Origin: Hexactinellida sp. DTS-2022
Taxonomy: Eukaryota > Porifera > Hexactinellida
NCBI GenBank assembly: GCA_028753945.1
Contig: JAPNXP010000012.1
Span: 5,651,001-5,715,000 of the forward strand
Direction: 5' to 3'
Length of the DNA stretch: 64,000 nt
The notes beneath the pieces were generated by a model. The model saw only the letters and a list, made by a program, of their open reading frames with translations, was not told where the DNA came from and did no database searches. This document shows positions 1 to 64,000 of the stretch, piece after piece. The translations under genes were made by a program, and so were the position numbers. The first letter of the stretch is position 1, and each line of letters opens with the position of its first letter.

Positions 1-421
1 GAACTAAAATAGTGTTCGTATCAAATAAGGAGGTTGTACTGTAATATAGTATTGAGGTGTTATATAACTCTTGTGCAATATGAATTATTGAAATGGCAAG
101 AGAGGGTTTGTTAACAAAACAAGTTTAACAATAACTGATATATGATCACCTGTTAAGTAAATAAACTCAAACACACAACAACATCAATACATTTCAGTAT
201 AAATAGACAAATACCAGCTAGTCATTGTAAGTGTTGAGTAAACAAGCAACCAAATAACCAAACAAACAAACAATCAAACAACAAATAAACAAACAACCAA
301 ACAATAAACCAAACAACCAAACAAATAACCAAACAACCAACCAAATAAACAAATAAACAACCAACCAAATAAACAAACAATAACAAATATAAAGTCCCAT
401 TTGATATCATGCAATAGGTGT
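1..421. repeat. Nongenic flank with CAAA/CAAC-rich simple repeat
   Basis: No gene is visible here. From about 236 to 388 the sequence is a degenerate tetranucleotide repeat (aaac/aaat/caac units). Open frames across it encode only Leu/Val/Phe/Cys-rich low-complexity peptides and are artefacts. The region lies just downstream of the USP8-like stop codon, so part of it may be that gene's 3' untranslated region. I see no convincing polyadenylation signal. Confidence 0.7.
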
Positions 422-3400
422 CTACAGTTTGATTTTAGGCGTAAAGTCAACCGAGGTATAAAACAGCATATATCCGTTCTTACTCATTACATTACCCGTG
501 GACATATCACGGACCACGCTATCATCAAACGTGTAGAACTTAGCACTCGCGGCGTGACGCACAAAGGCCGTATAGTGGCCCCCGTCGAGGGTCCCTGTGT
601 GGTTGGACACGGCGAACAGCTGATAGGGAGGGGGCTTAAGGGGGCCTAGGGTCATAGGGGCGAGGTCTAGACCTGAGATCGGGAAGTTAACATTCGTGTC
701 CAGCTTTTGTTTCCACTTTCCTACAAACGAGAATCGTTTCAGGTGTATCAACAGCACGGGAGGGAGCCGCCATATTTCCAGCTGTTTGGCTGACTCCCTA
801 TGTGTCTGGCAGCGCACACAAAACCAGCTATTGCTACCCGACACGCGCTCCGCCTTCGTAAAGTGTCGCACGCAGTCCAGCAGCGAGACACTGTTTGGAC
901 TAGGGATGGGTACGGATAGGTACATGAACGCCTCAAATGTCACAGAAGTGCAGCCACAATGCAGACAGGTGAGAGTGCTCTTAAACTGCCCTTGGAACAA
1001 ATCTACTATGATGGAATCGTTCCGTTTCAAGTGTATATCCCAGGAGAGTTGTGCGGCCCTATTATCGGGCACCCCGGTATTGTCCTGTTCCTGTATATAC
1101 TCCTTCTTTAACACCTTATTAAGATCTTCGTGGAGCCCGTCTAATAGAAAGGCTAGGAACTCCTGTGAATCGTGCTGCTGTGACCCAGAAAACTGTGGTG
1201 CAAATTTAGATAGCACCCTCTTGAAGTCCTTAGGAGCGATGCTCTTGTAGTTACCTCTCCACAGGGCCTGTGTCAGAAAAGCGAACTCCTCAGCTATCTC
1301 CCCTCCCATGCCTAGCGGGTTAACAGGATTAACGTGCTGTATGAAGCGCAGCGTTATAAAGTACTCTGCCAGAGGGTAGGTAGCAGACAGGCACTGGAGT
1401 ATAGAGTTCATGAAACAGGTGTTGCCCAGGTTCTTGAGTCCGGTTAAGGCTTGCCCCCCTCCCCCATAGGAGGGGTCGTAGGATCGGGTTTTGGACTTAG
1501 CCTGGATGCGGGCTAGAATCTGGGGGTAGTAGGGGTTTGAGAGGGCGGGGTTCTTAGTGGCGCGAGATGGCACCTCCGGGGTTTGGGAGGGAGATGGTTT
1601 GGTGGCTCTGTCGAAAGCGGGAGTGGAGGTGTGGCCAGGGGAGACAATGGGGTCAGAAGCGGACTTAGGAATATCAGCTTGCTTAAACGAGCTGAGAAGA
1701 GCTCCCTTAGTCTTGCCCTGCATGATGTTAGGCTGCTGGGACACAATCCAGGCAGTAGGGGGATTCCAATGTGTCGTTTTGGTTTTGTCGTCTTGGTAGT
1801 AGAACCGACCAGTGGCCGAATCGAACAGTTTCCGCCAACCGATAGGCAATCCATGGTTCAGCTGCATTTGAGGCGCGGTACTGTCTTCTGCTAGGAACTG
1901 GTGAGAGGTGTTTGCAGCCTGTGCCGACTGTGCCAACTTCTGTTGCTCCAAAACCGACTTCTTGACCAGTTCGAACTCCTGTTTATCTCTCTCCAGCTGC
2001 TGCTTGCTCTCGGCTACCTGTCGCTTCTCGTCGCTGAGTAGACTCTTCTCCCTCTCCACCAGAGCCTTGTCCCTCGTGAGACTCGCTATCTCCTGTCTCA
2101 GCTGTTCCTTGCTCTGCTCCTCCATGGCCAGCATTCGCTGCTGCTTCTCGGAGAGCGCAGTGTTAGCTCGCCGCGCCTCGCTGGCTATGGCCGCCAGCAT
2201 ATTCTGTTTCTGGAACTCTATGTCCCGCTCTGAGCCGGCCAGCTGTTCCAGGGCCCGCACCTTCTCCTCCAGCTGCTCCCGCCCCGCCAGCTGACTCTCC
2301 AGCTCCCGCAGTCTCCGCTCCTTGGACAGCAGCTCAAGGCCCAGCTGGTCCGTAGGGGAGGGCAACAGCTGATCAGTCCTCCCAAGTAACAGCTGATCCG
2401 TAGGCAGCAGCTGATCTGTAGGCAGCAGCTGATCCGTCCTCCCAGGTAACAGCTGATCCGTAGGTACCAGGGGAGCAGTAGGTACTGGGGGAGCAGTAGG
2501 TACTGGGGCCCGGGGGAGGGGGACAGGGGGCAGGGAGACAGCTGTCTCGTAGGAGGGAGGGGTGGGGACCGGAGTGTAGGGGACAGTAGATACAGAGGGC
2601 ATGAGGGCCATGCCCTCATTGGCTGGGGGCATATATGGAATGTTATTGGTTGTTGGGAGCAAGGAAGAAGAAATGTCATCGGTTGTTGGGGGCAAATAAG
2701 GAATGTTATTGGTTGTTGGGGGCAATGAGCAAAGAATGTTGTTGGTTGTTGGGGGCATATATGGAATGCTATCGGTTGCTGGGGGCAATGAGGACGGAAT
2801 GTTGGTTGCTGGGGGCGTATAAAGAATGTTGATACGGGCGGGTTTGGGCGGGATAATAGGGAGAGAGGCGAGGAGAGGAACAGTGGCTGTTTCTGTGACG
2901 TCATTCTCCATTCCCTCTGTGCTCTCGTAGGTGGGAGGCGGGGGCTCATCAGGAGCTACGTAACTGGAACCATCTGTCTCCATGGTTCCATTAGAGGGGG
3001 CCTGAGGGGGGGCCCGTCTGGGTTTGAAGAAATCCTCCGAAGGTTTGGGAGGGGGCGAGTCTATTGTTGGGAATGTTACGTCATCGCTTACCGGAATATC
3101 AACCGGTTTAACCGCGGGATTCCCGTCGGAATATGCGGGGTAATGCAGCCCCCATGACTCGTAGCCCCCATCTAGCACCCTGGGGGGCTCAAACAGTTCC
3201 CCTCGGGTGTCCGCCTTACAGAGACTCTCCCGTAACAGCAACACAGGGGTGTCTAGGCCAGCTGTTAGCTCCTGGGAACTGGAGTCCATAAGGGCTAGCA
3301 AGACACTGCTTATAGACAGGTTATAGGGGGATAGCGCTTGTCTTATATCCTGTAAGGATAGGGATATAAGGGGTATGTCAGTTGGGAGGTAGACTATGGG

Positions 3401-3916
3401 TACCTTTATTGGAACCCCTTGGTTCCTGTCCGGTGTCCCCCTACAGTCTAGGAGGACCGCTAGCTTATTAGAGAGAAGAGGGAATAACTCCCCAGGAGAT
3501 ATAAACGGATTTGTTTGTTTGACAACTTGTTTCACTGGGGTAGGTTTTACGATTTTATTTTCACTTTCCCTCAATTCTGTGTATCTTTTCTTCAAACTTT
3601 CCTTTAGAAGCTCGCCCCTGTCGAGAGAAGTCATAAACTTATCTTTGGAAATCAGCTGATTATATTTAGCCGGTGTTTTCGTGAAAGCAACAGTCTTCTT
3701 AGAATTCTCAACTGAGTTTATATAACGCATGAAAAGAACAAACGATTTCTCTTCATCCCCTTCGATCCATAATTCTTCTGCTTTCATAAAAGCCTTTTCT
3801 GCCACTTTGAGGTGTTTCTCCGGGTCGTCTCTCTTCCCAATATCGACACCTCCCAACTTATGGAGGTCCTCTATGGACCTACCCATGTAGAGGGGCTTCT
3901 TGACGTTAGACGGCAT
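422..3916 (-). CDS. USP8: USP8-like ubiquitin carboxyl-terminal hydrolase with a WW domain
   Basis: Intronless, 1,164 aa. I start at the ATG at 3916 because the N-terminus then reads MPSNVKKPLYMGRSIEDLHK, matching the start of animal USP8; upstream codons lack an ATG. Domains in order: USP8 dimerisation/MIT-like helices (about 1-125); rhodanese-like domain (about 140-270) ending in a USP8-style DGGYESW segment and lacking a rhodanese cysteine; a Pro-rich region with short repeats; a coiled coil (about 550-665); a WW domain with Trp694 and Trp717; and the USP catalytic domain with Cys834 in GNTCFMNS, His1114 in GGHYTAF, Asp1131 in FDDS, plus two CxxC zinc-ribbon pairs. USP8 removes ubiquitin from endocytosed receptors and ESCRT proteins at endosomes. 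The WW domain is unusual: I know of none in vertebrate USP8. PPTY and PPSY motifs (possible WW ligands) lie in the same protein. Catalytic residues look intact. Confidence 0.93.
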   Translation of the reverse strand: MPSNVKKPLYMGRSIEDLHKLGGVDIGKRDDPEKHLKVAEKAFMKAEELWIEGDEEKSFVLFMRYINSVENSKKTVAFTKTPAKYNQLISKDKFMTSLDRGELLKESLKKRYTELRESENKIVKPTPVKQVVKQTNPFISPGELFPLLSNKLAVLLDCRGTPDRNQGVPIKVPIVYLPTDIPLISLSLQDIRQALSPYNLSISSVLLALMDSSSQELTAGLDTPVLLLRESLCKADTRGELFEPPRVLDGGYESWGLHYPAYSDGNPAVKPVDIPVSDDVTFPTIDSPPPKPSEDFFKPRRAPPQAPSNGTMETDGSSYVAPDEPPPPTYESTEGMENDVTETATVPLLASLPIIPPKPARINILYTPPATNIPSSLPPATDSIPYMPPTTNNILCSLPPTTNNIPYLPPTTDDISSSLLPTTNNIPYMPPANEGMALMPSVSTVPYTPVPTPPSYETAVSLPPVPLPRAPVPTAPPVPTAPLVPTDQLLPGRTDQLLPTDQLLPTDQLLLGRTDQLLPSPTDQLGLELLSKERRLRELESQLAGREQLEEKVRALEQLAGSERDIEFQKQNMLAAIASEARRANTALSEKQQRMLAMEEQSKEQLRQEIASLTRDKALVEREKSLLSDEKRQVAESKQQLERDKQEFELVKKSVLEQQKLAQSAQAANTSHQFLAEDSTAPQMQLNHGLPIGWRKLFDSATGRFYYQDDKTKTTHWNPPTAWIVSQQPNIMQGKTKGALLSSFKQADIPKSASDPIVSPGHTSTPAFDRATKPSPSQTPEVPSRATKNPALSNPYYPQILARIQAKSKTRSYDPSYGGGGQALTGLKNLGNTCFMNSILQCLSATYPLAEYFITLRFIQHVNPVNPLGMGGEIAEEFAFLTQALWRGNYKSIAPKDFKRVLSKFAPQFSGSQQHDSQEFLAFLLDGLHEDLNKVLKKEYIQEQDNTGVPDNRAAQLSWDIHLKRNDSIIVDLFQGQFKSTLTCLHCGCTSVTFEAFMYLSVPIPSPNSVSLLDCVRHFTKAERVSGSNSWFCVRCQTHRESAKQLEIWRLPPVLLIHLKRFSFVGKWKQKLDTNVNFPISGLDLAPMTLGPLKPPPYQLFAVSNHTGTLDGGHYTAFVRHAASAKFYTFDDSVVRDMSTGNVMSKNGYMLFYTSVDFTPKIKL

Positions 3917-4195
3917 TATGTAGCTATTTATAGACAATCAGCTGATCAGTCATGTAATAGAAATAGTATTACAGGGAACTCTCGTTATAACGAAGTGATT
4001 GGGACCTGTAAATCCCTTCGTTATATCCGGATATTGGTTATAAGCGGATAATAATAATTATCCGCTTTCATTATGAGCAGTTATTCGTTATATCCGTTAT
4101 ATAAACGGAAGTTTACTGTACGTATTAGATAAATACATATATCTATCATATATCATTAGGGACACAGATAATGGATAAACCGATACAGGGGCGTC

Positions 4196-4299
4196 GCACG
4201 GATCTGGTAAGTGGTCCGGCCAAACGGACCCTCCTATATAATGTAGTTACAGCAAATGAAAACTGGTCCTGACCTGCCGGACCGCGAGCTACGCCTATG
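4196..4299. mobile_element. Short hAT-like element, 5-bp target duplication
   Basis: Ends are CAGGGGCGTCGC and GCTACGCCTATG, imperfect inverted repeats. The 5-bp direct repeat CGATA flanks it on both sides. At about 104 bp it has no coding capacity. The CAGGGGCG-type terminus and short target duplication fit non-autonomous hAT elements; a closely similar terminus occurs in the element at 41589. Confidence 0.55.
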
Positions 4300-4401
4300 C
4301 GATACATTCTGATATGCGAAGTATCGGGTGATAGCTACTTCGTTGAGCCCCAAAATCATAAAGTTATTTTATAATCGGTTATACCTTAAACTATACATAT
4401 A

Positions 4402-4501
4402 CAGTAGAGTCTCCCAAAATGGACACTCCGAGAAGCGGACAACCCCTAACATCGGACAAAATCCATGCCCCCAATGTGTCCGTTATTCGGAGACTCCACT
4501 G
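4402..4501. mobile_element. 100-bp pogo/Tc1-like MITE with TA duplication
   Basis: Terminal inverted repeats CAGTAGAGTCTC and GAGACTCCACTG, flanked by TA on each side. The interior is near-palindromic (ggacactccgagaagcgg). TA duplication and the CAGTAG-type end are typical of Tc1/mariner-pogo derived MITEs; the whole window is peppered with relatives. Confidence 0.7.
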
Positions 4502-4505
4502 TATA

Positions 4506-4661
4506 CAGTGGCGGTCCTTGAGCCGGGTTCTAAATCCGCCCGGGACCGCCTCCCTAGGCAAATTTGTTCACTCAGTTTACAAATATGCCGCCCCCTAAAT
4601 TGTGCCGCCGTAGGCGAGTAAGGCGACTGCCTAGTTCGCCTTAGTGGAAGGAGCGGCCCTG
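4506..4661. mobile_element. 156-bp hAT-like MITE adjoining the previous element
   Basis: Terminal repeats CAGTGGCGGTCCTT and AAGGAGCGGCCCTG are inverted and imperfect. Flanking 8-mers ACTGTATA and ACTGTGTA differ at one base, consistent with an 8-bp hAT target duplication. The insertion site overlaps the end of the pogo-like MITE immediately upstream, so this one arrived later. Confidence 0.6.
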
Positions 4662-4879
4662 ACTGTGTATGTAATTCACACGAATATGAATTAAATTTCA
4701 ATCCGATCATTTTGGAAGACGTATGTTAATAGGGTGATAGCTACGATTGAAGCCTAGGTCATATAAATATAAACTTCCAAGTTCCAACCCATAAGATGAC
4801 TCTACGTAAAATGATCAGGGAGAGCGTGCGAGAAATAATATTCATGAAAGGGATTGGTTAATTAAGAGCACGTGAATTC

Positions 4880-5690
4880 TAGGTAGTGACTCGAGTATTA
4901 TGTTTTAGTTTATAAATAGTACAAGGGCTTTAATTCCCTTGCCATATACAAATATACATGAAAGTGACTCCGGGTAATGCCAACTAAATTTGACGGTACC
5001 TCGACTGTATTTAAGGGCCAGTAATGAAAGGTTTATATAATCTTGAGAATATTTATGTGACAATGGAAGAGGCATTTATTTTTTTATTCATTACATTTTA
5101 AAGAACTATCCCGCCAAAAATCCCATAATATATTATTAATAAATATTTGTAAAAATTGGTACGTGCGTGGGTTCATTCAATAATTGAAAGGCTTTTAAAA
5201 TAACTGAAATAGTGCTCGTAATACAAGAGCTAATGCTGTCAAAGTCCTAAACTATTTAGACAATGCTATAAGGTAATCTTAGTATCTGCCTTTTGTTAAT
5301 TAATAATTAAATAGTGTGAATTCCAAATAAGAGAGAACCATTCCTGTTTTGTAAGATAGACACAATCCTATCCACTGTCAACTTAACAAACTCAAATAGT
5401 CTCAAATATAAAATGGAACTATTGCTAGTTTAGTTCCAAATTCCAATAAATACAGGAACTAATGCCTCTTCCATTGTCACATAAACATTCTCAAATATTG
5501 TATATTCACCGCTGCCACTAAATTCAGTAGTTTCGTTAATATGAACAACAGGGAACCGCCAAAATTAATCGCATTATCCGGAGTCACTCGCATGCATTTG
5601 TATATGCCAAGGGAATTAATGTACTATTTAACCGATACTCCGCATTATCCGTGTTCGTATCACGAGAGTCCATTGTACCATGTTACGTTA
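4880..5690. repeat. Fold-back structure of two inverted arms
   Basis: The arm at about 4890-5085 and the arm at about 5461-5690 are inverted, diverged copies of each other. Both contain aattcccttg-catatacaaat, the phrase agtgactccgg, and the best conserved piece tgtgacaatggaagaggcat (reverse complement in the right arm). The spacer (about 5086-5460) is AT-rich and noncoding. The arms share sequence with the CAGTAGACTC-type MITEs seen elsewhere but extend beyond them. Confidence 0.65.
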
Positions 5691-5823
5691 GTGGTACAAA
5701 GGGAAATACCAAAGGGATAAATAAGCATATGATATGCGCCTCAAATAAGTTGCATACTAAGGGTGACAACTGACAGTTTAGTGTATAATGTGTGCCTATT
5801 GTATAGTTTAGAGAGAACATCAG

Positions 5824-6693
5824 ATGGCGAGTAAGTCTGCATTCGAGGACTATTCAAAGGTAGCCAATACCTACGATAAGTACAGGGTGGCGTTTGGTAT
5901 CGAGATCATACTCGGGGCCCTGGCGAGGTACGGGGGCCACATTCCTATTGCCTCTCTCAGTATCCTGGAGGCGGGGTGTGGCACCGGTAACTTCACACGA
6001 GAGGTGTGTCGCTACGTGGGACAGCTGACCGCGGTTGATGGGAGCGACGCAATGCTGGCTGTAGCCAAGGTTAAGGTGAAGGGGGCAACCAATGTGGCGT
6101 TCAGGAATGTGGATCTCAGGAAGGAGCTCCCTTTCGATTCACAGCTGTTCGATGGAGCTCTCCTTGTGCACGTGGCGCACCACCTGGATGAAGTGGCAGC
6201 AGACGGACACATGGGAACTGAAAACCTGGGGCACTTAATCTCAGAATTCAGTCGGGTTTTGAAAAAGGGCGCTCCACTTATCATTGTAACATCTACAGTA
6301 GAGCAGATATCGAAATGTGTTTGGCCAAACTACTTTGCTATAGAAAAGGGATACAGTGAGGTTGTACAATATAACTTGAAACGGTTTATCCCCCTTGATT
6401 TGCTAGGGAAGATATGTGAAAAGAATGGATTTGGAAATGGAAAGACAATAGTGCCTACTTCGGAGAGACTATTCACGCCAGAATATTATCAAAAGGAAAA
6501 CGTGCTTTCAGAGGAGTATAGGCTAGGAGACAGCAGCTGGAGGGATTTTGAGAAATCGGATAAATTCTCAGAACTCTTAGCAGCATTCAAGCAGGCAATC
6601 GATAAGAAAGAAATGGATCAATTTATCGACCAATCAGAATCCTATCGAGGGAAATTAGGCGTATCCACATTCCTGATTTCTAACAAGAAATAA
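5824..6693 (+). CDS. Class I SAM-dependent methyltransferase
   Basis: Intronless, 289 aa, starting at the ATG in agaacatcagATGG. A Rossmann-fold methyltransferase core is clear: motif I reads LEAGCGTGNFT (about residues 46-57), followed by an acidic strand-2 end in AVDGSDAML and a strand-4 segment LLVHVAHHLDE. The C-terminal half lacks another recognisable domain. It resembles UbiE/SAM-11 type small-molecule or protein methyltransferases of the METTL/COQ5-like fold, but the substrate cannot be told from sequence. AATAAA hexamers at 6810 and 6836 are plausible polyadenylation signals. Confidence 0.85.
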   Translation: MASKSAFEDYSKVANTYDKYRVAFGIEIILGALARYGGHIPIASLSILEAGCGTGNFTREVCRYVGQLTAVDGSDAMLAVAKVKVKGATNVAFRNVDLRKELPFDSQLFDGALLVHVAHHLDEVAADGHMGTENLGHLISEFSRVLKKGAPLIIVTSTVEQISKCVWPNYFAIEKGYSEVVQYNLKRFIPLDLLGKICEKNGFGNGKTIVPTSERLFTPEYYQKENVLSEEYRLGDSSWRDFEKSDKFSELLAAFKQAIDKKEMDQFIDQSESYRGKLGVSTFLISNKK

Positions 6694-7606
6694 ATCAGGA
6701 ATCCTAGTAGTAGTGTGTTTGTTTCCTTAGTTAGCTAATCAAACAAATTAGGTTGCATTTATTATTCATATGCATAGAAACAACTCATATTCTTAGATTT
6801 ATTTGTATAAATAAAATGAGTTGAAAAATGTTTGCAATAAACTCGGATAAAACTAGTGTGGAAGGAATACTGAATACGTAGTAATATTGTTGAGTGCAAT
6901 CAGGGTTTCATCCAGGCGTATGCGACGCGCCTCCAGGCGCGTAATTTCAAAAGGAAACTTTTCTAGGCGCGCGAAAATCGATTGATGCTCCCATAGACGT
7001 AATACAAAATAAGTATTTTAGGCGCGTGTGAGCGAGCTCAAACTTAATATAGGCGCGCGGGAAATTTTGCCTGGATGAAAGCCGGAGTGCAATCATAGGC
7101 TCTACAAGTATAATCTACTCACTCTATACAACGGTCATTTGTAGACAGCTAAACCAATATATTTTAGCTGCCGCAAAAGTATTTGATTTCCTGTAATAGA
7201 ATCGATCTATGTATGAGCCTATAAATATTAGAAGTTTTCGTTCAGATTACGCGCCTGGATGAAACCCTGGCCCTTCTAGAAGATTCCACAGTATTGCCCA
7301 AGTGTAGTTGCAAGCAGCTTGTAGTCATAATATGCCAAGGGAGTCATTTCAATACTGGGTCACTATACTATAGTATAGTCGACACAGTAAAAGTACCAAT
7401 GTAATATGAATGAGTACATTAGTTTGGAACATAATCTTAACCTTCTAGAGATACAATTTACAGTATCTTAGTATCTGTTATAAGTCAATTAATTAAATAG
7501 TCTTATTTCAAATGAGAGAAGACACATTCTGTTAATCAAAATTATATCCAGTGTCAGTGTATTCTCTCTAAAGAAACGAATAACAACACAAACATAAATA
7601 ATAACA
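6694..7606. other. Intergenic region between methyltransferase and LAMTOR3-like genes
   Basis: The two flanking genes converge here. Apart from the methyltransferase 3' untranslated sequence, the main content is a TTTCATCCAGGC element at 6904-7083 (listed separately), a fragment of the same family near 7250-7275, and AT-rich sequence. No ORF of merit on either strand. Confidence 0.6.
6904..7083. mobile_element. MITE of the GGTTTCATCCAGGCG family
   Basis: About 180 bp. The left end reads ggtttcatccaggcg and the right end tgcctggatgaaagcc, an inverted pair. The interior carries the repeated word taggcgcg and the phrase gcgtgtgagcgagctcaaac. Near-identical copies lie at 37263-37413 and 60485-60668, with decayed relatives near 8100-8260, 18215-18330, 34256-34425 and 62298-62650. 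Confidence 0.7.
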
Positions 7607-8008
7607 TTACGGTAGAGCGGGTAGACTCTTGATAATAGGAATAATCGTATTGCTAAACAACTCCATTAAAACCCCAGTTTTGGCATACTGCATAGCAACA
7701 ACTGTGAAATAAAGAATGTCTTCATCAATGTTGAAACTAAACTGTAGGAATTGCAGAGTTTTCGTATAAGTTACGAGGGATTCCAGTCTTGAGCATTCCG
7801 TTTCATTTCGAGTCAGAAGTCGACTGTCCTTGCACTGTTTTATGAACAAGTCGGTTAGCGAGGATTTGGAAAAAGGCAGGTTTGGTGTTTGCCCGCCTTT
7901 TGGGTCGGATTTGGAAAGAATTTCTTTCCCTTCCGCGTCTCGGAGGGAAATATATTGAATTCCGTCGATCTGGTCAAACAGAGACTCTATATACGCACCG
8001 ATATCCAT
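7607..8008 (-). CDS. LAMTOR3: LAMTOR3-like Ragulator subunit (roadblock/LC7 fold)
   Basis: Intronless, 133 aa, ATG at 8008. Length and residue pattern match LAMTOR3 (MP1), a roadblock-fold scaffold of the Ragulator complex that anchors Rag GTPases and MAPK components to the lysosome. Visible support: an N-terminal amphipathic helix (YIESLFDQIDGIQYISLRD), a central strand LQFLQFSFN, the strand YFTVVAMQ and a closing helix MELFSNTIIPIIKSL, in the same order as human LAMTOR3. It could be another roadblock protein, but the central region aligns best with LAMTOR3. Confidence 0.72.
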   Translation of the reverse strand: MDIGAYIESLFDQIDGIQYISLRDAEGKEILSKSDPKGGQTPNLPFSKSSLTDLFIKQCKDSRLLTRNETECSRLESLVTYTKTLQFLQFSFNIDEDILYFTVVAMQYAKTGVLMELFSNTIIPIIKSLPALP

Positions 8009-8776
8009 ACAGGCTGTCTATAGCTAAGAGGGCAGGGGACAGGTTATAACTACCGAACAAGCGTAAGGGGTATTGTACAGGAGTAGAATTGAACACTCCT
8101 AACTGTCCTAAGGTCACTAGAGTATGAATTTTATACGCCTAAAAGGTTAGTTTTGTAATACTCTATGGGGACTTTCGGCAGTTTTCGCGCTCCTAAACGC
8201 AAACATATCCCAATTAATATGCCTCTAGGCGTATGGCGCTCCTGGATAAACCCCTGGTACCAGGGGCTTCTAACGTATACGTATACAATGCTATATGCAG
8301 TAATATGCTAGTAAATTATAAACCCTCCCTCTCTATGTCAAGCATTTTTGAAAACATACTTTTTGAACTATTTTGTAATACAAAAAGGATCGTCTGTCAC
8401 AAATTGGCCCACCCCCCTTTGTGAGCGTTACGTAGCGTTTGAACAGCCCTAAGTTATTATATATGTCAGTTCGCAATCAGGTACAGTAGATGTCGGATAT
8501 AAGCACATCGGTTATAAGAACACTATGTTGGAAAACGGTTGCCATATACCCTATATAATTTATGTCGGTTATAAGCACATTAAGAGTACAGTATATAATG
8601 TTCAATTAATTATTTCTTATTAGTAGACAAAAAATAGTTCACAATAAAGCAAACCTTACTTATTTAGAATTTTAGATGCATATTAAATATTCCACGGTCT
8701 CCTATTTCGTACTAAAAGAATTATTAATAAATAATTAAGAAATATTTAATTTCGGACGAGACACTACAAGTAGTTA
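8009..8776. other. Intergenic region with MITE fragments
   Basis: No gene. Contains a decayed TTTCATCC-family fragment (about 8100-8260) and a TA-flanked MITE of the CAGTAGATGTCGG family starting at 8484 and ending near 8593. The rest is AT-rich. Confidence 0.55.
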
Positions 8777-9064
8777 TTACTCATTATTTTCATTATCTAC
8801 GCTAGACTCCTGATGGAGTTTTGGGATTCTAGGATCCCTCGGTTTTGAAAACCAATCAAGTTGATTCAACAAATAATTAGCGTGCCTTTCCTGTTTAGCT
8901 CTATAGATATTGTCCATTTCAGGCGCTAAATCTTTCGTAATTTTCTTTCTATAAGTGTGATATAACGCCACGCAGAAAGTGGAAGTCATCACGAAATAAA
9001 GAGCAAAACGGTGAAAGGTAGCCATTCGCTTGCCAATGGCTTTTATAGAAATCCTGATGCTCAT
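8777..9064 (-). CDS. Small single-pass membrane protein, possibly mitochondrial
   Basis: 95 aa from the ATG at 9064. I do not recognise the family with confidence. A basic N-terminus (SIRISIKAIGKRMATFHR) leads into one hydrophobic segment (FALYFVMTSTFCVALYH, about residues 21-37), then a basic and acidic helix-prone tail. Size and layout resemble small mitochondrial inner-membrane assembly factors, but that is inference. Codon usage looks normal and the frame is unbroken. It could also be a chance ORF, though the amphipathic composition argues against this. Confidence 0.5.
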   Translation of the reverse strand: MSIRISIKAIGKRMATFHRFALYFVMTSTFCVALYHTYRKKITKDLAPEMDNIYRAKQERHANYLLNQLDWFSKPRDPRIPKLHQESSVDNENNE

Positions 9065-9759
9065 CAACGAAGAAAATGTAGTGTAGAAAAGAATTTACTG
9101 TAAGGCTAGTAGAAAAGATGGCTAAATAATAGCTAAATATCTTATTAGCTATGATTAGTCCTTATTCCATATGGGTTACTAATAATGATCTCCAGTGATA
9201 AAATAACTTTCTTCATCATTAAATACTTCAATTTATCTTGTAGATTCTCGATCAGCGTCTCGAGTCCATACGCTGTGTACTGTGTTGGAGTCCACTTACG
9301 GATCATTAGATAGGGTTGCGTGTATATGGTAGATTGAGTGTTAAAACGTGAACAACAATAGGAGAGTGTTGTGTGTTGAGTAGAGAGCACTTTCATAGGT
9401 TTAAGTGCAGTTCCCGACGATGTGCTTATAACCGGCATCCACTGTATACTACTCCCAGATATATTAGCGCCGTAAGTAGCCGAGAAATTAAAGCCTGATA
9501 GACAGGATGTGGTCATACTATAACCCGAGAAAGAGTAGATTGAACTGGCAAGGGAAGGAATATGTGTTGCAAAATACTTATATTAAGTTACAGGTGACTG
9601 AAGTAAGTTTTAATTTATGTCTAAATTTAATTTCTGAGCTTATGGGTCTTTTAAAATGAAAACACTTCCTTATATGGCAGTTCAGTACCCCGTACCAGTG
9701 ACTGAGCTCCATATAAGTAATGAATCTGTATATGTTGAGCAGTATACCCTAAGCTAGGA

Positions 9760-9850
9760 GAGCAATTCCCAACCCTTTCAACCGTGGACCCCCTATAGGC
9801 TATAGCAAATATTAGACATTCTGTGGACCCCAGGTTGGGAACCACTGATT
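9760..9850. mobile_element. hAT-like MITE, TTCCCAACC family
   Basis: Left end ttcccaaccctttcaaccgtggacc and right end ggaccccaggttgggaacc form inverted repeats. The CAGTGGTTCCCAACC terminus is characteristic of hAT-type elements. Other copies in this window lie at about 58912-59030, 60977-61100 and 63385-63605 (the last interrupted by a second MITE). Confidence 0.6.
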
Positions 9851-10309
9851 TAGAAACAATAACATAGTATGTATAGCAAAATTACAGTAAATTCTATAAT
9901 TTGTAATCGTCCTTATACGAGGTTGTTATCAAAATATTAGAGAAAATGGCTGTAAATTGGGAAGTGGATAATAAAATAAGAAAGACATAATTCAACAAGT
10001 GGCAAATGTACCTAATGAAAAATTGAATTGCAACTGTATTAGGAATTAGAATCAATACAAATGGCAATGCATTTGGCTGAGCAATAGTATACAATATCAT
10101 TATGGGTGTATTAGAATAAGGTGCTGTTGAAATCTAACCATAACATTTAATTCTGAATATGATATAAGTATGAGCTCTGCTATATTTTATTTGCTTTATA
10201 CTACTTTTACAAACTCTTCAAATAAAAACTTACAGGTAAGTTGGCTCTAAGCCTTGGTGTCTTCCGATGCCTTATTATATAAAAGAGAATACTATTTATG
10301 GGAATCCTT

Positions 10310-10470
10310 ATATAGAGCTGAGCTTTGTAGAGTTCAGATTTTTTCCCATACTAAAAGCCCAGGCTTACTTTCTAAAGGTCAATTTCAAACTCTGGAAAAA
10401 AACTGACCTTTCTCAGTGCATGAATACACATAGTGAAAAACTGAACTCTACAAAGCTCAGCTCTATATAA
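10310..10470. repeat. Hairpin with 28-bp terminal arms
   Basis: The left arm at about 10311-10341 (atatagagctgagctttgta...) and the right arm at about 10438-10468 (...tacaaagctcagctctatat) are perfect inverted repeats over roughly 30 bp. The interior is also partly self-complementary (aaaggtcaattt versus aaactgaccttt). No coding capacity; a fold-back MITE is likely. Confidence 0.7.
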
Positions 10471-10761
10471 GTAATTTCTATTTATTACATATTCCATGCA
10501 CTAAAACTTTCGTTATTTTCCATTCCAATTATCAAATCATGATGAATTTCTCAATACCTAGTACAGTGGATGCCCGTTATAAGCACATCGTCGCGGGAAC
10601 TGCACTTGATGTGCTTTTAACTGTCATGTTCTTATAACCGACATAAACTATATGGCAACCGTTTTCCAACATGGTGTTCTTATAACCAATCGGATTTTTT
10701 GTCATAATATTCGAGAAAAATTATGATAGATATCGTACCATTTGGTCCCAATTTAACAGTA

Positions 10762-10901
10762 CAGTAGATGTCGGATATAAGCACACCGGTTATAAGAACA
10801 CTATGTTGGAAAACGTTTGCCATCTACTCTGTATAATTTATGTCGGTTATAAGCACCATAAGTGCAGTTCCCAACGATGTGCTTATAACCGGCATCCACT
10901 G
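10762..10901. mobile_element. CAGTAGATGTCGG-family MITE
   Basis: Starts cagtagatgtcggatataag and ends cttataaccggcatccactg, flanked by TA. The interior contains the family phrase gttggaaaacg. A neighbouring copy covers about 10564-10690; others are at 8484, 17653-17769, 31166-31278 and near 39697 and 46430. Tc1/pogo-type TA target and termini. Confidence 0.7.
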
Positions 10902-12725
10902 TATTATATCAAACGGTTACTAATAAAGCAATAAATAAATATATATTATTTAATAAATTATTGCTAATGGCTATAACGAACCACAAAATATTTATTTCCC
11001 TATCTATGAATATTGCCCCTATTTTATTTTAAACCCTCGTGTCACAAATTAGGGTTGGCTTGGAAACTAGTAAAATCCCAATTATTTGCTGAAGATAACA
11101 CCCAATGTTATTAACTGTCAGTTCATTCTGTCCCCTAAATATTCAGTTGTATTAGCATCTGGCAACATATATTTATATGGAATCACTTTACTATGTAGGT
11201 CGATAACCACAGTTTGTAGGTATATAATATAATATTACTTAGAACTCTTGGCCTCAATTCAATTTATACATTATCTGCTTTGTGAATCAAACGTGACTCT
11301 TATTGCTGTACTGAGCGGTCTGTTTATTATTTGTTAGTTCTCAATTTATACAGTAAATACCCATTAGCGAAGTAGTAATCTCAATTATCCGAACACATTC
11401 ATTGTTATTTCATATTATCCGAACATGTTTGACCCAACCATTTCGGATAATCGACGTTACTTTGCATAGTTTGGGGGGAATATATATGTACACTAGTATA
11501 TAACTTCTTTATAAGCGGTAATTCGTTATAACAGTAGTTGACTGTAAATACAAACATTATTTTGCGAATTATTAGGTTTTCAATCAGGGCAAAAATTAGA
11601 CCCAGGGGCGGGACGATTTAGATTAGTGTTCCGCAAACTTTTGGAATCTATAGGCCACAATAAATATTGGCAAAAATTATCATAGTGTCACTGTATCACT
11701 TATTTTGGTGGCTTATGCATGCTATAGACTAAATGTTTTATTGTTCAAAAAGGTGGATGATAACCCTAATCAACAAATTACGTATAATATAATGATAGTT
11801 TTCAAATTTTAAATGTGTATTTATCTAATAGATTACCATTCCCCGCCCAAATTGATACACTAGTCTGAATAGTGACGAAAATATTTCATATAAATTCACT
11901 GGTTTACATGGAACTTCAAATCCAAAAGAGATTCTGTAAAACAATTTTTGTCTTTGAATAAATTCTGTGCGGCCACAAGAAGTAATTTGCCGGCAAATTA
12001 GGGGTAGCGGAAAACTGTTTTAGATACTCACATAGGTTCCTAATCTTTCTCATAAAGAAAAATGTGTTTTGCAAAATATTATTAAATAGAATTCCACTGC
12101 TTTTATTGGAAGATAATTTCTGTTTGGAAGTTACAGAATAGAACTGAAACCATGTACAGACACATTACGTGATATCGCTTTCATATTAGGAAATATAACC
12201 CATAAAATATACGATCCCATAAAAGTCAAACATTATTTGATTACTTGCAACTTTAATTTGTATAACTGAAATAATTTCTTATGAAAATCACATAGGTAGG
12301 CTCAGTAATTTTAATAAATACATCTCAGATTGAAATTATAGTTTATTTCAATTCACTTGTAACATATTACTGTCCCCTGGGGTACTATAATTCACTATCC
12401 TTATTTTATGGTTCCCAAATTTTCCAATTATATTTATTCCCCACTTTTGCTTGTTCAAACATTAGCTAGCGCAAAATTTCCGAATATTATACACCCTTTT
12501 AGCCATTTTGTAATTCAAAAGGGACTGTATGTAACACATTGGTTAATTAAGACGAACAAACAGTTCCACAAAATCAGTTCCCTACAATGGCTATTCATTT
12601 GGGATTACTCCAGGTAATATACCGTCCGTTGGTGTTCGTAATAACGAGGTTCTACTTACATACAGAGCCAATTCCTATACAACAGAATATGTCCGTTATA
12701 TAACCGGTTGTACTAAGTAGCTAGA

Positions 12726-15700
12726 ATGACTAGCTTTACTCAGAAGAAGACCACTAAGGTCCGGAAGCACTGGACCCAGAAAGCTCACGAGACCGTGCTC
12801 AGGAGGGACGGGAACGAACAGTTCCACTTCGAGATCGATGGGGGCGCCTCCCAGGGCTTGTTCCCACTGATTTCCAATGCAGACCAGAATAGGGTAAGTT
12901 GTTGTATAGGGAGTAATAGTATTTCAATGGTAATATCTTGTAATATTAGAGTATTGTGTCCTATCAGTTTATAGCTGTAGCATTCGGTCTGTACACCTCG
13001 ATTATTATATCCATGGTTTTAATAAATGGACTATACATCAAAACAAGAGTTATTTAAGGAATGACGGCCGCCAGTTATTACGGTGAATTAATCTTATGAG
13101 TATCTATTATCTAACCGTCGGTGAGAACCCTTAGAACCGACCTAAATGTTATTTTCCGTTTTTTTCAAAAAAAATTTAGGATAATTTTGGTCCACGAAAA
13201 CATAAGCGCCCCGGTGTAAACGCGTTTTAGGGATCCCGTCCCTAAATTGCTAGCGTTTTGGCCCCCTGGGCTTTAAAACACTAGCGATATAGGTACGGGA
13301 AACGCCGGGCGTCCCCAAACGCGCTTACACCGGCGCTTATTCTAAGCAATACGGTATTAACTGAGATACTATTAGCCGTATAACTAGGTACGTACTATAC
13401 CTGACTATAGCTATACCTAACTAGGTACTAACACATATACTACTGTAATTAGGTTCTGTACGAAGTCGGCAAGGTTCTGCCGGGAGAGCTGCTGCTGGAG
13501 GTTAACAGCAAGCGAGTATCGGGCATGACGGCTCGTGACGTCACTGCGCTAATGCGACGCGCCACGGACCCCATCTCTCTCAAAACCGTAAAACAGAGTA
13601 AGCTCCTATCTCCCTATATCCTGTAGTGTAAACTCTTAGTAGGAACACCAGGGGACCGTCATATGTGTTCGTATTACAAGGGGATTAGTATTAATCAATA
13701 GCATTTGTATTAAAAGCTTTGAAGGGGACTGGAATAGTGTTCGTATTATCCGTGTTCGTACTAACGAGGTTCTAAAGAATTCTAACTAACTAGTAACTAT
13801 TACTCAAAATACTTTGCTTTATATAAAGGGATTATGCATAATAATAACTGTCCTATTAACAAATGAGTTTAGTTACCAAATCCTAGCTGTTTGTTAATAA
13901 CTAGATATATTGTATTACATATTAGTTTAAGACCTATTATTATCAGTAATTAGTACATGTTTTGAGTCGCAAAGAGATTTTTAATTCCCCTAACATTTGA
14001 AAAGGTTGAGAACCACTGGTTTACTATTTGTTGTTATTGTTATTTGTGTTTACTCAGACTCTACGATCACAAAGGACCTCAAGATGTACCTGGGCACCAG
14101 ATTCCAGAAGGGCTCCATAGACTACGAAGTGCAGGAATCCATTCGGAAGAATCTCTACCAGAGAACTACACCCTGTGAGTATACACTGTAATATATACAG
14201 TAGCTCTGTTATAGGAACACCAGGGGACCGTCGTAATGTGTTCGTATTAACCGGAGTTCGTATTAACCGGAGTCACTTGCATGCATTTGTATAGGCTAGG
14301 GGAATTAACCTTGTACTCCTTAACCGATATTTCAATTATCCGTGTTCCTATTAACAGAGTCTACTGTATTAATTTCTCTCTAATAGTCACCTGGTATCTA
14401 ATGGACAATTTGTTATTAATAATTAATCTTATATCCGTGGTCCGTTTATTCTGATTAATACAGTGTCTTTCTTATATTATTCCTTAAAAATTGAGGCAAC
14501 GCGATTATAATTTTTTAATTATTATTAGAGGTAATACGGTATTTAAGATTAATTTGATAATAATTATTATATTGTCTATTTATTTACAATCCTATGTCTT
14601 ACATGACTAATAAAAATAAAAATTATTTACAAACTTATTACAAATAGCAAATATCCCAAACTAACATCTAACTCGATGATAACAAAAGCTTATTTCTTAT
14701 CTAACAGATCATAGAGACCTTCTTTAATAACGGTTCCCCCTTGTACCACAGTTATTTCGTGGTATGGGTTAGACGGTTTCTTTGCTAGCTCAGGTTTGTA
14801 GCTCTTATTCTCTTCTCCAAAAGTTTGCTCCTTCTCTACCAACGGTAATTCATCTTTGTCGTTTGACCCATTAACTCCTTGATTCTCACTTTGGTAGGCA
14901 GGGGGGGCATTTATATATACCCCATCTCCAAGCCCACTGGTGTTAGTTCCATATTCATTCTCGGATGTTGACACCTTTTTGTTTACAGCAAAAGTATCGT
15001 ATGTAATCGAGGTTAGAATAGGAACCTCGGATTTTACGGCTAAATTTCCGTATTCATTTTCCTGTAGAGCCTTCTGGAATTCTATTCCTTTCGCTTTTGA
15101 AAAAGTCCCGGTTTTAATTGGTGACATGCATTCGTGTGTTTCCTCAATAGGCAGAACGGCGTTTACTAATGCAATGCCCTGTGAGCCGTATCTGGCTTTT
15201 CTAAGCCTCTCTTTGGTATCTTTAACATTTGACGTATTCTTGCAGAGTATAGTACAGCATAGGATTAACCAGCATACGAATAATACAGTTAGGATTATGC
15301 ATAGAATTGCTAGGATTATTATATAGTTCATTTCCATAGCGGATAAGTCATCGCATTTGTCTGACATTTGTGTTAGTAACTTAGTACCAGTTCTATTTCT
15401 ATTCTGTAATTGGGCTTTTGAGCATATTTATAATCGGAGTAATATGAGACCTTGTGAGTAATGATCATTTTGCTATCCTTAGTTACGAACTAGGTAATAG
15501 GAATGTGTTTCAATTTGTTGACCATTTAATTTTTTATTTGTTAATTGTAAGCAGAATTGATTGATATTAATTTAAGTTTTTTAACGTGACAGATAATATT
15601 TGATGTTATTTAGAAATATACTACATTTGTTAGTATATTGTACTGTTGTATTATTTATTTTCTACCCAAATATAATACAATGCAATGGATTCGAAGTCCT

Positions 15701-18700
15701 TTCATTCAAGGGTTTAATTATATATCGGCCGACACCCTTTCAATCTAAAAACCCGGCTTCGCAAAAGTGAATTTTGGTGTTTTCAAAATGACCTTGCCAG
15801 TGCCTGAAATGACATTATAAAAGGTGTTGACTGAATACAGTTAATTAATTCTATATGTCTGTTCCTATTAAGCGAACTTTAAAACAGATTATTGGAACAC
15901 ATTAGCTTGTAAATACTTATACAATTAACTTGTGTCCCAATTCATGGATCCACTATTTGTGTTTGTTAAGATGTCACTAGGAATACAAAAGGTGCCTAAT
16001 AGCAAGTTGTATTTCAACAACAACACAACAACAAATTATATTGTATTTACAACTGTCAATATAAGATTTTCACACCTGTTATTCTGTATACTATATAACC
16101 TGATTGGTTAATGTGAAATACAGTATAACCTCGTTAGTACAAACACGGTTAATACAATTTCCGGATAAGACGAACAAACAGTTCCACAAAATCAGGTCCC
16201 TACAATGGCTATTCAATGGGTATTACTCCGGTTAATACGAACTCCGGATAAAGCAAACAAATTTTTACCGTCCGTTGGTGTTCGTATTAACGAGGTTCTA
16301 CTGTATATATTTGTTTACTTTAATAATATCAAGTGATTATCTACTCACAAAATAAACAAATATTATTCTCATCAATATATTTCTCTTCCGATTGTTGACA
16401 CCTTGTTATACCCAGATGGTTTTATGTTGCCTCCTGAAAATAAATCAACACCAATTCTTTCAAACTTCTTTTCTTCACTCTTTACTCTTCTTAGCAACAC
16501 AACCCATGCTATGGAATGCGTGCAACAACAACAAGTGATTAAACAGATACAAACACACAGTGTGACATACTGTAACAAATCATGGATTGTAGAATTGTAT
16601 ATACAAACCTCAAATTCCGTGAAATTCCCCATTTTCCAACTATATTTGTGTACAATTTTCTTTCATATAAGAACAAGCCAATGCATATCTATTATGAAAT
16701 TTAATCTGTTATATTTTCTTGTTGTATTTGTAATTCTCGTCTGCTTATTAGCCAAAGCATCTGGTTGCTATGTTGAGTTGAATGGAATGTCTTATCAGCG
16801 TAATTGAAATATGGAAAATGCAACGAAATCATTTGGATAATATTAATATTGAATAACACAGTTGTGGTGTATTTACCGCATAACATATTTTTAATGTTAA
16901 TTATGGAAAAAAACTGCTAATGCAATTCTTCAGTTAAAGATGAGATTTGGAATTCGTGTTATTTGGTTCTATTACCTTGAGAAAGATTGTGGAGAATTTG
17001 AGAATTCATTTCAAACTCTTGTTTGAAATCAGTTGTTTTCTACTCAATGGAGACAGAAATAACAATCAAACTATTTTAGAATTACTTTTATATCAGCTAA
17101 TACCTTTCCTAATGCAATTTCGGGCACAGGCAAGGTATTTTTCCTTTCCGAAATCACCTTTGCGAAGCCGGGTTTATATTGAAAATGTGTTGGCCGATAT
17201 ATAAGTATTCCCAATAATAACGCGTTAAATACCCAGACAAGAAATACGATTTCAACTTATAAGAGACAGTGTTATTGTAAGGAGAGAAGATTAGAAAATC
17301 GTTGAACGCAAATATATTCGATATTATTGTGTTGAGGTGTAAAGTTAGTTATCTCGTTAACGAGAGAATATATGTAGAGTTTATAAAGTATAAACTGTTG
17401 AATTATTAGTCTTCCAAATATCCGTTGTTGATATAAAGTTTGTTTACTTGTTTGTTTACCTTTCTTAGGTACAACTCGGCCCAGAAGAGAAGGTGAGAAA
17501 CATGGCAGAGATTATTATTTTCTTACAAAAGAACAATTTAAGGTATGTCTATTTATCAGTGTTAATAATACTATATTATATGTTTGTATTTTTTTTTGTT
17601 TGCATTACTATTGTATGTATTTGTTGTTGTTTACATTTATTGTTGTATATACAGTGGATGCCGGTTATATGAATATCTTCGGGAACTGCTTATAATGTTC
17701 TTATAATTGGCATACATTTTATAGGGTATATGTTTTCCAGTAGAATGTTGTTATATCCGGCATCTACTGTATTTGTTGTTGTTTACACTTATTGTTGTAT
17801 ATATTTGTTGTTGTTTACATTTACTATAGTATATGTGTTGTTGTTTATATTTACTATTGTATATTTGTTGTTGTTTATATGTGTTGTTATTGTTTACCTA
17901 TGTTGTTTACTTGTTAGATGATGGAAGAGCGAGGGGACCTGCTTGAATCGGGAGTGTTCGACGGACATTTGTACGGAACTCCGAAGCCCCCGGAGAATCC
18001 GGACGATGGACCGATCGCGACGCATGTTATTGGGACCCCAGCCAGGGAGAAAACACAAAATGTTCCTCCGAACAAACTACCCCCAAACATGGTAATTAGC
18101 CTATACAAGCATTAGGGGATATTCAAACGTTATGTAATGCAAAGTCCCGTAAATATGACAACCCCCTCCTATGTCACGCTTTTGACAATTTTGTAATATC
18201 TATTATACATTTTAACGCAGCGATTCCCAACATTTTAGGAGCGCGAAAACTGCCGAAAGTCTTTATAGAGTAATACAAAACTAACCTTTTAGGCGTAAAA
18301 ATTCATACTCTAGTGACCTTACAATTCCAGTCCTGTATACCGTATTTCCCCGAATAAGCGCCGGGTCCATAAAAATGACATTGGTATGACTAAATGTAAA
18401 CACATTAGTTGACCACTGGAGTGTAATCCATTGATTTTGGCAATGCCGGTGAGAACCATTAGACCCGACCTAAATATATTAGTTTTCTGGATTTTTCTAA
18501 AAAATTTCAGGATAAATTTGCAATATTTGGCCACGAAACCCCCCTTATTCAAGCAATACGGTAATACCCTATGTAACCCTGTATAACACTATATATTATT
18601 CCCTGTATACCCTGTATAATTATCACTATATGTATAATCCTGTATACTGTATAACCCTGTATAACCTTATGACCCTATACCTTATACCCTGTAGGTACCC

Positions 18701-21700
18701 ATATAACCCTATATACTGTATAATCCCTATACCCTATACCCCTAGGCCTCCTCTCCTGGACACAGAGCGGTCAGGAGACAGGCTAATCTGCTCAAGAACC
18801 TGGGCCCCCTGCCTCAGAACTGGGAAATAGACTACACACACTCCGGGGAGAAATATTTCATAGAGTGAGTTCCAATCTCCCCTTACGGTTGCTATAGATA
18901 CGTAGCTGGTATGTTATGTGTTCTATTTATAGCCACAATACAGGGTCGACTCATTGGTTGGATCCGAGATTGAGACGCGTAATGAAAATGAACCCTCTGC
19001 ACTGTGAAGATGACGGTGAGTAATTATTGTATTTATAACTGGAACTATTGTGGTATCCATAGTTCCATATTGGTATCTGAATTCTATTGGTGTCAATTAA
19101 GAGATTTCCACCTTTAGTTCATATCACTAGCATACCATTTGCCTGTATACGTTGTCATGTGGTTAATAGTCTAATTTAGTCCATTTAGTTTATAATGCAA
19201 GTTATAATTAGTTTCAGTAGTCTTATTAATATAGGTTGTTTTGTAAATCTAGGTTAAAATGAAGTTTGTTGTTGTTTTGTTTGTGTTGTTGTTATCTGGA
19301 CGGCTGTTTGTTTGTCACCTGTCATTCGGTGAGTGGAGGCGACAACATAATAAGCAATATGGAACTGAAACTGAACTAAGGAAACGCAAAGAAATATATT
19401 ATGAAAACATTATACAAATAAATATGTTAAACGAACTCCACTCAGAAGTGAAATTCGAAATAAACAAATTCGCCGACCTTTCATTGTCCGAGTTTAAGAG
19501 GAAGGTTCTAATGCCCTCACGATTTCCCACAGAATTCCATAAGTCTCCCTATAAGCCTAGTCACGTAGAGATTCCAATCGACTTTGATTGGCGGAGGCAG
19601 AACGCGGTTACCTCGGTTAAGGACCAGGGGACGGTGGGCTCATGCTGGGCCTTCAGCGCAGTGGGAAACTTGGAGGGATTGTGGGCCATTAAGATAGGCG
19701 GGCTGTTATCGCTCAGTTCGGAACAGCTGATCGAGTGTGACGCGTCACAGGACGCGGGGAATTCGCGGGCAGATTGCGGGGTGTTCGGGGGATGGCCGTA
19801 CTTGGCTCTGGGATATGTTGAGCGCGCAGGGGGCATTGAGTCGGTGGGAGATTACCCGTACTGTAGTGGTAACGGGGACTGCTATCCGTGTGTCGCGAGT
19901 GGGTACAATGTGTCGCTATGTGGCCGCCCCCCTGAGTACTGCAATAAGTCGGAATCTTGTTCCGCTAAGATTAATCCGGACAGGTTTGTGTCTGGTCTTA
20001 AGGTGCGGGGGTTTAATGTAATCCCGCGTGACGAGGAAGCGATTCAGTCTTCTCTGCTGTCCCTCGGGCCGCTGTCCGTGTTGATGGACGCTACTTTCCT
20101 ACAATTCTACCGCGCGGGGGTGTGGGACACTCCGTTCTGTAAATCCCACACTCTGGACCACGCGGTTCTATTGGTAGGCTACGGTACGGACAAAGGGCTG
20201 TTTGAAACTAAGCCCTATTGGGTGGTTAAGAATAGCTGGGGGGAAGATTGGGGGGAGGGGGGGTTCTTCAGACTCCTGAGAGGGAAGGACATGTGTGGTG
20301 TTACTCAGGAAGTCGTGTCAGCTGTGCTAGAATAGATGTGTTTGTTATTGTTTGTATATTGTTTGTATATTGTGTATATAGGTAAACATGTATTTATTCT
20401 TATTTTGTTTGTAAGTACGTATATTGTTTGTATATTGTGTATAGGTAACATGTATTTTATTCTTATTTTGTTTGTAAGTATATAGTTCCTGTCATAGGCG
20501 TCGTTGCAGGGGGGGCGGGGGGGGCCTGCCCCCCCCGGAAAAATGTCGGGGGGGCAGCATAGGTCTCGCCCCCCCCCAGATTTCGCATACCTGCCAACCT
20601 ATTTGAGTCATGTCCCTGTACAGGGCTCCAATTTTCCCCTGTACATTGGCCATAATCCATGTACACACCCCAAAAAATCTCTCGCTCGCTGCGCTCGCTA
20701 GTCAAAAGAATTACTATTCACTTACATTGCAAAATTAGTACTTGGAATTGAGAAAGCATTGAATTATATATTGTACAGAGAATCCCTGTACGCTTGAATA
20801 TATATATATAAACGAGTTGTGCCTTTATGTGGTCAATGCAGAATGCATGGCAGAATATACTATCATCACTGTAGACATTTTTAGGCATTATTTGAAACAT
20901 AATTAGTAAATAAAAATCCCTGTACGCCTGTACTGAACCGCCAAAATGTTTAAATCCCTGTACTGTACAGGGAATCCCTGTAGGTTTGGCAAGTATGATT
21001 TCGTCCCCTCAGCTGGCGTTTCTTTTGAAAATTAGTTGAAACAGTGGAGGATAACAGCATTTAATTTGCCAAAATTTCAAGTTTCATTAAGCTTTCTCAG
21101 TAAATTTGCATCTCACTTACGTTATTTATTTACTATTTATGCGTGATTTTTGGGTATTAATTATAAAATAAAATAAATGTCTTATAAATGTTCTCTGGCT
21201 GCCCCCCCCAGATTTTCAGAAAAATTGGAAAGTTCGACGCCTATGGTTCCTGTATTGGATTTCCATTTCATAACACAATTACATTCAGTACTTTAAATAT
21301 AACTAAATCTCTATAAGAAAAATTATTTGGCCCCATGAGTGTTTCGTATAGAGATGTTACACTATTCAAGAAACAATTTATTTACAGTAGACTCTCGTTA
21401 TTACTGACACCAGGGGACCGTATAAATTTGTTCGTATTAACCGAAGTCACTGCATTTGTATAGGCTAGGGAATTAACCTTATAATCCTTAACCAATATTT
21501 CTTTATCCGTGTTCGTATTAACAGAGTCTACTGTATTAATTCGCTCCTATAATTTGCTTTTTTGTCTGGCGACAGGAAAATTATAAATAGAACTCCATTC
21601 CATTGGTCAAGTGAGGCAATAGGCCGAAGCTTGCCATATTAGGAAGACCTGTCTATAAGGTATGTTATATACTAATTCTGTTTGTTATTTAGAACTCCCG

Positions 21701-21758
21701 TTTGGTTGGCAAGTAATTGATGACCCAGGAGTTGGATTATACTATGTGGAGTAAGTTT

Positions 21759-21792
<34 letters not shown>

Positions 21793-24700
21793 CTGATTGT
21801 CTATTTATAATTTACAGTCCCTTTGGATAGCATATAAATTGTAAACTCTATTGGGTTATTATTTTATTAATTTTGTTACAATACATTTATAAACAGGAAA
21901 ATATTTGGAGTCCATAATTACTATTACGAGACATAACAACTAAGGTTAACTCGTTAGTTAGAGCTAATCCTCTGGGGTGTTGGAACTCTCCGTCTTGTTC
22001 TCCTTCTCCTCCTATTGTGTGGATGTGTGCTCCTTCTTTCGAGAATACTATAATGCTATTAGTCCCCCAATCGCTAATAATTATATTCTCGTGATGGTCT
22101 AGACAGAAATAATTAGCGTTATGAACCTGCATTTGCTGTCCCCATGATACAACGGAGCGTAGCATCTCTCCCGTCTGAGAGAACACGCGTATGCAGGGAG
22201 ATTCCTCACACAGCACATAGACTGTATCATCTGCTAGCTTAACGTCATTAGGATGCTTAATTCGTTGTTGTGTCAGCGTTCTTATGTGTTGTAGCGAGCT
22301 GGTTAGGATCTCTATTCTGTCGTTGCCACAATCTGCTACATACACATCTCCGTTGTTGTTAGAGACAGCGAGGCTATGAGGATAACTAAACTGTCCTATC
22401 CCAGATCCCTCTGTCCCTCCTACCTTAGCGACTAGCTGCATGTCACTCCCTAGTTTGAATTGGAACACAGCATTTGCTCCTGTGTCGGTAACATACACAT
22501 TGTCTCCGTCTATCGCTATACCCCACGGCCACCTCATGTCCCGATGAGTAATGCTATTTTGATACTCACCTCCTCCTGAAAATATTGAAATACGAGCGAA
22601 TGAATCGAATATATAACCCCCCTCTGCTACATATAGCTGATTGGAATGGCTCTCTATCGCCACTGCACGAGGGCACCACAGCTCTCCAGGAGCTTTCCCT
22701 TTCTTCCCGACAGTTGCTACGGGTCTCATAGCTTGGTACCGAGGCACTACGGGTACCTCCTCCAGTAGCTGTCCCAGCCCCGCTATCAGCTGCTCCAGGG
22801 CTCCGTGCTGGCTCCTGAACTCCAGACGGGTCTGTGGCAGAGGTGACCTCACTTCCAGCAGTTTCTGTTCGACTTCTGCCAGCAGTCGCTCCTGTGTCTC
22901 TCTGAGCAAGTTCTCCGTCAGGAGTATCTCTATCTCCGCTTTCGTAGCCAGCAGCTGCTGCTCGCTCAGCTGGCGACGCGGCTCCCTCGCCGCCATTTCC
23001 TGTCTCTTCTCGCGAGCCTCCGTCACGAGGACGAGTCGCCTCTCATTCACACGCAGCACCAGCTCGTCACACAGCAGGTGTATCTGCCACTCCACGGGGT
23101 CTATTCCTTCTGGCGCGTTGGGGTATCTAGCTGCCATTTGTAGATTCGTATGTTTGAAGTTATAGTAGAATTAGAAAGTACGTTAGTATTATTGCTGCTT
23201 ACAATTTGCTGTCTTATACTACAAGCTGTGTAGTGAAAGCAAAGTTTAAAGTGTACGATTTAATTCTTTAAGACATCACTGTTAGAATCTGCTTACTATA
23301 CAAGGATATAATTCTTGTGATAATACTTAGAATTATGACTCATAAACACACCCATTGTGACTCATAGACACACCCATTCTGGAATAACCTGGAACTAACA
23401 ATAGTTCCAGTAATGTGACACAATAAATGAGTTGAACTCCACGTGATATGATGTCAGGATATTATAGAACTATTTTCACTATGTAACAACAGTTATTATT
23501 CTGTAAGAATTTAATTTTATTACAGTTAACTCCGCTTAATAGGGTCAGTTTTGTTCAGGGTAGTTTGACCCGATTATGCGGAGAAATCTAATAGCCGAAA
23601 ATATTTTGAGTCAAACTGTAATTCCATCCTATAAATCCTGTGAAATTTTGACCCCATTAAGCGGAGAATATATTACCAGTGGCTCTATTAAGCGGAGAAT
23701 CTATACTGTATTTATTAATCCTCACTTTAGCCACATAAACCGACGGACCCAGTTTGAGAACCCAGTTCTCCAGGCGCGCATGGGGCAATCTTCCCAGCCC
23801 CAGTACCCTGCACAACCCATGCCGCTAGGTCCCTATCCAATGGAGATGCAGTATCCACCGCAGTTTGTGCAGGGATCATATCCGCCACATAGAGAGGTGT
23901 TTGTTTGTATTTGTGTTTACTTATTGTCTATAAATACTATTTGAAAGGTGGATACTGGTTTATGTTTGTTATTTAATTTGACTAATACGAATTACTGTAG
24001 AACCTCGTTAGTGCGAAAACTATTTCAGCAAGCCTTTACAATACAAATTACATTGGTTAATACGAACACTATTTCAGTCCCCTTCAAAGCATCTACAATA
24101 CAAATTATATTTTAATACGAACACTATTTTTCCGTCCCCATCAAAGCCTTTACAATACAAATGATATTGGTTAATACGAATTCCTGATAAGGTGAACTCA
24201 TTTTGACGGTCCCCTGGTGTTCGTCTAAAGACTCTAAAGACTCTAAACTCTAAAGTTCTAATTCCAGTAACATAAATTACACATTAAATATGACCTATGT
24301 TTAGATCTGGAGACCTACATATTAAGTTTTATAATTCTTTATTGTACACATTATACTTTACAAAGTAAAGCGCCATAATATTTGGCGCTAAGGTTAATAT
24401 AGTAAAGTGGCTTCAGAGATCTTGGTGGAATGTCCTCATGTGTTTCAAGAGTAGCAATTAGGTCGTCATTAGCCACAATGCTATAATGCGCCGAGTGCTG
24501 TATAACTCTGATAGAATTAGAGCAGTTAAGGTATACTAACAATCCCGTAGAAAGCAGTGCTCGACAAAATGAAATTCTTTGGTGGATAATTAAGCCACCA
24601 CTTCACTTTTTCTGGTGGCTAAATAATAAACAACGGCCACTGATCGATTAACATACGATTAATCCTGTAGTATTGAAGCTTGTTACACAACTTGCCTATA

Positions 24701-27631
24701 CATTTGATACATATGAGTTTACTGTACCCTGTTTACTAGCTGTTTACATACGATTAATCCTTAGTCCCCCCCTCGTCCGACGCGACTGCCGCCGCCTGTT
24801 CCCGGACAGCTGCTCCCCGGTGCCTGGCCGGAGGGCTGGTCCCCTAGCGTCGTTCTCAACAACATAGAGGGAGAGAAGGTGGAGACCAGACTCACAAACC
24901 TAGGAACTGGTCAGTTCTGCAATAATGCCGTATAGTATAGTAGTAGCCAGTGCAATAATACCGTATAGTACAGCAGTACAGTAGTCAGTTCTGCAATAAT
25001 ACCGTATAGTATAGTAGTACAGTAGTCAGTTCTGCAATAATACCGTATAGTATAGTAGTACAGTAGTCAGTTCTGCAATAATACCGTATAGTATAGTAGT
25101 ACAGTAGTCAGTTCTGCAATAATACCGTATAGTATAGTAGTACAGTAGTCAGTTCTGCAATAATACCGTATAGTATAGTAGTACAGTAGTCAGTTGTGCA
25201 ATAATGCCGTATAGTACAGCAGTACAGTAGTCAGTTGTGCAATAATGCCGTATAGTACAGCAGTACAGTAGTCAGTTGTGCAATAATACCGTATAGTACA
25301 GCAGTACAGTAGTCAGTTCTGCAATAATACCGTATAGTATAGTAGTACAGTAGTCAGTTGTGCAATAATGCCGTATAGTATAGTAGTACAGTAGTCAGTT
25401 CTGCAATAATACCGTATAGTACAGCAGTACAGTAGTCAGTTCTGCAATAATACCGTATAGTACAGCAGTACAGTAGTCAGTTCTGCAATAATACCGTATA
25501 GTATAGTAGTACAGTAGTCAGTTGTGCAATAATGCCGTATAGTACAGCAGTACAGTAGTCAGTTGTGCAATAATGCCGTATAGTACAGCAGTACAGTAGT
25601 CAGTTCTGCAATAATACCGTATAGTACAGCAGTACAGTAGTCAGTTCTGCAATAATGCCGTATAGTATAGTAGTACAGTAGTCAGTTGTGCAATAATGCC
25701 GTATAGTACAGCAGTACAGTAGTCAGTTGTGCAATAATACCGTATAGTATAGTAGTACAGTAGTCAGTTGTGCAATAATACCGTATAGTACAGCAGTACA
25801 GTAGTCAGTTCTGCAATAATGCCGTATAGTATAGTAGTACAGTAGTCAGTTGTGCAATAATGCCGTATAGTACAGCAGTACAGTAGTCAGTTGTGCAATA
25901 ATACCGTATAGTACAGCAGTACAGTAGTCAGTTCTGCAATAATGCCGTATAGTACAGCAGTACAGTAGTCAGTTCTGCAATAATACCGTATAGTATAGTA
26001 GTACAGTAGTCAGTTGTGCAATAATACCGTATAGTACAGCAGTACAGTAGTCAGTTCTGCAATAATACCGTATAGTACAGCAGTACAGTAGTCAGTTCTG
26101 CAATAATGCCGTATAGTACAGCAGTACAGTAGTCAGTTCTGCAATAATACCGTAATGTAGTATAGTAGTACAGTAGTCAGTTGTGCAATAATGCCGTAAT
26201 GTATAGTAGTACAGTAGTCAGTACCAGGATTTTTTAAGGGCGATATTAGTATAAATTTCGCACCAAGATATTTGGGAATTACACCACGATTCGGGTCGGC
26301 CGCGGCCGCTGCAGTGATGAGTCACACCAAGGCCTCAACCTTACAATAATATGCCGTATAGTACGTGGAACTCGGTTAGTACGACTAATTATATAACCTA
26401 GTTTATACAGCAGTATATACTTATGTATTTCTATTTAGGGTAAATTCTGTTGGTATAATACCACTTGCATTCCTAGGATTTGGGTTTGTGTTGGTGGGAG
26501 GGGACTCTCCAGGAGAGCTGCTGGTTATTAAGGACATAATGATTAACTCTGCGGCGGAGAAGGACGGAGTTCTAATGAAGGGAGATGTGTTGGTGCGGGT
26601 CAATGACCAGGTTATACTCATGTGCCCGCACCAAGAGGTGGTACAGCTGATTAAATCGGTGCATATAGGAGCTACGGTAGAGATTGAGGTTTGTTGTTGT
26701 TGTTTTTGTTAGTTAGTTAGATGTGTGTGTAAACAAATATTGTTAGGTGAGAAGAAATGCGATGTACCCTCCCCTTAGAGGATTCCCAAATACCTTAGAA
26801 CAGCAAATCCAGGTGAGTTAGCAACTGTAATATTATCCTAACAAAGATAGCAAATTAATCCAAAAGCTAATACGTACTAACAAAGCGGGTTATAATTGAG
26901 ACATGGGAGTTAATTTATTTTTATAATGGTGTGGGTGTCTCATGGTTTATCTAGGATTTTCTTGGACGGCACTTTTTTTATAGAAGTTAAATTTAAATGG
27001 CACCCTAAGGTGTTAGCCATAATACATAATCTGTATAATTCAATGATGAGGAATTATTTGAAGGTGGTAAAATATGTACGGTACCCAAACAGTGGTTTGT
27101 TTATCCAGGAATTTCTATGGCCAAAAAATCTTGTCAGAGACCTGGCACCAAATTTATTGTCAACCCGGCACCTAAATGGAATCACACTGCAAGCACTTTT
27201 GCACCTCAACCGATGCCTGGCTGGCATCTATATAACCCCTGGTACCAGTGTATTGTGTTATCCGGTGTCAGTGTTATCCGGTGTATTGTAACTATTTAGG
27301 CGCCAGAAGAGGGAGGAATGTTTGAAGACATAATTATTCAGATCGAGAAGGGACAGCTGGGATTCGGTTTCACTATCACAGACGGAAACTATGGACAGGC
27401 TATAAAGTCTATAAACGATGCTGAAAGGTATGTTGTTGTTGTTGTTGTTGTTGTTGTTCTTGCTGTTGTTGTTGTTATTGTTGGTGTTGTTGTTGTTGTT
27501 GTTGTTGTTGTTATTGTTGTTGATATTATTGTTTGATATTTTGTTGTTATTATTATTGTTGTTATTGTTGTTGTTGTTGTTATTGTTGTTCTTGCTGTTG
27601 TTGTTGTTATTGTTGGTGTTGTTGTTCTTGC

Positions 27632-27671
<40 letters not shown>

Positions 27672-30600
27672 ATTGTTGTTGATATTATTGTTGATATTGT
27701 GTTGTTGTTCTTGCTGTTGTTGTTGTTATTATTGGTTGTTATTATTGTTATTGTTGTTATTGTTGTTGTTGTTGTTATTGTTGTTGTTGTTGTTATTGTT
27801 GTTGTTGTTGCCAGATGCCTGAAGCTCCGGATCGGAGACCTGCTGGTGCAGATTAACGGACAGGACGTGCTTAACGTATCTCACCAGGATGTCGTCACTA
27901 TTCTCAAGACCTGGCCTAAGGGAGTTGTATGCGACTTCATAATAAGGAGAGAGTATCAACCCGAGCAACCCATGCAGACCAAAGGTTAGTTCAAATAGGA
28001 ACTATAGTAGTCTCTGTTAATAGGAGCTATAGTATACTCTGTTACAAGGTTAATTCCCCTAGCCTATACAAATACATGTAAGTGACTCCGGTTAATACGA
28101 ATTCCGGATAATTCGAACATATTAAGACGGTCCCCTGGTGTTCCTTTAACTAGAGTCTACTGACCTAATAATAAGTTATACTCTCGTTAGTAGATAGCAT
28201 ATACAGTAGAAATATGCTCCTCTTATCCGATATTAATACAGTCAGGTTCATTTATTATGAACATTCAAGGGACCAAAAATTGTGTTCATAATAGAGAGAC
28301 TTCATAATAAGCGAACTCAACTTAATACAAACCCTATGTAAGTTGTTTAATTGGGACCGTAGGGTTTGTTCATAATAAAAAATCTTCATATTAAGCAGAC
28401 GAAATCTTGTTCATAATAAGCAGACCTGACTGTATTAACATGTCTCACTAAGTATTAAGGTTATATACAGTCGACTCCGCTTAATAGAGCCACCGGTTAA
28501 TAGATTTCTCCGCTTAATGGGGTCAAAATTTCACAGGATTTATAGGACGGAATTACATTTTGGCTTTAAATATTTATGGTTAATAGATTTCTCAGTTTAA
28601 TCGGGTCAAAGTAACCTGGTCCCGAGGTGGCTCTATTAAGCGGAGTCGACTGTAATAGTATAACCTACTAACGAGATCCTGTTATAACTACAGTATTGCT
28701 TCGAATAAGCACTCACTACTAACGAGTTATACTGTTGTACTAGGCCCTATAGAGCCGGCAATACCTCAGTACGCGGATAAGTACGACCCTCAGAAGAACG
28801 GAGACTACGAGGACCAGCCCCCTGTCGCCCCCCCTGTCCCCCCTCACGATTATGAGAGCATAGAGTTCCTGTTGCACGCCCAGGAAACAGGGTTCGGGTT
28901 TGCCATCGTGGGAGGAGCTAATGACGGGGTTGCTGTAAGTACTAATATTATATGTCTCAAATAATGGTTTGTATTCTATTTCTTAGCACCTAGACGCTAA
29001 TAAATAAACTGGAGTTTACTTATCCACCGATCATCGGCGTTTGTATTAAAAAACCTCGCTACTTTCTAGCGATGGTGTTTTTTATAAACATAAAAAAACA
29101 ATCGCTAGAAACTAGCCAGGTCTTTTAATACAAACGCCGATGATCGGTGGATAAGTAAACTATATTATTATTATTCTTGTTATTATTGACTACAGGTACA
29201 GTATATACTTCATTAATACGTATATTCACCTATATTATTATTATTATTATTGTTATTATTGTTACTACCCGGGGTAGGTGTCTGTGGGCCGCATAATCCC
29301 CGGGGGGGCAGCCCACCAGGACGGAAGGCTGCAGGTGGGAGACGAGATAACACACGTGAATAACCAGAGTCTCTACGGAGCCACGCACCAAGACGTTATT
29401 GCCCTCATCAGCAACTCCTCTGTTAGTAGATCCATTCTACTCAGAGTCATTAGGCCTAGGGATACAGGTACTGTAAACTGTATGCCCCCCCCCGTTATAT
29501 GGCAATGCAGTATAACTCGGTTATAATGTACCCCTCGGGAATGGAATGAGTACTTATTATCTGAGTGTACGTACTAATCGAGTTTATTCGACATAGAAAT
29601 ACATACTGCTTTATAAACTTAGTTAAACGAATTAGTATGTAATAACCTACGTTATAACCGAGTTCTACTGTACCCTTGAATATATATTTATTCCAGACTT
29701 ATAAAAGAGTTGATTTACTCCGCTTATAACGAAGTAAACTAAGGGTCCCTTGTACTTCATTATACGAAGAGTTTACTGTGGTTACGGGTGTGGTATATAG
29801 GAATGTGCTCTCTCTAGGTATGCTGCCTGACCCCGTACAGTTTGCCAGAGCTGGTCCCAGGATCGTAACTTTAGAGAAACAACAAGATGAGAGCTTCGGG
29901 TTTGTAATACAATCAAACGGAATGGATGGGTCTATTATAAGTGAGTATAATACAGTCGAAACCGGTTTATTCGTAACTCGGGTTATTTTAACTATTACTC
30001 TATTAGTGATACAATCTTTTGTAAGAAATTCCAACTTTACTATAGTATGGCGGTAACGCTTCCAAGGGGGAGGGAAAACCATTCTTTTGTAATATAAAAT
30101 GGTCCAAAAATCGTGACATAGGGGTGTGTATAACTCCATGGAATTTCCGTAACTTAATGTTATAAGGTCCCTGCTGTGAGTTAACTGAATAATACCGAAA
30201 ATTAAAGACGAATTATTCATTTTTTCTGGACTGGAATAAGACTGAAAAATATCCTTGTACTGGAATAAGACCGAAATTCAAAACTGGAATAAGACCGAAA
30301 AATATCCGTGGCTTCGGTCAGTATATTTGTAATAGCATATCCATGGTTTATATTAGTGTATCATACAGCGCCTCAAAATACGATACAACAGGTCTTATTC
30401 AGGTTCCCCTGCTGTGTTACATACGTTATAAGTAGAACTGTAGAAGAACGGAATTCCGACAATTCGCTACTGATTTGATTACAAAGTCCCTGTTGTGTGT
30501 AGGTCGCTTGCTCGACAACTCGCCGGCCATGCGGTGCCGACAGCTGCACTTGGGAGACATGATAATACAGGTTAACGGAGAGGATGTGAGGGGCATGTCG

Positions 30601-32763
30601 CACCACGACGTGGTCTCTAGGATAAAGGCAAGCTCGCATAAGATAGCGCTAACTGTACAGGAGACTGGTGAGTACTGTTAAGCACTTTATAACCAGGGAT
30701 ATTGTATAACTTGTCTCTCTCTCTATTAGGTGCACAGGATGAGCCATTGGTAAGGCGTTTCTATTTATGTAAATACAGTCGACTCCGCTTAATAGAGCCA
30801 CCGGTTAATCCGCTAAATGGGGTCAAAATTGTAATGAATTAATAAGACGGAATGACATTTTGGCTCTTAAAATATTCTCGGTTAATAGATTTCTCCGCTT
30901 AATCGGGTCAAAGTAACCTGGTCCGAGGTGTCTCTTTTAAGCGGAGTCGACTATAGTTCCGGTGTTAGTTCCGGTTACTGACTTCCTGTGGTAGGAATCA
31001 GTTCCCGAGACGCAGGACCTGCTACACCCCCCCAGTCCCACACAGTCCCACAGATTCGCTGTCACTCAGAACCTGCAGACTCAGCCTACTCAGCCGGCAC
31101 CGGTACTAACCGGACCATGGATATGTGTGATACTGTAGACTCTGTTAATACACGGATAAGGAGTACAGTAGATACCGGATATAAGAACATTTTATTGGAA
31201 AACGATTTCCATATACCCTGTATAATTTATTCCGGTTATAAGAACACTGTATACAGTTCTTATGTCCGGTATCCACTGTACAAGGTTTAATTCCCCTAGC
31301 CTATACTAATATATACTACTCGGTTTATACGAATAGATTTCTACGGTCCCCTGGTGTTCTTAATAACAAGAGTCTACTGTATTTTAATTCAGTTAATACA
31401 AAATACAGTAGAACCTGTCTATAACGGCCACTTAGAATAGGTCCCCACATTACTTCCCATATTATAATCAACCTGTGTATCACCATTATATAACAGCCAT
31501 TTTAACTATTCCCTTGTGTGTCCGTATATTCAGACTCTACTGATTAGCAGCTGTCCCTTATGCCTATGTTGTAGGTCCCGAAGGAGCAGTTCCCATTGGC
31601 TGACGAGGAGGAGTACAACCCCCAACAGCTGGAGGAGGAACAGGTCTACGTTGTGGAAATTCTGAAGGACGATGAGGGGTTCGGATTCTCCATACACGGC
31701 GGCTCCGATGTAGGCATCCCTCTTCGCGTTATGAAGATAGCCTCTGGCAAGGCGGCGGACAGGGACAGGAGACTGAGGGTGAGTAGCGTAGCAACCGTAG
31801 CGCCACTATGGTATTCCCCTCGTTATACGAACAGCGGTCTGGTAGATATCACATTTGTATTCATATTGCTTTTTGATTTATACTACGAGCCTAGGGTTCG
31901 AATTAGCGATTTCCATCTTAATTTATATTTCAATAGCAAGTTATTTTTAGTCCTCAAGCGAGCATTTAATCTTATAGCAAGTTCGCCTATTAGCAAGCAA
32001 ATTTCGTGCAAAATTTGACTTTTTATTACGCAAACACCACTGTATTTCACATTGGAATTAGATACATACTTGTACTACTTGTACAATGGGCTTATACTAC
32101 GTCATATTTAAGTTACAGTCGAACATGCTTTATTCTAACTATCGGGTTTTTCTAAATAGCCATTTAGTCTAAATATGTAAGAAATTCCATTTCAATCAGT
32201 TTATTCTAACTATAGGATTTTTAGTGTGCTTCTTCTAATCTAGTAAAAACGTTATTATTCCTTTATTTCCATGCTGGTTTCACTGCATTAATTAACATTA
32301 ACATGCCTCTCAGGCTAACGACGAGATCCTAGAGATCAACGGACAGGACACACAGGGCATGATGCACCACGATGCCATCAACCAGATTAAGTACGGGGGG
32401 AGCAGCGTTAAGCTCGTTATTAGGAGAGGGACAGATTACGGACCAGGTAAGGACATGCCATTGCTCCTATTGGTAGTCAGGGTGTACAGTCCCATAGAAC
32501 CTATTACAGTCAGGTCTGCTTATTGTGAACAAGATTTCGTCTGCTTATTATGAAACTTTGTATTATGAACAAGCCCTACGGTCCCAATTAACAACTTACA
32601 TAGGGTTTGTATTATGTTGAGTTCGCTTATTATAAAGTCTCTCTATTATTAACACAATTTTCTATCCCTTGAATGTTCATAATAAAATAATCTGCCTGTA
32701 TTAACAGCTATTATTTATATATTTTTATATATTTATTTATTTATAGAATTCAAGAACCCTTGA
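12726..32763 (+). CDS. MAGI: MAGI-type scaffold: PDZ0, inactive GuK, two WW, five PDZ
   Basis: Twenty-three exons joined in frame give 991 aa: 12726-12893, 13453-13597, 14058-14174, 17469-17542, 17918-18091, 18746-18864, 18933-19015, 21693-21750, 23731-23896, 24765-24909, 26477-26688, 26747-26812, 27300-27427, 27815-27984, 28744-28934, 29278-29467, 29818-29940, 30503-30667, 30730-30749, 30995-31102, 31575-31778, 32314-32446, 32747-32763. Order is the canonical MAGI one: PDZ0 (about 15-103), truncated guanylate-kinase-like domain without a P-loop but with the LYGTPKPP signature (105-205), WW1 (245-277, NWEIDY...HWLDPR), WW2 (294-326, GWQVID...TQFENPV), PDZ1 (400-490, GFGFVLVGGD), PDZ2 (515-605), PDZ3 (645-735), PDZ4 (755-830), PDZ5 (892-985). 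MAGI proteins organise junctional and signalling complexes under the membrane. Both WW domains are split by introns, as is each PDZ. The C-terminus (EFKNP) is short. One exon is only 20 nt. Alternative splicing is not excluded. Confidence 0.93.
14690..15367 (-). CDS. Single-pass membrane protein with tyrosine-rich ITAM-like tail and PPAY motif
   Basis: Intronless, 225 aa, ATG at 15367, inside MAGI intron 3 on the opposite strand. A short N-terminus (about 12 residues) precedes a strongly hydrophobic helix (YIIILAILCIILTVLFVCW, about 15-40) ending in a Cys cluster and a basic stop-transfer stretch. The roughly 180-residue tail holds spaced tyrosine motifs: two ENEYG repeats, YIN, PPAY, YHEI and YDLL. 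YHEI and YDLL are separated by 13 residues, close to the YxxL/I-x(6-12)-YxxL/I ITAM rule. YxN motifs suit Grb2-type SH2 domains and PPAY suits WW domains. No known family recognised. Likely a signalling adaptor or short receptor subunit; this is inference. Confidence 0.7.
   Translation of the reverse strand: MSDKCDDLSAMEMNYIIILAILCIILTVLFVCWLILCCTILCKNTSNVKDTKERLRKARYGSQGIALVNAVLPIEETHECMSPIKTGTFSKAKGIEFQKALQENEYGNLAVKSEVPILTSITYDTFAVNKKVSTSENEYGTNTSGLGDGVYINAPPAYQSENQGVNGSNDKDELPLVEKEQTFGEENKSYKPELAKKPSNPYHEITVVQGGTVIKEGLYDLLDKK
16124..16304. mobile_element. TACGAAC-family pogo-like MITE
   Basis: Left end cagtataacctcgttagtac and right end gttcgtattaacgaggttctactg are inverted and TA-flanked. 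It shares its interior (gacgaacaaacagttccac) with the copy at 55746-55930. Other members: 13630-13770, 14200-14368, 21386-21537, 23996-24230, 28000-28150, 33080-33236, 34907-35000 (partial), 38156-38235 (partial), 40240-40400 and 63417-63518. Confidence 0.75.
16372..16632 (-). CDS. Small single-pass membrane protein
   Basis: 86 aa, ATG at 16632, intronless, inside MAGI intron 3. The N-terminus carries sequons NFT and NST, then a hydrophobic Cys-rich helix (YVTLCVCICLITCCCC) and a charged cytoplasmic tail with tyrosines (SGYNKV, terminal EIY). The layout (short ectodomain, one helix, tyrosine-bearing tail) parallels the 225-aa gene just upstream and the 120-aa gene at 38548, though the sequences are not obviously homologous. 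Not a recognised family. It lies between the inverted repeats at 15711-17213, so it could be transposon cargo. Confidence 0.5.
   Translation of the reverse strand: MGNFTEFEVCIYNSTIHDLLQYVTLCVCICLITCCCCTHSIAWVVLLRRVKSEEKKFERIGVDLFSGGNIKPSGYNKVSTIGREIY
17653..17769. mobile_element. CAGTGGATGCCGG-family MITE
   Basis: 117 bp, starting cagtggatgccggttatatg and ending tatccggcatctactg, TA on each side. Noncoding. It sits in the MAGI intron between the two guanylate-kinase exons, amid short GTT repeats. Confidence 0.7.
18339..18563. mobile_element. TACCGTATT...GAATAAGCGCC repeat
   Basis: Starts taccgtatttccccgaataagcgcc and ends ttattcaagcaatacggta, an inverted pair. A relative covers about 13105-13365 and shares the interior phrase ggtgagaacc...agacccgacctaaat. 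The TACCGTATT terminus with GAATAAGCGCC is a common cut-and-paste transposon end; the superfamily is uncertain. Confidence 0.6.
19259..20335 (+). CDS. Papain-family cysteine protease precursor (cathepsin L/F-like)
   Basis: Intronless, 358 aa, ATG at 19259, nested in MAGI intron 7 on the same strand. A signal peptide (MKFVVVLFVLLLSG...) is followed by an I29-type propeptide with a full ERFNIN pattern (E37 to N56, Tyr replacing Phe) and a GNFD-like EINKFADLS. The mature enzyme begins near IPIDFDWR. Catalytic residues are all present: Cys129 in GSCWAFSA, His301 in LDHAVLLVGYG, Asn325 in KNSWGEDWG, with the oxyanion Gln in KDQGTVGS. A Cys-rich insertion around residues 200-240 (YPCVASGYNVSLCG) is longer than in vertebrate cathepsin L. 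Expected to act in lysosomes or be secreted. Exact orthology among cathepsins L, F and related invertebrate forms is open. Confidence 0.92.
   Translation: MKFVVVLFVLLLSGRLFVCHLSFGEWRRQHNKQYGTETELRKRKEIYYENIIQINMLNELHSEVKFEINKFADLSLSEFKRKVLMPSRFPTEFHKSPYKPSHVEIPIDFDWRRQNAVTSVKDQGTVGSCWAFSAVGNLEGLWAIKIGGLLSLSSEQLIECDASQDAGNSRADCGVFGGWPYLALGYVERAGGIESVGDYPYCSGNGDCYPCVASGYNVSLCGRPPEYCNKSESCSAKINPDRFVSGLKVRGFNVIPRDEEAIQSSLLSLGPLSVLMDATFLQFYRAGVWDTPFCKSHTLDHAVLLVGYGTDKGLFETKPYWVVKNSWGEDWGEGGFFRLLRGKDMCGVTQEVVSAVLE
20493..21245. mobile_element. hAT-like element with perfect 8-bp target duplication
   Basis: Ends CATAGGCGTCG and CGACGCCTATG are perfect 11-bp inverted repeats. GTTCCTGT occurs immediately outside both ends (20485-20492 and 21246-21253), a perfect 8-bp duplication typical of hAT. 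The interior has C/G runs (gggggggcctgcccccccc) and no transposase ORF. A second element is inserted inside it (20586-20997), so the original was about 335 bp. It lies just downstream of the cathepsin gene. Confidence 0.85.
20586..20997. mobile_element. Nested transposon inside the hAT-like element
   Basis: Ends catacctgccaacct and aggtttggcaagtatg are inverted repeats. ATTTCG flanks both sides (20580-20585 and 20998-21003), a 6-bp target duplication. The word ccctgtac recurs internally in both orientations. No ORF with transposase features. Being inside an element with its own intact duplication, it is the younger insertion. Confidence 0.75.
21887..23137 (-). CDS. Coiled-coil/NHL-repeat protein (TRIM-NHL-like without RING or B-box)
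   Basis: Intronless, 416 aa, ATG at 23137, nested in the MAGI intron that splits WW2, opposite strand. Residues about 20-135 are helical and rich in Glu, Arg, Leu and Gln (coiled coil). From about 150 to the end runs a six-bladed NHL beta-propeller: successive blades show PRAVAIESHSNQLYVAEGG, PWGIAIDGDNVYVTDTG, PHSLAVSNNNGDVYVADCG, PNDVKLADDTVYVL, ANYFCLDHHENIIISDWG and PRGLALTNELTLVV. NHL propellers bind RNA or protein. The RING and B-box that precede these in TRIM2/3/71 are missing, so ubiquitin-ligase activity is not expected. It may be a derived TRIM-NHL retrocopy or an independent family. Confidence 0.88.
   Translation of the reverse strand: MAARYPNAPEGIDPVEWQIHLLCDELVLRVNERRLVLVTEAREKRQEMAAREPRRQLSEQQLLATKAEIEILLTENLLRETQERLLAEVEQKLLEVRSPLPQTRLEFRSQHGALEQLIAGLGQLLEEVPVVPRYQAMRPVATVGKKGKAPGELWCPRAVAIESHSNQLYVAEGGYIFDSFARISIFSGGGEYQNSITHRDMRWPWGIAIDGDNVYVTDTGANAVFQFKLGSDMQLVAKVGGTEGSGIGQFSYPHSLAVSNNNGDVYVADCGNDRIEILTSSLQHIRTLTQQRIKHPNDVKLADDTVYVLCEESPCIRVFSQTGEMLRSVVSWGQQMQVHNANYFCLDHHENIIISDWGTNSIIVFSKEGAHIHTIGGEGEQDGEFQHPRGLALTNELTLVVMSRNSNYGLQIFSCL
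23523..23708. mobile_element. CAGT-TCCGCTTAATAG family pogo-like MITE
   Basis: Begins cagttaactccgcttaatag and ends attaagcggagaatctatactg, TA-flanked. Members at 28468-28652 (ends cagtcgactccgctt and aagcggagtcgactg, essentially perfect) and 30776-30952 share the interior phrase gacccgattaagcgga or its complement. All three sit in MAGI introns. Confidence 0.75.
24910..26222. repeat. 41-bp minisatellite, about 32 copies
   Basis: Tandem array with unit gtcagttctgcaataatacc followed by gtatagtatagtagtacagta (41 bp). Variants alternate at three places: ttctg/ttgtg, ataccg/atgccg and tatagtagt/tacagcagt. The array starts exactly at the 5' splice site of MAGI exon 10 (exon ends ...ggaactg, intron begins gtcagt), so each unit carries a copy of the donor-like word GTCAGT. 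It fills most of the intron before PDZ1. The first and last units are degenerate. Confidence 0.95.
26223..26345. mobile_element. Remnant of TTTTAAGGCCGAT-type MITE with GC-rich insertion
   Basis: Shares aggattttttaagggcgat, gcaccaaga and ggcctcaaccttaca with the intact copy at 58211-58303. Within it, about 26293-26330 is a GC-rich stretch (gtcggccgcggccgctgcag) absent from the other copy, followed by a repeat of the word acacca. Superfamily unknown. Confidence 0.5.
27428..27814. repeat. MAGI intron made of (TTG)n microsatellite
   Basis: Between the two PDZ2 exons the intron is almost purely trinucleotide repeat of TTG with TTA and TTC interruptions. After the donor (gtatgttgttg) nothing but repeats precedes the acceptor (ttgttgccag). 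Open frames through it encode poly-Val or poly-Leu and are not genes. Shorter GTT runs occur in other MAGI introns (about 17600-17900 and 21763-21795). Confidence 0.95.
28239..28432. mobile_element. CAGTCAGGT family MITE
   Basis: Begins cagtcaggttcatttattatg and ends aataagcagacctgactg, TA-flanked. The interior has the phrase accctatgtaagttgtttaatt. Further copies: 32507-32698, 43457-43589 (left-truncated) and 59363-59567. Tc1/pogo-like by target and size. Confidence 0.72.
28468..28652. mobile_element. CAGTCGACTCCGCTTAATAG MITE, intact ends
   Basis: 185 bp; ends cagtcgactccgcttaatag and ctattaagcggagtcgactg are perfect 20-bp inverted repeats flanked by TA. It lies 36 bp after the previous MITE in the same MAGI intron. 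Interior noncoding. Confidence 0.85.
29013..29161. mobile_element. 149-bp near-perfect hairpin MITE
   Basis: The left arm starts agtttacttatccaccgatc and the right arm ends gatcggtggataagtaaact; complementarity continues for roughly 38 bp per arm and on into an imperfect inner stem (ctttctagcgat versus atcgctagaaac). Located in a MAGI intron within PDZ3. Noncoding. I cannot fix the target duplication. Confidence 0.8.
31133..31379. mobile_element. CTGTAGACTC MITE interrupted by another MITE
   Basis: Outer element ends ctgtagactctgttaat and aacaagagtctactg, TA-flanked. At 31166-31278 lies a complete 113-bp CAGTAGATACCGG-family element (ends cagtagataccgg and ccggtatccactg) with TA on both sides (31164-31165, 31279-31280). 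Removing it and one TA restores aaggagtacaaggtt, exactly what the related copy near 63960-63985 reads. Confidence 0.8.
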
Positions 32764-33599
32764 CTGCCGTGTATCTAACAACTACTGACCCTCCAATTAT
32801 CCCTGTTCGTATATTACATAACTCTATAGCGCTTTTACACACACTCTATTTGTTAGGAATTCTGTTAGCTTCGTAATGTAACATTTCTATATATACGTTA
32901 AGTTAATAGTAATACATGTACCTCAATTATACTACACGCTCTATAGAGTATTGGGTATGGGAGAAATGTATTTATAACTATATATGTAAATATCGCTCAT
33001 ATTATCACAAAAACAAACAGATACTTACTCACTTGGGTACTTATTGAAATATCGTATTTTTGTGACAATTAATATAGAGTAGAACCTCGTTAGTAGGAAC
33101 ACCAGGGGACCGTCAAAATACGTTCGCCTTATCCGGAATTTGTATTAACTTATATCATTTATAATATTGAAAAGGCTTTGAACGGGACTGAAAGTGTTCG
33201 TATTAACCGTGTTCCTACTAACGAGGTTCTACTGTATAACCCTTCTGTCTTTGATCTTAAACAAACTCTCTAAGAATCTGTATTTGTTTACATTTACCTC
33301 TTGAAATCTATTCACAAAATTTATTTGAAATTTTGAGCTTGTACACGCAAAATTCTTTATCAACATACCGTACTTGTTTAAATAACCTATTTAATCCTAT
33401 TAGCTTTTAATTAAAGAGATTATATAATAAATGTTTTATGTTAGGTTTTATTTGATTTGGATTTTGTAAGAGATTAGCTGACTTGGCACGAAACATTGGT
33501 TCTAAAAATAAGTATATGACTTTATTTTCTAATATACATCGAATACAAAATATACTTATTAAATACACAAACTACCTGTCAACAACAACAACAACAACA
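32764..33599. other. Gap between the convergent MAGI and RNA-repair genes
   Basis: Probably contains both 3' untranslated regions. An intact TACGAAC-family MITE occupies about 33080-33236 (ends agtagaacctcgttag and taacgaggttctactg). The remainder is AT-rich with no ORF of merit. Confidence 0.6.
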
Positions 33600-36500
33600 T
33601 CAGTTCTTCTTAACCACAATCCTCTTAAGACTGCCCTCTATGCAAGTAGCGTGTCTCATTCCCTGTTTCTCTAAGAACTGATACACCAGCAGTCTCTGGT
33701 GACTCGTCAGCGTAGTCGGGAGAGAGAGACTGGGGATGTCTGTCGATTTAAATTCTATAATTTGACCGAATATCGTTTCCAAACCGGTTTGGTCTGTATC
33801 AAACACAACAGTTGATTGGCTAATAAAACTAATCGTAACTTCATGTCTCGAATTGTCGAACTCTGCTAAGAATTGTTTAATCGAAAAATGTGTTTTCTCG
33901 ATCTCGCCTGGATTGTCCGGAATACTAAAGCAGATCCTCTTAGAGCTGCATGGACCAGGAACGAGGTTTATTCCCGACTCCAGCATTCGTCTCACAACGG
34001 AACCTAACTTGGCTTCTACAATAGTTTCGTATTTGAATTGGAGCGAAGGAGAGGGACATTCTATCTCTATCTCCATGGCAACGTGATTGGGTAGCGGGAA
34101 TGCCACAGGTGTTAGCATCTTGAGGTATAAGGCAACCGAGGGAAAGGAGGGAGAGTTTGAAATCTCAAAACATTCTGTAAATATTTCCTTGAGATAATTA
34201 AAATAAATAAAGCAACCACCTATCAAATTATAAGTTATCCTAACCAGTGTATTATACAGCCATTTGTAAATACGCTCCTAATCCTAGTCTGATCCAATTT
34301 CCATACACCTAAATCACAAATTTATGTTACGGTATAGGAGAAAAATTCAATTTTTCGCGCTCCCAATTAATTTTCTTACTAAAATCATACTCCAAACGCG
34401 CTCCTGGATAATTCCCTGCTCCTAACAACTAACCTGTAGTCGTGGTATGTACTGAATAGGCACGAACTCCCCCAGATACCCCGCCCATTCCTCCGCACTC
34501 AGCCTCCCCAGCTGTTCCAACAGCGCCCGAGTCAGCTGATCGGCTGAGCTCAGGACGGAGCGAGGTACTCTCTTTTCCTCCAACAAACTGAGTAGTATCT
34601 TAAGCACGTGAAAGGTCCTAGTGCAATGGTACGCGTTTCCCTTGTGATGCTTGCTGCGTAGAATTAGTACTATTAGCTCTATGGCAGCGGCAAACTCCTC
34701 CTCGGGTATTCCTACAGAGAAATAAGTTAAGAGAAGTAGGGGAGGTTCGGAAATATGTCCCTTTCCTTCAGAACTGTTCGGATACTAGTTGATTTGCAAA
34801 AAATGGCGAATTTCTTAAGATTAATTGGCTCGAATTGAGAATATCATATGGTGGAATTATACTTTGCAATTTTTTACTGTATAGTATTGATTATTATATA
34901 TTTAAAGTAGAACCTCGTTAGTACGAGTACGGTTAATACGAACATATTTCAGTCCCCTTCAATACAAATCACACCGGTTAACACGAATTGAAGTGTTTAC
35001 CTTTTATGAGTGTTTGTTTGACTTTGTTTACAAACTCCAGTCCCTCTAGAGCTGTCACAGAGGGACAGTCTCCGCTGTTTATGAGTTTCTTAAATTCCTT
35101 AACTTTACAAGGCACCCCCTCCCCCATTCCTCTCAGGCGCAGGAATATGACGTCATAGCTGATATCAGCTGTGCCGGTGTACCTGCATAGAAACCGAATT
35201 CGCGGCACTCTGGAATGTGGGGATACGTGCAGAGAGTTGATCCCGCACTGAATTAACAGCTGTTCCATCTTCCCAATGCACTCTTCGTGTGACAGCCTGT
35301 CAGGTGCTAATAGGCACAGGTCTATATCACTCATCCTCTTGAGGGGGTATGATCCGAACGTGTGCACCAGCTGTTCAGGGGCCCCCTGGTGTCCAATACA
35401 GCTCGCCCATAGAGAAGAGATTAGGTTAATGGTACTCTCAACTGCCTCGCTATAAGAGCTACGCTGCATCTTCCCATACACACGTACTGTCTGGAATACC
35501 TTAGACTTCTTAGCGGAGTGAGTAGGCTTCTTCTTGTGTGTTTGCTGCTGTGAGCTCGTGACGTCTATCAACTCGAATTCCTTATCCAAATAGTCTACCG
35601 TGATAGCCGCAAAGCTGGCTATATTCTCCGCCAGGTCCTCCCACACCTTTACATACAGCACGCCTGGGAACTGAGCGAGCAGTCGTCTCAGTTGTAGGGC
35701 CTTATACTCGGGTGTGTGTAGGGGCGAACTGTCCTCCTTACACAACAACAGGTCCGGCCGGATACCGAAGTTATGTAGCACCTCGCTAACAGCTGATCCT
35801 ATCGACTCGAGTCGGCCCGTCATTACCACAGTCATACTCTGGGCCCGGGATTGGTGAGAGAGGAACTGGAACAGGGCGGGTCCGGGGGTACAGAGGGTAC
35901 TCATGGGGTAGGTGAGGCTCTCTGGGTACACGACCCATTTGTTGTGGGGCCAGGGGACCCCTGTCAGCCTCTCGTACTGCTCCGGACCCTCCAGGGGGCC
36001 GGGGGTGTTAACCAGGGTACCGTCCAGGTCGAATATGAACAGCTGAGTAATGAGGTCGCAGGGACCTGTGTATATGTCTATAGAAGGGGAGGGGGGTTTG
36101 GGGGGCTTAGGGGTGTTCAGGGCTTCTAACTCTGAGCTGCTAAACACCCGACGCACCGTTCCGTCTGTGAGTTCTACCTGTATCCCTAGGGTACCGGTTA
36201 GCAGCATGTCACTAGGCTTATTGGGGAGGGTATTCAAGTTGTCTGCTCTGGCTGCTCTGCTCAGGAGAGAGTTAGAGTCCCTAGCTGAGCCTATCGGGGA
36301 TACGCTTATGGTTATGTGTGGGTGTGCATTGTCACAGGCGACCGCGGTCTCTAATCTGATTGGTGCGGCCTGTACCTTATCGTCCTGGACACACCCTAGG
36401 ACTATAAAGTCTAGTTTGGCGCCCAAACAGTAGGCATTGAGTTGTGCCTGGGTCGGCATATACTGCAGGTTAATGTGAGTGGCCTTAAGATTCCCGTATA

Positions 36501-39500
36501 TAGTTGGGAACTGAGTTAGAATAGTATTACGCGCATTCTGAGATAGGAATACGGCTACAAAGCGTACAGTAGATATCCTACTCGGTTCTTGTTTAGATTT
36601 GACTTTAACTTTGTTGTTTCTAACCAAACTCATTAGAGAACTACTACCTAATTTCCTCGGGTCTATAACAATACTATCCTTATCTGATTCCCATCTATTC
36701 CGCATTGCGACTGTTGTCTCGTAGGCTACATTGTGTTTGTTCCTCTGATGGTACACCTTAAGGACATCTTCGCTTGGACAGGTTAGCTCTAGGATATGGT
36801 ACTTATAACCGAAGCATTTTGCGAAACATTTGTAGAGTGAGTATTCCCAGTATTGAGAGTTTGTGTTGTCTACAACAACCAATGATTTGTTCGCGATTAA
36901 GTTGTCTATAAATAGATTCAAACAGGCCTTATGAGCACTGCTCAGTTTCTCAATATCAAATCTGTACTCGCCACTTAAGCTGTCAGTGAAAAAACTATCT
37001 GCGCTGCACAAGGCTAATAAATCCTGTTTCTTTTCGGGAGAGTTTTCAATTAGAGTAGATTTTCCGGAGCCTGGCAATCCTCTTAGGATTATTACGTCAC
37101 GCCCTTGATGCTCTGGTGTAGCATTCTGCATAACTATGGACAGGAAGGTATCTGTGTTAATTTCGCTCTTCATGGATTCTTCAATCAACTGCACGATTGG
37201 TAGAGGGCTATAGAAAAGTGCGAATAATTAACAGCATAACAATCAACTATCTTCGTAACCAGGGTTTCATACAGACTCGCGAAAATTCAAAATTGCAACG
37301 AAATATTTCTAGGCGCGAACGCGAAAATCGAAATATACAAATTTAGTAATTTAGGCGCGTGTGAGCGAGCTCAAACTAAATTTAGGCGCGCAGAAATTTG
37401 CCTGGATGAAAGCCTGTTCGTAACTAACCGATTTGTGACACAAATATTTTTGAGTATTTGTGCCAGCAACACCTCTGATAAGTCCTGTCTCAGACAAGAG
37501 ATCTGATTGGCCACAACAAACTTGCTAACATAGAATCCATCTTCCTCATTCAGTTCGAACATGCTTCCAAGAATAATATTCTCAACCGGTTGGAAGCCAA
37601 ACTGCATTCCTCTGAACTCCTGGTAGAAAGTGTAGTTTATTCGCGTTATGTTCATCTTCTTAGCAATGGGCCGGGACAGTTTTATGAGTGTCATGTGTGG
37701 CTTGAATGGCAGATGGTTCCCTGGGGTGCCAACTCCCGCCTCTTCGAATTGAATCTTAAGAGCAGAGGCGACCCGAGTCAGAGCGGAGTTAGCTTTGATT
37801 CCAGCGAAAATAACCTGAATTGAGCAAGCGTATAACTTGTATTGAGTCAATAAATAGTTAGACATTTGTTGTGTATTTAATTAGTTGGTGTTTATGTTTG
37901 AAACAGCCAGATAATCTGTATTAGTATAGTATATCATTAAGAAGTTCTTGTTAAGTTAGTCTCATTATTTGTTGTTAGTTCCTAATTAGTTACTCAAGCA
38001 CTGTTTAACGAATTGAATTGATTTGAGATAAGAATTTAAACGTCCTCAGTTACATGGCTTTCTGCAAGCATTTGCATAAATATTGTTCTGTTGAATGACT
38101 CATGAAAACTTACTAATGGTAGCCCAAGGGAGTAGTAAATATTATAAATACAGAAAAACTTCGTTAGTACGGAACTATTTCAGTCCCCTTCAAAGCCTTT
38201 TCAATACAAAAGACATCAGTTAATACGAATTCGGATATTTAGAAAATATTGTACGTTTACTTAAGAATATAATTACAATAGCATAGTCATAAGGAAATAA
38301 ATTAGTATTCTATTCTGAAATGAAATAACCTAAATGAACGAATCTTAACAAGGTCCCAACTAACTGACACGAATGTGATGTGTACACGTGCATGCCAATT
38401 AGTCACTAGCGTATCTATGGCACACAAATCGCCTCGACACACATTAATGTGAATAGGTTCATTTGAACCCACATTAAGGTTTCTGGATTTATGTAATCTA
38501 TAAAGATAATTGAGGCTATAGTACCGATGGTTATAATTTAAATAAAAATGTTTTCAAATTGCAGTATTCACATAGAAGATGGATGTTTAACAAAGTTATT
38601 AATTCTATCAACCCTTGTTGGTCTCAATGGTTTAATTTGTGTAATAACAGCCGTATTAATCACATCACACCTTTGCATTGAGAGATATAAGATCCGAAAT
38701 GAGAATTATATTATCTGTGAAAAGATGGACAGTCCATTTAGGAAAGTAGAGATTCTAATAAACAGAACGAACCCAGGTGACTCGTTAGGTGTCACAAAGA
38801 TAGATCCGGTCACCGGACAGGACCGCACCTCGGAGGGGTCGAGTGGGACCAACACTCCTTATAAGGGGGAGAGTGCCACATTCCAGAATATTTATAGTAT
38901 CTATGATTAATCAGCTGTTGTATAATGACAACAACGAATCAGATTTAAGTGCTTGTATAAATTGCTGTTGACTGTATTGTATATATTATTAATGCTAAAT
39001 TTACAATTGGATTAAAGATCTTATGAAAACAACAATTCAATTAACTCCGCTTAAAACGAATTCGATTCTAAATAAATCCACAATAAATAAACAACCACAC
39101 AACCAACCAACCAACCAACAACAAACAACAAACAAACAACAAACAAACAAACAACAAACAAACAAACAAACAAACAGACAAACAATCAATCAAATAACCA
39201 AACAACCAATCAAATAACCAAATAACCAACCAACCAAACAAATAAACAAATAAATAAACAAACAAACAAACAACCACACAACCAACCAACCAACAAACAA
39301 ACAAACAACAACAACAAACAAATAAACAAACAAACAAACAACCAACAAACAAACAAACAACCAACCAACAAACAAACAAACAAACAACAACAACTCACTT
39401 GGTCCCTGAAGCAGTCTACTCCGCTAATCTCTATCTTGTTGAACTGAGGCAGGATTCTAACCAACTGACTCTGGAAGTTCCCAATTACTTCTATTGCCCT

Positions 39501-42500
39501 ACACATATCTTCCTCTGTGTCTATTCGCACCATAACCAGAGTGACGTGTAATCTGTTTATCGGGAGACAGGCCTCTGATAGCATTGGGCAGTTGGACACT
39601 ATTCCGTCCTGAAGGCACTTAGCCTGATGTCTGATACAAGCGTCTGTGACCTGTCGATAGAGGGATATATATATAGGCCTATAGTCCCTTATACAGTAGT
39701 GCACCGGTTATAAGAACATTACATTTGAAAACGGTTGAAATATACCCCTATATAATTTTGCCGGTTAAAGACATATAGGAACTAAACTCTCTTATGGAAC
39801 AACAGTTTCAGATGCCATTTGGTATTCATTACAGACCGTATTGTCCTATACGTAGAGTATATAATACCTTAAAGCATATGAAGTAGTTAGGTCTGTCCTT
39901 ATTCCTGTACTTCCTGTTGCCTAGTCTCGAACCGCTAGCCCCACTGATGACGTCACCCTCTGTATCCTCATCTGAGTCCATGAGCATCAGCTCTGCTATG
40001 GCAGCGGGGTCTGTTATGACATCATGCTCAGGGGGCTGCTCCGTCGTATCGGGGACAGGCTCTGTAATCAGGGTTGGGTTAAAGTATAATTACAATTATA
40101 GGGATTTGTGTTTTTCAATCACAATTACAATCATGTCAAAACGTAATTAATTGCAATTGAATTAATTGCAATTATAATTGAACGCAATCCTGTCTGTAGT
40201 AGCAGAGTTAGGATTAGTATAAGCCGGTTATAATATGCTACTGTATACTCTCATTAATGTATTTCAGTTAAGGAGTACAAGGTTTAATTCCCCTAGCCTA
40301 TACAAATACATGCAATTGACTCCGGTTAATACGAATCCCGGATAATACGAACATATTAAGACGGTCCCTTGGTGTTCCTATTAACAGAGTCTATTGTAGT
40401 TCTTGATTCAGTTTACTAATATTAAGTGCAAATTCCAGTTGAAATCCAGTTAAGCAATGTATTACTGGGCTGTTTCCTTTAATTAACAAACAAACAACAA
40501 ACAAACAAACAAACAAACAAACAGATACACTTTACATGCTACTATAACTAACTACATCTAGCATACTACTATTCCCTTACCGACAGGCTTGCTCCTAGGG
40601 TTGCTCGCCTCATACTCCTCGATAACCTCCATAATAGTGGTCTTAGTGCCCCTGGAGCCATACACCTTATCTATCTGTATGTTCTTATCCCACACAACAA
40701 CACTCTTGTACTTAAAGTATTGTATCCTGTGCTTAGGAATGGCCAGCACATCCATGTCTGCACTGGCCAGGTCTTCCCAGCTGAACTCAGAGAAAGGTCG
40801 CTCTATAATTCCCACAAATCTGTCCAGGTATCCTATAGTGAAGCTCTCTGAGGGGAGGTCCGGGTCCCATATTATGCGGTGTATTACGTCAGTGGCGGAC
40901 TTCATGGGGTCCTTCTTGGTGCAGCCTCCGTCTGAATCTCTAGGCTGCTTTTGGGACCCAGCATTCTATAAGGGGCGTTATTAAGAGCTTCCTTATATGT
41001 AGGACCTCGTTAGTACGAACACAATACCATGGGACCAACAAAATATGTTCGCCAATATCATTTGTATTTATAAACCAATATCATTTGTATTTAAAAGAGA
41101 TTTTACTGTATGTAGACGGTTTATTAAAACTTTTTTTATTTTATTTATAGACAGTTAATTAGTAGCCTTCTTTGGGAAGCAGCATTCTATAAGGGGTTAT
41201 TAAGAGCTTCCTTATATGTAGAACCTCGTTAGTACGAACACAATACCATGGGACCACAAAATGTGTTCGCCAATATCATTTGTATTTAAAAGAGGTTCTA
41301 CTGTATGTAAATGGTTTATTTATAGACAGTTAATCAGTAGCCCTTTGAGGAAAAAGCATTCTATAAGGGTGTTAAATATATCGTACAGTGAACTCCCGTT
41401 ATTACGAAATGGATATTTCCCCCGGAGCACTAAATGCATTGAAATTTAAGAGTTTCCATATATGAGTAGAGATAGGAAAATTACTGTAATATGAAACTAA
41501 CTTAACTTAACATAGAACCATAGCTGATAAAATATTAACAGAAATAAATTATCAACTTGTCCTGGGTAGTTGGTTTTATTACCCAATACAGGGGCGGCAC
41601 ACCCGGTACGGCGAGCGCCGTACCACATTTCAGAGTGGTCCGGCGCAGCCGCACCACTTCAGATTCTCCAGCGTACCGGGACCACATTTCACATTCCACA
41701 TTTCGAAATGACGTGCCGCCCCTGCAATATCAAAAAACAGAATTGTGACTGCATTGATATTGGCATAATGCCAAAGACAATGTAGTCTGGGAGCTTGACT
41801 CCCTTAAATAAATAAAAGAGTTTAATTAAATGTACTATTTGTTCTTGTTTCCTGACCATAACATTTGATAATTTGAATGCGATATTTATTAATAAGCCAT
41901 AATATATTTCCTAACAACAGACACAAGTTTACGAAGAATAAAATAATAAACGGCTAGTGACTAGTGCCCAAAATTGAAGAAAATATCACTGTGGCTATCT
42001 GATTCTTTAATTAGTCTCGGGTAGCCTGGGGGTCTAGGCCCCCTTAATTAATAAAAATAGAATTTAATAATTCCTTAGCAGTTGAGATGCAGTGTTTATC
42101 TAATGTTTCCATTTAGGTGCCCGTCTCTGGCACAAATTTTAATTTTTGGATAAATCGGTGTATACCGTACATATTTTACCTCTACAAAATGCCTCACCAT
42201 TGTATTAGAAGTTATAACGATTATGTAGTATGGCGGACACCTTTAGGGTGCCATAAAAATTTAACTTTTATAAAAAAAGTACCGACCAAGTAATACAAAA
42301 TGGCCATTTGGTATAATACTTAGTTTTAACAGATTTGGTACAACTGACTCGAAATTTGACGATAATAACTTTTTTAACATAATGAATAAAGGAATTAAGT
42401 CGGGTTCTTTTAAGGCCGATCTTGGTGTAAAATTTGCCTTAAATAAATCCCTGTATTAACCAATATCATTTGTATTTAAAAGAGGTTCTACTGTATGTAG

Positions 42501-45500
42501 ATGGTTTATTTATAGACAGTTAATCAGTAGCCTTCTTTGAGGAAAAGCATTCTATTAGGGGTGTTAAATATATCGTACAGTGAACTCCCGTTATTACGAA
42601 ATGGACATTTCCCCCAGAGCACTAAATGCATTGAAATTTAAGAGGTTCCTTATATGAGTAGAGATAGGAAAATTACTGTAATATGAAACTAACTTAACTT
42701 AACATAGAACCATAGCTGATATTATATTAACAGAAATAAATTATCAACTTGTCCTGGGTAGTTGGTTTTATTACCCAAAATGAAAAAACAGAATTGTGAC
42801 TGCATTGATTATAGCGTAAGCCACGACAATGTAGTCTGGGAACTTGACTCCCTTTAAATAAATAAAAGAGAATTTAAATGTACTATGTATTATGTTGTTT
42901 TGTTTCCTGACCATAACATTTGATAATTTGAATCCGATATTTATTAATAAGCCATAATATATTTCCTAACAACAGATATAAATTTACGAAGAACAAAATA
43001 ATAAACGGTCTTGTGCCCAAAAACAAAAAACTACAAACTTTGTGGCTTCCTGATTCTTTAATTAGTCTCGGGTAGCCTGGGGGTCTAGGCCCCCTTAATT
43101 AAAATAGAAAAGAATTTAATAATACCTTATCAGCTGTTGAGATGGAGTCTTTTAATGTCTCCATTTTGGTGCCCGTCTCCGACACAAATTTTAATTTTGG
43201 TATAAATCGGTGTTTACCGTACATATTTAACCTCTACAAATGCCTCACCATTGTATTAGAAGTTATAACGATTATGTATTATGGCGGACACCTTTAGGGT
43301 GCCATAAAAATTTAACTTTTATAAAAAAAGTACCAACCAAGTAATATAAAATGGCCATTTGGTATAATACTTAGTTTTAACAGATTTGGTACAACTGACT
43401 CGAAATTTGACGATAATAACTTTTTTAACAATGAATAAAGGAATTAAGTCGGGTTCTTTTATTATGAAATTCAAGGGACCAAAAATTGTGTTCATAATAA
43501 GCGAACTCTAATACAAACCCTATGCAAGTTGTTAAATTGGGAGCTTGTTCATAATAGAAAGATCTTCATATTAAGCAGACCTTGAGTGTACTTAATTGTC
43601 AGTCGCCGACATGCCGACATAAAAGCAAATGTCGCCGACACACAAAGATTTGGCCGAGTTCATTTGGGACTTTTCCTCTAATACAGTACACCCTCGCTAA
43701 TCCGAACAGTGAAGTAATGCATTTTCTATGGGCATCTATAAATGAGAATCTCGAAAATCCATACTAAACATCTTTTGTACTCCTTAAATACTTGCCCGAG
43801 AATTGTTTATTCCCACATTTATTAGAATAAATTTTTGGTTTCTCCTGTTCGGATTAGCGAGGGTGTCTGTACTCACTTTAAAAGTTGAGGTTTTTGGTTC
43901 GCTCCCAATCTGGCTTCTTTACCAAAAAAGAAAATTTATTTTCAATCTTCTAGTTCTAGGAACATTTCTTATAATTCGTTCTATTTTAGATAATTTCCAA
44001 TACATGTGGGCTAAAACTTTATTTGTAGCGACATGGTCTGTCATATCAAATAATTTGATTTGTCAGATTTCAAGCTAGATGAGTGGACTTGTAATAACGG
44101 AATATACAAAATTTATTCATAATTTGTATAAATTTTGCAAGTTTCTTGTATAAAAAAAGATCCAGTATAGTATAAATTCTTCTAGGAGAAGGAATGAAAA
44201 TTACTAATGTAAAAAAAAATAGGAAATACCTTAATTAGTCATAAATAATATTCTCTTTTATATAATAAGGCGTCGGAAGACACCAAGGCATAGAGCCAAC
44301 TTACCTGTTTAGTTTTATTTGAAGAGTAGTAAAGTTTAGTATAAAGCAAAAAATATAACGAAGGAAAGCTTTACTTATATCGGGTTAGATGAATAATGTT
44401 ATGGTTGTATTAGATTTCTAAAATAAAGCCAATATTATTCACCCATAATATAGTAAGTTATCCTAACTAATTGAACTAATTGTATTAAATTCTAATTTAA
44501 TCGTTTTAAACAATAGTGTAACAATAGATGGCTCATTAATTCCTTATTCCTATACAAAGTTTATAAAAGTTTTAAACAAATAATATCTCACCAACTGTTC
44601 CATATTTCTCTCCTTTTTCTTGTCAGATTTACTTTTCCCCTTTCCTCCTCTCTCAGCAACAAAAGTGTCAGCAGAGTATTCCTTGCTTTGGGACTCCTGT
44701 TCGATTCCCTTAACCAAACTCTCAAATAGAGGCTGAATCACATTCCCACTCTCACTACTCTCATCAATAACCTTAGGAAATATTACACAATTAATTCATA
44801 TACATACATAATAGTATAGTATAGTACACGTATAGTAAACTCCCGTATATAACGAAATATGTGCTTATAACGAAAATATTTTCCCCCACTAAATGCATTG
44901 ATTATTACCGCTTATAACGAATATCCGGATATAACAAAGGAATTTACAGGTCCCAAGCACTTCGTTATAACTAGAGTCGACTGCATTTGTAAATACTTAC
45001 CTCAAACTTATCGAAGTCTGGTGTATCCTCCTTATCCTGGCCTGTGCGTATAATCCCTGCGTTCCCACTTCTCAGCATCCAATCAGATACGGCCTCGTAT
45101 AGCGGGTAGATAGCTGGGGTCCCCTGTAGGGTCCCACTCAGGGCTGTCAGGTGGTCATCCAACTCGGGAGGGGGAGGGGACTGGTCCAATAGGATCGTTG
45201 GAGAGGAGTGAGGGTACTCGTCTAATAGATACAGGCAAATAAATTCCTATATATATCTATATTATTAAATCTCGATTGTTGTGTGTGTGTTTGTTTGTTT
45301 GTTTGTTTGTTTGTTTGTTTGTTTGTTTGTTTGTTTGTTTGTTTGTCCGGATTGTATTAAAGTGATGGGGGAATAGAAACCGCATTTATATGTGGGATAT
45401 AAACTAACTTTCAACGGGTATTATAGGCAAACAAGTATGCCGAACACGAATTTCGCGTTTATAAATTTCTCATATTAATATTTGTTGTTGTTGTTTACAC

Positions 45501-47030
45501 AAAATAGGTAAACAAATTAATTAAAATTCAAAATCAACCTAGAAGTTAGCTTCCAACGGGTATTATAGGTAAACAAGTATGCCGAACACGAATTTCGCGT
45601 TTATAAATTTCTCATATTAATATTTGTTGTTGTTGTTTATACAAAATAGGTAAACAAATTAATTAAAATTCAAAATCAACCTAGAAGTTAGCTTTCACGG
45701 GTATTATAGGTAAACAAGTATGCCGAACACGAATTTCGCGTTTATAAATTTCTCATATTAATATTTGTTGTTGTTGTTTATACAAAATAGCAGGGCCGCC
45801 GAGAGGATTACCAGAGGCTTTGCGGGCCCCGGGGCAAAAAAATAATGATGGGCCCCCTCTGGAACCTTTCCCAAACCCAAATGTTCATTTTTACACGATT
45901 TCCTTATTTTCACGGGCCCCTCAGATCCACGGGCCCCGGGGCAACTGCCCCCCCTACCCCCCCCTCTTGGCGCCCCTGCAAAATAGGTAAACAAATTAAT
46001 TAAAATTCAAAATCAACCTAGAAGTTAGCTTCCAACGGGTATTATAGGTAAACAAGTATGCCGAACACGAATTTCGCGTTTATAAATTTCTCATATTAAT
46101 ATTTGTTGTTGTTGTTTATACAAAATAGGTAAACAAATTAATTAAAATTCAAAATCAACCTAGAAGTTAGCTTTCACGGGTATTATAGGTAAACAAGTAT
46201 GCTGAACACGATTTTCGCGTTTAAAAATTTATAATATGAGTATTTGTTGTTGTTGTTGTATACACAAATAGGTAAACAAATTAATGAAAATTAGATAGCT
46301 ATCTACCATTTCCATGGTAGAAAATGTGAGGAGTAAGGCCGCTCACCGGCCGTTAACTTGAGGTGCGTAGCACCGATCTGTCGCAAAGCGACCGAGACCG
46401 AAGGGCTCGTCTATATAACAAGTTAACAACCGATATGTTCTTATAACCGGTGTGCTTATATCCAGCATCTACTGTAGTATATATTATATACAACTATATA
46501 TTATAAATTCATTTATAGCAACAAAATAATGTATAAATATGTTCGTACTGACATTAATTAAATCAAGCTGCAGATTCTCTTAAAGATTGACCAATCACAA
46601 ATGAGCGCTGAATTTTCGAAAATAGGCTCTTTTGCTAAGTATAAATTGATGAATAGAAAAATAATTTAGATTGCAATTAGAAATAACTTTTAGGAAATTA
46701 TCACTATCAACCTGATGACTGCAAGTGAGTTATAGTTGTGTTCCAATTAGTTTTCTATAATTAATAAATATACCAATTATATATTAATTAATTAACATAC
46801 TTGATAGTATAAATGTTATTTTATGAGCAATTTCGTTTCCGTTGTGTTTTGGGAGATTTAGAGACAGCAGTATAGTCCCGTCGGAAGTGGTCACTTCGGT
46901 CTCCTGCTCGATAATGCTCTTCAGTGTTTCTAACTCTTCAGTTAAGGGTGCTCTGTACTGATATTTTGACACCCGACGACCTAATGTTTTTATTGCGTTT
47001 TTGGATAGTACTAATATATCTAAGATATCC
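33600..47030 (-). CDS. Multi-domain RNA end-repair protein: RWD, MJ1316, 2H, PNK, 2H-like, HAD, NTase, R3H
   Basis: Ten exons read 5' to 3' on the minus strand join in frame: 47030-46801, 45221-45001, 44771-44592, 40965-40581, 40061-39868, 39650-39399, 37814-37429, 37207-35001, 34711-34434, 34187-33600. Result: at least 1,640 aa; the initiating exon is not identified (47030 is a splice acceptor). Numbering from there: RWD (about 40-135); charged linker; MJ1316/DUF504 domain (about 233-335, IGYLDRF, IPKHRIQYFKY, VVWDK); AKAP7/LENG9-type 2H phosphoesterase (about 392-610, LHVTLV and PHMTLI); P-loop polynucleotide kinase (Walker A GLPGSGKST with Lys665, VVVDNTNSQYWE, RNKHNV); a second, CPD-like 2H domain (THINLQY, PHITISVS); HAD phosphatase (FDLDGTLVNTPG with Asp1009, MTGRLES, WEDLAENI); polymerase-beta-like nucleotidyltransferase (FGSYPLKRMSDIDL) with a PAP-type helical extension; and C-terminal R3H (LTSHQRLLVYQFLEK). 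Known relatives are LENG9 (MJ1316 plus 2H) and the Swiss-Army-Knife RNA repair proteins. Inferred role: healing broken RNA ends. No ATP-dependent ligase domain is visible. Confidence 0.85.
37263..37413. mobile_element. TTTCATCCAGGC-family MITE in repair-gene intron
   Basis: Starts gggtttcatacagactcgcg and ends tttgcctggatgaaagcc; interior shares gcgtgtgagcgagctcaaac with the 6904 and 60485 copies. It ends about 15 bp from the 5' splice site of the 2H exon (37429), so it occupies most of this 221-bp intron. Confidence 0.75.
38548..38910 (+). CDS. Small single-pass membrane protein nested in the repair gene
   Basis: Intronless, 120 aa, ATG at 38548, opposite strand within the intron that splits the 2H domain. 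An 18-residue N-terminus with two Cys precedes a hydrophobic segment (about 18-45, VGLNGLICVITAVLITSHLC), a basic stop-transfer run, and a tail with tyrosine motifs (NENYII, NIYSIYD). No known family. Same overall plan as the two membrane proteins nested in MAGI. Low-complexity repeats are absent and the codon pattern looks coding, but expression is unproven. Confidence 0.6.
   Translation: MFSNCSIHIEDGCLTKLLILSTLVGLNGLICVITAVLITSHLCIERYKIRNENYIICEKMDSPFRKVEILINRTNPGDSLGVTKIDPVTGQDRTSEGSSGTNTPYKGESATFQNIYSIYD
39083..39395. repeat. (CAAA)n/(CAAC)n simple repeat at an intron start
   Basis: About 310 bp of caaa, caacc and aaat units. It abuts the 5' splice site of the repair-gene exon 39650-39399 (intron begins gtgagttgttgttgtttg on the minus strand). 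Long ORFs across it are low-complexity artefacts. A similar repeat lies at 236-388, with shorter ones at 40487-40520 and 45290-45345. Confidence 0.9.
41271..43460. repeat. 1-kb tandem segmental duplication in an intron
   Basis: Copy A (41271-42411) and copy B (42461-43460) run in the same direction and share, in order, atcatttgtatttaaaagag, agacagttaatcagtagcc, gtgaactcccgttattacg, cataacatttgataatttga, gggtagcctgggggtctagg, ggcggacacctttagggtgc and gaattaagtcgggttctttt. Divergence is low (mostly point changes and small indels). Copy A carries an extra 136-bp insertion. No coding potential. Lies in the repair-gene intron between the linker exon and the MJ1316 exon. Confidence 0.88.
41589..41724. 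mobile_element. 136-bp hAT-like MITE present in only one duplicate
   Basis: Perfect 12-bp inverted ends CAGGGGCGGCAC and GTGCCGCCCCTG. CAATA flanks both sides. Copy B of the surrounding duplication has an empty site (ttattacccaaaatgaaaaa), so this inserted after duplication. GC-rich interior without ORFs. Confidence 0.85.
43684..43871. mobile_element. TACACCCTCGCTAATCCGAACAG MITE
   Basis: Left end cagtacaccctcgctaatcc and right end ggattagcgagggtgtctg are inverted, TA-flanked on the right. Pogo-like termini. An ORF starting at 43803 overlaps its right half and is not considered real. Confidence 0.7.
44276..44425. repeat. Dispersed repeat shared with 10120-10265
   Basis: Inverted relative to the other copy. 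Shared words: ggaagacaccaaggc, gagccaacttacctgt, tatttgaagagt and gttatggtt. Noncoding; nature unknown, possibly the end of a longer element. Confidence 0.55.
45410..46310. repeat. 141-bp tandem satellite, about five to six units
   Basis: Unit landmarks aacgggtattatagg recur at about 45413, 45555, 45696, 46034 and 46175. Each unit includes aagtatgccgaacacgaatt, tttgttgttgttgttta and aaatcaacctagaagttagc. Spacing is 141-142 bp except where a 188-bp transposon interrupts. Located in the intron that splits the RWD domain. The last unit is diverged. Confidence 0.9.
45791..45978. mobile_element. hAT-like MITE with perfect 8-bp duplication, inside the satellite
   Basis: Ends CAGGGCCGCCGAGAGG and CTTGGCGCCCCTG are imperfect inverted repeats. 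CAAAATAG occurs at 45783-45790 and 45979-45986, a perfect 8-bp target duplication. Neighbouring satellite units give the uninterrupted sequence (acaaaataggtaaac). GC-rich interior with gggccccggggc words; no ORF of merit. Confidence 0.9.
46338..46428. other. GC-rich multi-hairpin island
   Basis: A compact GC-rich patch in AT-rich DNA. An outer stem gttaacttg (46352-46360) pairs with caagttaac (46419-46427). Inside are GGTGC-gta-GCACC, GTCGC-aaa-GCGAC and a weaker GAG..CTC hairpin (gagaccgaagggctc). Just before it, GGCCG-ctcac-CGGCC forms another hairpin. The three-arm layout resembles a cloverleaf but lacks tRNA consensus boxes. It may be a transposon end or a structured RNA. Confidence 0.5.
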
Positions 47031-49452
47031 CTGAAAATATTAGAGTTCTACTATGTATATATCCTTAGTTATGAACTAGACAATGTCAATATAGGCCTAA
47101 TCCATACTAGCCAAATATTTACAAAAAATTTTTATGTTAGTTTTTAGCGCGAAACATGTCAATTATAAAATATACCTGAGTCAATACTCAATGTTTTAAA
47201 TCGAACCGAAATATGCTTTTTCTTTAATCTACTCTATGTTATTGTCATTTTTGTGAAATTGGTCAAAAAAAACCCACTATTTTTCATTAAAAGTATACTA
47301 ATTCAATTTTTTTGTATTATATTGCCAAAACTGCCCGCTTTTAAAACATGCGCCTACATATGCTGAGCATTTTAAAAAAAAGTTTGACTTTCTAGAATAA
47401 AAATTCTCTTTTTTACATCCATATGCCCAAATGGTCTTTTTTTACACCTTCATAATTAGCATTTAATTAATTTGTGTCGAAGTGGCTGAGTCCAGAATAT
47501 GAAAGTGCGAGGAAAAGGAGTTCCTAAACTGCATAAAATAGATAATGTCATTTGAAATTGAATTAGACTATTTTTAGAAATTTAGAGCTAAGCTCTATCT
47601 CATTTGGATCAGAAGTTGGATTTTTGTCAGCTTTTTAACATATTGCCACTTTGACACCACCATATTTGGGCATTTGAAATCAGAACACATCATTCGAATT
47701 ATAATATAATCCCAAAAGTTTATCCAATGAGTAAGAAATAGTATCATGATGTGACTAGAATTTTAGAGCTAGTCTCTGCTGTCCAGAGATCAAGAGTTAC
47801 AAAATTTGCTTCGTCATCAAAATTGGGCACATCAAATTACCATATATGGTCATGTTAAAAAGTGTGACACCTAGAGTCCTAAAATGTATTATAAACGTAT
47901 AGAAAGTCAGGTATTTACAGTATTTTCTAATGCCTATGATCATTTTATCTCAAAGCGTTTCTGAAATATCAACAGGTGTGAAATGTCAGATTTTTTGCCC
48001 CCTTCTGTGGCCCAAAAGTCCATAACTTATCGAATAATGATTGGATCGTGTTGTGTAACGTCTCATTTTGTGCGCAAATGCTATTTCCATATTTGTATTA
48101 CCAAATTGGTGTTTTATATAATACTTTATTGTATATTTGAGGGCCTTGAGGTGTGAAAATATGACAAAACAGACAAAACCATAGTCATAAATTGGTCATT
48201 ACTCATGATATATTATTGTAAAAGTGTTGAAAACAAATGCTACGCATAGATAAGAAGCTGGCGCATTTTTATGAAGAATAACAGAATTATTCTGCTGTCC
48301 AATTTCCCACAGTAATATATGATCACCGGGTACTTGCATACCCTTCATATTCTTTTATGCCCCTAATTTCCTAATTTTTGACATATTCCTGAACTTTTTG
48401 ACCTGAACCTGTATATTTTGACCTGTAGATTCCGATATTTTTAATTTTGGGAACAATATATGGCAGTGTAGAATTTTATCACCTCTTTTGATGTTGAAAT
48501 TCGGAAAAATTCGTGGGCCGCAGCCTTAGAATGCTTATAAAACCAAAAATAATAATCAGAAAGTCAAAAAATATCTCTGGGGTAACACATGATGCATCCT
48601 CAGACCCTTGAACTAGAATTGAAAAATTTTTCTTCTAACATTTTATAACGATAGTTTAGTGCACGACTGCGTTTTATGATTATTTTGAAAAAATGCCCTT
48701 TAGCATCGTTTCTTCTGCAAAAATAAATAAAATAAAAATTATTACTGAGAGGAAATAGTCTCATAATAATATGTTCAAAAATTCAAAAAGATTCAACAAT
48801 TTTGAAAAAATGTCATGCCCATATAAGGAAGTCGACGTCTTATTTTATTAAAAAACACCATCTTGATTGAAAATTAAGAAAAAAAAAATCATAGAAGTCA
48901 ATCTCTATCTCATCTAGAGTATTCCTAGTAGTAAATTATGCAATTCTGAGATTCACCGTGAACGCCCGAATATCAATACAGATTACCCTTAATTCTGCTG
49001 TTAGTACCTGTTTGTTCGCCATACTTGAAATTGATTTCACTATTGTTTGATACTAGATAGTAAATATGAATTGGAGTTTGTATTCAGTATTAATTAATTC
49101 GTTAATTCACAGTATATGCAACCGAGTAGACAAATAAACTGGTTATATAACACAATAATGGAAGTTATAAAAATAGATTAATTTGTCGTACTTATAGTAG
49201 AAGATTGCTCAATTAATTAACTTGTACAGTTCTAAATATAGTATACAGTTAAATCATCGTTAAATACGTAGTGCTAAAAATAGAATCTAAATTTAGAAGC
49301 TGAACATCATATTCCAAAATTATTAATATTTAATAGTTAAATAAAACATTAAAAATACAGCTACAGTTTGAATTCGTTCCAGGGTGTAATCTGATTATAT
49401 AGTAAAATCATTTACAACACACAAACAAACTAGTATATGGGAAAGTATAAAA
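47031..49452. other. 2.4-kb AT-rich region upstream of the repair-gene exons
   Basis: No ORF or repeat family I recognise. The first exon(s) of the RNA-repair gene should lie here. One candidate on the minus strand is ATG at 49022 reading MANKQ followed by a CAG|gtacta donor at 49008, but its phase (0) does not fit the acceptor at 47030 (which needs two preceding bases), so another exon would be required. Otherwise unannotated. Confidence 0.4.
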
Positions 49453-52095
49453 TTATTTTTTAAATAATTCTGCTATTACTCCAGTTGCATTATTTAGAGG
49501 ATAAAAACTGAGTCTGTTCCTAAAGTCCATTTGCCCATTTTCACACCTGAGTTGGATGTTCTCTTGATCTTGTTGAACTGAAATAGATTCTGCCAATTCT
49601 GTTGCCAGGGAACTGACCAAATCGCAACCATTCATCCATTTGATAAACTTCTTTGATCCAAAGTTAATGTGAATACATAGGAGATCATTCAGTTTGATAA
49701 TTCGGTCTTTATAAATCCCGTACTCCCCCAGAGTAGCTGTGTCTTGCGAGAGTAGTTGGTCATCGTAGAGCAGCTGAATTTTGCCGCGTGGGATGTTTAT
49801 TTCCTGGGATATTCTTTCTTTGAGATCAAAGATTGTTTGATTCGAAGTACACTGAATTTGAAAAGTGCCAGCTATTGGATGCATCACAAGCATAACAATT
49901 TCTTTGGCAGCAGGTGATCTTGGCGCGGATTGTTGGCGACCCATGTGTTGCTGTGTGCGTGAGGCAGGAATGCTGTCACTCTGTTCAAGGTGTCGATCTA
50001 CTACTCGGCTGTCCTGTTCATCTTGTCTGTAAGCGTAGTGGCTGTGTTGCGGACTTAGAGTAGCATCCGGATTAGGCACAGGTTGTGGATTTTGAATAGG
50101 TTGTGGGTCTTGAATAGGTTGTGGGTTTTGAATAGGTTGTTGGTTGTAAACATCATGTGGGTTATGGACAGTATATTGATTAGGCACAGGTTGTGGGTCT
50201 TGAATAGGTTGTGGGTTAGGAATAGGTCGTGGGTTTTGGACAGTATATTGATTAGGTTGTGGATTATGGAGAGGTTGTGAAGGTTTGGCAGGAGGGGAAT
50301 TTTGTTGATAATGGGTATGTAAAGGTTGTTGTGCATCTGTGGGTTGTTGTGCATTCTGAATATGTTGATGGTAGGTAGGTATAGGTTGTTGTGGATTTTG
50401 AGATGGATGTTGATGATGTTGTTTTGGACTTTGTGGATACATATACCCATGCGCTACAGTTGTCTGTCCGAGTGGAGTTTGCGTTGCATTATCGGGCAAA
50501 TGGCGGCCAGTTGGTGTATGGCCTAATATACCTGGGTTGTAAATGCTAATGATCTGAACCTGAGAATCATTTGGTATTTCGTAGCTGCAGAGAAGCCTGG
50601 CAGGTTCCATAATGATGCCTTGAAAAGCCAGACTGTCTTGCTTGTTAATGGGAAATATATTCGATAGATTTTGTAAGAAGTTCTCTACCGTTATGTACAC
50701 TCCAACTCCACTAATGTATTTGAAGTTTCCTACCAGGTCAACTAACTTAAGACTGATTGGAATACCAAGATCTGAGCGAATCGCCAATGAAATGATTGAG
50801 CCACATTGGATTGTGAACTTATTTACAAATCGTGCATCTTGCAATTCGCGACCTTCAAAGTTTAGAATCTGGAAATCAATCGGTATATTCTCTTTATTTT
50901 GAATCCTACATTTCAAATCCTTTATTTTATCGTTCTTTTGGGCTAGAATTTCGAATGATTTGAAGTCTGGATGAATAGTTACACTGAAGGATTCCTCACT
51001 ACCAAATAAGAGATGGGCCCCTTGTGAAATTTCGCATTCTCTTATGGTCTGTTCATTTGCTAACTTCCTATGTTTATAAAAAAGATTTTTATGCGCATTA
51101 TCCGTTCCTAGTTTGGATTTTATTCTCGACTTGACGGCTAACACTAATTCCATGGGTTGTATATAGAAAGAAGTGACAGATCCATTGAGCAGACTCACGA
51201 ACACAGATATTCTATTTTCAATAGATCTCAGCTCAACCTGACTCATTGGTTGAATGCGGTGCATATTAAGGACATCCATATCATCCAACTTCTTATCATT
51301 GTATAAACAGAAATGAGAAAATAAACTGTCATTATCATCTGAAAACACTGTATCTTCAATTTTTCCAATTGGATCATAGTTATTAATGGAAATTAACTGC
51401 TTTTGACCATTTGGCTTTTTAACGAAGATATTCATTTTGTCGCAATCGGACTGCTGAACAACTAGACTGATACTCTCGCCTTCCCTGTAGTGAATGGAAG
51501 CAAAGGTCTGGTCCTCTCTTAGGACTCTTCCTTTGTAGTTAAGTGTTAAGAGCGCAGATGGAATACACTCCTTTCTCTGTATCTCTTCCTTAATGGCGAA
51601 CACATGGGAAGACTGCTCTAATAGCAAACAGATATTCTTTCCGGAAGATAACGTGACAGATACCTGTATAATCCCAGTGAGAATAATGCAAGCATCTCCC
51701 TTGAATTTGCAGTCTTTCACTGTCTGGGTATTCTTTAGCTCGCGATCTTCGTATGTCAGCACTTGATTATTCGGCTGGATTGGAATCTTCTTACTAATTT
51801 CGTGCTTAATTTCGGTGATATTCATGCAGGGGTAGCATTGAAGCTCCAGTTGCGTATTACACATCTTAACGATTATCTTAATTTGAACTTCCAATAATAG
51901 CACGCATTCTGGCCCCAGAGAGTAGTCCAACAAGTATTTGAGATCTTCCAAAATTACATTCTCGAAAGAAAGTTGTTGCTGGTCAACGGGGCAACCCACC
52001 CTATCAGATATTTTCGCTTTGAGTTCCTCAACCCTGTCAGTAACCGCGACTTCCAACGTAATCTGACCACGGTCAGTACGAACTGTAATTTTCAT
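49453..52095 (-). CDS. Protein of about nine ubiquitin-like domains with a P/Q/N-rich repeat linker
   Basis: Single exon, 880 aa, ATG at 52095. Seven consecutive Ubl units of about 72 aa fill residues 1-525, each with the beta-grasp pattern (a strand pair such as ITVRTDRGQITLEV, a helix such as VEELKAKISDRVG, then QQLSFENVILEDLKYL-type strands). A low-complexity linker (about 530-730) consists of Pro/Gln/Asn/His repeats of the QNPQPIQDPQP kind. Two more Ubl units follow (about 735-805 and 806-880). None ends in a cleavable Gly-Gly, so this is not a ubiquitin precursor. Units 1-7 match units 7-13 of the upstream neighbour one for one, showing paralogy. I know of no named family with this architecture. 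Likely a multivalent scaffold for ubiquitin-binding proteins (inference). It ends near the unannotated 47-49 kb region. Confidence 0.85.
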   Translation of the reverse strand: MKITVRTDRGQITLEVAVTDRVEELKAKISDRVGCPVDQQQLSFENVILEDLKYLLDYSLGPECVLLLEVQIKIIVKMCNTQLELQCYPCMNITEIKHEISKKIPIQPNNQVLTYEDRELKNTQTVKDCKFKGDACIILTGIIQVSVTLSSGKNICLLLEQSSHVFAIKEEIQRKECIPSALLTLNYKGRVLREDQTFASIHYREGESISLVVQQSDCDKMNIFVKKPNGQKQLISINNYDPIGKIEDTVFSDDNDSLFSHFCLYNDKKLDDMDVLNMHRIQPMSQVELRSIENRISVFVSLLNGSVTSFYIQPMELVLAVKSRIKSKLGTDNAHKNLFYKHRKLANEQTIRECEISQGAHLLFGSEESFSVTIHPDFKSFEILAQKNDKIKDLKCRIQNKENIPIDFQILNFEGRELQDARFVNKFTIQCGSIISLAIRSDLGIPISLKLVDLVGNFKYISGVGVYITVENFLQNLSNIFPINKQDSLAFQGIIMEPARLLCSYEIPNDSQVQIISIYNPGILGHTPTGRHLPDNATQTPLGQTTVAHGYMYPQSPKQHHQHPSQNPQQPIPTYHQHIQNAQQPTDAQQPLHTHYQQNSPPAKPSQPLHNPQPNQYTVQNPRPIPNPQPIQDPQPVPNQYTVHNPHDVYNQQPIQNPQPIQDPQPIQNPQPVPNPDATLSPQHSHYAYRQDEQDSRVVDRHLEQSDSIPASRTQQHMGRQQSAPRSPAAKEIVMLVMHPIAGTFQIQCTSNQTIFDLKERISQEINIPRGKIQLLYDDQLLSQDTATLGEYGIYKDRIIKLNDLLCIHINFGSKKFIKWMNGCDLVSSLATELAESISVQQDQENIQLRCENGQMDFRNRLSFYPLNNATGVIAELFKK

Positions 52096-52293
52096 AATCT
52101 AACGGGGTATCTGGAAATTTGTTAATAGTAACGACAATAATTATGAAATCTACTTGTAGAATATATATACACGTACTACATATGTAAATATATATGCTCA
52201 AATATATCATAAATTAGATACGTGATTCGTATTAAATTCAAAAAATAACGTAACAACTACTATCATACCTTGATAAGCATTGTGTGAACGTAA

Positions 52294-55200
52294 TTAGAAA
52301 TTAGATGCTTGTCCGTTTGATGGCTGTAGGGGCATAATACCTTGTTGTTGTTGTTGTTGGTGTTGGTTTAGATATGGATAATTAGGAGGAGCACAATATT
52401 CCGGTCTCAATTGATAACAACAATTAGAAAAATTCCTTGCAGGGCTGTTGGCAGGAGTATGATTAATAGAATAGCTTCGAGACACGTGTTGATATGTAGA
52501 TGGGTTTTCATAGTAGCTAGTATGTCTCCTCCTATCCTGTACATGCTCGGACAAACGGTTGCGTGTCGATTTACTGATAAGCAAGAGGATCGACCCGTCC
52601 CTAATTCCATAGCTGCAGATCGGGACATTATCTCGGAGAACTGACCCGTTAACTACGAAGGAATCGTCATCTTTAGCTGGAAACCCTTTGAACTCTAGAC
52701 TCTCGATTGCCGCATAGACAGTTCTGTATCGATCTATGTTGTTTAACTCTACCCTGTTGCCAGCAGGCTCATCTATAATGGTAATGGTAATTAGGGTTTC
52801 TGCCAAATCCTGAGTTTGTAGAGTAATGACATCAAATTCACAAATGTTCAATTTTCCAATAATTTCGTCGTTATGCATAAGTCTTCCATCCAATTTGAGG
52901 ATTTGGGCATGAATCGGAATGTGCACCTTCGTTTCAATCTTTCTTTTCACAGACACAACTCTCTCATCACGCGTCAACAAAATCTCGAATTGCCTGCTCT
53001 TGTTTGGTAGAATGTCTACTAAAAATGAATTTTCCAAACCCAAGAATAGATTATCGCCATTAGATATGTACTGTTGGTTAATATTCCTTAGAATAACATT
53101 TTTGTTTAGATACAACTTGCTGTGAGTATACTGGAGTCCGAACTGGTCTTGCATTTGTCGTTTCACAACTTCGATTGTTTGGGAGCGTTTAAGACAGAAG
53201 GGCTGCACACTCCCTGACAGTAGTGTTACGTTTACAACTGTGAAAGTATTTAAAGTCATTTGAATGTCTGAATTGTTTGGTATCTGATAGGACTCAAGGA
53301 TATTATCATCAGATAGGATTCGCGTGTTATATTTAAAGTCATGGTGGTCGATGAGGAGAAAGTTATCAGGGAACAGAAGACTCTTTATCTTCCCAACAGT
53401 ATCCAAACAGTGTACTTTCACAATCTGTTGGTCTCCAGTTGACATTTGTACAAACAGTGTGAGTAACTCGGATCTTTCAGAATCAACATTTAGGATTATT
53501 AAACCCCCCGCCCTATATCTAATGGTCTCGAGAGTAAGTTTGTCCTTAAACTCTTTTCCACAATAAACAAGCGTCTGGTATTCGAATGGAATCTGGAATT
53601 TGTGCTGAATTTGCTGCTTTATGTGTTCACCAGTTAGCTTCATGTGACAGCCATTCAGGAGGAACTTCTTCCCAGTGGAGAACTGTATACAGACACTCTT
53701 GTGCAACTCTAGCGTTATTTTTGCATCAGGGTTTATACAGTAATGCAGCAGTGATTGTTCGTTTGACAGTTCTCTGCCATCATGAGAGAGTCGCTGGTCT
53801 TCTATTGCTATTCTCTCCTTATCATTAATGCATTGCTTGAGATATATAATCTTGGCATTTGCATAGCTTGTGATATTGAATACGTGACGCACGAAGCATA
53901 CAGTCCAGCAGTGGAGAACATCGACCTGTATATTGCTGTTGTTGACAATTGCGAGGTCACTTAAAGTCTTAATATCTTCACAAAGCAAGTCTTTAAAATA
54001 TATTTTTTGGTTTTCTATGTTCAGCCCTCTGAGTGACAGTAGCTCCCTCTTCACATCGCGAATTGTAGCAGTAGCTCTGACCTCGATACTCAATTCCCCA
54101 GAACAGAGAACGGATACGTTAAGGGAGATGTTAGCAATAGGAATAGCATCCTCATGGACCTCCTCACATAAGCTAACTGGATTCTCACGCGCTCCAGGTG
54201 CCTGAGGTATGAGCTGATCAATTCCAATGGCATCTGGATTATATTCAGGCGGAGAAGGAGACTCACTAGATGGACTACCCGTGTTATCTGCTAGAAAGGT
54301 AATGGATCTAGGGCGAGTTAAAGAGGGCGCAGTGAATGATGGAACACCAGTTGATATTTCTGTTGGAATTGCAGAAGGTTGGTGCAATTCTGAGTTAATG
54401 ATCCCACGTGGATCTACGTTTGGTGGGTTAGCTTCAACTGAGTAAGGCCCATCAATAGGATCCAAGGGACATGAATCATTACCAGACAAAGGTTGGAAAA
54501 TATTATCACTTTCTAAGTCTACTTCCAATGTTGCTAGTCTGTCTCTGTTTGCTGATACTACCTATATAAAAGCATTGTAAATAGCTTATGAATATAGATA
54601 GACAATTTCGCGATTTCTTACCAGCTGCGAGAGTGTTCTGACACGAATTGGCACTTGTGGATTATCCGAGTCGCGCTTTAGCACCATGCACAAAGAGGAC
54701 TCATTTTGTATTTCATAATCAGCCACTGTTCGCTCTTCCTCCAGCTGCAGGCCTGAAAATGTTAACTGGTACTGATCACGGGGTCCGTACTCATTTCTAG
54801 AAACTTTGTCTTTAATTTCAAGAATTGTCGTGGTTGGGAGAACAGAAATTGGGTATTCGTTGTCGTTATGCGTCTTAACTACAATTTGTATTTCTCCAGG
54901 TGAAAACTGTTGTACCAGGTGTATAGCGTTCTCCTTTTGTATGTTGTAATCTGATAATCGTTTCTCATCCTCCAACAGTTTTCCACTGAACACCAGTTTC
55001 TGTCTATTGACCGGGATCTGTATTAGTGCCTCGAGTTTAGTTTTAAGTTCCAAGACACTAGACTGAGGGTCGACCTCAAAAGGGAGCCGCTTTGTTTTTA
55101 ACACTACAAATATGTTCATAAGGACAAGGCCCCTTACAACCAATTTTATCTTAGAACCGTCCCCAATCCCACACCCCCTGAGGGTGCTTTCGTTTGTCAC

Positions 55201-56288
55201 CTCCGAACCCTCAAAGTACAGGAGCTGTCGATCCGTCAACACATTGGACTCCTCCTTAATCTTAACCTTTATATCGTATATTGTCTTTTCAAGCGAGAAG
55301 TTAACCAGAGTTTGCTTTGTGGTGAGAGCTTCTATGTAGAGTATTATATGACCCTTAGCTCTCAGCTTAAGCTTAATAGTGTCGGCTACTTTGAAGTTGT
55401 ACTGAAAGAGACTCTTCTTATCTTCAAGATGTTCCTCTTTAAAGAACAGCCTCTGCTCTTCAGTGTCTATCCTAGTAGCACTCGTTATCATATCTTTTAG
55501 GCCCTCAACCGTTTGGTCCATGTTATACTCCAGATCCAGCACCTGTCCGTCCGGCATTTCTACCATTATGCAGTCCGGATTTCCCTGCGTGACCTCCAGC
55601 CGGAGACTGGTGCCCTCCTGTATCTTGTACGTGGAGAGTCTGGCCGAGTCAGAAAGGAGGACACTAGTGAAGAAGAGCTTCTGTCGCTCTATCGGGATGT
55701 CTAGAGAACAGATAATATCAGGTTTGTATAAGAATTAGTTATGTACAGTAGAACCTCGTTAGTAAGAACACAGTCAATACGAATTTCCGGATAAGACGAA
55801 CAAACAGTTCCATAAAACAGGTCCATACAATGGCTATTCAATGTGTATTACTCCAGTTAATACCAACTCCGGATAAAGCGAACAAATTTTTTTACCGTAC
55901 GTTGGTGTTCGTACTAACGAGGTTCTACTGTATGTAACTGACTCAGATTTCTGAGGAAATGCTCCTTAATCTTCAGGATAGTATCATCCGGATTGAAGTC
56001 TAGCGTCAGGAGTCTGGTTCCGAAAGCAGATTCTATAAATAGCTTCTGAGAATCCTCCTTCCTCTCCTCGACCCAAATAATGGCAGAGGCAGTTACGCCG
56101 CACTCCCCCAAGGTAAGTCCGTCCTCCAAAACCTGGCCCTTGTACCGGAGTATCTGGTTGTTGATGTAGATGCCAGTGTGGAGGAATATCTCCTTCTTCA
56201 GTTTGACTACCTTGAAGCCGGGCTGCAGGTCCTCAATGGGGAACTTTATACTCTCCGCTTGTATCCACACGCTAATACGAGACCCCAT
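52294..56288 (-). CDS. Protein of about thirteen ubiquitin-like domains
   Basis: Three exons join in frame: 56288-55943, 55700-54622, 54561-52294, giving 1,230 aa from the ATG at 56288. Ubl units 1-6 fill residues 1-460 (for example IPVNRQKLVFSGKLLEDEKR in unit 5 and QLTFSGLQLEEERTVADYEI in unit 6). A disordered linker follows (about 465-612) with a PPEY motif. Units 7-13 occupy about 615-1145, and a Ser/Pro/Gln-rich tail closes the protein. Unit 2 is split by intron 1, which is mostly a MITE. Ubl units retain the Leu-Lys/Arg helix and the L.F.G..L turn of ubiquitin but lack terminal Gly-Gly. The stop codon lies 198 bp before the next gene, which is a co-linear paralogue of units 7-13. Function unknown. 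Confidence 0.85.
55746..55930. mobile_element. TACGAAC-family MITE filling an intron
   Basis: Ends cagtagaacctcgttagtaa and actaacgaggttctactg are inverted and TA-flanked. At 185 bp it makes up three quarters of the 242-bp first intron of the 13-Ubl gene. The interior is nearly identical to the copy at 16124-16304. Confidence 0.85.
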
Positions 56289-56570
56289 GCTAGCTAGCTA
56301 GGCACTGAGCAAACACATGCGTTATAAGGTACTTTGGTTAGGATGTAATTTCAAATAAGATTTTGAAATCATTTGTAAATTCAACTAGTACACTCAGATA
56401 ACACGTACTTATATTCCCTAATGCACATATTATCCGAGTTAATCCTATTCTATTTATACCCTAGTATGGTAGGTTCTTGTGTTCATGGTAGGACAGTATG
56501 AATACATAGCATATATTTACACAGTAGAGATTGGGTTACCGTAGGGGGGGCAGTGCTTCCTCAATACACG
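56289..56570. other. Short spacer between coiled-coil and 13-Ubl genes
   Basis: 282 bp, AT-rich, no repeat recognised. It must contain the end of the coiled-coil transcript and the start of the Ubl transcript on the minus strand, or belong to one longer transcription unit. Confidence 0.5.
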
Positions 56571-59500
56571 CTAGAGTACGTCGGACACCTCCTTATCTGC
56601 GAGCCAGCAGGAGTGCTTAGTGGCTGTGTAGGCTAGGTTGGGACTGTAGGCCTGAGATGAGTTGGGGGTGGAACAGCGAGGAGAGAACTCGCTAGACTTC
56701 TTGAGAATACCTTTGAGCTCACTGCCGGCGCTTAGGGAGCGCTTTAGCCCGGGCTTCGGGTGATCGGGGTTTCGAGACTCGGTGTGTATACTAGATAGCT
56801 CGGGCAGTTTGGACTCAGAGGGCTGGTACACACTGTCAAGCACGTGTTGCACCTCTCGAGAGTCCGGTATTATGTTGTGCTCCTTAAGCGCGTAGAACAG
56901 CTGACTGAGCTTAGAGAACTCGGTCTCCACGCTGCAGTGCGTGTTCTCCTTAGCGGTGTAGAGCTGCTCCAGCTGCTTGAGCTGCTTTATGAGACTCCGG
57001 CGGGACTTCTTGAGCTCAGAGATCTGGGACAGCAGTGCTTCCTATACAGCATAGCACATACTATATACGTACTATACAGTGCCATTAAACCTTATGAAAG
57101 GAAGTGCAGCGACTCGAGCAGATTGCAACAGAGCAATAGTGAAAGTGTGAAAGATCGGGAAATAGCGTTGCACATATAGAGAGAACCATTGTATAGTATT
57201 ACGTACTATTATTCTATTTTTACTAATGTGGACAGGCCTGTATACACCGTACATACAGGATTGAATGAGTGGGTACCTGTTTGGATTTGTTCTCTTCCCT
57301 CTCCGTATCGGTCTGAGCAGTTAGCTCTGTGTACTTGTTCTGGATGTCAGAGAGGGTCTCCTTCATAGAAGAGAGCTGTTTCATATCTTCTGCGGTAAAT
57401 ACATACATAATATCACATAGTATAATAAAGTTAAATGCAGCTACAAACCTTTCTCTGACTTTGCTCGTATTTTGAACTGTCTCAGCTGTTCCAGCTCGAA
57501 TTCCTTAATCTCCATGCCTACACTCATGGCCCTGACTTCCTGTCTGCAGCTCTCGGCCTCCTTCTTGAGTCCCTCCAGCGTCAGGGCCTTGCAGGCTATC
57601 AGCTGATCCTTCGTGTTGACCTGGTCCTTCAGGTAGTTCAGCTCTGCCTCTTTAGCTCGCTCTATGCCTAGGCGAATACACGATAGTCAGTTATAGTCTG
57701 TAGACTCTGTACTATAGGGCGGTGTTTATATAGGATTGCATGCAAAGGGGACAATCTGGGATATGTAAATTCTTAGGGGGAGGGAGGGTATAAATTAAAC
57801 TTCGTTGTGTAAGTGGTTTTTTCTAGGGAGGCACTTCAAGGAGCAGGGAGGGGGGGGGGGGGGGGGTAAGTGCACCCCTACCACCCCTGTATGAACCCTG
57901 ATAGTGTATAGATAGCCCTTATAACCTGCTACTCTCTTCTCGTTTGTGAAAGATTCGCACTTAGCCTTCACCAGCTCCTCCTCTAGTCCCACGACTGTAT
58001 CCTGCAGTTTGTTGACTCGGGCCGTCTCGGCTCTCTCGCTCAGCTCGAACCCTCTCTTCTCTCTCTCCGCGGCCTCCAGCTGTCTCCTCAGCTGACCGCT
58101 CTCCTCCTCCAGCTGGGAGCACTTCCGGTCTCCGCTCAGCAACGCGCTCCGCAGCTCGTCTAGCAGACATTAATTCCAATGTAATTATTCAGATATAAGA
58201 ACCTATACTGCAGGGTCTTTTTAAGGCCGATTTTGGTGTAAATTTTGCACCAAGATTTATGGGAGTTACACCAAGGTCTCAACCTTAAACAAAAAACCCT
58301 GCTATACTGTATGGATCCGTTAGTATTATGTTAGAACGGCCTTTGAGACAAGAAATAAGTTGTAAAATTTTAGGATTATAAATTCGTCATTGGCATCGAC
58401 AGTAGTTTGTAAGCATAGACATTATCTAGGTTACTAGACCGTACCGATGGTATGCGAGTTGTGTGTGAGTGTGGACTGCACTTCCCGCATTCGCTCCAGA
58501 CTCCGTTTGTCGCTCTCCGCCTCGGAAATAAGTCGCGTCACCTCGCTTTCTCGCGACCTCATGGCAGCCAGCAGCGTTTCATTCTCGTCCAGTTTCTTCT
58601 GACAGACGAACAGATCTCCCTCCGACTCCTTAACTCGCGCCTCGCTCAGGGACAGCTGTGCAGGCTAATTATAGAACTGCTGACACTAGCTAGCTGAGGT
58701 TACCTTTAGCTTGTATGTCTCCAATTCTGACTCCAGGTAGGCAGCCCTCTTGTTGAGCAGTCGCAGCTCCTCTATAAGCTTCTTGCTGCCCAGGCGACTC
58801 TTCTCCAGCTCCTGCAGAGACGCCCGTAGCTCCTGGCCTGTCTCCGGGGCTGTAGGGGGACATTGTCATATGACACACACACATTAACTTAACAGAACTG
58901 TAGTATAATACAGCGATTCCCAACCTTTTCAAACGTGGACCCCTTATAGTCATTCTATTGCCCTCCCATTGACCGTACCCTACAGCCGTCCAAAGTGTCC
59001 ATAGACCCCAAGTTGGGAATGACTGATCTAATGTATTAATATATTCAGTCTGTTTTTAGATCTCAACTGGAGACTGTATTAGCCCCCTACTAAGAAGTTA
59101 TCACTTTACCGCTACATATCACTAGCCTAGCCTAGCCTTAACCTCCCTATACTATACCTGTATCCGTGTCAGGGCTGTTAGCAGTGGCTAGCTGCCCTGC
59201 GAGAATACAGTTCTCCCTCTTCAGGAACTGCTCGGAGCACTGCAGAGCCTCAACCAGCGCCTGCGTCTGTCTCAGCCTACGGGACATGCTGTCCGACTCT
59301 CCCATCAGGGTACTTGTGTCAGTCTCTCCGCTATGCAATGGGATATAAGCAACTCGTATGTACAGTCAGGTCTGCTTATTAAGTTATTATGAACATGTGT
59401 TCGTATGCTTAATATGAATAACTTAGTATTATGAACAAGCCCTATGGTCCCAATTAACAACTTCATAGCCTATTAGGGTATGTATTAAGTTGAGTTCGCT

Positions 59501-59745
59501 ATTATGAAGTCTCTCTATTATGAACACAATTTTTGGTTCCTTGATATTCATATAAGAGCCTAACTATACGTATATCAACAGAGTAGTTACTGGTCTCACT
59601 CTCACCTGGCAGTGGTGTCCAGCGTGTTGTCCGGACTGGCCATTCCTCTCTTCCGTCTGTTTGCCCTCCTGGTGTCCTCCCTCTGAAGGAGAGGGTGCAG
59701 GGGAGGGGTCCGATTAATGTCAGTTCTACTCTCCTCGTTAGACAT
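56571..59745 (-). CDS. 568-aa coiled-coil protein
   Basis: Eight exons join in frame: 59745-59606, 59330-59158, 58849-58704, 58655-58445, 58159-57926, 57667-57449, 57389-57277, 57041-56571. A short basic N-terminus (MSNEESRTDIN...RRANRRKRG) precedes nearly continuous coiled coil from about 60 to 460 (for example SRRLRQTQALVEALQCSEQF and QLEEESGQLRRQLEAAEREK). A Ser/Pro-rich tail follows, ending EVSDVL, a possible class III PDZ ligand. I cannot assign a family; centrosomal or cytoskeletal scaffolds look similar. The sequence ttcactcag directly abuts the ATG, so either a 5' untranslated intron or a trans-splice acceptor may sit there. It lies 133 bp after the RasGAP stop codon on the same strand. 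Confidence 0.8.
57841..57867. repeat. Poly-G tract
   Basis: A run of about 20 consecutive G on the plus strand (C on the transcribed strand's coding sense), in an intron of the coiled-coil gene. Prone to length polymorphism and assembly error. Confidence 0.8.
58211..58303. mobile_element. CAGGGT-TTTTTAAGGCCGA MITE
   Basis: Left end gcagggtctttttaaggcc and right end accttaaacaaaaaaccctgc are inverted. The interior is palindromic (ggtgtaaattttgcacc). Remnants at 26223-26345 and 42409-42445. Confidence 0.65.
59363..59567. mobile_element. CAGTCAGGTCTGCTTATT MITE
   Basis: Begins cagtcaggtctgcttattaa and matches the 32507-32698 copy through gaacaagccctatggtcccaa. The right end is decayed. In the first intron of the coiled-coil gene. 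Confidence 0.65.
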
Positions 59746-59877
59746 CTGAGTGAATAGTTATATACTATGAAGGGACACAGTGAGTATCAGACAAGTATCA
59801 TGTTAGGTACCAAATATATTCTCTTTAATAAACAACGAAATATACAACTTATCAGCAAATATAAATGAATGGACAGT

Positions 59878-62800
59878 TCAGAATTTCCTCTTGTCTTCTC
59901 TGGCTGCCGTTATAGAGTCGATAGCGGATAGCAAGCGGAGGCAGCTCTGGTCCGGAGGGGAGGGGGACAGGGGGACAGGGGAGGGGGCCAGGGGGGCATC
60001 GGGGGGGTCCGTAAGCAGGGTGGTAGGAGGAGGAATGTCTGAGAGTAGTTTAGGGATGTCAGCACGGATGAGAGAGAGCTGAGAGAATACAGTTTGTAAC
60101 TCAAAGTTCTGTTCGAGGGGATCTTGCCAGTCCCCCAGTATGACGCTCTGTCGCGTGGCCTTGCATCCCAGGAAGCTCTTCTCTCTACAAACACGCTCTA
60201 AGGATGCTGACAAGCGTAAGCTGGGGCCTAGCCTGTTATAATACGGTGGGATATTGTGTAAAGATGTTCGGATTTTGATTTTTTATCCCAAACAAAGTTT
60301 CAGTTATTGGATGGATTTATCATTTAAATTGGACAGTTATATACTGAGTATCATCGATTATCCGAACTATAAACTACAGTTCGGATAATCTAATACAAAC
60401 TACCTATAAACAACATCGGGACAGCCAATGGTCTGGTGTTCGTATAATAGAGTGCACTGTACTATATCTACTGGGTATTGAGACCAGGGTTTCATACAGG
60501 GGTATGCGACGCGCCTCCAGGCGCGTAATTTCAAAAGGAAACTTTTATAGGCGCGCGAAAATCGAGAGATGCTCCCATAGACGTAATACAAATTGAGTAT
60601 TTTAGGAGCGTGTGAGCGAGCTCAAACTTAATCTAGGCTCGCGGGAAATTTTTCCTGGAAGAAAGCCTGATTGAGACTATCTATTGAACTATTGAGTGTT
60701 GAGACTATCTATCTATCTATTAATAGACTCCCACTCACTTGTTCCTGCAGCAGGACCAGCTGGATCGCTTGAAGAACCCCGGATGATAGAGGGCGGTTTG
60801 ATTCTTGTTGTAGAGACAGCACTTGGTGAGGGTGGACAGCCAGGCGCGCATCTCGTTAAGAGAGGTCGCTATCATGAAGAAGTACACCGGGTCTCGCTCC
60901 GAGGGGAACTGCACTCTCAGCTAGCAAACAGTGGTATAAGTTAGTTATATTCATATGTAGTGTATAACGGGCCTATGCAGTGATTCCCAACCTTAGACAT
61001 TATGTGGACCCCCTGTAGCAAATATTATACACCCCCTCCCATTGACCGTAATGCAAATTCTAAGATATTGTGGGCCCCAGGTTGGGAACCACTGTGCTAA
61101 GCAAACAGTTTTTATAAAGACTTTATCCCACACATATCTACCGGATACCAACTGTAGCATTCTCCTGTATACTCTATACATACACTAACCTTATTGCTAT
61201 AGTATAGTAGGTATATAGGACTCACTAACCTGTATAGTGTATTTGTACCCTATGGCCTCTGGGTCCATTTGTTCCGCGTGCGTCACGGAGCAGACAGGAA
61301 TGCAGCCCTTTACGACCCTAGCACTGGAGTCCCTGTAGTAGGTTAGCGAGTGGGCCGTCAGCTCGAAGTAGCGCCGCTTGAAGTTAACCCCCGTCTGGAC
61401 GGAGCCCAGGAAATAGCGGAGATTCGAGAGCTTGCATTTCTGCATAAACCCGGATATCAGCACACAGCCGTCAAAGCTCATCTGTCTGTACAGTCTATAG
61501 CATACAATAAACAGCATTCCATGTAGCCTATCCGGTTGCTAACTTCATCCTGTGCTCGGGACTGCCCTGGTTAGGCACGTCCACGAGTCTGCAAATGAAC
61601 TCCTTAAGCTGTGCGTGTTGCTCCTGCACCAGCAGGTCGAACGGACGCATGTAGCTCTCGTTAGCGGTGCTCATGTTAGCCACAGACTGCACCAGCTTAG
61701 CCAGCAGCGTCAGGGACCGAGAGGCTCGCTCGTTGGGGTAGCACTCGCAGAGCGAGAACAGCTTAGGGGAGAGAATGGCAGCCGCGAAAAAGCGGAGGAA
61801 TAGAAACCCTACATGTATACAGTATTAACCATAGCTAATAAGTATGTAACTAACTAACTATTTAACTAATTAGCTAGATGACTAACTAGCTACCTAACTA
61901 CCTAACTAACTAGCTATCTACTAACTAACTAACTAGCTATGAAGATAACTAACTAACTTTCTAACTAACTAACTAATTAACTAGCTAGCTAGCTAGCTGC
62001 CTACCTGAGACAGCTAGATATGGGAGTTGAGTCTCCTTCGGGAAGTGGTCAGCTGAGAGCGCGAACAGCTGTTTCATGGATCTGCGGATCAGCAGCGGGC
62101 ACTTGCTCTCGGACCGGAGTATGGTATCCATGGTGAGCCTCAGGTATGTGCCGATCTGCTCTACCGCAGAGGTGGAGGAGGAGTCGAAGAACCCGGCCAG
62201 GGACCGTCGCTTGTTCTCGGGGTTAGCCGGCTGTTTGGCGGGGTCTATTTCGCAGTTCCGGTCCTCCTGTATTATCTAGGAATGTGCGTCATCATGCTGG
62301 ATTTCATACAGGCGCGTAATTCGAAAGGAAATTTGTCTAGGCGCCTTATAAGGAGATATGCTCCCATAGACGTAATACGAATTGAGTATTTAGGAGCGTG
62401 TGAACTCAAACCAAGGAATTATCTCCATTTGGAATTATCCAGTGCGAGACGCTCCTTTTGGAGCATAATTTTGGGAAAATTTGAATTTAGGAGCGCGAAA
62501 ATTTGGAATCCTCTCCTATACTGTAACATTAATTTGTGATTTAGGCGTATGAAAATTGGATGAGACCAGGATTAGGAGCGTATTTACAAATGGCTGTATA
62601 ATACACTGGCTCAAACTAATCTAGGCGCTAATATAAGTTGCCTGCTATATACCTGTATACCTACCTGCACTACTATAAGCTGTATGGTGGCCTTGAGGTA
62701 TGGGATGGAGGTGAGCTTGAGGAGATGGTCTATGCTCTTGGAGGCGAGGGAGTTAGCTCTGAATAGCGTGTTGGGATCCCTCAGGGCTAGCAGCTCTGAG

Positions 62801-63890
62801 GTGCACACACAGTGCAGATACGCCAGCGCAAGGTCTGGGGATACACAGCAGTGTTAATACATGCTAATATAATATGCCATGCTAATACGTTATGTAACGT
62901 TATGCCATGTATTGTTAATACTAATACATGTAGCTCTTATAGCCTCTTAATATAGTGGTGTTTGTCTAATAGCAATATTGCTCTATTAGAAAGTTATTTC
63001 CAGTGATCAAGCAAGCATTTAATGTTAGTTCTGTTCCTCTAATAGCAAGTTCGCATACTAACAAGCAAAATGCTATTACACTACACCACTGCATTAGTAT
63101 CACTGTAGATATCAGTTCGATAAGAGAGCCTATATAACTAACCGGCTGACAGATAGAATGCCATAAGGTTCTTGGCTCTGCTGGCCAATGGGAGCGGAGA
63201 GTTGCCAGACATAAGACTGAACAGCTGTCCCCCGAACCTATCAGTTACAGCTGCTGTCATGACGTCATACAGCGGCGCGTACACCTCTGTGCTCATCACG
63301 TGTTCCCGCGTGAGCGACACCTTGATGCGCAGCGACCCCTGGGACTCCTATGGGTACACAGGTTCGTATTTATAGGAGCTATACCTTATTCAACCGTGGA
63401 GCCTTATAGCAAATACAGTAGAACCTCGATAATACGAATACCAACGGATGGTAAAAATTTTGTTCGCTTTATCCGGAGTTTGTATTAACATGTTCGTACT
63501 AACGAGGTTCTACTGTATTAGACATTATGTGGACCCCCTCACATTGATTGTAATGCAAATTTAGATATCTTACGGATCCCCTATTGCCCCAGGTTGGGAG
63601 CCACTGCATTGTGTACACTGCAATGACTGCATTCACACAAACCTGTTCTGATCTGTCTTTGGTACGGGGCAGCAGTGAATACCAACGACCCATAGCCGTC
63701 TCCATGCTGGATATATCTGAGAACGGGATAACTACTTCCCCCATGAAGTCGTCCTCCAGCAGATCCTTGTCCAGCACCGTCAGCGCGAGAGGGGAGTTCC
63801 CGGAGAGCTCGGGGAGCAGCGGGAAGTCAAAGGCCTGCGTCCACACCGGGAACCGGGTCTTGTCCAACTTCTTAGTCTTATAAGTCGTAC
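59878..63890 (-). CDS. GAP1-family RasGAP, 5' part outside window
   Basis: Eight exons present, in frame: 63890-63643, 63347-63143, 62834-62665, 62275-62005, 61808-61544, 61485-61230, 60920-60739, 60220-59878 (about 646 aa). In order: C-terminal half of a C2 domain (RFPVWTQAFDF, LTVLDKDLLEDDFMGEV); RasGAP domain with the arginine finger in NTLFRANSLASK and the FLRFFAAAILSPKLF motif; PH domain (VNFKRRYFELT, LTYYRDSSARVVKGCIPV); Btk zinc motif (YHPGFFKRSSWSCCRN); then a Pro/Ser-rich tail. This C2-GAP-PH-Btk order defines RASA2/RASA3/RASA4/RASAL1. These proteins switch off Ras at the plasma membrane in response to Ca2+ or inositol phosphates. Which paralogue cannot be told without the N-terminal C2 domains. 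The last acceptor (aggccccag) is weak but keeps the frame. Confidence 0.9.
60485..60668. mobile_element. TTTCATCCAGGC-family MITE
   Basis: Starts agggtttcatacaggggtatg and ends tttttcctggaagaaagcc. Nearly identical to 6904-7083 through gcgacgcgcctccaggcgcg and atgctcccatagacgtaata. Lies in the RasGAP intron between the Btk-motif exon and the last exon. Confidence 0.75.
60977..61100. mobile_element. hAT-like TTCCCAACC MITE
   Basis: Left end gtgattcccaaccttagac and right end ccccaggttgggaaccactg. Same family as 9760-9850. In the RasGAP intron between the PH and Btk exons. Confidence 0.65.
61827..62000. repeat. (CTAA)n/(CTAG)n simple repeat
   Basis: Degenerate tetranucleotide runs of taac, ctag and ctaa units within an intron of the RasGAP domain, ending just before the 5' splice site at 62004. 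Noncoding. Confidence 0.85.
63385..63605. mobile_element. TTCCCAACC hAT-like MITE interrupted by a TACGAAC MITE
   Basis: The outer element's parts (ttcaaccgtggagccttatagcaaata on the left; agacattatgtggaccccct and ccccaggttgggagccactg on the right) are separated by a TA-flanked TACGAAC-family copy at about 63417-63518 (ends cagtagaacctcgataatac and taacgaggttctactg). The intact relative at 60977 shows the uninterrupted order. Confidence 0.7.
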
Positions 63891-64000
63891 CTACATTAAG
63901 TTAAGTTAGTACAGTAGACTCTCGTTAGTAGGAACTACAGTAGACTCTGTTAATAGGAACACGGATAAGGAGTACAAGGTTAATTAGCCTATACAAATAC

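Follow-up and report, generated by a model that had tools for sequence, protein, structure and literature searches.

Does the minus strand of the window (the whole stretch of 64,000 nucleotides analysed here) encode one long protein between positions 47030 and 33600, and if so, to which known proteins is it related and what might it do? The first-pass annotation had joined ten exons into a single reading frame, and this holds: exons 47030-46801, 45221-45001, 44771-44592, 40965-40581, 40061-39868, 39650-39399, 37814-37429, 37207-35001, 34711-34434 and 34187-33600 (minus strand) join in frame over 1,639 codons and a TGA without internal stop, with GT-AG at all borders and agreeing phases.

Gene structure and 5' end

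The start of the first exon at 47030, by comparison, is probably wrong. The protein LOD99_10131 of Oopsacas minuta (P0001) starts with MASKQ, directly followed by the RWD domain. Within the window, ATGGCGAACAAACAG is found at 49022-49008, followed by gt, and an in-phase acceptor is located at 46957. Given the Oopsacas start and this acceptor, the first 24 residues of the ten-exon model are probably intronic. Translation probably starts at the ATG at 49022 (MANKQ) and continues in an exon from 46957, the 15-base first exon being taken from similarity alone (four of five residues, MANKQ versus MASKQ). The revised model consists of 11 exons and encodes 1,620 aa; residue numbers refer to this model, and the numbering of the conservation alignment is 19 higher. 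All features are on the minus strand:

49008..49022, minus: exon 1, probable first coding exon, ATG, MANKQ (similarity to MASKQ of P0001; donor cag/gtacta)
46801..46957, minus: exon 2, first part of RWD (in-phase acceptor 46957, donor 46801)
45001..45221, minus: exon 3, remaining RWD and linker (phases; RWD match 2.3e-7)
44592..44771, minus: exon 4, basic linker (in frame; P0001 alignment)
40581..40965, minus: exon 5, MJ1316 domain at about 40905-40684 (PF04457, 4.8e-26)
39868..40061, minus: exon 6, acidic linker and start of the first 2H domain (phases, Pfam, P0001 alignment)
39399..39650, minus: exon 7, AKAP7-type first 2H domain with first HxT, H419 (PF10469, 2.1e-33)
37429..37814, minus: exon 8, AKAP7-type first 2H domain with second HxT, H508 (Pfam; H in 73/73 relatives)
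35001..37207, minus: exon 9, kinase, second 2H, HAD and NTase, 735 aa (single open frame; P0001 alignment)
36715..37095, minus: P-loop polynucleotide-kinase-like domain with K646, D667, D710, R752 (PF13671, 8e-12)
36130..36552, minus: probable second 2H domain, tRNA-ligase-CPD-like, with H841, N843, H894 (PF08302, 0.002, below cut-off; edges chosen by us)
35542..36045, minus: HAD phosphatase domain, borderline, with D990, D992, T1060, K1099, D1121 (PF10307, 25.2-26.8 bits versus a cut-off of 25.6)
35005..35442, minus: putative polymerase-beta-type NTase with G1215, S1216, D1224, D1226, D1282 (invariant motif; edges chosen by us)
34434..34711, minus: exon 10, conserved region of unknown fold, KGNAYHCxRTFH (phases, P0001 alignment)
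33600..34187, minus: exon 11, end of this region, R3H at about 33761-33606, stop codon (Pfam, profile)

The revised model aligns end to end with the Oopsacas protein (1,077 of 1,612 aligned residues identical, 67%), and the alignment continues across the exon junctions. From this match, the genome is likely to be that of a glass sponge. The Pfam E-values and this full-length identity to an independent glass-sponge gene model place the gene model beyond chance. The locus is probably a conserved, single-copy gene that encodes one long protein. Profile searches of the genome (112,398,167 bases on 18 contigs; match counts are lower bounds) gave at least one match for MJ1316 and at least one for HAD_SAK_1.

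Judged by eye, a block of about 90-100 bases containing 'gtttacctattttg' and 'aacaacaacaacaaatatt' is repeated in intronic sequence at 45400-46200. Just upstream of the gene and in the same orientation lie three adjoining ORFs (49453-55734, minus strand), in each of which ubiquitin-like domains recur as 5 to 6 ubiquitin stretches. A further minus-strand ORF (422-3937) encodes a USP8-like deubiquitinase with USP8 dimerisation, WW and UCH domains.

Relatives, domains and catalytic residues

A database search with 7,999 scored candidates returned 84 matches, comprising 73 homologs and 11 kinase-only proteins (P0074-P0084). The latter, which often bear the name NEDD4-binding protein 2, were left out of the conservation counts. 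The homologs extend to the NTase as single proteins in 71 of 73 cases, and P0072 and P0073 are without the protein's end. Oopsacas minuta and Geodia barretti are the species named among them. From the style of their EukProt names, P0070 and P0069 are presumably Sycon and Clytia, respectively. The lengths of the protein's pieces are much alike across the set. The first-pass annotation had regarded the gene as a new merger of LENG9 with Swiss Army Knife (SAK) domains plus an RWD module. This view fails, as the same order is found in single proteins of other species (73 of the 84 matches) and RWD already belongs to LENG9. The architecture is not unique; the window holds a striking member among relatives that are already in the databases.

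A profile of the C-terminal half (8,000 candidates scored) found 11 proteins. Five are long-exon ORFs with 68-85% identity to the window (P0205-P0209), one is a partial relative with part of the first 2H domain and the entire back half (P0210), and five share parts alone, among them P0211 and P0212. The latter is a metagenome protein that combines a 3'-5' exonuclease, an R3H domain and a related kinase. No bilaterian C-terminal half was seen among the candidates sharing most words with the queries.

Eight domains had been proposed for the protein. Four of them, RWD (2.3e-7), MJ1316 (PF04457, 4.8e-26), the AKAP7-type 2H domain (AKAP7_NLS, PF10469, 2.1e-33) and the P-loop kinase (AAA_33, 8e-12), are above the Pfam cut-off in the joined ten-exon model and constitute firm predictions; the second 2H, NTase and R3H domains score below it in the window and HAD is borderline. 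For the relatives we surveyed Pfam (E <= 0.05) in 31 of the 73 together with the window exon, 32 sequences in all. Seven of the 73 homologs carry a precomputed RWD match, and the survey found RWD in 7 of the 32 sequences. The survey also found zf-CCCH in 20/32; the joined model of the window protein has no Pfam match to a CCCH finger. PMC6514570 describes MJ1316 as recognising RNA 2'-3' cyclic ends and as fused in varied ways to RNA-repair domains across eukaryotes. The first 2H domain has both HxT/S motifs (HVT and HMT), with H419, H508 and T510 in 73/73 relatives and residue 421 being T in 65 and S in 8 of them. A profile of the 32-sequence set matches AKAP18/AKAP7 chains in PDB (to 4.7e-36).

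The kinase has the Walker A motif GLPGSGKS; K646, D667 and D710 are present in 73/73 relatives and R752 in 71/73. The 32-sequence profile matches Pnkp1 in PDB (4.6e-5). Matches to SRP54/FtsY (from 1.5e-4) cover the stretch up to the P-loop and were read as general P-loop likeness. NCBIfam gave weak kinase matches alone, far under the cut-off. Scans of prokaryotic and viral sequences with the C-half profile were set aside: the 80 loci kept, of 273 and of 484 relatives respectively, match essentially the kinase stretch, and the single viral locus where the match extends further (L108) contains a 150-aa stand-alone kinase ORF.

The second 2H domain is a probable assignment that draws on the relatives. 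H841 and H894 are found in 73/73 of them, and tRNA_lig_CPD in 22/32 sequences surveyed. The window retains one of the two HxT/S motifs, the second (HIT); the first reads HIN, compared to HxT in 73/73 relatives. All six further glass-sponge-type sequences in an alignment have T at position 843, among them P0001, which is also one of the 73, and N843 (in exon 37207-35001) is either a real change or a sequencing error. A PDB profile search with this domain gave no match, nor did a single-sequence PDB search with the long exon, and the domain's profile has no convincing likeness to that of the front half (probability 1.6).

HAD_SAK_1 is borderline in the window and clear in the relatives. The score is 25.2 bits (1.7e-5) in the joined ten-exon model, just under the cut-off of 25.6, and exceeds it with the long-exon ORF alone (26.7-26.8) and in the genome search (28.7); the survey finds the domain in 31/32 sequences. 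The DxD, T and D residues (D990, D992, T1060, D1121) are intact in the window and in 72/72 relatives. A profile search against PDB gave weak and mixed matches (Vegetative storage protein 1, 0.11; AphA, 1.1 and above). The NTase assignment derives mainly from the invariant motif: G-S, D-x-D and the third D are present in the window and in 71/71 relatives. The Pfam score for an MTPAP-like NTase is below the cut-off (0.005, joined model), and the NTase model matches just 4/32 sequences surveyed. The eight best PDB matches of a C-terminal five-sequence profile, none significant alone, are Mnt antitoxin (0.034), URT1 and poly(A) polymerases (0.19 to 0.72), all of which we take to be NTases or NTase-fold proteins. 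The 32-sequence profile matches URT1 weakly (0.014).

Between the NTase and R3H lie about 235 aa (residues about 1333-1567) without a convincing match in Pfam and profile searches. This region contains the conserved KGNAYHCxRTFH and is retained also where relatives are without R3H. In exon 10, ATP-grasp scored 0.0069, under the cut-off; as the four other sequences scanned do not show it, this match was dropped. PHROGs gave no match for the C-terminal part. The R3H call is firm as a prediction from the relatives: the domain scores 0.0036 to 0.033 in the window protein, below the cut-off, and is found in 24/32 sequences surveyed; the 32-sequence profile matches SMUBP-2 R3H in PDB (2.4e-10). R1590 is present in the window and in 60/60 relatives. 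The His of the R-x3-H motif (H in 51/60 relatives, Y in 9/60) is replaced by Tyr in the window. All other catalytic residues checked, with the exception of N843, are intact.

Kinship with LENG9 and RNA ligases in the genome

A profile of the N-terminal half found 476 proteins, of which 120 are listed. Named LENG9-type proteins among the matches listed are from molluscs, an annelid, a nemertean, a brachiopod, echinoderms, a hemichordate, flukes, a lungfish and amphibians, together with a Nematostella fragment. Precomputed annotations place RWD in 35 of the 120 proteins of LENG9 type that are listed, and RWD-MJ1316-2H is therefore LENG9's own front half. LENG9 of bilaterians (for example P0087 from Glandiceps) consists of RWD (with CCCH as well in some), MJ1316 and the AKAP7-type 2H domain in the same order as in the window, where MJ1316 is followed by the 2H domain and preceded by an N-terminal RWD. 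Unlike the window protein, it is without kinase, HAD, NTase and R3H. In ten short LENG9-type proteins that were checked, 64 to 70 residues follow the second HxT (42 in the Nematostella fragment, 110 in P0085), whereas the window protein continues for more than 1,000 residues after the 2H domain and hence is an extended relative rather than a plain LENG9.

A tree of the window, 26 of the 73 full-length and 36 of the 120 listed short proteins groups the bilaterian-type proteins with a support of 0.906 when the Nematostella fragment is included and of 0.13 without it; the kinship with LENG9 therefore leans on domain order more than on the tree. The short P0085 nests with the full-length P0016 (support 0.999) and retains the start of the C-half linker. 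Either the gene itself or its model may be truncated, for which reason P0085 was not used for the direction of loss. Among the matches listed in a literature search on LENG9, no title names a molecular function.

The genome also encodes RtcB in one open frame, and a Tpt1-like exon is found at one locus (L016). RNA_ligase (PF09414) matches at least four places. One is a DNA ligase (L014); at the others (L012, L013 and L015 on contigs C1, C7 and C6) RNA_ligase is the sole family above the cut-off. L015 matches the trypanosome RNA editing ligase (1.7e-8) and T4 Rnl2 (0.0012) in PDB, and L012 gave no PDB match. The loci suggest that Rnl2-type RNA ligases exist in an animal genome. Neither RNA_lig_T4_1, RLIG1 nor OAS1_C gave a match in the genome; these searches were run without a positive control, and we claim no absence. 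Three further loci with AKAP7-type 2H domains (L002, L003 and L004) lie within about 27 kb (contig C5, 811-839 kb), and L003, with KH plus 2H, has by eye the look of an ASCC1-type protein.

Putative function and comparison with known systems

We propose, with a probability of about 0.65, that the gene encodes one RNA end-healing protein, in which the LENG9 architecture (RWD-MJ1316-2H) is followed by a Swiss-Army-Knife-type half (kinase-2H-HAD-NTase-unknown region-R3H). MJ1316 and R3H would hold the cut RNA, and the first 2H domain, with or without the second, would open the 2',3'-cyclic phosphate. HAD would take off the remaining phosphate to leave a 3'-OH, the kinase would phosphorylate the 5'-OH, and the NTase may extend the 3' end with nucleotides. 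A separate, presumed partner ligase would then seal the presumed substrate. This proposal draws on the domain matches and invariant catalytic residues (both 2H histidines, kinase, HAD and NTase; 71 to 73 relatives), on the PDB profile matches to AKAP18/AKAP7, SMUBP-2 R3H and Pnkp1, on the metagenome protein P0211, in which a T4-type RNA ligase occurs together with R3H and a related kinase, on RtcB, the three RNA_ligase-type loci and the Tpt1-like exon of the genome, and on the recognition of cyclic ends by MJ1316 reported in PMC6514570. Counted against it are N843, the weak HAD and NTase profiles against PDB, the second 2H domain without PDB match, and the NTase model in 4/32 sequences; moreover, domain fusion is no proof of a single pathway.

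The Pfam results support the earlier reading as one gene whose kinase, HAD, two 2H-like and NTase-like parts fit RNA end healing. They also agree with its statement that only the ligase is lacking, as far as the ligase is concerned, with no RNA ligase family above the cut-off in the joined model. Resection of 3' nucleotides, also suggested earlier, finds no support, as no nuclease domain was matched.

The best-surviving alternative, which we consider improbable, is a constitutive RNA-processing enzyme that, for example, does the healing in a tRNA or mRNA splicing pathway of Trl1 type, rather than damage repair. Fungal tRNA ligase has a kinase beside a CPD-like 2H domain in its healing half, and both the matches to tRNA_lig_CPD (22/32) and the Tpt1-like exon are in line with such a role; however, RtcB, the ligase of animal tRNA splicing, is present in the genome, and HAD, NTase and MJ1316 would not be needed there. 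Quite unlikely is a role in clearing 2-5A-type oligonucleotides as a 2',5'-phosphodiesterase, with salvage left to the back half. AKAP7-type 2H enzymes cleave 2-5A, but kinase, HAD and NTase would play no part in that reaction, and OAS1_C has no match in the genome (search without positive control). According to PMC2852836, 2-5A accumulates in marine demosponges, which would fit such a role. That the protein of this species is an RNA-binding scaffold with part of its activities lost has a similarly small chance: N843, the Tyr in R3H, and R3H and HAD scores below those of the relatives speak for it, and are opposed by the otherwise intact catalytic residues and by 67% identity to Oopsacas over the entire length. 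Two or more genes, such as a LENG9 ending near 37429 and a kinase-HAD-NTase gene from near 37207, are very unlikely: the donor at 37429 (aaatcg/gttagt) is not strong and bilaterian LENG9 proteins stop just after 2H, but both halves form one protein in Oopsacas, aligned across the 37429/37207 junction, as they do in the 71 relatives reaching the NTase, and P0025 is named as the complete ORF of an assembled transcript.

Returning to RNA end healing, the protein would allow one to study jointly, in a single expressible polypeptide, whether cyclic ends are recognised and opened, 3' ends dephosphorylated and 5' ends phosphorylated. The gene also offers a testable origin for LENG9. It is conceivable, though we hold this tentatively, that a complete RNA end-healing machine, which sponges and some other animals retain as one protein and use with Rnl2-type ligases in a heal-and-seal pathway apart from RtcB, has persisted in bilaterians, human included, as its front half alone, LENG9.

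No title on this protein was seen among the matches listed in a literature search; subscription papers were mostly outside its reach, and we do not claim that the protein is unpublished. Judging by its Pfam name, HAD_SAK_1, the family has probably been described at least in part. Swiss Army Knife RNA repair proteins, a name reportedly from Burroughs and Aravind 2016, have HAD_SAK_1 (PF10307) beside a kinase and other RNA-end domains, as in the window. For fusions of MJ1316 in RNA repair, Burroughs and Aravind 2016 is cited in PMC6514570. Trl1-type tRNA ligases share the P-loop kinase followed by a CPD-like 2H domain; in contrast to these, the window protein has no matched ligase domain and has additional MJ1316, AKAP7-type 2H, HAD, NTase and R3H domains. 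P0211 shares the related kinase, R3H and a sub-threshold CPD-like match, but has a T4-type RNA ligase and a different order, without HAD, MJ1316 or AKAP7 match. The full architecture of the window is found in Oopsacas minuta LOD99_10131 (hypothetical protein, UniRef 'R3H domain-containing protein', 1,629 aa), which differs by T at the position of N843 and by small indels.
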